A DNA stretch of 34,535 bases, from contig JAQSWS010000035.1 in NCBI GenBank assembly GCA_029266495.1, positions 1 to 34,535 on the forward strand. The letters are read 5' to 3'. Within the stretch, counting starts at the first letter, position 1. Each line of letters begins with the position of its first letter. Source of the stretch: Rariglobus sp. (lineage in GTDB: Bacteria; Verrucomicrobiota; Verrucomicrobiia; Opitutales; Opitutaceae). Positions 1 to 34,535 of the stretch are shown here, in pieces. The translations under genes and the position numbers were made by a program. The notes below the pieces were generated by a model. The model did no database searches, was not told the origin of the DNA, and saw only the letters and a program-made list of their open reading frames with translations.

Positions 1-1
1 G

Positions 2-1957
2 CTGATCGGCAAGGACCGCCACGTCCTCGTCACGCCGGAAGGCAACGCCTTCTTCCAGCTCTCCGTGTGCGGCATCGCCAACACCGACGACTACACGACC
101 GTCAAAGGTCGTGAGAAAATCTACGAGTGGGTGCCCGACACCAAGGATGCCGCCTGGACCACCGCCTGGCGTGAAAACCAGCCGACGTGGGGCGTGTTCT
201 CCTTCCAGATCGCCAACTGGATTCGCAAATACGGCAAGCCCTACTCCTACGAGGAGTGGACCGGCCAGGCCGTCGATCGTCTGCGAGCGTGGGGGTTCAA
301 CAGCGCCGGGGCATTTTCAACCTACTCGCGCACCATGCGCGAACGCAACTTCCCCTACGTCGAGATGCTGGGCGGTGGCGAGGGCGTGCGCAGCCTTCCG
401 GACAAAATCGGCGTCGGCCGCGTGATGGATCCTTTCGCCCCGGGCATCGAGGAGGCCCTTGATCGCGCCTACGCCCGCCTCGCCAAAAACGCCAACGACC
501 CGCTGCTCATCGGCTACTTCCTGGGCAACGAGCAGCACTTCGAACTCCTCCCGAAGCTCGTCCCCTCCTATAAGGCCAGCAAGGTCCCGGCCAAGGCGAA
601 GCTCACGGAAATGCTGCGCGCCAAATATGGCGATGTCGCAAAATTCAACGCCGCATGGAAGCCCACCAGACCATTTGCCAGTTTTGACGAGCTCGGCGAA
701 GAGCCGCTCTTCATCACCACCGACGCCGGCGCGGCCGACGTGCGCGCTTTTTTCCAATTGTATTTGGAAACCTACTACGGCCTCATCCGTCGTGCCTTCA
801 AAAGGCATGACCCCAACCACCTGCTCATCGGCAGCCGCTGGACCCCGAACACCGCCAACAACGAGGACGTCGTTCGCATCGCCGGCAAACACCTCGATGT
901 AATCAGCATCAACTATTACACCTACGGCATCGAAAAGGACTTCCTCAAGAAGGTCTACGACTGGAGCGGCGGCCGCCCGATGCTTTTCAGCGAGTGGTTC
1001 CTCAGCACCTCGGATCAGGGGCTCGGGGGTGGCAAGGAAGTGAAGGATCAGGCCGAACGCGGTCTCGGCTACCGTAACTACATCGAACAGTCCGCCGAGA
1101 CCGGCTGGGTGGTCGGCTCGCAGTGGTTCCTCTACAGCGACCAGTCCATCAGCGGCCGCTTCTTCGAAGGATTTAATGGCGAAGGCGCCAACACCGGGTT
1201 TGTCGATGTGACCGACCGTCCCTATGAACCGCTCGTGCAGGCCGCGCGTCTCACCCACAGCCGCATTTACGACATCATTCTCGGCAAGGAAAAGGCCTAC
1301 GCCTACGAAGACGCCCGGTTCTCAGGCAAAGGCTCCGGAGGTGCCAAGGTTGTCACCATTCCTCGCGCCCTGCCCGGCCTTAAGTTCGACGGCTCCACCA
1401 TTGGCTGGCCCGGCCGCCCCGCCGAACCCATCGGTGCGAACCGCGTCATGCTGGGCAACGCCAACCCGAGACTCGGCGGCAATTTCCGCCTGTGCTGGGA
1501 CGACGAGGCGCTGCACTTCCTCATTCAGGTCAAGGACCCCACTCCGGGCAAAAACAATAAGGCGCCCAAATCCTACTGGTTGGGCGACGGAGTGGAGCTG
1601 TTCATCGGCGCGAAGAACCTGACGGAAGGCGGCAGCCTTCAGTTTAGCGACCGGCAGATCATGATTGGCGCGGGGGCGATGCCGGGCGTGTTCGTGGTCG
1701 ACCACCCCGAAGCCGGCAAGGAATGCGCCGCGTTCGTCACCAAGGAGGTGTCCGGCGACGGATATACGTTGCAGGTGCGTCTGCCTTGGTCGGTGCTCGG
1801 CATCGAACCCAAGGACGGCATGGAACTGCTCTTCGATGTCGCGATCGACAACAGCGACGACGGCGACATGCGCCTGCAACAACTCGTGTGGAGCGGCACG
1901 GATAAAAACTCGGGTAACCGCGGTGCCTGGGGTCGCGCCCGCCTCGTCGAAAACTGA
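2..1957 (+). CDS. GH42-like glycoside hydrolase with CBM9-like C-terminal domain (5' end missing)
   Basis: The reading frame is already open at base 2, so the start codon lies left of the window; the GTG at 65 is internal. Numbering from that GTG, the first ~400 residues look like a (beta/alpha)8 glycosidase of the GH42 / agarase-like type. Visible are a strand-end GNE (Glu at 156, candidate acid/base, followed by QHFE) and a second Glu at 310 in LFSEWF, a candidate nucleophile. From about residue 440 to the end there is a beta-sandwich resembling CBM9/DOMON-type sugar-binding domains (WLGDGVELFIGA, then LPWSVLGIEPKDG). The likely role is exo- or endo-hydrolysis of a beta-linked galactan or similar glycan outside the cytoplasm; the N-terminus that would show a signal peptide is not visible. 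The next gene starts 70 bp downstream on the same strand and is probably co-transcribed. The family call is by motif only; exact substrate unknown. Confidence 0.75.
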   Translation: MIGKDRHVLVTPEGNAFFQLSVCGIANTDDYTTVKGREKIYEWVPDTKDAAWTTAWRENQPTWGVFSFQIANWIRKYGKPYSYEEWTGQAVDRLRAWGFNSAGAFSTYSRTMRERNFPYVEMLGGGEGVRSLPDKIGVGRVMDPFAPGIEEALDRAYARLAKNANDPLLIGYFLGNEQHFELLPKLVPSYKASKVPAKAKLTEMLRAKYGDVAKFNAAWKPTRPFASFDELGEEPLFITTDAGAADVRAFFQLYLETYYGLIRRAFKRHDPNHLLIGSRWTPNTANNEDVVRIAGKHLDVISINYYTYGIEKDFLKKVYDWSGGRPMLFSEWFLSTSDQGLGGGKEVKDQAERGLGYRNYIEQSAETGWVVGSQWFLYSDQSISGRFFEGFNGEGANTGFVDVTDRPYEPLVQAARLTHSRIYDIILGKEKAYAYEDARFSGKGSGGAKVVTIPRALPGLKFDGSTIGWPGRPAEPIGANRVMLGNANPRLGGNFRLCWDDEALHFLIQVKDPTPGKNNKAPKSYWLGDGVELFIGAKNLTEGGSLQFSDRQIMIGAGAMPGVFVVDHPEAGKECAAFVTKEVSGDGYTLQVRLPWSVLGIEPKDGMELLFDVAIDNSDDGDMRLQQLVWSGTDKNSGNRGAWGRARLVEN

Positions 1958-2027
1958 CGCTCCGGCGGGTCCCGTCATCCCACGAAATTCAGGACAATCT
2001 TTTTTCTTCCTCCAAACTATCTCAACC

Positions 2028-2774
2028 ATGCGTTTCTCAAATCTCCCTCTCCTCGGGCTCATCGGGCTCACGAGCCTCCTGTTCACCGCCGCTCCGCACG
2101 CGCGCGCCGACGGCCCCACGCCTTATCCCCCCAAGACCGACGAAGCCGCCTGGCCCGGCAAAGGGCCCATTCGCGTCATGGACTGGATGCCCGACAATCG
2201 CGCTTCGTTCTGGACGCGTCGCGAAAAGGACCAGGGGGCGGTGGTGTTCGTCGGCTCCTCCATGATCGGCAATTGGAAGAACCTCACGGCGGCTTTCCCG
2301 GGGTTGAAAGTCGCCAACCGTGGCATCGGCGGCGATGTCAGCCGCGGGTTGCTGTTTCGTTTCAAAGAGGACGTGCTCGACCTCAACCCACGCGCCTTGG
2401 TTCTCGCGATCGGCTCCAATGATCTCAGCGCGCACGCCGATCCCGCCGTTGTCATTGGGAATGTCGCCGCGATCATCGATCTCGCCCGCGCACACAACCC
2501 CGCGCTGCCCATTGTGCTGTGTCCGGTCGCCCCGCGCGAGAATCCCAAGGCGCCGCTCAAGCCCGGTGCGCTCGAGGATTACAACGCCCGTCTGGTCTCG
2601 CTCGGGGCCGAAAAAAACGCGTCCGTTCCCGACCTTCGCACGCCTTTCGTCACGCCCGATGGAAAACAGATTCCGGAATACTTCGGCGCCGACCGCATGC
2701 ATCTGTCTCCTGCGGGCTACGAAAAACTTGGGACCGTAATTGGAGCTGAATTCACAAAACTCGGCATCAAATAA
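2028..2774 (+). CDS. Secreted SGNH/GDSL-family esterase (paralog 1)
   Basis: 248-residue protein, ATG chosen because it opens a good signal peptide (residues 1-27, ending APHARA before DGPTPYP). The SGNH blocks are visible: block I GSS with Ser78 as nucleophile, block II around the GIGGD motif (Gly), block III GSND with Asn131, and block V D222-x-x-H225 in DRMHLSP. Such proteins are often O-acetylesterases or platelet-activating-factor acetylhydrolase-like enzymes acting on decorated glycans; here deacetylation of the polysaccharide attacked by the neighbouring glycosidase is inferred. It starts 70 bp after the GH42-like gene on the same strand and shares its N-terminal PTPYP motif and block spacing with the gene at 13876-14643, so the two are paralogs. 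Block I reads GSS rather than GDS here, unlike the paralog. No Shine-Dalgarno sequence is evident, only a T/C-rich leader. Confidence 0.88.
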   Translation: MRFSNLPLLGLIGLTSLLFTAAPHARADGPTPYPPKTDEAAWPGKGPIRVMDWMPDNRASFWTRREKDQGAVVFVGSSMIGNWKNLTAAFPGLKVANRGIGGDVSRGLLFRFKEDVLDLNPRALVLAIGSNDLSAHADPAVVIGNVAAIIDLARAHNPALPIVLCPVAPRENPKAPLKPGALEDYNARLVSLGAEKNASVPDLRTPFVTPDGKQIPEYFGADRMHLSPAGYEKLGTVIGAEFTKLGIK

Positions 2775-2817
2775 TCCGGATGACCAGCCGGTGATCCTCG
2801 GCCTGACCGCAACTCGC

Positions 2818-2831
2818 CTGAACGTGTTCAG
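2818..2831. promoter_or_regulatory. LacI-type operator candidate (site 1)
   Basis: CTGAACGTGTTCAG: perfect 6-bp inverted arms CTGAAC/GTTCAG around a 2-bp centre. It lies 83 bp before the ATG of the PEP-CTERM gene. The same palindrome recurs at 8817, 12633 and 13752, with a one-mismatch copy at 4079. Presumed target of one or both LacI-family regulators encoded at 8945 and 12669. Confidence 0.7.
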
Positions 2832-2914
2832 AAACTGGGTCGTTGGCGTAAAAAGCAACGACGGCAATATCGTGGCCAGCCCCTTTAGCCCATCACAACC
2901 CGCTTAATCCGTCC

Positions 2915-3889
2915 ATGAACCCCACCCCCGCCCTGCCAGTCCTGGCCGTCACCTCGGCCTTGCTCTTCGCCGCCCTTACGCCTGCGAACGCCGATGACGT
3001 CACGCTGACCACAAGTAACACCATGTCAGGCCAGAGCGGGTTCATCACTGCTTCGCATTGGAGCAACAACCAGCTGCCGTCAGCGGCAAATGATTACTTC
3101 GTAAACGCTGGCGTCACCCTTCGCACACCCCAGGCCTCCGCCGCGACCAACGTCTTCGGCGGAAACTCCCTCACGATAAACGGAGGCATTCTGGGCATGG
3201 CGAATCTCCAGGACGGGAACAATACCACGATCAATAACCTTACCTTTACCGGAGGCGCCGCCGTCCAAAATACCACTTCCAGCCTCAAGATTTTGAGTGG
3301 CACCCTGGCCATCACCGGCTCCGCCTTTGCTCGACTCAACGCCGCCGATACCACCGGACGAAACATTACCATCGCTTCCCAGATTTCCGGCAATGGCAGC
3401 ATGCATGTGCTTCAGACCGGCACTCTCGCCCTTACCGGAATCGGAAACACGTTCAGCGGCACCTGGACTGCCGGAGGAGCCGCCACCGTCGTCGGTGTTG
3501 GGTATAGCAACACTGCGCTCCGGGTCTCCACCCTCGACGCCTTTTCCGCAGGTTCACTGGGCATCAACTCAAGTCTCATCGCAAATAATCACAGCATCAT
3601 CAAAATCGGTTATGATTGGACCACCACCGGTTCACTCAGCCTGAACGCGAACAGCGTGCTGTTCCTGGAGCATGATCTGGCGGTCGGAGAGCTTTCCATC
3701 GCCGGCTCCTCCCTCGATGACGGAACCTACACCTATGATTATCTGAACACGACCTACGCCGGTTTTTTCAATACGACGGGATTGGAGGGCTCCATCACCG
3801 TCGGGGCGATCCCCGAACCCTCCGCCTACGCGATGCTGCTCGGCGCCTCCGCCCTCGGCTTGGTCATCGGCCGCCGGCGCCGTCGCTGA
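2915..3889 (+). CDS. PEP-CTERM-anchored, autotransporter-like surface protein
   Basis: 324 residues. A signal peptide (about residues 1-26, ending ANA) is followed by a low-complexity, Thr/Ser/Asn/Gly-rich beta-repeat region with TINGG, TFTGG and GTLAITG segments, of the kind seen in passenger-like beta-helical proteins. The C-terminus is a textbook PEP-CTERM sorting signal: IPEPSAY, then a hydrophobic stretch (AMLLGASALGLVIG) and a terminal RRRRR cluster. In PEP-CTERM bacteria such proteins are processed by an exosortase and delivered to the envelope or exopolysaccharide; no exosortase gene is in the window. The gene has its own operator-like palindrome 83 bp upstream and a strong terminator 50 bp downstream, so it is probably monocistronic and controlled with the glycosidase genes. 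Its biochemical role is unknown; a surface or matrix adhesin is inference. Confidence 0.85.
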   Translation: MNPTPALPVLAVTSALLFAALTPANADDVTLTTSNTMSGQSGFITASHWSNNQLPSAANDYFVNAGVTLRTPQASAATNVFGGNSLTINGGILGMANLQDGNNTTINNLTFTGGAAVQNTTSSLKILSGTLAITGSAFARLNAADTTGRNITIASQISGNGSMHVLQTGTLALTGIGNTFSGTWTAGGAATVVGVGYSNTALRVSTLDAFSAGSLGINSSLIANNHSIIKIGYDWTTTGSLSLNANSVLFLEHDLAVGELSIAGSSLDDGTYTYDYLNTTYAGFFNTTGLEGSITVGAIPEPSAYAMLLGASALGLVIGRRRRR

Positions 3890-3938
3890 GAGCTGAGCGA
3901 TTCGACGGCGAGTCTTCGCCATCCCTTTTTCAGTCCAA

Positions 3939-3969
3939 CCGACACCGTCCAAACGGTGTCGGTTTTTTT
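3939..3969 (+). terminator. Rho-independent terminator of the PEP-CTERM gene
   Basis: A 10-bp perfect stem (CCGACACCGT / ACGGTGTCGG) with a 4-nt CCAA loop is followed directly by seven T residues, 50 bp after the stop codon. The stem can be extended by two A-T pairs. Confidence 0.93.
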
Positions 3970-4040
3970 GCGTCCACAACCCATGCCGCGTTCTTGGATG
4001 GCGGTCCAGCATGGCTACGCGACGATGCTGTGCCCGAATC

Positions 4041-4054
4041 TTGAATACATTCAG
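4041..4054. promoter_or_regulatory. Degenerate LacI-type operator candidate (site 2a)
   Basis: TTGAATACATTCAG matches the CTGAAC-NN-GTTCAG layout with substitutions in both arms and keeps the dyad spacing. It lies 24 bp before the stronger site at 4079, so the pair may bind two dimers or be a decayed duplicate. Confidence 0.35.
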
Positions 4055-4078
4055 TAAAACGCATTCAGCAACCCTCCT

Positions 4079-4092
4079 CTGAACGTGTTAAG
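4079..4092. promoter_or_regulatory. LacI-type operator candidate (site 2b)
   Basis: CTGAACGTGTTAAG is one base away from the palindrome found at 2818 and 13752. The flanks extend the dyad: the 20-bp segment 4076-4095 begins CCTCT and ends AGAGG. It lies 275 bp before the GH16-type start codon, farther than the other sites are from their genes. Confidence 0.55.
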
Positions 4093-4343
4093 AGGCACGA
4101 GCATCGGCAGAGGAAACAAACCGCGCATGATTGCCCGTGTCAGGAACGCGAAAAAGACCCCCATGGAAGCCGTGCTTCACGTCGCGTCGCCGCCCCCGTT
4201 CCGCCCCCCGCAATCCGAAGTCCGCAGCCCAAAGAGCCGTATGCGCCCGCGCGTCCCGTGCCTCCGGTTATTCTGAGTATTCCCCCCACTTCCGCTCGCG
4301 TTCACCGCGTGACGGCAAGGGCTGAAAGTCAGCCATCAAGAAA

Positions 4344-4358
4344 ACCCCAACCCAAAAA
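4344..4358 (+). other. C/A-rich leader motif shared by both GH16-type genes
   Basis: ACCCCAACCCAAAAA ends 9 nt before the ATG at 4368. A nearly identical motif ends 9 nt before the ATG of the paralog at 12543 (minus strand). No Shine-Dalgarno sequence is visible here, so the motif may belong to the translation-initiation region. Confidence 0.45.
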
Positions 4359-4367
4359 CCATCCCCA

Positions 4368-6857
4368 ATGATTATGAGTAAAAGCAGTAAGTTTGGCCGG
4401 GCGCACCTGTGTGCGCTTTTGGTGCCAGTCCTCCATCTGACCGGCGTCGATGCCCGGGCGGAGATCGTCGTCAACGACACCTTCAACGACGCAGGCTTCA
4501 CCAACGGCGGCGACGCCCAGGATGTCGCTTGGTATGGCATGAACGGCCCCGCCGCAAACCTGAGCGTTGTAGCCGACAACGGCAGCCCCGGCATCGGTGA
4601 CGGCAACGCCCTTCGGTTCACCGCCGCCGGAGCCTTGCAGCGTGGCGTCGTAGGCGTTCTTTCCAAACCAATCACCTTGGAAGACGGGGAAAGCATCACG
4701 CTGACCTTCGATTTCCGGTTCGAGACCACGACCAACCTCAACTACGCATCAAGACTCCGCTGGGGGCTTTACGGCTCCGGCGGCACTCCGATCGATGCGC
4801 ATGACAAAAACGTCAACTGGTATGCCAATGACGAGGGTTACTTCGCCGCGACCCATGGCACCTCCACCAGCAGCACGGGAACGAGTCTCGCCCGCGAAAA
4901 AGGCGCCCAGGACGAACTCACTTGGGGCGGAGGCATCCACGGCGAGGCCTATGCCGCCGATCTCGGCCTCGTGCCCGGCGCCTCCACCAACCTGTCCACG
5001 TCGCCACACATCGCGGTGATGACCATCACACGCACAGGAACGACGATGTCCGTGACCGCGCAAATCGACAACCTGGCTCCCGCCACGATGACCGATGAAT
5101 GGCCCACGTCGTTTTACTTCGACCAGATCGCCATCAGCTTCGGCACCGCCAGCGCGCCGGGGCCGATCCGCATCGACAACGTCGTCGTCGAGCACGGTCG
5201 CAAAGGCGTCGCGGACGGGTTTACCGATGGCTCGATCACCGACAACGCATCGGACTCCAATGACACCGCCTGGTGGGGCTTGGGGCTGGACGCAACCAAC
5301 CTGACCATCGCCTCCGACAGCACCATCGGCTCCGGAAATGCCCTGCAACTTACTCCGAACAGCAGCCTGACCCGCGGGTTTGTCGGCAGACTTCCGCAGC
5401 CCATCACGCTGGCCGACGGCGGCAGTGTGACCCTGAACTTCCAGTATCGGTTCACTGGAACGACGAACCTCAACTCGGCCGGCCGCCTCCGCTTCGGGCT
5501 CTACAATGCGGGCGCAACCTACACGAGCAGTCACAACCAAGGCACCGTTCGTAACAACGACCAGGGCTACTATGGCCAGACCAATCCGGTCTCGGCCAGC
5601 AGCACCGGCACGACCGTGGCACGGGAGTCCTCCGGGAACGAACTCCTGGGCGGTTCCGGCGTGGTCACCATCGGCACCGCAGGCACCTCGGTCAATGGCG
5701 GGACCACCGCGCATACCGGCATCTTGAGCATTAAGCGGAGCGGATCGACCGTGATCGTCTCCGCGAGCATCGACGGACAGACCATCGCCACCGGAACGGA
5801 CAGCAGCCCCCTGACCTACACCTTCGACGAGGTGGTGATCGGCGTGGGTCTCGGAACCGGCACCGCCTCTCCGCTGCGCGTGGACAACCTTTCGGTGTCC
5901 ACCGCGCCCGCGTTCCCGGTCGGAGACGGAACCTACGAGAATCCCGTGGCGGGCCCCGCGCCTTCCGTCAGCAGCAGCATCGTCGGAAGCGGCTTCAAGC
6001 TCGTGAAGAATTGGGACTTCGGGACCAACGGAAACATCCGTTCCATTAAAGAACTGAGCGGTCACTTCCGCTACTACGACGCCAACGGCCAATACAACAC
6101 CGGCGCCGGCGAGTATGGCGCCCACACGCTGGCTCCCCACGTGTTGACCGCCCTCACCAACCAGCCCGTGGAAGGTGCGATCACCAACAACCAATCGGCC
6201 CGCTCGGTCAACGCGGACTGGTTGCGCGGCGTCATCGTGCCTTTTGACGGAGTAACCGTGCTGAACCCCAATCTCCACAATTGCGGGGCGGCCAACTTCT
6301 TCGCGAAATGGCGACTCCCGGCGGGCGGCACGTTGCTGGGCAGGGAAATCATCTGGGAAACTCAAATGCGTTATGTCACGCCGCGGTATTTCTGGACCTG
6401 CCTTTGGGCGACCGTGAGCGACTGGTCGGCCGGCGCCGAGATGGATGTCTTCGAGAGCTTCGGCGTCGTCTCCGGCAGCTTCGACAACGCCGACGGAAAA
6501 TACTGGCACTCCAATGTCATCGGCGGCACCGATGACGTGGATTACACGAACTGGAACGAGGCCATGGCCGAACAGGGCGTCACCAACTTCAATGCCGCCC
6601 AGGCTCATACCTGGACGTGGCATTACAAGGCGGACGACACCTTTGCGGTCTACGTGGATGGCATCCTGGTGCAGTCGGGCAGCGTCCACTGGACAAGCGG
6701 CGGAGCGGCGGGCGCGGCCGCGCAGGACATGACCTTCCAATATGATGCCGGCTGGGGGCACACCACGGTCGTCCAGCTTAGGGACAAGACATTGCCGATC
6801 GCGGAACTCGTCGGAAAATACTTCGAGTGGAATTATAGCCGCGTGTATATGAAGTAA
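4368..6857 (+). CDS. Large secreted GH16-type glycoside hydrolase with two N-terminal repeat modules (paralog A)
   Basis: 829 residues. A signal peptide spans about residues 1-31 (DARA before EIVVND). Two homologous beta-sandwich-like modules follow, roughly residues 33-277 and 281-511; both carry DGxxT(N/D)/AW, GNAL, an ITL-DG segment, TTNLN and RLR(W/F)GLY motifs. From about residue 542 to the end there is a concanavalin-A-like domain with the GH16 signature E-x-D-x-x-E: Glu691, Asp693, Glu696 in AEMDVFES. In GH16 the first Glu is nucleophile and the last Glu acid/base, giving retaining endo-hydrolysis of beta-glucans or beta-galactans; that activity here is inferred. The N-terminal modules are plausibly carbohydrate-binding but match no family I can name. 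The start could also be the ATG at 4374. The gene has its own operators upstream and a terminator downstream. Its closest relative in the window is the gene at 10099-12543. Confidence 0.82.
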   Translation: MIMSKSSKFGRAHLCALLVPVLHLTGVDARAEIVVNDTFNDAGFTNGGDAQDVAWYGMNGPAANLSVVADNGSPGIGDGNALRFTAAGALQRGVVGVLSKPITLEDGESITLTFDFRFETTTNLNYASRLRWGLYGSGGTPIDAHDKNVNWYANDEGYFAATHGTSTSSTGTSLAREKGAQDELTWGGGIHGEAYAADLGLVPGASTNLSTSPHIAVMTITRTGTTMSVTAQIDNLAPATMTDEWPTSFYFDQIAISFGTASAPGPIRIDNVVVEHGRKGVADGFTDGSITDNASDSNDTAWWGLGLDATNLTIASDSTIGSGNALQLTPNSSLTRGFVGRLPQPITLADGGSVTLNFQYRFTGTTNLNSAGRLRFGLYNAGATYTSSHNQGTVRNNDQGYYGQTNPVSASSTGTTVARESSGNELLGGSGVVTIGTAGTSVNGGTTAHTGILSIKRSGSTVIVSASIDGQTIATGTDSSPLTYTFDEVVIGVGLGTGTASPLRVDNLSVSTAPAFPVGDGTYENPVAGPAPSVSSSIVGSGFKLVKNWDFGTNGNIRSIKELSGHFRYYDANGQYNTGAGEYGAHTLAPHVLTALTNQPVEGAITNNQSARSVNADWLRGVIVPFDGVTVLNPNLHNCGAANFFAKWRLPAGGTLLGREIIWETQMRYVTPRYFWTCLWATVSDWSAGAEMDVFESFGVVSGSFDNADGKYWHSNVIGGTDDVDYTNWNEAMAEQGVTNFNAAQAHTWTWHYKADDTFAVYVDGILVQSGSVHWTSGGAAGAAAQDMTFQYDAGWGHTTVVQLRDKTLPIAELVGKYFEWNYSRVYMK

Positions 6858-6892
6858 GAATCGGCGAAGACGCCGACCCTCGACAACGAACG

Positions 6893-6925
6893 GTGCCGCC
6901 GGCTTTTCCCCGGCGGCACTTTTTT
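6893..6925 (+). terminator. Rho-independent terminator of the first GH16-type gene
   Basis: A 10-bp GC-rich stem (GTGCCGCCGG / CCGGCGGCAC) with a 7-nt loop is followed by six T residues, 35 bp after the stop codon. It separates this gene from the convergent DUF2264 gene. Confidence 0.92.
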
Positions 6926-7001
6926 GTTGGGTGAAACCCGTGACACCACACCGCTGTCGCTCCTTTAGGCGCAGGGTCAGTTGTGCCTCAACGCACCCGG
7001 T

Positions 7002-8735
7002 TCATCGCATCCACACCCGACAACCGAGTTCGCTCGTGCCGGGTTCCAGTTCGCCGGCCAGATACGGCACCCGGACACGCGGGTGCAGCAGGTTGATATT
7101 CGGAATGTCGACCGTCGAGGCGGCAACCCGCGTGCCCGACAAGCCGGCGATGCCGGAGACATCGTCACCGTGCCGCAGCACGATGGAGGTTTCTTCGATC
7201 GTGCAAAACGGCGGGCGCTTCAAGGCATCGCCCATCAGCCGCACGTGCGTGGTGTTCAATGCGAACCCGCCCTCCCGGGTCCATAGCTTTCGTCCGGACA
7301 CAATCCGGTGCGTGCGCAGTTGCACGATGCCCTCCGGTCCCTGTTCAAGCGTCAACGTGGTCTCGATGGAAACGTCCGGAAAAGGACTCCACCGGCTGAT
7401 GATCGATTCATTCTCGATGCGGATGTCCGACCCCTTCCGTCGTATCCGCCAGTGGATACCGTCGTCGCTGAGCGCCAGCATGCCGTCCAGCCCGATGTCG
7501 TTTCCATGGGATACGCAGAAGCCCGCCTTGGTCGAGTAGGCGAACTTCGCATATTTCTCACCAGCCAGACTCAGCCACTCGGCCGCATGGCCGCCGCACG
7601 AAGCGACCACCTGTCCGGTGACGACATCTCGCCGCAGAATCATTCCCGGTTCCGGCTGGATGCTCAGGACCGGTCTGTCACCGACGGTTTCCTCCGCCTG
7701 CCAAAAAGGGTGATCTTCGGGCAGCGCGATCGGCAGAAAAAACTTCAACGCCCAGCCGGGCGCACCCGGGCCGTTGTAGTCCTCGGCCATGACGAGATTC
7801 GGATAACCATAGCCGACCGTCAGCGTTTGCGCATGCGAAAGCACGGGCCGGCCGCACCACCAGCGAAAATGCCGCATCCACAGTCCCTTGATTTCCCCCC
7901 ACGGCAAAGCCTCGACACCGGCATAGGCCAGCGCTCCCCAGAACGCCCCTTGGGCAAAGCGATAGGTGAGGCTCCGCCCGTAAGGAAGCGCCGCGCCGTC
8001 ATCGGCGAACCAATGGCGGAAGTCCTGGGCAAACCGCCTCGCCCGCTCGATGAAAACAGGAGCCCGTCCGCCCAGCAGATCCGGCGCAAGCCGGGTGAGC
8101 AGCAGACCATAGAAATGAAACGCCATGGGATTATAGTAATCGCGCGCACCGTTGGCCCCGTCTCCATACCAGCCGTTTCCAAGGAAATAACCGTCGATCG
8201 CCGCGAGGTCGCTCTCCAACCGCTCGAAGTCGGGTGATTCTCCCACGTGCCTGATCGCGGCGTTCGCGAGCACTCGGAACATGCGCCAATTGTTGGGAAC
8301 GACCTCGGCCCCGTTGATGCGCCGGAGCCACGCGATTACGTTCTTCCTCGCTCCATCATCAAGCGGGTCGAAAAGCCGTTCCCGGGCGAGCAGCAGCGCC
8401 GTGGCGATCGAGGCGTGCTCGACGAACCGCTGGTCGTAATCCACCGGCTCCCCCCAGAATCCGGCATGGCACGGATCCGTTCCGGCGATGAGTCCTTCGC
8501 GAAAAAAAACGCTCTGCTCCGGCGCAACACCGCCGGCGACCAAAGGAGCCCAGCCCCACAACAGCCGGCAGAATCCCTCCATCCCGGCACCCTGCCCCGG
8601 ATAATGCTGGGAATGCGCTTCCGGACATATCGCACCGGGGTTGGCCGCCTGCGCGACCGCCTGATTGACGAGCCACCTGGAGGCATCCTGGAAGTCGGTG
8701 CGATGGCAGGCGTGGGCGAAAGGAATGCAGTGCAT
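7002..8735 (-). CDS. DUF2264-family protein, probable glycan-active enzyme
   Basis: 577 residues from the ATG at 8735; a TTG at 8747 would add four residues. The sequence is a recognisable DUF2264 protein: an alpha-helical, toroid-like N-terminal part with WLRRINGAEVVPNNWRMF (about residue 145), GDGANGARDYYNPMAFHFYG and LPYGRSLTYRFAQ, then a beta-rich C-terminal half. No signal peptide is seen, so it is likely cytoplasmic and would act on imported oligosaccharides. Members of this family are found in polysaccharide-degradation clusters and its toroid-plus-sandwich layout resembles polysaccharide lyases and uronyl hydrolases; I am not certain of the catalysed reaction. It is transcribed divergently from the LacI-family gene at 8945, with a perfect operator palindrome between them, so it is a likely direct target. 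Confidence 0.85.
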   Translation of the reverse strand: MHCIPFAHACHRTDFQDASRWLVNQAVAQAANPGAICPEAHSQHYPGQGAGMEGFCRLLWGWAPLVAGGVAPEQSVFFREGLIAGTDPCHAGFWGEPVDYDQRFVEHASIATALLLARERLFDPLDDGARKNVIAWLRRINGAEVVPNNWRMFRVLANAAIRHVGESPDFERLESDLAAIDGYFLGNGWYGDGANGARDYYNPMAFHFYGLLLTRLAPDLLGGRAPVFIERARRFAQDFRHWFADDGAALPYGRSLTYRFAQGAFWGALAYAGVEALPWGEIKGLWMRHFRWWCGRPVLSHAQTLTVGYGYPNLVMAEDYNGPGAPGWALKFFLPIALPEDHPFWQAEETVGDRPVLSIQPEPGMILRRDVVTGQVVASCGGHAAEWLSLAGEKYAKFAYSTKAGFCVSHGNDIGLDGMLALSDDGIHWRIRRKGSDIRIENESIISRWSPFPDVSIETTLTLEQGPEGIVQLRTHRIVSGRKLWTREGGFALNTTHVRLMGDALKRPPFCTIEETSIVLRHGDDVSGIAGLSGTRVAASTVDIPNINLLHPRVRVPYLAGELEPGTSELGCRVWMR

Positions 8736-8816
8736 GGGCCCGCTCAAGGGTGTTTATCACGGGCATAAGCACAATCTTGCCGGTGCCGGATCAGGGCGGA
8801 ATGAACGGGATATTTT

Positions 8817-8830
8817 CTGAACGCGTTCAG
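8817..8830. promoter_or_regulatory. LacI-type operator candidate (site 3, perfect palindrome)
   Basis: CTGAACGCGTTCAG is a perfect 14-bp palindrome, extendable to 16 bp (T...A). It lies in the 209-bp divergent region, 81 bp from the DUF2264 start and 114 bp from the LacI-family start, so it could control both directions. Confidence 0.8.
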
Positions 8831-8931
8831 AGCCGGAACGGTGGACTAACGAATGATCCACGGAAAGGGTGTTCGACGGCAACCGACAGGAAAAGCGACC
8901 GCCCCGCCGCCAAATGCCGGGCATGATTCGA

Positions 8932-8937
8932 TATAAT
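8932..8937 (+). promoter_or_regulatory. Possible -10 element of the first LacI-family gene
   Basis: A perfect TATAAT lies 7 nt before the ATG at 8945. Transcription from it would begin at or next to the start codon, giving a leaderless mRNA. No convincing -35 hexamer stands 16-18 bp upstream, and no Shine-Dalgarno sequence precedes the ATG. Confidence 0.4.
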
Positions 8938-8944
8938 CTTCTCT

Positions 8945-9988
8945 ATGACCTTGGGAAAACTGGCCGAAATTCTAGTGCTGAGCAAAGCAACCGTCAGTTA
9001 TGCGCTGCGGAACAGCCCGATGGTGAGCACGAAAACCCAGGCGTGGGTTCAGAAGCGGGCCGCTGAACTGGGTTATTCGCCCAATCCCGTCGCCTCGGCT
9101 TTTTTGCAGCAGGTCCGGTCTCAAAGCTTCAACCGCTACCAGGCCAATCTCGCCTTCCTGATTCCCCCCAATGTTCATTATCCCCACCTGAGCGGCATCA
9201 TAAAGGGAGCCCATGAGCGCGCCGTCGAACTGGGCTATGGACTGGACGTCATTCCATGCGAAAAAGAATATGGCTCGGCCCGCCTGACCAAGCTGCTGCT
9301 TGCACGTGGCATTCTGGGCATTGTGATCGGCCCTCTTTCCAAGGTGTTGAGTCGCCTGGACCTGGATTGGAGCAAATTCGCCTCCGCCACTTACGGCTAT
9401 AGCATGGAGCGTCCCGCCATCCATCGCGTGGTCCACCATCACTGCCACGGAATCCGCACCGCCTTCCGGATGTGCCGGCGCAAGGGTTTCAAGCGGATCG
9501 GGTTCGCCCTGTCCGCGGAATCCGATCTGCGGTCCAATCGCCTGTGGTCCGCCGGCTATCTGGGCATGCAGCACATGCTGCCCAAATCCGAGCAGGTGAA
9601 CCTGCTGCTGACATCTTATTCAAAATGGTCTCCCGAAATAATCGAGAAATGGATCCTGCGGGAAAAACCGGATATCATCCTTTTCCATGCCTTGGGATCT
9701 TTTCCCGAAATGGGAAATGTGCTGAAGCGTCTTCCCTTCAGGGTGTCCCATGCCGTGCTGGGGCACGAACCGGGGGACCCTTGCGCCGGAATTGATCAGC
9801 AATCCAGCCTTTCGGGCCGGCTGCTCGTCGACCTGCTTTCCACCCAGATCCGGCATAACGAACGCGGGATTCCACAAACGCCGATCTTGTCGATGGTCGA
9901 TGGGGTGTGGGTTGATCATCCGTCTTGCGCCCCACTCCCAAGGAGACGGAAACATCAACTTCAGGAAGTTGAACTTGAAAGCTGGTAA
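8945..9988 (+). CDS. LacI-family transcriptional regulator (paralog 1)
   Basis: 347 residues. Residues 1-46 form a LacI-type helix-turn-helix (MTLGKLAEILVLSKATVSYAL, then LGYSPNPVASAFL as hinge helix). The rest is a periplasmic-binding-protein-like effector domain, with LAFLIPP, ARGILGIVIGP, GFKRIGFALS and GIDQQ segments. It is expected to bind a palindromic operator as a dimer and release it on binding a sugar. The gene is divergent from DUF2264 with a perfect palindrome between them, which suggests autoregulation. It is closely related to the regulator at 12669-13697: the first 56 residues differ at only two positions (11 and 29), while the effector domain is more diverged. The C-terminal tail after about residue 330 is basic and unique. 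Confidence 0.93.
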   Translation: MTLGKLAEILVLSKATVSYALRNSPMVSTKTQAWVQKRAAELGYSPNPVASAFLQQVRSQSFNRYQANLAFLIPPNVHYPHLSGIIKGAHERAVELGYGLDVIPCEKEYGSARLTKLLLARGILGIVIGPLSKVLSRLDLDWSKFASATYGYSMERPAIHRVVHHHCHGIRTAFRMCRRKGFKRIGFALSAESDLRSNRLWSAGYLGMQHMLPKSEQVNLLLTSYSKWSPEIIEKWILREKPDIILFHALGSFPEMGNVLKRLPFRVSHAVLGHEPGDPCAGIDQQSSLSGRLLVDLLSTQIRHNERGIPQTPILSMVDGVWVDHPSCAPLPRRRKHQLQEVELESW

Positions 9989-10049
9989 TCCAACCGGTGT
10001 GGCCCGGATGGCATAGTCCGCCGAACACCGCGATTCCCGGGTTCCCATC

Positions 10050-10089
10050 AAAAAAAAGACCCCGGGACCAAGCGGTCCCGGGGTCTTTT
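10050..10089. terminator. Bidirectional Rho-independent terminator
   Basis: A 12-bp perfect stem (GACCCCGGGACC / GGTCCCGGGGTC) with an AAGC loop is flanked by eight A residues on the left and four T residues on the right. It sits between the convergent genes ending at 9988 (+) and 10099 (-) and can end both transcripts. Confidence 0.93.
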
Positions 10090-10098
10090 GCGCTGCGC

Positions 10099-12543
10099 TT
10101 ACTTCAGATACACGCGGCTGTAGTCGAATTCGTAATACTTTCCAACGAGCTCCGACGCGGCCAGCGTGTGATTTACGCCTGACACCAGGGTGTGCCCCCA
10201 ACCGGCGTCGAAGATGAAGCTCATGTCGATCGGCGTGCCTCCGGCGGTGGCGCCGTTCGTCCAGTTCACAGAGCCGCTCTGCACCTGGATGCCATCCACA
10301 TACACGGTGAACGTGTTGTCGGCGCGATAATGCCAGGTCCAGGTGTGATACTGCGTGGCGTCGTAGGCGGTGATGCCATACGAAACCATCGTGGCCCGCC
10401 AATCCCGGTAGGTGCTGACTTCCGTGCCGCCAACGACGTTGGAGTGCCAGTAACGTCCGTCGAAGTTGGTGAACGTGCCGCCATTGTCGTAGCCGAAGCT
10501 TTCAATCACGTCCATTTCGGCGCCGTTGTTCCAAAGGTTGCCCGCGGTCCACAACGCGAACCAGAAATACCGCGGCGTCACGTAACGCACGCGCGTCTCC
10601 CAGACGATGTCGCGCCCGAGCAGCGAACCGCCGTTCGGCAGTTTCCACTTGGCCTGGATGGAACCGCTTCCGGTGTTGTGCGAACTGGGCACCATCGTCG
10701 TCGCTCCGTTCAACGGCACCAGATACGTGCGCAACGAACTCGCGAAAAACTCGCGCACAGGCAGCCCGCCGGTGTTCGTTCCTTCGACCGGCTGGCCAGC
10801 GATGGCGTTGAGCGCGTTGGGCGCGACAGCCGACGCGCCATACTGGCCGCCCACGTTGAACGTGTTGAACTGGTCGTGATACTGGAAGTGCTCGCTGAGC
10901 TGGACCATGTTCTTGATGTTGCCGCCGGTGCCGAAGTCCCAGTTCTTCACGAGCACCGTGCCCGCTCCGCCGATGCCGTAGGCGGGGGCCGGACCTTGCG
11001 CAGGGTTGTCGATCGTGCCGCCACCGATGGCGTTTGCGGAGGTGCGCGTCACTTCGACGTTGTCCACGACGAGCGGAGAGGAGGTCGTGTAGTTGCCAAG
11101 GCCGATGGAGAACGCCACCTGGTCAAACGTGTAGGTCAGCGGCGAACTGTCGGTCGCGGTGGCGGCCGCCTGGCCGTCGATCCGGGCGGACAACACCAAC
11201 GTCGAGCCCGCACGGGTGATTGTGAGATAACCGGTGCGCGCAGTCGTGCCGGCGTTTACCGAGGCGCCGGCGGTGCCGATTGTCGAGGTCCCCACGCCAC
11301 CGAGAATCTCGTCACCCGTTGTCTCGCGCATCAGCGTGGTGCTGGTGGCGCTGGCAAGGCCGGGATTCGTTTGACCGTAGTAGCCCACATCGTTGGCGCG
11401 CGTCGTGGTGTTTGCGTCTGCCGTCGTGTAGGTTCCTCCGGCGTTGTGGAGCCCGAAACGCAGGCGGCCGGACTGGTTGAGATTCGTGGTGCCGGTGAAG
11501 CGCCAATCGAAGACGAGCTGGATGCTCTCGCCGTCGCTCAAGGTGATCGCGCCTGGCAGACGCGCGACGAACCCCTGGCCGAAGCTGGTGGGCGTCAGCT
11601 TGATCGCATTTCCTGAACCGATCACAGTGTCGCTGACCACGGTGACAGCGGTGCCCGCGACACCCGTGCTATACCAGGCGGCGTCATCTGGATTCGTTCC
11701 ATTGTCCGTGCGACTGCCGTCGTCAAACCCGTCGCTCAATCCGGGGCGCAGGTATTCCACCGTGATGTCATCGATCAACATCGGGGAAGGTGTCGCGCCG
11801 ATGCCGAAGGTGATCGCGAGTTCGTCAAAACTCGTCGTCACCGGCTCGGTATCGGTGCCCGTTGCCGCGGTTTGTCCGTCGATGCTCGCGGACACAACGA
11901 TGGTGGCGCCGCTGCGGGTGATCGTCAGCACTGCGTCGTGCGCGGTGGTGCCACCATTAACCGACGCACCAGTGCCGCCGACGGTGGTCCCGCCGCCCGA
12001 CATCGTCACCTCGCTGCCGTTGCTCTCACGGCCCAAGGACGTCCCGGCCGCGTTGGTGGAACCGGGATTGGTGCTCGCGTAGTAGCCCTCGTCATTCTTG
12101 CGAACCACCGTGTTCGCATCCGACGTCGTGGGCGTTCCCCACGAATTGTAGAGGCCGAAGCGGAGGCGCGCGGCCATGTTCAGATTCGTCGTGCCGGTGA
12201 ACCGATAGGTGAACGACAGCCGCAGCGTTTCGCCTTCGGCCAACGTGACGAGATTCGGCAGCATGGCGACGAGACCTTGCGACGTGGTCGTCGGCGAGAG
12301 CCTCAGTGCATTGCCCGCACCGATGCCGGCGGAATCGTCGACCACCGCCAGCGCGGTTCCGGGGGCTCCGATGGTGAACCAGTCGGCGTCCTTGGAGTCC
12401 GCTCCGTTGGTGCGCCCGCCATCCGAAAACGTTTCATCGACCAGCAACTCGGCCCGCGTGTGGACACACGGCAGGCAGAGGGCGACCGATGCGACGCACA
12501 GAACTCTTTTCAACAAACTACAACTCATGCTCGTGGCATTCAT
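10099..12543 (-). CDS. Large secreted GH16-type glycoside hydrolase with two N-terminal repeat modules (paralog B)
   Basis: 814 residues from the ATG at 12543, chosen because AAGGAAG lies just upstream on the coding strand and a signal peptide follows (residues 1-31, ending HTRA before ELLVDE). The layout is that of the gene at 4368-6857: module 1 about residues 32-262, module 2 about 267-500 and a GH16-like domain from about 531. The catalytic signature AEMDVIES gives Glu676, Asp678 and Glu681. The C-terminus YEFDYSRVYLK closely matches FEWNYSRVYMK in the paralog. Endo-acting hydrolysis of an extracellular polysaccharide is inferred from family. It is transcribed divergently from the LacI-family gene at 12669 with an operator palindrome between, and converges on the other LacI-family gene across a shared terminator. 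The open frame extends upstream to 12627, but that part overlaps the regulatory region and lacks coding character. Confidence 0.83.
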   Translation of the reverse strand: MNATSMSCSLLKRVLCVASVALCLPCVHTRAELLVDETFSDGGRTNGADSKDADWFTIGAPGTALAVVDDSAGIGAGNALRLSPTTTSQGLVAMLPNLVTLAEGETLRLSFTYRFTGTTNLNMAARLRFGLYNSWGTPTTSDANTVVRKNDEGYYASTNPGSTNAAGTSLGRESNGSEVTMSGGGTTVGGTGASVNGGTTAHDAVLTITRSGATIVVSASIDGQTAATGTDTEPVTTSFDELAITFGIGATPSPMLIDDITVEYLRPGLSDGFDDGSRTDNGTNPDDAAWYSTGVAGTAVTVVSDTVIGSGNAIKLTPTSFGQGFVARLPGAITLSDGESIQLVFDWRFTGTTNLNQSGRLRFGLHNAGGTYTTADANTTTRANDVGYYGQTNPGLASATSTTLMRETTGDEILGGVGTSTIGTAGASVNAGTTARTGYLTITRAGSTLVLSARIDGQAAATATDSSPLTYTFDQVAFSIGLGNYTTSSPLVVDNVEVTRTSANAIGGGTIDNPAQGPAPAYGIGGAGTVLVKNWDFGTGGNIKNMVQLSEHFQYHDQFNTFNVGGQYGASAVAPNALNAIAGQPVEGTNTGGLPVREFFASSLRTYLVPLNGATTMVPSSHNTGSGSIQAKWKLPNGGSLLGRDIVWETRVRYVTPRYFWFALWTAGNLWNNGAEMDVIESFGYDNGGTFTNFDGRYWHSNVVGGTEVSTYRDWRATMVSYGITAYDATQYHTWTWHYRADNTFTVYVDGIQVQSGSVNWTNGATAGGTPIDMSFIFDAGWGHTLVSGVNHTLAASELVGKYYEFDYSRVYLK

Positions 12544-12552
12544 GTAACTTCC

Positions 12553-12569
12553 TTTTTTGGGGTTGGGGT
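12553..12569 (-). other. C/A-rich leader motif of the second GH16-type gene
   Basis: On the coding strand ACCCCAACCCCAAAAAA ends 9 nt before the ATG at 12543, the same sequence and spacing as at 4344-4358. Here it runs into a purine-rich GGAAG that may serve as ribosome-binding site. GGTATTGGG at 12567-12575 is also repeated inverted at 12617-12625 as CCCAATACC. Confidence 0.45.
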
Positions 12570-12632
12570 ATTGGGCAACAGCGCCCGCCAAATGAACTAT
12601 TGCAGTTGACCTCAACCCCAATACCACCGCCC

Positions 12633-12646
12633 CTGAACACGTTCAG
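12633..12646. promoter_or_regulatory. LacI-type operator candidate (site 4)
   Basis: CTGAACACGTTCAG has perfect 6-bp arms and extends to 16 bp (C...G). It lies 22 bp before the ATG of the second LacI-family gene and 89 bp from the divergent GH16-type start. At this position it could block transcription of the regulator itself. Confidence 0.8.
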
Positions 12647-12668
12647 GACCGAGTCCATCCTCTCATCC

Positions 12669-13697
12669 ATGACCCTGGGAAAACTGGCCGAAATTTTGGG
12701 GCTGAGCAAAGCGACCGTGAGCTATGCCCTGCGCAACAGTCCGATGGTGAGCGCAAAAACCCAGGCATGGGTTCAGAAGCGCGCCGCCGAACTCGGTTAT
12801 TCGCCGAATCCCGTCGCCTCGGCTTTTCTGCAGCAGATCCGGACTCAAGGATCCAACCCCTACCAGGCCAATCTCGCTTTTCTCATCCCGCCCAAAGTTC
12901 GCTACAATCACCTGGACAGCCTCCAGGAAGGCGCGCAGGAGCGTGCGCACGAACTGGGCTACGGAATGGACATCATTCCCTACGAGAAAGAACACGGCTC
13001 GGCCCGGCTGACCAAGATGCTGATCGCGCGCGGCATCCTCGGCGTGATCATCGGTCCCATGTCGAACGTCATGGGGCACCTTGATCTCGACTGGAGCAAA
13101 TTCGCCTGCGCCACCTACGGATACAGCATGGATCATCCCGCCATCCACCGGGTCGTCCATCATCACTGCCAGGGAATCCGGACCGCCTTCCGGATGTGCC
13201 GGCAAAAAGGTTTCCGGCGAATTGGATTTGCCCTCTCCACCGAGTCCGACCTGCGCTCGAACCGCCTTTGGTCCTCCGGCTATCTGGGCGTGCAACACCT
13301 GCTGCCCAAATCCGAACGGGTGAATCTGCTGCTGACGTCCAACGAACAATGGGGGCCCGAGGAACTCGAGAAATGGCTTCTGAAGGAAAAGCCCGACGTC
13401 CTCATCGTTCACGCGCTCGGATATTTTCCCGGAATCCAGAATATTTTGAAAGGCATGCCGTTCAAAGTCGGCTGTGCGGTGCTGGACCGCGAGCCGGATG
13501 ACCCCTGCGCCGGGATCGACCAGCAATTCAATCTTTCAGGCAAAATGCTCGTCGATCTGCTCTCCGCCCAGATCCGGCATAACGAGCGCGGGATTCCGCA
13601 AACACCCATCCTCTCGATGGTCGACGGGGTCTGGGTCGAACCTCCGCCCGCACGCCCCGTATCCGGCAAAAAAGAACGGGCCGCCGCACGTCGCTGA
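12669..13697 (+). CDS. LacI-family transcriptional regulator (paralog 2)
   Basis: 342 residues. The ATG at 12669 is chosen because it gives the same N-terminus (MTLGKLAEIL) as the regulator at 8945; upstream in-frame sequence runs through the operator. A helix-turn-helix spans about residues 1-46 with hinge helix NPVASAFLQQ, followed by the PBP1-like effector domain (LAFLIPP, ARGILGVIIGP, RRIGFALS, GIDQQFNLSG). The near-identical DNA-binding segment implies that both regulators read the same operator, while differences around residues 60-90 and 240-290 may reflect different effectors or partner surfaces. It is divergent from the second GH16-type gene and upstream of the second SGNH esterase, each with a palindrome between. 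No strong Shine-Dalgarno sequence is seen. Confidence 0.93.
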   Translation: MTLGKLAEILGLSKATVSYALRNSPMVSAKTQAWVQKRAAELGYSPNPVASAFLQQIRTQGSNPYQANLAFLIPPKVRYNHLDSLQEGAQERAHELGYGMDIIPYEKEHGSARLTKMLIARGILGVIIGPMSNVMGHLDLDWSKFACATYGYSMDHPAIHRVVHHHCQGIRTAFRMCRQKGFRRIGFALSTESDLRSNRLWSSGYLGVQHLLPKSERVNLLLTSNEQWGPEELEKWLLKEKPDVLIVHALGYFPGIQNILKGMPFKVGCAVLDREPDDPCAGIDQQFNLSGKMLVDLLSAQIRHNERGIPQTPILSMVDGVWVEPPPARPVSGKKERAAARR

Positions 13698-13751
13698 CAT
13701 TGGGAGTATCGCAGCCTTCCTGAATCTTTTCGGGATGGGACATCAGCTGCT

Positions 13752-13765
13752 CTGAACGTGTTCAG
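13752..13765. promoter_or_regulatory. LacI-type operator candidate (site 5)
   Basis: CTGAACGTGTTCAG, identical to site 1 and extendable to 16 bp (T...A). It lies 110 bp before the ATG of the second SGNH esterase and 54 bp after the stop codon of the second LacI-family gene. Confidence 0.75.
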
Positions 13766-13875
13766 AACAGGCGGGATGGGCATGTAAAAAAAACCGTGCA
13801 GAGTGGTCTTGTAACTTAGGCGCTCGGGCGTCCTTCGCCCCGTCTAACCCCTCAATCGATTATTTGCCCCGATTC

Positions 13876-14643
13876 ATGAATAGCTTTAGAAATCATGCCC
13901 TGTTTTGCCTCGTTATGATGGCCGGCGGCGTTCTGCACGCGCAGAACGGTCCCACGCCCTACCCCGATTCCAAGGACGATGCGGCCTGGCCTGGCCGGGG
14001 GCCCATTCGGACCTTCAACTGGATGGTTGATAATCGCGCCTTTTTCTGGACCCAGCGCGACAAGGCGCAAAACGCCGTCGTTTTTGTGGGCGATTCGCTC
14101 GTCGGCAACTGGAAGGGGCCGCTCATGTCCACGGCTTTCCCCAAGCTCAAGGTGGCCAACCGCGGCATCGGCGGAGATGTCACGCGCGGGGTGCTTTTCC
14201 GATTCAAGGAAGACGTGCTGGACCTCAATCCGCGCGCGGTCGTGATCTGCGTTGGAACCAATGATCTGAGCACGCATGCCGAGCCGGCGGTGGTCGCTCA
14301 AAATATTTCCCTCCTGCTCGATCAGGCCCGCGATCACAATCCCGCGATGCCGGTGGTCGTGTGCACGGTTCCTCCTCGCGCCAATCCCAAGGCCCCCCTG
14401 CAGCGGGCGAACGCCGTCACCGAGCTGAACACGCTGATCCGCAAATTCCCCGAAGGCCGGAAAAATGTCGTCGTGTTCGATCTCTTTGCCGCGCTGGCCA
14501 CGCCTGAAGGGGCGCCCAAACCCGAATACTTCAACGCCGACCTGCTGCATCCGGCCCCCGCCGGCTATGTTCAATGGGGAACACTCCTCGCACCGGTTCT
14601 GGCCTCCTTGCACCTGGAGTCGGCAACACCCGTAACCAAGTAG
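13876..14643 (+). CDS. Secreted SGNH/GDSL-family esterase (paralog 2)
   Basis: 255 residues from the ATG at 13876; an in-frame TTG at 13864 would add four residues before the signal peptide. The signal peptide ends near VLHA before QNGPTPYP. SGNH blocks are complete: GDS with Ser74 as nucleophile, GIGGD (block II), GTND (block III) and D222-x-x-H225 in ADLLHPAP. It aligns along its whole length with the esterase at 2028-2774, including the PTPYP start of the mature protein and RFKEDVLDLNPRA. Deacylation of a secreted-enzyme substrate is inferred from family and context. Its own operator-like site lies 110 bp upstream, so it is probably a separate unit of the LacI-type regulon. Confidence 0.9.
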   Translation: MNSFRNHALFCLVMMAGGVLHAQNGPTPYPDSKDDAAWPGRGPIRTFNWMVDNRAFFWTQRDKAQNAVVFVGDSLVGNWKGPLMSTAFPKLKVANRGIGGDVTRGVLFRFKEDVLDLNPRAVVICVGTNDLSTHAEPAVVAQNISLLLDQARDHNPAMPVVVCTVPPRANPKAPLQRANAVTELNTLIRKFPEGRKNVVVFDLFAALATPEGAPKPEYFNADLLHPAPAGYVQWGTLLAPVLASLHLESATPVTK

Positions 14644-14652
14644 CCCGGGCGG

Positions 14653-14670
14653 GCCGGTGACACCACCGGC
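14653..14670. other. Short hairpin downstream of the second SGNH esterase
   Basis: GCCGGTG-ACAC-CACCGGC is a 7-bp perfect stem with a 4-nt loop, 9 bp after the stop codon. It lacks a T-tract, so it may stabilise the 3' end or act as a weak terminator. Confidence 0.3.
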
Positions 14671-14788
14671 TTCAGCCCTGCGGGATCCGCACCGCCCCGG
14701 GTAAAATCATGCACCATGCCGCTATGTTCATCCGCCTGATGCCATAGCCCGTCCCCTCCGGTCACCCCGGCCAAACACTCCTTACCCC

Positions 14789-17700
14789 ATGCCGCTTCCG
14801 CGTCACTTCCCCGAAGGCCGACGATCTGGTTTTGCGCTGCTCATCACGATCACGCTGCTGGCGTTTCTGGTGCTTCTCCTGGTTTCACTCGCTTCCCTGA
14901 CGCGCGTTGAAACACAAGTCGCGTCCAACACCCAACAGCTTTCGCACGCACGCCAGAACGCGCTCATGGCGCTCAACATCGCCCTCGGCAAGTTGCAGAC
15001 CGCCGCCGGACCCGATCAGCGGGTGACCGCCACCGCCGAGTTTGATTCTGCCGCCGTGACCACGAACCGCCGCTGGACCGGCGTCTGGGATTCCAACCCC
15101 GCTTCCGCAACCCATCGTCAACGCCTCACCTGGCTCGTGTCCGGCGCCACGCCCAACGCCGCCGCCGCCGTTCCCGACCCCGGCCCCACCGGCGTCTCCG
15201 CAACCGCCGTCCGTCTCGTTGGAGTCAATAGCGCTGATCTCAGCAGCCTCGCCGCGTCGGATGCGAACCGGGTGGACGTGCCCCTGCAGGAAATCCGCAG
15301 CGATGCGATTTCCGGCCTCGCCTCGGTAAACGGCGGGCACCTGGTCGGCCGTTTCGGATACTGGGTCGGAGATGAAGGCGTGAAGGCCAAGGTCTCGGTG
15401 TCCGACCCGTGGAAAAACACAGCGACGCTCTCGGCGACGGGAACCGCCCCGACCGAAGCCCAGACGTTCAGCTTTTTCGGCCTTCAGCGCACCGGCATCG
15501 AGGGCGTCTCCTCTGTCGGCGCGAACGCGGCGACCGTCGACAAAATCGGCGCGGCGTATCCCGCGGCCACGGATCTGACGTTTCTCGCGAGGCTGCCGCG
15601 GGTGCTTTCACTTCATCAACTGCCTCTGGCCAACGCCTCCGGAGAAGTCACGCTTGCCGCGGCCACCAAAACGCGTTTCCACGATCTCACCGCTTCCTCC
15701 CGGTCGGTCCTCGCGGATGTCACCGCCGGCGGCTTAAAGCGTGACCTCACCGCTTGGGCCGCGATGCCGGAAGGGCCGGGCAATCTGCCGCGCGACACGG
15801 ACTACGTCCTGCCCCCTTCCTATACGCCTCCCTCCGACTCGACCGAACGTTACGGCCTGCCCAAGTGGGGCATCATCCGCTCCTACGCCGGCATGCAGGC
15901 CGATGGCACGGTCAAGGCTGCCGTTCCCCAGACGGACGAAGAGCAGGGCCTCTATCCTCTGGCAACGCATGGCAGCCTCGGCATCGCCATGTCCTGCGAG
16001 GGGGCGGGCCAGCCGGCCAAACTGCACTTCTTCCCTCATTTGGTGCTATGGAATCCCACCAACGTGCCCATCGGGGGCTCTTATGAATTTTGCTTTGGCT
16101 TCACCGGCAACATCCAAGCGTTCTTCAAACGCGGTTCGACCGATGCGGCCGCCCCGGTCCAGCTGCGGGCCAACATGAGTGAAATTTCGACGACCGATCG
16201 TGTCGCTCCGCCCAGCCGCTACCTTCCGACCGCGTATTTCCGCTTTCGGGTCGAGACCCCCGCGGGAGGCATTGCGCCAGGGCAAAGCCTCGCCTTTACC
16301 CTGAGCAGGGACGGGCATCATCCCTATGTGCCGGCAGATCCAAACAACGTGATGCGGGCCAACGATCCTATCGCTCCGGATAATTCCGTGACCATTGACG
16401 GCCCCACCGTGTCCGCCGCGGAGCTCACGCAAACCATCCACCTCCTCACCCGCTACGGAGAATACGGGGAAATGAGCATGCTGTTGTGCCCGCTTCCCGA
16501 TCCGTCCAATCCCAACCCCACCCCGGCTGAATCGCTCGCCAGTGCCTATCAAGGCAGTCGCATCGCCAACGGTTTTGGAGCTCCCGGCGCTACTCCCGAC
16601 GCGTCAACGCCGCAGCCTGCGGACACCGTTCTGATCCCGACCCTTCGCTACGTGGTTGGACTGAGGGGATCCCGGAGGAAAAACGGCACCAACGAAACGC
16701 CCCGCTGGCTCGCCAACCTGAATCCTCGTGCCGAAGAGTTTTCGCGACGGAGATCCCACTACACGATCACCACCGCGACCATCACTTACGTCGCGGTGCC
16801 CAACGTCCTGGGTAACGAGAACTCCGCCGTTCAGGCCGATGATCCCCGCGTGATCGACAACACGGTCGTGAGGTCGACCCTGTTTGAATTCCAGCCTCCC
16901 GGCGTGCCGTTGTTTTCTCTCGCGCAGCTTCAGCACGCCAGCCTGTCGCTGCTGCCGGTCAATCCAGCCTACGCCGTCGGCAACTCCGTCGCCGACTACT
17001 ACACCCCGCTCGACCAGACCTCCATCTATGTCGGCCCCGACAGCGCCAACCCCGATTCGATACGCCGAATTTACGATCTGTCCTTCCTGCTCAACCAGAC
17101 CCTCTGGGATCGCTATTTCTTCTCCACCGTTCCCACCTCCCTGACGTCGGCCGGGCAGCTCACTGCCGACTACCGTCTGCCCAATTCCCGGCACGCACTT
17201 CACTGGCGCTCCGATCCCGTGGCCGAGTTCGCCGAACTCAAGACCACCACCGGCGCCGCCGCGCACCTCCTTGTCGACGGTGGCTTCAACGTCAACTCCA
17301 CCTCTGTCCAGGCCTGGCGCGCTCTGCTCTACAGCCACAACACCGACACCGCCCAGCCCGTTGCCGCCGCCTTTTCCCGCTTTGCCCGTCCGGGGTCGGG
17401 AGCTACCGCCAACTCACCTTGGCACGGCTGGCGCGTGCTCACCGAGCCCCAGCTCGACACGCTGGCGGCCAACATCGTGCAGCAGGTCAAGGCCCGCGGA
17501 CCGTTCCTCTCCCTTGCCGACTTCGTCAACCGCAGCCTCGTCGACAACCCGGACACCACCGAGGATGAACGCTTCAAGGGCACCCTGCAGGCCGCCTTGG
17601 ACGCGCCGGTCAACGACAACGTCAACGCCGTCTTCCCTTTCCGCGTGTCGGATAGTAGCAGCAATAGCAACGGTTTCACTTATCGCATCAATAACTACCC

Positions 17701-18076
17701 CACTGGCTCGACCGACGCGCAAAAGGAGCGCTACCGCGGTGGCCCCGACACGAGCGGGATCTACTCGACCATGGCCGCCTTTATTCCCGGCTTCCTGAGC
17801 CAGGCCGACCTCCTCAACGCCCTCGGCCCCGTCCTCACCGCCCGCTCCGACACCTTCCGCATCCGCGCCTACGGCGATGTGATCAACCCCGCCACCGGCT
17901 CCGCCACGCCCGAGGCCCGCGCTTGGTGCGAAGCCATCGTCCAGAGACTGCCGGAATACACGGACCCCACCAACCTCCCTGCCGTCGCGCCCGGTTCCGC
18001 CACCGCCACCAACCAGACCTTTGGCCGACGCTTCAAAATCGTCTCCTTCCAGTGGCTTTCCGCCGACGACATCTGA
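14789..18076 (+). CDS. Large PilX-like membrane-anchored protein, verrucomicrobial cassette type
   Basis: 1095 residues. The N-terminus is short and basic (RRSGF) followed by a 24-residue hydrophobic helix (about 14-37, ALLITITLLAFLVLLLVSL), then RVETQVASNTQQLSHARQNALMALNIALGKLQ. This resembles PilX/prepilin-like minor pilins whose helix anchors them in the inner membrane or pseudopilus. The remaining ~1000 residues are Ser/Thr/Pro-rich and I recognise no enzyme motif. The pattern fits the large 'protein A' of the Verru_Chthon cassettes (TIGRFAM descriptions); this assignment is from memory of N-terminal style and length. The exported protein at 18093 follows 16 bp later and is likely co-transcribed. 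A role in envelope assembly or type II/IV-like export of the hydrolases is speculative. Confidence 0.75.
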   Translation: MPLPRHFPEGRRSGFALLITITLLAFLVLLLVSLASLTRVETQVASNTQQLSHARQNALMALNIALGKLQTAAGPDQRVTATAEFDSAAVTTNRRWTGVWDSNPASATHRQRLTWLVSGATPNAAAAVPDPGPTGVSATAVRLVGVNSADLSSLAASDANRVDVPLQEIRSDAISGLASVNGGHLVGRFGYWVGDEGVKAKVSVSDPWKNTATLSATGTAPTEAQTFSFFGLQRTGIEGVSSVGANAATVDKIGAAYPAATDLTFLARLPRVLSLHQLPLANASGEVTLAAATKTRFHDLTASSRSVLADVTAGGLKRDLTAWAAMPEGPGNLPRDTDYVLPPSYTPPSDSTERYGLPKWGIIRSYAGMQADGTVKAAVPQTDEEQGLYPLATHGSLGIAMSCEGAGQPAKLHFFPHLVLWNPTNVPIGGSYEFCFGFTGNIQAFFKRGSTDAAAPVQLRANMSEISTTDRVAPPSRYLPTAYFRFRVETPAGGIAPGQSLAFTLSRDGHHPYVPADPNNVMRANDPIAPDNSVTIDGPTVSAAELTQTIHLLTRYGEYGEMSMLLCPLPDPSNPNPTPAESLASAYQGSRIANGFGAPGATPDASTPQPADTVLIPTLRYVVGLRGSRRKNGTNETPRWLANLNPRAEEFSRRRSHYTITTATITYVAVPNVLGNENSAVQADDPRVIDNTVVRSTLFEFQPPGVPLFSLAQLQHASLSLLPVNPAYAVGNSVADYYTPLDQTSIYVGPDSANPDSIRRIYDLSFLLNQTLWDRYFFSTVPTSLTSAGQLTADYRLPNSRHALHWRSDPVAEFAELKTTTGAAAHLLVDGGFNVNSTSVQAWRALLYSHNTDTAQPVAAAFSRFARPGSGATANSPWHGWRVLTEPQLDTLAANIVQQVKARGPFLSLADFVNRSLVDNPDTTEDERFKGTLQAALDAPVNDNVNAVFPFRVSDSSSNSNGFTYRINNYPTGSTDAQKERYRGGPDTSGIYSTMAAFIPGFLSQADLLNALGPVLTARSDTFRIRAYGDVINPATGSATPEARAWCEAIVQRLPEYTDPTNLPAVAPGSATATNQTFGRRFKIVSFQWLSADDI

Positions 18077-18092
18077 CCCCCCCGCCTCGCCC

Positions 18093-18791
18093 ATGAACAC
18101 CCGCGTCCTCCTCACCCTCATCGCCGTCGCCTTTCTCTCACCCGCCGCGCGTGCCTTGGAATTCCGCCTCCTCAGCTGGGCCGGCACCATCGAGGACCTC
18201 AACTACGCCAACGGCCAAAAACCCGTCGCCGTCGTCGCGAGGGAAGGATCCCTCTCTCCGAAATATCAGTTCACCGGAGCCGGCCCCCTCGTCCTGTTCC
18301 GCGAAATTCAGCGGGACGGCAAAACCGTGCGTGAACCCGTGGCATCCCTCACGCCGCCCGTCGGCTTCACCCACGCCATCCTGATGCTGGCGGCAACTGA
18401 TACCGCGGGCACGGCCTACACCGCCCGCTGGATCAACGACTCCCCCGAAGTGCGCAAATCGCAAACCATCACCTACGAAAACCTCTCCAGTCTCCCCGTC
18501 GCGATCAAGCTCGGCCAGGAGGAGCTGGCCCTCGAACCCGACGCCAAGCTTACCCGCCCCACCAATCCCGACGTCTATCGGCTCGCCCTCAAGGTGGCCG
18601 CGCGCACGCAAAACGGCTGGGAGATGGTCATCAGTTCTTCCCAACCCGTCCGGCGGGGTCTCCGCACCCTCGTGATCATCCGCGACGGGCGCGAAAATCC
18701 CTATGGCCCCAAGGAGCCCGTCGAATGCCTCGCCTTCAATGACATCCCGCCCCTCCCGCCCCCCCCCGGTCCTTCCGTAGCAGGCCGGTGA
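18093..18791 (+). CDS. Exported protein of unknown function
   Basis: 232 residues from the ATG at 18093, chosen because it begins a signal peptide (residues 1-21, ending ARA before LEFRLLSW) and follows the previous stop by 16 bp. The mature part looks all-beta, with no cysteines or catalytic motif that I recognise, and ends in a proline-rich tail (PPLPPPPGP). Its stop codon overlaps the GTG start of the lyase gene by 4 bp (GTGA), so the two are translationally coupled. The position behind the PilX-like gene suggests a partner of that protein, as in pseudopilin-type cassettes; this is inference from order only. Confidence 0.7.
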   Translation: MNTRVLLTLIAVAFLSPAARALEFRLLSWAGTIEDLNYANGQKPVAVVAREGSLSPKYQFTGAGPLVLFREIQRDGKTVREPVASLTPPVGFTHAILMLAATDTAGTAYTARWINDSPEVRKSQTITYENLSSLPVAIKLGQEELALEPDAKLTRPTNPDVYRLALKVAARTQNGWEMVISSSQPVRRGLRTLVIIRDGRENPYGPKEPVECLAFNDIPPLPPPPGPSVAGR

Positions 18792-20572
18792 ATACACTCG
18801 ACTCGACAACCACTGCTCCGCCCGCCCTGCTCGCCAGCCCCGCCGATTTCGACCGCATCCGCGAGGCCGCGAATCACCCGGGCTTGCTTCGCGATCTAGC
18901 CGCCTTCGTGCGTCATCTGGCCGATCACGAACTCAACGAACCCGTCGTCACCCGCGACATCCAGGGCCGCCGGCTGTTGCACGTATCCCGCCGCCTGCTC
19001 CGTCGCGTCATCAATTGCGGGCTGGCCTATCAACTCGATCGCGACCCGCGTCATGCGCGCCGCGTCATGCTCGACCTCCAGGCCGCCGCCGCTTTCTCCG
19101 ATTGGAACCCGTCGCACGTCCTCGACGTTGCCGAAAGGTGCGCCGCGTTCGCTCTCGGGCTCGACTGGCTTGGCGACGCGTTCACCCCCGACGAGCGCCG
19201 CACCATCGAGGACGCGTTGATCCGTCTCGGACTCGAACCCGGCCTCGCCGATCCTTCCGCATGGTATTTCTCGGCTACCAACAACTGGAACGCCGTGTGC
19301 AACGGTGGTCTCGCCATGGGCGCGATTACTGTGCGCCACCGCCGTCCCGATCTCGCTCAAGCCCTCATCGCGCGCTGCATCGAACAACTCCCCTTGCACG
19401 GGGAAAACTACGCACCGGAAGGCGCCTACACCGAAGGCCCCATGTATTGGGACTACGGCACCACCTTCCATGTGCTGGCCATCGAAAGCCTGTTGCGCGC
19501 AACCGGCTCGACCCACGGTCTAGATGCCTTGCCGGGTTTTCGCCAGAGCGCCGATTACATGGTGCACGTCATCGGGCCCACCGGGGAGTTCTATTCTTAT
19601 TTCGACTCGGGTCCCTCCCGGCTTCCTTTGACCGCACTGCTCTGGTTTGGCCGCCACTACAATATTCCGCGCTTCACCCGTGCCGAAGCCGACAACCTTC
19701 GTCAGATCCTCGCCGCTCCCACCGGGTCGGCCCTTGGCGCGAACTCGCGTTACATTGCCCTGTCCTTGCTGTGGCTGAAGCCCGAACATTTCGCCGATGC
19801 GGCGCCACCCAAAGCCCTCGCGTGGAGCGGTGCCGGCCCCAATCCCGTCGCCTTCTGGCGTTCGGCTTGGACGCCCGACGCCACGTGGGTCGGCGCCAAG
19901 GGCGGCAAGGCCCGTGTCAGCCACGGACATCTGGATGCCGGCTCGTTCGTCTTCGAGGCCGGTGGTGTTCGCTGGGCGGTCGACCCCGGCTCGGAGGACT
20001 ATCATCGCCTGGAATCCATGGGCATCGATCTCTGGGCCCGGGATCGATGGAGCATCTTCCGGCTTGGGTCCGAGGGACACTCGATCCCACGCATCGATGG
20101 CGTGACGCCGGACCCCGACGGCCGGTGTCCGCGTATCCATTGGACCGATACTCCGGCACCCCGGGTTTCCTTCGATCTTGGCGCGCTTTATCCAGGCGTG
20201 GTCGACCGTCTTCACCGCACAATCTCGGACGGCGCCGGCGGGCGGACCTGCTGGCTGGACGAGGTTGGCGGGCTGGCCGCCGGCCGCATCTATCGCTTCA
20301 CCTGGATCACGATTGCCGATGTCATTATCGGGGACAGGTGCGTGCTGCTCGCGCAAAACGGCCGCCAGCTGCGCATTGATGTGGATTGCAACCAGGCGGT
20401 CACCATCGGCGTGATCGACCCGTCCACGCTGCTCAAGCCGCACGACACGCCAATTCCCGGGCTCAAACGCATCGAGTTCGCCTTGATGGCACCTGGCGTC
20501 GACTTCACCCTTCAACTCACTGCAAGGCTCGCCCCCTCCCCTTCCTTCCCTCTCCCATGCCCGACATTTTGA
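18788..20572 (+). CDS. Heparinase II/III-family protein, probable polysaccharide lyase
   Basis: 594 residues, GTG start overlapping the previous stop by 4 bp. The first ~330 residues form an alpha-helical toroid-like region with WYFSATNNWNAVCNGGLAMG (Asn166, Trp167, Asn168) and NYAPEGAYTEGPMYWDYG, followed by a beta-rich domain with the heparinase II/III segment SHGHLDAGSFVFE (His379, His381, Asp383) and WAVDPGSEDY. These are typical of lyases that cleave uronate-containing polysaccharides by beta-elimination (alginate, heparin-like and related substrates). No signal peptide is seen, so it probably acts in the cytoplasm on imported oligosaccharides. Its last 16 bp overlap the start of the GH36-like gene, again indicating coupling. 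The substrate cannot be told from sequence. Confidence 0.85.
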   Translation: MNTLDSTTTAPPALLASPADFDRIREAANHPGLLRDLAAFVRHLADHELNEPVVTRDIQGRRLLHVSRRLLRRVINCGLAYQLDRDPRHARRVMLDLQAAAAFSDWNPSHVLDVAERCAAFALGLDWLGDAFTPDERRTIEDALIRLGLEPGLADPSAWYFSATNNWNAVCNGGLAMGAITVRHRRPDLAQALIARCIEQLPLHGENYAPEGAYTEGPMYWDYGTTFHVLAIESLLRATGSTHGLDALPGFRQSADYMVHVIGPTGEFYSYFDSGPSRLPLTALLWFGRHYNIPRFTRAEADNLRQILAAPTGSALGANSRYIALSLLWLKPEHFADAAPPKALAWSGAGPNPVAFWRSAWTPDATWVGAKGGKARVSHGHLDAGSFVFEAGGVRWAVDPGSEDYHRLESMGIDLWARDRWSIFRLGSEGHSIPRIDGVTPDPDGRCPRIHWTDTPAPRVSFDLGALYPGVVDRLHRTISDGAGGRTCWLDEVGGLAAGRIYRFTWITIADVIIGDRCVLLAQNGRQLRIDVDCNQAVTIGVIDPSTLLKPHDTPIPGLKRIEFALMAPGVDFTLQLTARLAPSPSFPLPCPTF

Positions 20573-22161
20573 CCCCGCCCGACGCGGTCTACATCCTCAC
20601 TCAAAACGACAGCCGTCCTCAACGCGCCCAACGTGGGCAGACTGGCTGGGAGCATGGCTCCGTCCGGGTGGACATCACTCCACTCGACGATCGCTGCGCG
20701 GCGGTTACGGTCACGACCGTGGTGCCGCTCCTCCGGGTGGTGCTCCGCTGGAACGGCCATTTTCCCCCAGGCACGCGCCTCTTGGGCGACGCGTGGGAAC
20801 GCTCCTACGGCGACCTCGAATGGCGGGGCGCCACCCCGCACCGGCTTATGCCGTGGTATTTCCTCGCGCATCATGGCGACCGGACGACCGGCTACGGGGT
20901 TCAGACCGGTGGCGCCGCCTTCGCCGGCTGGCAGGCCGATTCCAGCGGGCTTACCCTCAATCTCGACCTGCGCTCGGGCGGTGTCGGTGTTTCGCCCGGC
21001 ACGCGCCCGCTTTCCGCGGCGGTGCTGGTGCAGCGCGCGGCACACTCCGGCGAATCACCCTTCGCCGCCGCCCGCGCCTTCTGCGCCGCGCTCAGTCCCG
21101 TCCACCTCACGCCCCGCCTTCCGGTTGTCGGCCACAATGACTGGTATTGGCTCTATGGGAAAAATTCCGAGGCGCTTATCCTCGAAGCGACCCGCCGCTT
21201 CGTCGATCTGTATCCAAAAAACACCGACGTCCGCCCGTGGTCGGTGATCGACGACGGGTGGCAGGTTCCCGCCGCCCCCGGGGATCCCTGGTGCAACGGC
21301 GGTCCGTGGAACCAGGGCAACCACCTCTTCCCTGACATGCCCGGGCTGGCCTCCAAAATCAAAGCCCTTGGCGCCCGCCCCGGCATCTGGATGCGTCCGT
21401 TGCAAACCAAGGCCGCGATTCCCGACGCATGGAAGATTCGCTGCCCGAAGCCAAACTCCACCGAGGGCGGCTTCGTCATGGACCCCACCGTGCCCGAGGT
21501 CATCGACTTGATCCGCACCGATATCGCCCGCATCCGTGACTGGGGCTAGGAGATGATCAAACACGATTTCTCCACCTACGACGTGACCGGTCGCTGGGGC
21601 TTTGAAATGAATTCTCCCGACGGTTTCTCGCCCAACGGCTGGGCCTATGCCGACTCCACCCGCACCACCGCGGAAATTCTCACGGACTTCTATCGCGTCA
21701 TCCGGGAGGCCGCCGGCCCCGATGTGCTCCTGATCGGTTGCAACACCGTCGGCCACCTCGCCGCCGGACTTGTAGACATCCAGCGCACCGGCGATGACAC
21801 CTCGGCATCCGACTGGGACCGCACCCGGCGCATGGGCGTGAACACCCTCGCATTCCGCAGTGTTCATCACAACACGCTGTATGCCACCGACGCCGACTGC
21901 GTCCCGATCAGTCCGCGGATCCCGGCACGGCTGAGCCTTCAATGGCTTGATCTGGTCGCCCGCAGCGGCACCCCGCTGTTTTTGTCGATCGACCCGGCGG
22001 CGTGCGATGCGGAGACCGATCAAGCGATCCGCAACGCCCTTGCCGCCGCCGTGAAGAACGCGCCCCCGGCCGAACCCCTCGACTGGCTGGACACGGCCAT
22101 CCCCGGCCGTTGGAAACTGCAAGGCGAAGAGGTAACCTACGACTGGAACGAATGGTGTTGA
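20557..22161 (+). pseudogene. GH36-like alpha-galactosidase interrupted by an in-frame TAG codon
   Basis: The frame from the ATG at 20557 gives 330 residues, then TAG at 21547-21549, then 203 further in-frame codons to the true-looking stop ending at 22161. The two halves join into one clan GH-D protein: an N-terminal beta-sandwich, a barrel start with GHNDWYWLYG and VIDDGWQ, and after the TAG the segment EMIKHDFSTYD that holds the expected nucleophile Asp (codon 337, counting TAG as 331). A second conserved region, QRTGDDTSASDW, would hold the acid/base. Related proteins usually have an aromatic or small residue at the TAG position (WG-x-E), and TAC or TAT to TAG is a single change. The protein would end before its catalytic Asp, so without readthrough it is inactive. 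Sequencing error, recent nonsense mutation and amber suppression are all possible. It overlaps the lyase gene by 16 bp. No signal peptide. Confidence 0.8.
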
Positions 22162-22171
22162 TCCGTGCCTT

Positions 22172-22196
22172 GGAGGGCGTCCCCGGCCCGCCCTCC
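22172..22196. other. Hairpin after the GH36-like gene
   Basis: GGAGGGCG / CGCCCTCC forms an 8-bp stem with a 9-nt loop, 10 bp past the stop codon. No T-tract follows, so it may be a weak terminator or a 3' mRNA stabiliser. Confidence 0.35.
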
Positions 22197-22237
22197 TGGC
22201 CCTGCGGAGAACCCAACCTGCATCCGGAGCATCACGC

Positions 22238-22255
22238 TGTTTGTCGGCACAAACA
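22238..22255. promoter_or_regulatory. Candidate operator of a second regulon (box 1, palindromic)
   Basis: This 18-bp element has 7-bp perfect inverted arms TGTTTGT / ACAAACA around a CGGC centre. Its right 14 bp, TGTCGGCACAAACA (22242-22255), recur at 28943 and 32074 with one or two changes. It ends 119 bp before the ATG of the MFS transporter. Confidence 0.6.
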
Positions 22256-22374
22256 TCCGTCATTCGCATGCCGGCCCTTGTGCGTGCTGATTGATCGCTC
22301 GCTCCCGCCTCTTCGCCCGGGGCACCTTGTTTCTCCAGCGGAACGCATTTCGTATCCGCTTTCTTACTACCTAC

Positions 22375-24879
22375 ATGATCGTTACCCGCCAAGGCCGCGT
22401 CCCCTGGTCCTGGGTCTGGCTCTCGCAGCTCCCGTTTGCCTTCTGGATGTTCACGACCTGCCTCCAGAACACCACCTTTACGCTTTCCCTGCGAAAGTTC
22501 GTGGACAACCCGGCGGTCATCGCCGCCACCGTCAGCCTCGCCAGTCTCCCCGTCCTCGTCATCGCACCGCTGGTGAACTATTGCTCCGATCGTATTTGGA
22601 CCCGCTTCGGTCGCCGCAAACCCTTTTACGTTGTCTCCAACTCCATCGGCGCCGGCTGCATGGCTCTCATGCCCCTTGCGCCCGATTACTGGACGCTCAC
22701 CGCGCTCCTCTGGGCGTTCCAAGCCGCCAATGCGTTCGGCAAGACATTCTTCCCGCTCTCGCAGGAAGTCATCCCCGTCCACCAACGCGGTCGCGGCTCC
22801 GCCATTCACACTGTCATGTTCCAGGCGGGGATCGTTCTCTACTATTCATGCATGCTCGGCCGGTTCGACGATGTCTACGCCCACGGCCCGCTCAGCATTT
22901 TGGGGCCGCTGGATGGGGAGCGCTTCACCTACTGGATCTGCGCCCTCCTGATGCTCCTGCCACTCCTTCTCGTCGCGTTCGGAATCAAGGAAATCCCTCT
23001 TCCCGACACCCCCGGCTTTCGCAAAGACCGCACCGGCGCACGCCTCGGACTCATTGGGTTTCTTCGTAAATTCATCGTCGATGTCTTCGACCGCCAGTGG
23101 GCCGTCCTGTATCTTCTGCTCTTTGGAGGCGCCCTCTACGGCCTCGGACTCGGCCCCCTTCAGGCACTCCTCTACACCGAGCAGTGGGGATACTCGCTCC
23201 AGGACATGGGCACCAATGTCGCCTTGGGCACCCTCATCATGATGCCGCTCGTGGCCGCCTGCGGCTGGATCGCAGACCGCTACTCCAAGCTGCGCGTCTA
23301 CCTCGTCGCCATGGGGGCCGCCACCGTTCTCAACCTCGTCTATTTTCTCTTCGTCACCTTCGTGCTTCCCGATCGCCGTCCTGCTCTCTGGCAAATCCTC
23401 CTCTTCGGCGAACTCATCGCGATCTGCGGCCAGGTCATCAGCATCGTCAGCTGGCCTCTCATTTTTGAATACATTCCGCGGAAAAGCATGGGGACCGCCT
23501 CCGCCGGCATGGAAATGATGCATTCTGTTTTCGGCGCCGCTCTTCCTCCGTTGGTCGGTCTCTGGGTTGCGGGCTACGCCGTCGCATTCCTTGCTCCGGC
23601 CGGTCCCCGTGTCGAATTCGTCCTCGCCACCCCGGCCACTCACAACGAGATCACCGCCTCGCTCGCACCCGCCAACCTCGGCGACCTTCATCTCGATCCG
23701 CTTCCCGCCCCCGGTCAGGATCGTTCTGCGCCCGCAGTCCGTTGGAGCATGCGAGCTGGGTCCGCCGATGCGTCTGCTCTTCTTAAAAAGAAAAAGGAAC
23801 TGGAACTCGAACTCACCTCCGCCCAGCGCGCCAAACCCGTCGACTCCGTCCGGCTCGAAGCCCTGCGCGCGGAACTCACCACCTTGGAAACCGGCCTGAC
23901 GGCCCGCGCCGAGACCTTTCGCCAAACGATCGTTGCGGCCCTCGACAACCGTCTTGTGACCGATGGTGGTCAGATTATCGCCGCTCGTTGGGCCGAGTCG
24001 CCCACCCTTATATTGCCGGCCACCGACCGCCTCTCCCGCCGCCAGATCGCCACGCTTGATCGCGAACTCCGCGCCGCTTGGCAGGAAGTAATCCAAGTCG
24101 AATCTACCTCGGTCCTTCCTGGATCCGATCCCGCCGCGCAAAGCGCGCGCATCGTCCTCTCCCCCGGCACCGACTTCGCCGTCTTCATTCCGCGACTGCG
24201 CAGCGCACTCGCCGCCCTCCCCGCCGAGGCCCAACGTCCTTCCGAGCACCTGGGTCGATGGGCACGCCTCAAACGTTTCTTCACGCTGGGCGCTGAGCCC
24301 CCGCCCGCGACACTTCGTGCCGAACTCGCCGGCGCATTCGATCTCGCCGGCCTTGCCCCGGCCGCGTCCGTGCCGGCACTTCGTCTCGAACTCGCCACCC
24401 TGTCGCCCGCCTCGTCCGCCGATCTCGAATCGCTTCAAGCCGCCCTCCGTTCAACCGGTCGCCGCGCCCTCCGTCTCGATCCGCTTGAAACGGCCTCCGG
24501 AATCCTCGTTCACGCCGCCTACTGGGAACTTCCTTCGCCGGCCGGCGGTGGAACGCCTCCCCCGATCGATGCCGGCCTGCACACCGCACTCGCCGCGGCG
24601 TCATCGGAGTCCGTTCCTCTTTCCTCCGCCCTGTCGCTCTATGCTGAAATGCGCATCGCCGCAGCGACGCGCGGACTCGTCGTGCCACAGTCCGTGACGC
24701 GCTCCGACTTCGCCCCGCGCCAATACGATTATTTCAGTGCCTATCTCATCACGATCGCCGGCGGCATTCTGGGCATCCTCATCACGCTTATCGTGGCACG
24801 CCTCGAGCGTCGCGGAGTCATTCGCAAGCTCGGCGTGGAGGAAGAGCAGGCTGCGTCCGGTCACGTCCCCATTCCCTGA
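22375..24879 (+). CDS. MFS (GPH-type) sugar transporter with a large insertion before the last helix
   Basis: 834 residues from the ATG at 22375; the frame extends to a TTG at 22291, but that stretch lacks transporter character. The first ~405 residues look like a standard MFS/GPH sugar permease: helix 1 at WVWLSQLPFAFWMF, the loop motif DRIWTRFGRRKPF after helix 2, and GWIADRYSKLR at the matching point of the second half. About 380 residues follow (405-783) before a final helix (ITIAGGILGILITLIVA) and a basic tail. The insertion contains a coiled-coil-like Lys/Glu/Leu stretch near residue 465 and no further clear membrane helix. With an inward N-terminus and 12 helices the insertion would face the periplasm. 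It probably imports oligosaccharides released by the secreted hydrolases. The next gene follows after 6 bp. Confidence 0.85.
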   Translation: MIVTRQGRVPWSWVWLSQLPFAFWMFTTCLQNTTFTLSLRKFVDNPAVIAATVSLASLPVLVIAPLVNYCSDRIWTRFGRRKPFYVVSNSIGAGCMALMPLAPDYWTLTALLWAFQAANAFGKTFFPLSQEVIPVHQRGRGSAIHTVMFQAGIVLYYSCMLGRFDDVYAHGPLSILGPLDGERFTYWICALLMLLPLLLVAFGIKEIPLPDTPGFRKDRTGARLGLIGFLRKFIVDVFDRQWAVLYLLLFGGALYGLGLGPLQALLYTEQWGYSLQDMGTNVALGTLIMMPLVAACGWIADRYSKLRVYLVAMGAATVLNLVYFLFVTFVLPDRRPALWQILLFGELIAICGQVISIVSWPLIFEYIPRKSMGTASAGMEMMHSVFGAALPPLVGLWVAGYAVAFLAPAGPRVEFVLATPATHNEITASLAPANLGDLHLDPLPAPGQDRSAPAVRWSMRAGSADASALLKKKKELELELTSAQRAKPVDSVRLEALRAELTTLETGLTARAETFRQTIVAALDNRLVTDGGQIIAARWAESPTLILPATDRLSRRQIATLDRELRAAWQEVIQVESTSVLPGSDPAAQSARIVLSPGTDFAVFIPRLRSALAALPAEAQRPSEHLGRWARLKRFFTLGAEPPPATLRAELAGAFDLAGLAPAASVPALRLELATLSPASSADLESLQAALRSTGRRALRLDPLETASGILVHAAYWELPSPAGGGTPPPIDAGLHTALAAASSESVPLSSALSLYAEMRIAAATRGLVVPQSVTRSDFAPRQYDYFSAYLITIAGGILGILITLIVARLERRGVIRKLGVEEEQAASGHVPIP

Positions 24880-24885
24880 GAACCC

Positions 24886-25410
24886 ATGCGCGCCTACGTT
24901 CCTGGTTACACCGCCATCAAGCTTGCATTCGCCGCCGCCGGCGTGGCCATTGCCGTTCTCGGCTACGCGCAACTCGCGGCCCCGCTTCATGCCGCTCTCG
25001 GCCGTGGACATGCCTCTGCCGAAGTCGTGCGCGTGATCATCACCCGCCCCGGGCAGATCGACGAGATCCGTGCCGACGCACGCCCCGTTCCACCGGAGGC
25101 CTCGCGACGCTCCGCCTTTGGCTACGCCGTGCGCCTTCCGGCTCGCGACGGAGAACCTCCGCGCATCGTTCCGCTCGCGTTGCGCCATCGTCTTCGTGCC
25201 GCGTATGGAGTGGGCGATACCGTGCTCGTCACCACCGGATCGGACCCCGCCTCGCCCGCCTACGCCTTGCACGATTTTGCCACGTGGGCGCCGGGCGGCT
25301 TTCTCCTCCTCGCCGGCCTGACCTTCGCCGCCGCGTTTAGCGTTCTCGCAGGTCACTCGCGCCGCCCCATCCCGCTCCCCGCCGATGTCCCGGTCGATGC
25401 CGTGCTCTAA
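24886..25410 (+). CDS. Small two-helix membrane protein, DUF3592-like
   Basis: 174 residues, starting 6 bp after the transporter stop codon. A hydrophobic helix at about residues 10-32 and another at about 134-157 (GGFLLLAGLTFAAAFSVLA) flank a soluble beta-rich segment that would face the periplasm. The segment VLVTTGSDPASPAYALHDF before helix 2 resembles the end of DUF3592 domains. Tight spacing suggests it is translated with the transporter and could assist it or its periplasmic insertion. The function is not known. Confidence 0.7.
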   Translation: MRAYVPGYTAIKLAFAAAGVAIAVLGYAQLAAPLHAALGRGHASAEVVRVIITRPGQIDEIRADARPVPPEASRRSAFGYAVRLPARDGEPPRIVPLALRHRLRAAYGVGDTVLVTTGSDPASPAYALHDFATWAPGGFLLLAGLTFAAAFSVLAGHSRRPIPLPADVPVDAVL

Positions 25411-25463
25411 ATCTTTCGCGCGGTGTCGCCTCGATTCCGCGGGCGGTGAAACCGTTTTCGACC

Positions 25464-26660
25464 ATGCCCTCCGCCTGCCCACCTCCACCCGATCTCGACG
25501 TCTGGATCCTTGCCGGCCAGTCCAACATGCATGGTTGCGGTCTCCTCGCCGAAAGCTTGCGCCCTCACCCCGCGGTCTGGTCCTTCGCGCCCGACGACAC
25601 CTGGGGACCCGCCCTCGAGCCGCTTCACCGTCCGTGGGAAAGCTCCGCGCCGGTCCATCAGGCACTCGCCCGCCGCTGGCTCCCGCCTGCTGATCGCGAG
25701 CTGCCGCGCGAAGAACTGGCCAGCCGCGACCGGACAAACCTTCGCGGAGCCGGCCCCGGTCCCGCCTTCGCCCAGACTCTCCACGCCGCGACCGGACGTC
25801 CTGTCGGACTCATCCCGTGTGCACTGGGCGGCACCACCCTCGAGGAATGGAGTCCCTCGCGCCGTTCCGAGGGCGGCCATAGCCTTTACGGCGCGATGCT
25901 GGAGCGGGTCGCTCGCGCCGGCCGCCCCGTGCGCGGCCTTCTCTGGTATCAGGGGGAGTCCGATGCCCCTTACGAACTCTCCCTTGACTATGGCGAACGC
26001 CTTGCCGCCTGGATTTCAGCCGTGCGCCGGGACCTCTCGCAACCCGATCTGCCGGTGGGCATGGTCCAGATCGGGCGTTTCGTCGGCCTCGAACCACCCG
26101 CTGTTCCCGACGACGACACCGCACGCCGCGCAGCGCTCGGCTGGAACAACGTGCGCCACGCCCAGGCCGCGCTCCCCTGGCAGATGCCGGGCGTTTTCAC
26201 CGTCACCGCGCTTGATCTCGGGATGGAGGATTTCGTGCATCTCAACACCCCTTCGCTCGTCAGGGTCGGCCGTCGTCTTGCGCACGCGTTCCTTGCTCGA
26301 GAAACCGGCGCCGTTCCGGTTCCCTCGCTGCGGGCCGTCCGGCTGGCGGCAATCCCCGGATACCCCCAGCTCGATGCCGTCGACCTGGAGTTTTCCGGCG
26401 TAACCGGCGGATGGATACCACGCGACCACCTCGCCGGTTTCAGCCTTCATCGCCGCGACGGCACGCCCCATCCCTCGCTCGCAATCGTGAACGTGGCCCC
26501 GCTTGCCCCGGACTCACCCACCTTGCGCGTGCGGCTGACCGGGCGGGTGGACAACGATTGCGCGCTCGGCTATGGCTGGGGGCGAAACCCCTTCGTCAAT
26601 GCCGTCGATTCCGCCGATCAGGCGTTGCCGTCCTTCGCTCCGGTCGCTCTCCTTCGCTGA
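25464..26660 (+). CDS. SASA-type (sialate O-acetylesterase / CE6-like) carbohydrate esterase
   Basis: 398 residues from the ATG at 25464; a GTG at 25446 would add six residues. The SGNH-like SASA motifs are clear: WILAGQSNMHG with Ser20 as nucleophile, GGTTLEEWSP, LLWYQGESDA, and EDFVHLN with Asp256 and His259. The family removes acetyl groups from sugars (sialate, xylan). A C-terminal beta-domain of about 120 residues follows the catalytic part. No signal peptide is visible, so it probably deacetylates imported oligosaccharides in the cytoplasm. It lies 53 bp downstream of the small membrane protein and 15 bp upstream of the acetylxylan-esterase-like gene, on the same strand as the transporter. 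Confidence 0.88.
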   Translation: MPSACPPPPDLDVWILAGQSNMHGCGLLAESLRPHPAVWSFAPDDTWGPALEPLHRPWESSAPVHQALARRWLPPADRELPREELASRDRTNLRGAGPGPAFAQTLHAATGRPVGLIPCALGGTTLEEWSPSRRSEGGHSLYGAMLERVARAGRPVRGLLWYQGESDAPYELSLDYGERLAAWISAVRRDLSQPDLPVGMVQIGRFVGLEPPAVPDDDTARRAALGWNNVRHAQAALPWQMPGVFTVTALDLGMEDFVHLNTPSLVRVGRRLAHAFLARETGAVPVPSLRAVRLAAIPGYPQLDAVDLEFSGVTGGWIPRDHLAGFSLHRRDGTPHPSLAIVNVAPLAPDSPTLRVRLTGRVDNDCALGYGWGRNPFVNAVDSADQALPSFAPVALLR

Positions 26661-26675
26661 GTTTCAATCCGCCCC

Positions 26676-27947
26676 ATGACCTACAAAACCCTGTCATTGT
26701 TTCCTCTCTTCATATTCACCGGCGCCCTGTGCCTGGCCGGCGATCTGGTGCTCCTCGGCACATCGGACAAACCCTCCGCGCTCTACGAACCCGGAGAAAA
26801 AATGGTGTTCACGCTCCGTCTGGAAAAAGACGGACAGCCCGTCACCGGCACGCGTCTGACCTGGACGCGCACCGGCGACGATGGCCTCACTGAAAAAGGC
26901 GAATCCGTCTCCTCCGCCGAACCGCTCGTCGTCACCACTTCGACCGCCAAACCCGGCTTCGTGCGCATCCTCGCCACCGCACTCGATGCCGAGGGCAAAC
27001 CCGTGGTCAACGAAAGCAAAAAGAAAGTGGTATTCGACGGCGGCGGCGGCGTGCACCCCGAAACACTCCGCAGCGTCCCGGAACCCGCTGATTTTGACGC
27101 CTACTGGGCCGCCCAAAAAGCAACGCTCGCCAAGACTCCGCTCGCCGTCCTCGAGATGAAACCGCTGCCCGAAAACGTGCCCGCCGCCGCCGCTTTCGAT
27201 GTCAAGATTGCCTGCGCCGGCGGCGCGCCCGTCTCGGGTTACTTCAGCAAAACCAAGAATGCCGCTCCGCGCTCCGCCGGTGCGAGGATCACGTTTCACG
27301 GCTACGGCGTGCGTTCCGCCAGCCGCAACGACCAGCAGGCCGCCGATCCTAAAAAACCCATGCTCGTCCTGGACATCAACGCCCACGGCATCGAGAACGG
27401 CCAGCCTCCGGAATATTATACGAATCTCCAGAAAACCTCGCTCAAGAATTACGCGTTCAGCCGCGAAGAAAACGCCCGCCCGGAAACGGCCTACTTCAAC
27501 GGCATGGTGCTTCGCGTTCTCCGGGCGCTGGAATTCCTGAAGGCGCAACCCGAGTGGGACGGGAAGACCCTGATCGTCTCGGGCGGCAGCCAGGGCGGAT
27601 GGCAGGCATTGATCGCCGCCGGCCTCGATTCCGACGTGAGCCAGTGCCTCGCTTATAAACCCTGGTGCTGCGACCTCGGAGGAGTGACGCTGGGCCGGCT
27701 CAAAGGCTGGCGGCCGGACTACACGCCGGTGATGGATTACTTCGATCCGGTCAACCATGCCAAACGCATCCGCTGCGATACCGTGATCTCAAGCGGCCTC
27801 GGCGACTATGTCTGCCCGCCCTCGGGCATCACCGTTCTCTACAACAACATCCCGGCGGGAGTCACCAAGCGGCTCGAATACCAGCAAGGCGCAACCCACG
27901 GAGAGAGCCCGCTGAACATGGTGCGACACGTGGTCAAAGCGCCCTGA
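26676..27947 (+). CDS. Secreted acetylxylan esterase-like alpha/beta hydrolase (AXE1/CE7 type)
   Basis: 423 residues with a signal peptide (about 1-21, ending CLAG). An N-terminal beta-sandwich (about 22-125) precedes an alpha/beta-hydrolase domain. Catalytic triad candidates are Ser305 in GGSQGG, Asp377 in GLGDYVCPPSG and His408 in GATHGE, the spacing expected for acetylxylan esterase / cephalosporin-C deacetylase (CE7-like) proteins. The likely role is extracellular or periplasmic deacetylation of hemicellulose or its oligomers, opening it to the GH74-like enzymes encoded downstream. It follows the SASA esterase by 15 bp and is probably the last gene of the transporter operon, since the next gene is on the opposite strand. 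Confidence 0.88.
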   Translation: MTYKTLSLFPLFIFTGALCLAGDLVLLGTSDKPSALYEPGEKMVFTLRLEKDGQPVTGTRLTWTRTGDDGLTEKGESVSSAEPLVVTTSTAKPGFVRILATALDAEGKPVVNESKKKVVFDGGGGVHPETLRSVPEPADFDAYWAAQKATLAKTPLAVLEMKPLPENVPAAAAFDVKIACAGGAPVSGYFSKTKNAAPRSAGARITFHGYGVRSASRNDQQAADPKKPMLVLDINAHGIENGQPPEYYTNLQKTSLKNYAFSREENARPETAYFNGMVLRVLRALEFLKAQPEWDGKTLIVSGGSQGGWQALIAAGLDSDVSQCLAYKPWCCDLGGVTLGRLKGWRPDYTPVMDYFDPVNHAKRIRCDTVISSGLGDYVCPPSGITVLYNNIPAGVTKRLEYQQGATHGESPLNMVRHVVKAP

Positions 27948-28061
27948 TCGAGCAGTCCTTCTGCGTGTGGCCACGCGTGTCGGGCGTGTGTTCGACGGGA
28001 AATGGCGGGAATCGATCCACACGGCCGACACAGCCGTGGCTGCAGTTTCCCTGAGTCCACC

Positions 28062-28859
28062 TCAATTCGTCGTCGCCCGGTAATTGCGCCGGAAGATTTC
28101 CGTCGGCGCCAGGATCGCCACATGGCCGTCCACGAAGACGAATTTCCCTTTCGTATTCCCCGCGGACCGAAAGGCAAAATAACCCTTGTTCGACAGCACA
28201 TCCTGATTCGTGCCCGCCGCACCCGCTGCTTGAAACGACTGCGCGGGGTCGCCACCGCTGCCCAGAGCCGAATCCACCTTGTCACTGCCCGGGGTGGCCG
28301 TGCTGTCGTTGATGTCCTGAATGCCGTCGCCAAAGAGGAGCGCCACGCTCGGACCCACCGTAATGCGGTTGAGCGACACCCGGCGGGAGGACGTGGTCGG
28401 GTCGCCTTTGGCCCCCGGCATCAACGTCACATTCGCCGAAAAATGAATGTAGTTGGCCTCATACAACGCATTGGGCGCAGGCACGCGTGCCTGCGGATCC
28501 CGATAGACATTGAGCACGCGCGACATGTTTCCACCACTGGTGTCCCTGGCCAGGATATACGGCGAAAGCAGCTGCGTATAGGTTCCGAATTCCGGCAGAT
28601 CCGGATTCGTCGTGTTCTCATACCATGAGCACGCCGGCAACAATCCCTTGTTGTCGGTTGTATAGGACAGTGCCGCCGTCGCGAGCTGACGCAGATTGGA
28701 CAACCCTTGGGTCTGCCGGCCGGCATCGCGCATCTTGCCAATCACCGGGATGAGAATTGCCACCAGAATGCCGACGATGGCAATCACCGTCAAAAGCTCA
28801 ACCAACGTAAAGGCATGCAGGCGGGAGGGGGTGCGCATGGTGATGCGAACTGGTTTCAT
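28062..28859 (-). CDS. Type II secretion-like pseudopilin (H-X9-DG type)
   Basis: 265 residues. A type IV prepilin leader, SRLHA before FTLVELLTVIAIVGILVAILIPVIGKM, gives the cleavage site (A/F), Glu at +5 and the N-terminal methylated helix. The mature part ends with FVFVDGHVAILAP, the 'DG' motif that marks the large planctomycete/verrucomicrobial pseudopilin families. A start at 28838 (MRTPSRLHAF) is equally possible. It is transcribed divergently from the first GH74-like gene, with 207 bp and one copy of the second regulatory box between them. Such proteins are numerous in these bacteria and may assist export of hydrolases or build surface pseudopili; the specific role is unknown. Confidence 0.88.
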   Translation of the reverse strand: MKPVRITMRTPSRLHAFTLVELLTVIAIVGILVAILIPVIGKMRDAGRQTQGLSNLRQLATAALSYTTDNKGLLPACSWYENTTNPDLPEFGTYTQLLSPYILARDTSGGNMSRVLNVYRDPQARVPAPNALYEANYIHFSANVTLMPGAKGDPTTSSRRVSLNRITVGPSVALLFGDGIQDINDSTATPGSDKVDSALGSGGDPAQSFQAAGAAGTNQDVLSNKGYFAFRSAGNTKGKFVFVDGHVAILAPTEIFRRNYRATTN

Positions 28860-28942
28860 GCCTTGTTTCTACGCCCGGCGCGATCCGTAATCCAGCTCCA
28901 CCCTCCCCCTGCCACCGCCCGGCGATACAACGGCTCGCGTTC

Positions 28943-28956
28943 TGTCGGCACAAACG
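28943..28956. promoter_or_regulatory. Candidate operator of the second regulon (box 2)
   Basis: TGTCGGCACAAACG, 13 of 14 identical to box 1. It ends 110 bp before the ATG of the first GH74-like gene and lies 83 bp from the start of the divergent pseudopilin gene. Confidence 0.55.
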
Positions 28957-29066
28957 CCCGCCTCCGTCCTCGCCGCCCGCCGCCCCTTCTTTGCCACGTC
29001 TCGCCGCCCGCCCCCGCCTCGCCCCACGATCGCAGGATCAACCCTACCCGATCCCTTACCTCCTCC

Positions 29067-31991
29067 ATGCATCTCCTCAGCCGTTGTTTTGCCGCCGTCA
29101 TTCTTCCGGCAATCGCCTCCTTCACTCTCGTCACCCGGGCTGCCGACCTGTCGGCGAACTATGAGTTCAAGCCCGTCAAGCTGGGTGGCGGCGGATTCGT
29201 ATCCGGGATACAGATACATCCGATGGCCGGCGGTCCTGTCTACTGCCGCACCGATGTCGGCGGCCTCTACCGCTGGAACGAAGCCTCCGCCTCCTGGAGA
29301 CAGCTCATGGTCGCCTCCGCCCTTCCATCCGGGGTCATCGCCACCGAGGCGGCAAACTCCGGTGATGGCCTTCCGGGCTCCGGTTCCCACCGCAAACGGC
29401 TCTATCACGTTGAAAGCATCGCCATCGACCCCAGCAACCCCGCCGTCCTCTTCGTTGCCGCGGGCGCCGTCCTCGATCAACCGGGGACTCTTCTCAAAAG
29501 CACCGACGGCGGCCGGTCATTCCAGTTGATGAATCTCACCGTGCCCATGGTCGGCAATGCCCTTTATCACCTTCGGGTGCATGGCGAGCGTCTCGCCGTG
29601 CACCCCGCCAATTCCAAGGTCGTCCTCTTCGGCTCCCGCAGCGAAGGCCTCTGGCGCAGCGTCAACGGCGGTCTCGACTGGGCTCGCGTCGACTCCGTGC
29701 CCGCCGGCCTTGCACCCCCTAAAGGCGTTCCCGTCGGTGTCGGACCGGTCGTCTTCGATGCTGCCAACCCGGGTCGCGCCTATCTCTCCGTCTTCAAGGT
29801 CGGTTCATTCCGTTCCGACGACTCCGGCGCAACCTGGAGTCAGATCGGCTCCGAGTGGGCCGACGACCTGGTCATCTCCAAGGGCGCGGTCTATCTTTGT
29901 CGCGCCGGTCTCGGCGTGCAGCGCTACCTCCCGGCCTCCGGCTGGCTGGCGGTGAACCCCGCCGGCGACAAGCAGGTCAACAACCTCGCCGTCGACCCCG
30001 CCAACCCCAAACGCGTCTTCGCCCTGCATGGCGGCGGGAAAAACATCTACCGCACCCTCGATGGAGGCGACACCTGGACCAGGCTCGTCTCCGGCAGCAC
30101 CGAAAAAGGCCGCGTGCTCTTTCGCTCGCGCGACATTCCCTGGCTGGAGAACGGCGACTCCCGCACCTGGCTTTCCGTCGGCGAGTTCGTGATCGATCCA
30201 CACAACCCGGCGCGCCTGTGGTTCGCCGAGGGCATGGGCCTTTACCGTTCCAATGATGCGACGGACGACAACGATGCCCCGTCCTTCGACAATATCGCCA
30301 ACGGCATGGAGGAATTCGTGGCTTCCGACGTCCTCGCCACTCCCGGCGGCAAGGTCACCTTCCTCGTCTGGGATCGCGTTGGCTTCAACCGCACTCACGC
30401 CACCCTCGACAACGCCCCCGAACACCAGCTCGGCCTCTCTCACAAATTCGGCACCGGCATCGCCCTCGCCACGTCCGGCCTCAATCCCCAGTTCGTCGTC
30501 GCCTCCGTCGCCGACATGCGCCTGCCCCCGCTCAATGGCGGTTACGATGGCTTCGGAGTCACCAGCGGCACGTCCGCCGATGGCGGCGAAACCTGGAGCC
30601 TTTTCGGATCGGTCGATCCCAAGACCGAGGCCAACACACCCGAGACGCTTATGTTCGGCGAGATCGTCGTCAGCGCCACCGACACCCGGAATCTTGTGTG
30701 GCTTCCGCGCTGGCCCACCTGGTTCATCCGCGCCGGCAAGGTCGTTCCCAATGGCGGCGACAACGATCAGTTCATCTATTCGTCGACTGACGGTGGCGCG
30801 TCCTGGCAACCCGCCGCCATCGGCGACTACAAGGACTTCCGCCGGGAATACATGGTTGTAAAACGCTCCCTCGTCGCCGACCCGGTCGTCGGAGGAAAGT
30901 TCTACGCCTACGATCAGCAGGGACGCATCTTCGTCTCCACCGACAAAGGCGCCACCTGGACCGTCGTCAATCCAGCCAGTCCGCTCCCCGTCTACGGCTA
31001 CACCAACGTTCTCCGCGCCTCTCCCGGCCGCGCCGGCCATCTCTGGTTCGTCTCCGGCTGGGATTACCGCGGCGGCAATTCCGAAGGTCTCTACCGCTCG
31101 ATCGATGGCGGTGCGAACTGGCTGAAGGTCGATGGATTTTCCGACACCTGGCACATCGGTTTCGGTCGTGCGGAGCGCGATAAGGGTTATCCCGCAATCT
31201 ACGTTTACGGCAAATACGAGGGCTCCTGGGGTCTTTACCGCTCCACCGACGAAGCCCAAACTTGGGACCTGCTCGCGACCTACCCGCTCGGCCTGGTCGA
31301 CCATGTCACCACACTCAACGGCGACCCCGACCTCTTCGGTCGCGTCTATCTCGGCTACTCCGGCAACGGCTTCGCTTACGGCACCCCGCGCGGCGCAGTC
31401 TCCCGCACCGCCAAACCCGCACCCGCCGTCGCTCCCGCCACGCCCGTCATCCGTTCGACACCACCTCCCGTCACCGTGAAACCGGCCGCGCCGGCTCCCG
31501 CAGCCAAGGTCTCCGCCGCAGCCGCAACCACTGTTAAGTCCGCCAAGGTGGCAGTCACTCCCCGCTACGATTTCGAGACCGACACCCAGGGCTGGGACAA
31601 CGCCTGGAATGACCCCGTGATCAGTGCCGTCGCCATCTCCGCCGATCGTGCCGTCACCGGCAAACACTCCCTCCGCGTGGAGATCAACAACAGCATGGCT
31701 ACCGTGGAAACGGTGAACATCCTCATTCAGTCCCCCACCGTCATCAACCCCGGGGATGTAGTTAAATTCAACTACTGGCTGACCGAGGGCGAAGGCATCA
31801 CTTATCTCTCCCCGTTCGTCATGGGCACCGGCGTCAAGTGGAAGGACAACCAGATCAATCCGGTCACCGGCCACTGGGGCACTGTCAGCCTGGATATACC
31901 GCAGGAGATCGGGACCATCGGCAGCCTGGGTATCCAGCTCATCGTCAAGCCGGGTTTTAAGGGCGCCCTCTACCTCGACGCCATCGAGTAA
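29067..31991 (+). CDS. Secreted GH74-like xyloglucanase with Pro/Ala linker and C-terminal carbohydrate-binding domain
   Basis: 974 residues from the ATG at 29067, chosen because it opens a signal peptide (ending VTRA before ADLSANYEF). The next ~750 residues are a double beta-propeller built of BNR-like repeats (STDGGRSF, RSVNGGLDW, RTLDGGDTW). GH74 hallmarks are GGGGFVSGIQIHP and CRTDVGGLYRW, with Asp63 as one catalytic residue, and Asp483 in SVADMRLPPLNGGYDGF as candidate second catalytic Asp. GH74 enzymes cleave xyloglucan with inversion, endo or from the reducing end; the specificity here is not determined. A Pro/Ala-rich linker (about residues 780-830) joins a C-terminal ~140-residue jelly-roll (YDFETDTQGW to LYLDAIE) resembling CBM4/11-type modules. 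The in-frame sequence from 28707 is not part of the gene. A close paralog starts 214 bp downstream. Confidence 0.88.
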   Translation: MHLLSRCFAAVILPAIASFTLVTRAADLSANYEFKPVKLGGGGFVSGIQIHPMAGGPVYCRTDVGGLYRWNEASASWRQLMVASALPSGVIATEAANSGDGLPGSGSHRKRLYHVESIAIDPSNPAVLFVAAGAVLDQPGTLLKSTDGGRSFQLMNLTVPMVGNALYHLRVHGERLAVHPANSKVVLFGSRSEGLWRSVNGGLDWARVDSVPAGLAPPKGVPVGVGPVVFDAANPGRAYLSVFKVGSFRSDDSGATWSQIGSEWADDLVISKGAVYLCRAGLGVQRYLPASGWLAVNPAGDKQVNNLAVDPANPKRVFALHGGGKNIYRTLDGGDTWTRLVSGSTEKGRVLFRSRDIPWLENGDSRTWLSVGEFVIDPHNPARLWFAEGMGLYRSNDATDDNDAPSFDNIANGMEEFVASDVLATPGGKVTFLVWDRVGFNRTHATLDNAPEHQLGLSHKFGTGIALATSGLNPQFVVASVADMRLPPLNGGYDGFGVTSGTSADGGETWSLFGSVDPKTEANTPETLMFGEIVVSATDTRNLVWLPRWPTWFIRAGKVVPNGGDNDQFIYSSTDGGASWQPAAIGDYKDFRREYMVVKRSLVADPVVGGKFYAYDQQGRIFVSTDKGATWTVVNPASPLPVYGYTNVLRASPGRAGHLWFVSGWDYRGGNSEGLYRSIDGGANWLKVDGFSDTWHIGFGRAERDKGYPAIYVYGKYEGSWGLYRSTDEAQTWDLLATYPLGLVDHVTTLNGDPDLFGRVYLGYSGNGFAYGTPRGAVSRTAKPAPAVAPATPVIRSTPPPVTVKPAAPAPAAKVSAAAATTVKSAKVAVTPRYDFETDTQGWDNAWNDPVISAVAISADRAVTGKHSLRVEINNSMATVETVNILIQSPTVINPGDVVKFNYWLTEGEGITYLSPFVMGTGVKWKDNQINPVTGHWGTVSLDIPQEIGTIGSLGIQLIVKPGFKGALYLDAIE

Positions 31992-32073
31992 AGCCCGCCC
32001 TCCGTGTAGGGCTGCCGCTTGCGGCACGCCGGCTCGATTCCGGAGCGGCGGTCTGCGGCAACGCGACGCCCGC

Positions 32074-32087
32074 TGTCCGCACAAACG
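32074..32087. promoter_or_regulatory. Candidate operator of the second regulon (box 3)
   Basis: TGTCCGCACAAACG, 13 of 14 identical to box 2. It ends 118 bp before the ATG of the second GH74-like gene, the same distance class as boxes 1 and 2. Confidence 0.55.
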
Positions 32088-32205
32088 CCGTCCTCCGCCA
32101 TGCCACCCGGGCTTCTCCTGCCCGGCCCCGCCTCGCCGTGCGCTCCGGCCACGCTCCAAGCTCACCGTGTTGGTTCACCCTTGTTGGAGTTCAACCCCTA
32201 CCCCC

Positions 32206-34535
32206 ATGTATCACCTCAACCGTCTGCGCGGATTCGTCTCCGCTGCCCTCCTCGCGTCCCTCGGGATGCTCGCCCCGTCCACCCTTGTTGCCGCGGACCT
32301 TTCCGCCCACTACGAATTCAAACCCGTCAAAATCGGCGGTGGCGGTTTTGTCACCGGACTTCAACTACACCCGACGGCCGGCGGTCCCGTCTATTGCCGC
32401 ACGGATGTCGGCGGTGTCTATCGCTGGAATGAGACCTCCGCCTCCTGGAGTCAGCTGATGGTCGCCTCCGCCCTGCCCGCCGCCGTCATCGCCGCCGAGG
32501 CGGTCAACACCGGCGACGGCCTCCCCGGTTCCGGATCGCACCGCACCCGGCTCTATCACGTCGAAAGCATCGCCATCGATCCCAGCAATCCCGCCGTTCT
32601 CTTCGTCGCCTCCGGCAGCGTCCTCGATCAGGCCGGCACTCTCCTCAAGAGCACCAACGGCGGCCAGACCTTCCAGGCGATGAACCTCACCGTTCCGATG
32701 GCCGGCAACTCCCCCTACGAAGCGCGCGTGCACGGCGAACGACTCGCCGTGCACCCCACCAACTCCAGCATCGTCCTCTACGGCTCACGCACCCAGGGCC
32801 TCTGGCGCAGCGTCAACGGCGGAGTCGATTGGACCCAGGTCACCGCCGTGCCTGTCGGCACGCTCGTCGGCGGAAAACCTGTCGGCGTCGGCCCCGTTGT
32901 CTTCGACGCCGCTAATCCCGGCCGCGCCTACCTCTCCGTCGCCAACACCGGCACCTACCGCTCCAACGACTCCGGCGCCACCTGGAGCCAGATCGGCACC
33001 GACTGGGCCCAGGACCTCGTCATATCCCAAGGCACCATTTACATCTGCCGTGAAGGCCTCGGCGTCCGGCGTTATCTCCCCGCCTCCGGCTGGACTGCGG
33101 TGAACCCACTCAGCGATACGCAGGTCAACAACCTCGCGGTAGACCCCGCCAATTCGAACCGCGTTTTCGCCATGCATCAGGGTTCGAAAAAGATCTACCG
33201 GAGCATCAACGGCGGCACCGCTTGGACCAAGCTCGTCACCTCCAGCGATCTGCCCGGCCGCGCGCTCTTCCGCTCCACCACCATCCCCTGGATGGAGAAC
33301 AACGATTCTCGCACCTGGCTCTCCGCCGGCGAACTCGCCGTCGATCCGAACACCCCCTCCCGCCTCTGGTTCGCCGAGGGCATGGGCGTGTGGCGTTCCG
33401 TCGACGCCACCGACACGAACAACTCGCCCGCCTTCGATAACATTTCCCACGGCATCGAGGAACTCGTCGCCTCCGACGTCCTCGCCACCCCCGGAGGCAA
33501 GGTCACCTTCCTCGTCTGGGATCGCGTCGGCTTCAACCGCACCCACGCCACCCTCGACACTTCCCCGATCACCCAGATCGGCCTCTCCCAGACCTTCAAC
33601 ATGGGCATCTCCCTCGCCACCTCCGGCCTCAACCCGAACTTCGTCGTCGCCGCCGTCACCGACATTCGCATGCCCACGATCCACGGCGGTTACGATGGCT
33701 TCGGTGTCATGAGCGGCAGTTCCACCAACGGCGGCACGGACTGGAGTCTCTTCGGCTCCGTCAACCCGACCACCGAGGCCAACACGCCCGAGACCCTCAT
33801 GTTCGGCGAGATCGTCGTCAGCGCCACCAACACCAGTAATCTCGTCTGGCTCCCGCGCCTGCCCACCTGGTTTATCCGCAACGGTGCGGTCGTTCCCGAT
33901 GGCGACGGCACCGCCAACGACCAGTTCATCTATTCGTCCACCAATGGCGGCGCCTCCTGGCAGGCCGCCTCCATCGGCGACTACCAGGACTTCCGCCGCG
34001 AATACATGGTCGTGAAACGCTCCCTGGTCGCCGACACCGTCACCGGCGGCAAATTCTACGCCTACGACCGCCTGGGCCGCCTCTTCGTCTCCACCAACAA
34101 CGGAGCCAGCTGGGCCAGCGCCGGCGGCACGCTTCCGTCCTATTGCTACGCCAATGTCCTTCGCGCCGCCCCCGCCCGCGCCGGCCATCTCTGGTTCGTC
34201 ACCGGTCGCGATCATCGCACCCTCAGCAACGAAGGCTTTTACCGTTCCATCAACGGAGGCACGACCTGGACCAAGCTCACCGGTTTCACCGCCACCTGGC
34301 ACATCGGCTTTGGCCGCGCGCTCCAAACCGGCGGCTACCCCACGATCTACGTTTACGGCAAATACAACGGCGCCTGGGGCCTCTACCGCTCCACCGACGA
34401 AGCCGTGACCTGGGACCTTCTCGCCACCTACCCGCTCGGCTTGCTCGACCACATCACCACCCTCGCCGGCGACCCTGATCTCTTCGGTCGCGTCTATCTC
34501 GGTTTCAGCGGCAATGGCTTCGCCTACGGTGGCCC
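32206..34535 (+). CDS. Secreted GH74-like xyloglucanase, tandem paralog (3' end missing)
   Basis: The frame is open from the ATG at 32206 to the right edge (776 codons). A signal peptide (about 1-30, ending LVAA) precedes DLSAHYEFKPVKIGGGGFVTG. The protein matches the gene at 29067 almost motif for motif: CRTDVGGVYRW with Asp67, RSVNGGVDW, and Asp486 in AVTDIRMPTIHGGYDGF as second candidate catalytic Asp. The visible part ends at FSGNGFAYGG, equivalent to YSGNGFAYGT of the paralog just before its Pro/Ala linker, so only the linker and any C-terminal module are out of view. The BNR-like motifs are richer in Asn and Thr here. The preceding gene ends 214 bp upstream and box 3 lies between, so it likely has its own promoter. 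Activity on xyloglucan is inferred from family. Confidence 0.88.
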   Translation, partial: MYHLNRLRGFVSAALLASLGMLAPSTLVAADLSAHYEFKPVKIGGGGFVTGLQLHPTAGGPVYCRTDVGGVYRWNETSASWSQLMVASALPAAVIAAEAVNTGDGLPGSGSHRTRLYHVESIAIDPSNPAVLFVASGSVLDQAGTLLKSTNGGQTFQAMNLTVPMAGNSPYEARVHGERLAVHPTNSSIVLYGSRTQGLWRSVNGGVDWTQVTAVPVGTLVGGKPVGVGPVVFDAANPGRAYLSVANTGTYRSNDSGATWSQIGTDWAQDLVISQGTIYICREGLGVRRYLPASGWTAVNPLSDTQVNNLAVDPANSNRVFAMHQGSKKIYRSINGGTAWTKLVTSSDLPGRALFRSTTIPWMENNDSRTWLSAGELAVDPNTPSRLWFAEGMGVWRSVDATDTNNSPAFDNISHGIEELVASDVLATPGGKVTFLVWDRVGFNRTHATLDTSPITQIGLSQTFNMGISLATSGLNPNFVVAAVTDIRMPTIHGGYDGFGVMSGSSTNGGTDWSLFGSVNPTTEANTPETLMFGEIVVSATNTSNLVWLPRLPTWFIRNGAVVPDGDGTANDQFIYSSTNGGASWQAASIGDYQDFRREYMVVKRSLVADTVTGGKFYAYDRLGRLFVSTNNGASWASAGGTLPSYCYANVLRAAPARAGHLWFVTGRDHRTLSNEGFYRSINGGTTWTKLTGFTATWHIGFGRALQTGGYPTIYVYGKYNGAWGLYRSTDEAVTWDLLATYPLGLLDHITTLAGDPDLFGRVYLGFSGNGFAYGG

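What the first reader, a model, noticed from the sequence alone, without database searches (positions are those of the whole stretch)
22238..32087. A second, different box at conserved distance from the transporter and both GH74-like genes
TGTC(G/C)GCACAAAC(A/G) is found at 22242, 28943 and 32074, ending 119, 110 and 118 bp before the start codons of the MFS transporter and two GH74-like genes. The first copy lies inside an 18-bp dyad (TGTTTGT / ACAAACA). Shared sequence, orientation and distance suggest a real regulator site and link the transporter to the GH74 enzymes. The regulator is not obvious in the window.
Basis: seen in the sequence. Interest (0 to 1): 0.65.

Follow-up and report, generated by a model that had tools for sequence, protein, structure and literature searches.

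The report
Shared promoter box for xyloglucan genes
In a bacterium of the Opitutaceae group, the start regions of a sugar transporter and two plant-fibre enzymes carry the same 14-letter DNA word, most likely the landing site of one ordinary sugar-sensing switch protein; useful for annotation, but not a new kind of biology.

Summary
The box is there as described: TGTCSGCACAAACR at 22242, 28943 and 32074, ending 119, 110 and 118 bp before the start codons of an MFS transporter and two GH74 genes. The exact pattern occurs nowhere else in the 4.89-Mb genome. Support is weaker than three independent copies: the GH74 genes are paralogues whose upstream DNA is homologous from the box onward, so the case rests mainly on transporter versus GH74a, a match expected about 0.04 times per window on an empirical null. 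The distant relatives examined lack it.

The invariant core is TGT-N4-ACA, the spacing of AraR operators. The window stops inside the second GH74. Contig C71, probably its continuation, holds a similar C-terminal module, an esterase and a truncated regulator with a LacI-type sensor. Its four full-length paralogues have a GntR domain (one below cut-off); one contig with two of them also holds a GH74; likely operators of that family, TGTTYRAACA, are TGT-N4-ACA too. Best reading: a small local regulon of an AraR-like GntR/LacI chimera. The site is probably real; the regulator is only a candidate. New member of a known kind.

The parts
22238..22255 (+). 18-bp dyad TGTTTGT-CGGC-ACAAACA containing box copy 1 (22242-22255), 119 bp before ATG 22375
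28943..28956 (+). box copy 2, TGTCGGCACAAACG, 110 bp before ATG 29067; also upstream of the divergent prepilin-type gene
32074..32087 (+). box copy 3, TGTCCGCACAAACG, 118 bp before ATG 32206
28942..29026 (+). block homologous to 32073-32158, starting at the box (72% identity)
32073..32158 (+). block homologous to 28942-29026, starting at the box
22375..24879 (+). MFS transporter, 834 aa
   Evidence: MFS_1 7e-20; alignment with 11 relatives
24886..25410 (+). 174-aa ORF, no Pfam or NCBIfam match, probably co-transcribed with the transporter (inferred from the 6-bp gap)
25446..26660 (+). SASA-type carbohydrate esterase
   Evidence: 3.1e-53
26676..27947 (+). AXE1-type acetyl xylan esterase
   Evidence: 5.4e-26
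28062..28859 (-). prepilin-type protein, divergent from GH74a across box copy 2
   Evidence: N_methyl, TIGR02532
29067..31991 (+). GH74a, 974 aa, with a C-terminal carbohydrate-binding-like module (Mann_GBD_bact)
32206..34535 (+). GH74b, cut by the end of the contig; 72% identical to GH74a over 778 residues

Best explanation
The box is the operator of one local carbohydrate regulator that controls the transporter operon (transporter, 174-aa protein, two esterases) and each of two tandem GH74 xyloglucanase genes together. The core TGT-N4-ACA is bound by a dimer of a GntR-type winged helix. The best candidate is the regulator on contig C71: a LacI-type sugar sensor, probably behind a GntR-type DNA-binding domain as in AraR, which leaves its operator (or changes its action) when a xyloglucan breakdown sugar binds. 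Shown: sequence, position, uniqueness of the exact word, homology of the two GH74 upstream blocks, domain make-up of the C71 protein and its paralogues. Inferred: that the box binds protein, the operon, that C71 continues the window, that C71's missing N-terminus is a GntR domain, repression rather than activation, and the inducer.
For: Three copies, same strand, 110-119 bp from start codons, exact word nowhere else in the genome. Transporter and GH74a share an exact 13-mer at matching distance, about 0.04 expected per window, with no clear homology around it. GH74a and GH74b are identical at 13 of 14 box letters in a block otherwise 49 of 72 identical (P about 0.03). Core TGT-N4-ACA in 3 of 3 copies; it gives 60 strand counts (30 places) in 796 kb and 2 strand counts in 395 sampled promoter stretches. 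The AraR consensus At(T/A)tGTaCGTAcaa(A/T)T has the same spacing (PMC4218819, passages), and many GntR-family sites follow GT-Nx-AC (PMC4494728, passages). C71 carries the only other copy of the GH74a C-terminal module found in the genome at E 0.01 (49% over 144 aa), in a protein cut at the contig edge, then a SASA esterase, then a regulator with Peripla_BP_3. Its four full-length paralogues have GntR domains, one of them below the curated cut-off. Contig C65 holds two of them plus a GH74 and a SASA esterase. In same-genus genome G041 a relative directly precedes a GH74. Likely operators of that family, TGTTYRAACA, occur at 19 places against 5 for the control, two of them 8 and 77 bp before the C120 regulator and one 148 bp before the C65 GH74.
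Against: The GH74 copies are paralogous, so there are about two independent observations. No relative keeps the box (0 of 20; 0 of 43, with fewer than 3 mismatches). The left arm is poor in the GH74 copies. The C71 regulator lacks its DNA-binding end in the assembly, and no loose matching fragment was found. C71's link to the window is inferred; the two contig ends show no overlap by eye. The regulator-GH74 association is partial: the genome's GH74 pair on C100 has no such regulator on its contig, the C120 and C55 regulators have no GH74 at E 1e-50 on their contigs, and only 1 of 5 GH74 loci from other genomes shows one, within 1.5-kb flanks. The family's sites have centre TYRA, not CSGC; the C55 regulator has none in the 317 bp before it; C65 has no TTGT-N3..5-ACAA and the two in C120 lie about 7 kb from its regulator.
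Confidence: 0.42

Rival explanations
1. The box is a true operator, but of another regulator of the genome: one of the other GntR, LacI or AraC-type proteins, possibly an activator reading an asymmetric site, since the right half GCACAAAC is fully conserved and the left half is not.
For: The conserved part is asymmetric. The genome has 13 GntR-domain matches, 12 over the cut-off, and LacI regulators in the window. The C71 regulator lacks its DNA-binding domain and cannot be matched to the site.
Against: The box beside the window's LacI pair is different, CTGAACRYGTTCAG at 2818, 8817, 12633 and 13752, all in the left part. A word with only three local copies suits a local regulator (inference).
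Confidence: 0.3
2. No regulator site: GH74a and GH74b share the box by duplication, and the transporter matches by chance.
For: Homology of the two GH74 upstream stretches begins at the box. Shared words of 13 or more bases arise at about 0.24 per window, 0.04 at matching distance. Not found in relatives.
Against: Needs a chance 13-mer at matching distance that also carries a full 7+7 dyad with operator spacing, and better than average retention in GH74b.
Confidence: 0.22
3. The shared word marks a promoter or leader element copied between genes (promoter shuffling), not a regulator site.
For: GH74 homology starts exactly at the box; a weak further match of the transporter to GH74a downstream of the box (34 of 1000 shuffles reach it).
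Against: No sigma-70-like consensus promoter at the box, no Rfam match at gathering score, no homology between the transporter and GH74b outside the box (455 and 124 of 1000).
Confidence: 0.06

Closest known systems
AraR operators (ara boxes) of Bacillus subtilis, GntR/LacI chimeric repressor
   Same: TGT-N4-ACA core in a palindrome; few sites (at least eight boxes in five promoters) in front of transport and polysaccharide enzyme genes; regulator with GntR domain plus LacI-type sensor (PMC4218819 and PMC4494728, passages only)
   Different: Centre CSGC instead of aCGT, left arm poor in two of three copies, sugar unknown; the paralogues here carry a further C-terminal domain of about 190 residues
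LacI-type operators of the same window (CTGAACRYGTTCAG)
   Same: Palindromic sites shared by several promoters of the same cluster
   Different: Different sequence, left part of the window only, LacI-family genes adjacent
Known bacterial xyloglucan utilisation systems (Cellvibrio japonicus, Ruminiclostridium cellulolyticum, Xanthomonas)
   Same: GH74 enzymes with transport and accessory enzymes (mostly recalled; only the search listing and starts of abstracts were seen)
   Different: Lineage, transporter type and, as far as recalled, regulators; no operator for this lineage seen in the listings

Membership tests
AraR/GntR-type operator | GT-Nx-AC core, N4 for AraR | tested here: met
   TGT-CSGC-ACA in 3 of 3 copies; consensus
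AraR/GntR-type operator | palindromic arms | tested here: inconclusive
   7+7 in the transporter copy, 4 of 7 left-arm bases matching in the two GH74 copies (by eye)
AraR/GntR-type operator | cognate GntR/LacI chimera in the locus | tested here: inconclusive
   C71 regulator has the LacI-type sensor; DNA-binding end lost at the contig edge; contig order inferred
AraR/GntR-type operator | binding and sugar-dependent release | not testable with these tools
   needs experiment
Operator of the window's LacI pair | matches CTGAACRYGTTCAG | tested here: not met
   no match of that pattern at up to 2 mismatches right of 13765
GH74 xyloglucanase (target genes) | sequence relation to solved GH74 enzymes | tested here: met
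   2cn2 E 2.2e-55 over residues 28-775 of GH74a; GH74b by its 72% identity to GH74a
GH74 xyloglucanase (target genes) | catalytic aspartates | not tested
   not aligned to the solved structures residue by residue

The most novel reading that the evidence does not exclude
A family of three-domain regulators (GntR DNA-binding domain, LacI-type sensor, conserved C-terminal domain of about 190 residues with no Pfam match) governs xyloglucan clusters in this genus, with paralogues reading variants of a TGT-N4-ACA operator: TGTTYRAACA for the C65 and C120 members, TGTCSGCACA for the C71 member. The extra domain could be a second sugar sensor.
Probability: 0.3. Interest if true: 0.5.

Novelty: new member of a known kind. 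Interest (0 to 1): 0.33.

Why it matters
It would give an operator and a candidate regulator for xyloglucan use in Opitutaceae, where the listings of my paper searches showed no described binding sites, and it predicts which transporter takes up the products of the GH74 enzymes. The kind of system, a small sugar regulon under an AraR-like regulator, is familiar.

Tried and rejected
Conservation in relatives: 20 homologue loci (12 transporter, 8 GH74, of which 1 and 3 are paralogues in the own genome) and 43 of the 47 loci (L150-L153 dropped because they match only 32-40 residues). None has fewer than 3 mismatches. In one search the best scores were no better than in the reversed control (3 mismatches: 2 against 5 loci; 4: 10 against 15). 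One 3-mismatch match in a genome of the same order (L065) lies at a similar distance but lacks TGT-N4-ACA. One search was a first try of the 20 with some loci in the wrong orientation and is superseded.

Wider regulon: of the 7 places with 1 mismatch, 6 lie inside called genes and the seventh inside an ORF that looks AraC-like by eye; of 112 two-mismatch places 20 were fetched and 17 of these lie inside called genes. In the 251 other family genomes there are 13 matches against 12 in the reversed-control columns (counted from the table); 10 of the 13 lie inside called genes.

Dyad TTTGT-N4-ACAAA: three places in the genome, control 0; the one on C32 seems coding by eye, though my gene caller called nothing there, and the one on C63 is intergenic and of the TGTTYRAACA type. 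Riboswitch or known RNA: no Rfam match. Sigma-70 promoter: none at the box. RNA hairpin: only the transporter copy has full arms. Leader peptide: no shared reading frame, judged by eye.

Limits of the null: the gene caller was my own, codon-based. In one search it placed the transporter start at TTG 22291 (set to ATG 22375; only then are transporter and GH74a at matching distance), and GH74b's promoter was not in the set because its frame runs off the contig. No structure was predicted.

Full report
Observation. TGTCSGCACAAACR is found at 22242, 28943 and 32074 on the + strand with no other exact match in the window. The copies end 119, 110 and 118 bp before ATG codons at 22375, 29067 and 32206. 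The transporter start is supported by relatives, 11 of 12 of which have an ATG at the aligned position. The first copy sits in the dyad TGTTTGT-CGGC-ACAAACA, 22238-22255. The targets are an MFS transporter and two GH74-type enzymes. The genome is of the Opitutaceae: a genome of its genus (G117) shares a transporter contig of the same length, 19038 bp, with a named Opitutaceae assembly (inferred from the length).

Is it more than chance? In the whole genome (4,892,833 bases, 172 contigs, 99.75% complete) the exact pattern occurs only at these three places, with one match for the reversed control. Allowing two mismatches gives 122 against 88, a modest excess, and 23 of the 27 such inexact places examined lie inside called genes, a 24th inside an uncalled ORF. 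In 252 family genomes, 14 have an exact match and none but this one has more than one. Because the pattern was chosen after looking, I took 795,868 bases of the same genome, called genes, and compared promoters lying within 34.5 kb of each other: among 4906 background pairs, 13 shared words of at least 13 bases were found, 2 of them within 10 bp of the same distance to the start codon (one of the two is a low-complexity word, and an 18-mer misses the distance limit by 1 bp). For 91 pairs in the window that means about 0.24 and 0.04 expected. No equidistant triple at up to one mismatch in 14 was seen in the background (GH74b's promoter was not in the window's set).

The three copies are not three independent cases. 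GH74a and GH74b are paralogues (72% identical). Their upstream DNA is homologous over 28942-29026 and 32073-32158, 72% identical, a block that begins at the box. Downstream of the box the similarity exceeds all 1000 shuffles; upstream it is not above chance (541 of 1000). Within the block the rest is 49 of 72 identical and the box 13 of 14, a mild excess (P about 0.03). The transporter stretch has no clear homology to either outside the box. So the case is one good cross-gene match, mild extra retention, and a recognisable operator shape.

Relatives. Transporter and GH74 homologues in the family, order and own genome (20 loci, 32-40% identical) and 43 transporter homologues from named genomes (27-44%; 8 places shared with the first set) lack the box. 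No close orthologue was found: of 387 genomes of the phylum, only the window's own has GH74a-like matches at E 1e-120, and these are its own two genes; the named-genome scan with GH74a gave none. Absence in such distant relatives says little.

Shape. All three copies contain TGT-N4-ACA. This core occurs at 30 places in the 796-kb sample and 5 in the window, with only 2 strand counts in 395 sampled promoter stretches. The ara box consensus of B. subtilis AraR, At(T/A)tGTaCGTAcaa(A/T)T, has this spacing, and many GntR-family sites follow GT-Nx-AC (PMC4218819 and PMC4494728, passages read). AraR joins a GntR DNA-binding domain to a LacI-type sensor.

Candidate regulator. The window is a whole contig and ends inside GH74b. 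Searching the genome with the C-terminal part of GH74a gave, besides the two GH74 genes themselves and a weak hit in the C65 GH74, only contig C71. C71 (4325 bp) begins, on its minus strand, with a protein cut at the contig edge that ends in the same kind of module (49% over 144 aa), followed by a SASA esterase and, converging on it, a regulator cut at the other edge, with a Peripla_BP_3 sensor. That C71 continues the window is an inference. A profile of this regulator and its relatives finds five strong matches in the genome, C71 itself and four full-length paralogues, two on C65, one on C120, one on C55, plus six much weaker ones. The four have a GntR domain, that of C55 below the cut-off, and share with C71 a C-terminal domain of about 190 residues that no Pfam model covered. 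C65 also holds a GH74 and a SASA esterase, and in the same-genus genome G041 a relative directly precedes a GH74. The association is not general: the GH74 pair on C100 has no such regulator on its contig, and of 5 GH74 loci from other genomes only G041's shows one within 1.5 kb. Palindromes TGTTYRAACA occur at 19 places in the genome against 5 for the control: two lie 8 and 77 bp before the C120 regulator, one 148 bp before the C65 GH74; of the 15 fetched, 9 are intergenic. The C55 regulator has none just upstream. These sites too are TGT-N4-ACA, with a different centre. The model is that the C71 paralogue reads the CSGC variant. It cannot be tested on the protein, because the DNA-binding end is missing.

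How it would work. Without inducer the dimer sits on the box and holds the transporter operon and both GH74 genes low; a xyloglucan breakdown sugar binds the LacI-type sensor and releases them. Repression is assumed from AraR; activation is not excluded. My odds: site real about 0.75; the C71 regulator, given a real site, about 0.55.

The window's two LacI-family genes (75.6% identical) sit with another box, CTGAACRYGTTCAG, confined to the left part, so the cluster seems to hold two neighbouring regulons.

Noticed in passing
window 20557-22161: Two ORFs in the same frame (20557-21549 and 21553-22161) are separated by a single in-frame TAG at 21547-21549; the protein looks alpha-galactosidase-like by recall only (no Pfam match for the pieces). 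Either a broken gene or a sequence error.
   Followed up: no
window 2818, 8817, 12633, 13752: Perfect LacI-type palindromes CTGAACRYGTTCAG in front of several genes, including both of a pair of LacI-family regulators (8945-9988 and 12669-13697, 75.6% identical).
   Followed up: partly
L170 (C65) 49-1905 and 10698-12599; L174 8516-10378; L172 10318-12183; L181 2-1651: Five regulators of one genome with a GntR domain (lost in the cut C71 copy, below cut-off in the C55 copy), LacI-type sensor and a conserved C-terminal domain of about 190 residues without a Pfam match.
   Followed up: partly
own genome, 19 places; e.g. C120:30386 and 30455, C65:6184: Palindrome TGTTYRAACA enriched (19 places against 5 for the control), 9 of 15 fetched intergenic, some next to these regulators or a GH74.
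   Followed up: partly
window 22375-24879: The MFS transporter and its relatives in Verrucomicrobiota and Planctomycetota share a long extra stretch (roughly residues 410-785, judged by eye; relatives are 826-857 aa long) before the last part of the protein.
   Followed up: no
window 14789-18076 and 28062-28859: A protein resembling Verru_Chthon cassette proteins (recalled from its N-terminus) and a prepilin-type protein with a TIGR02596 match far below cut-off sit inside the carbohydrate cluster; the latter is divergent across box copy 2.
   Followed up: no
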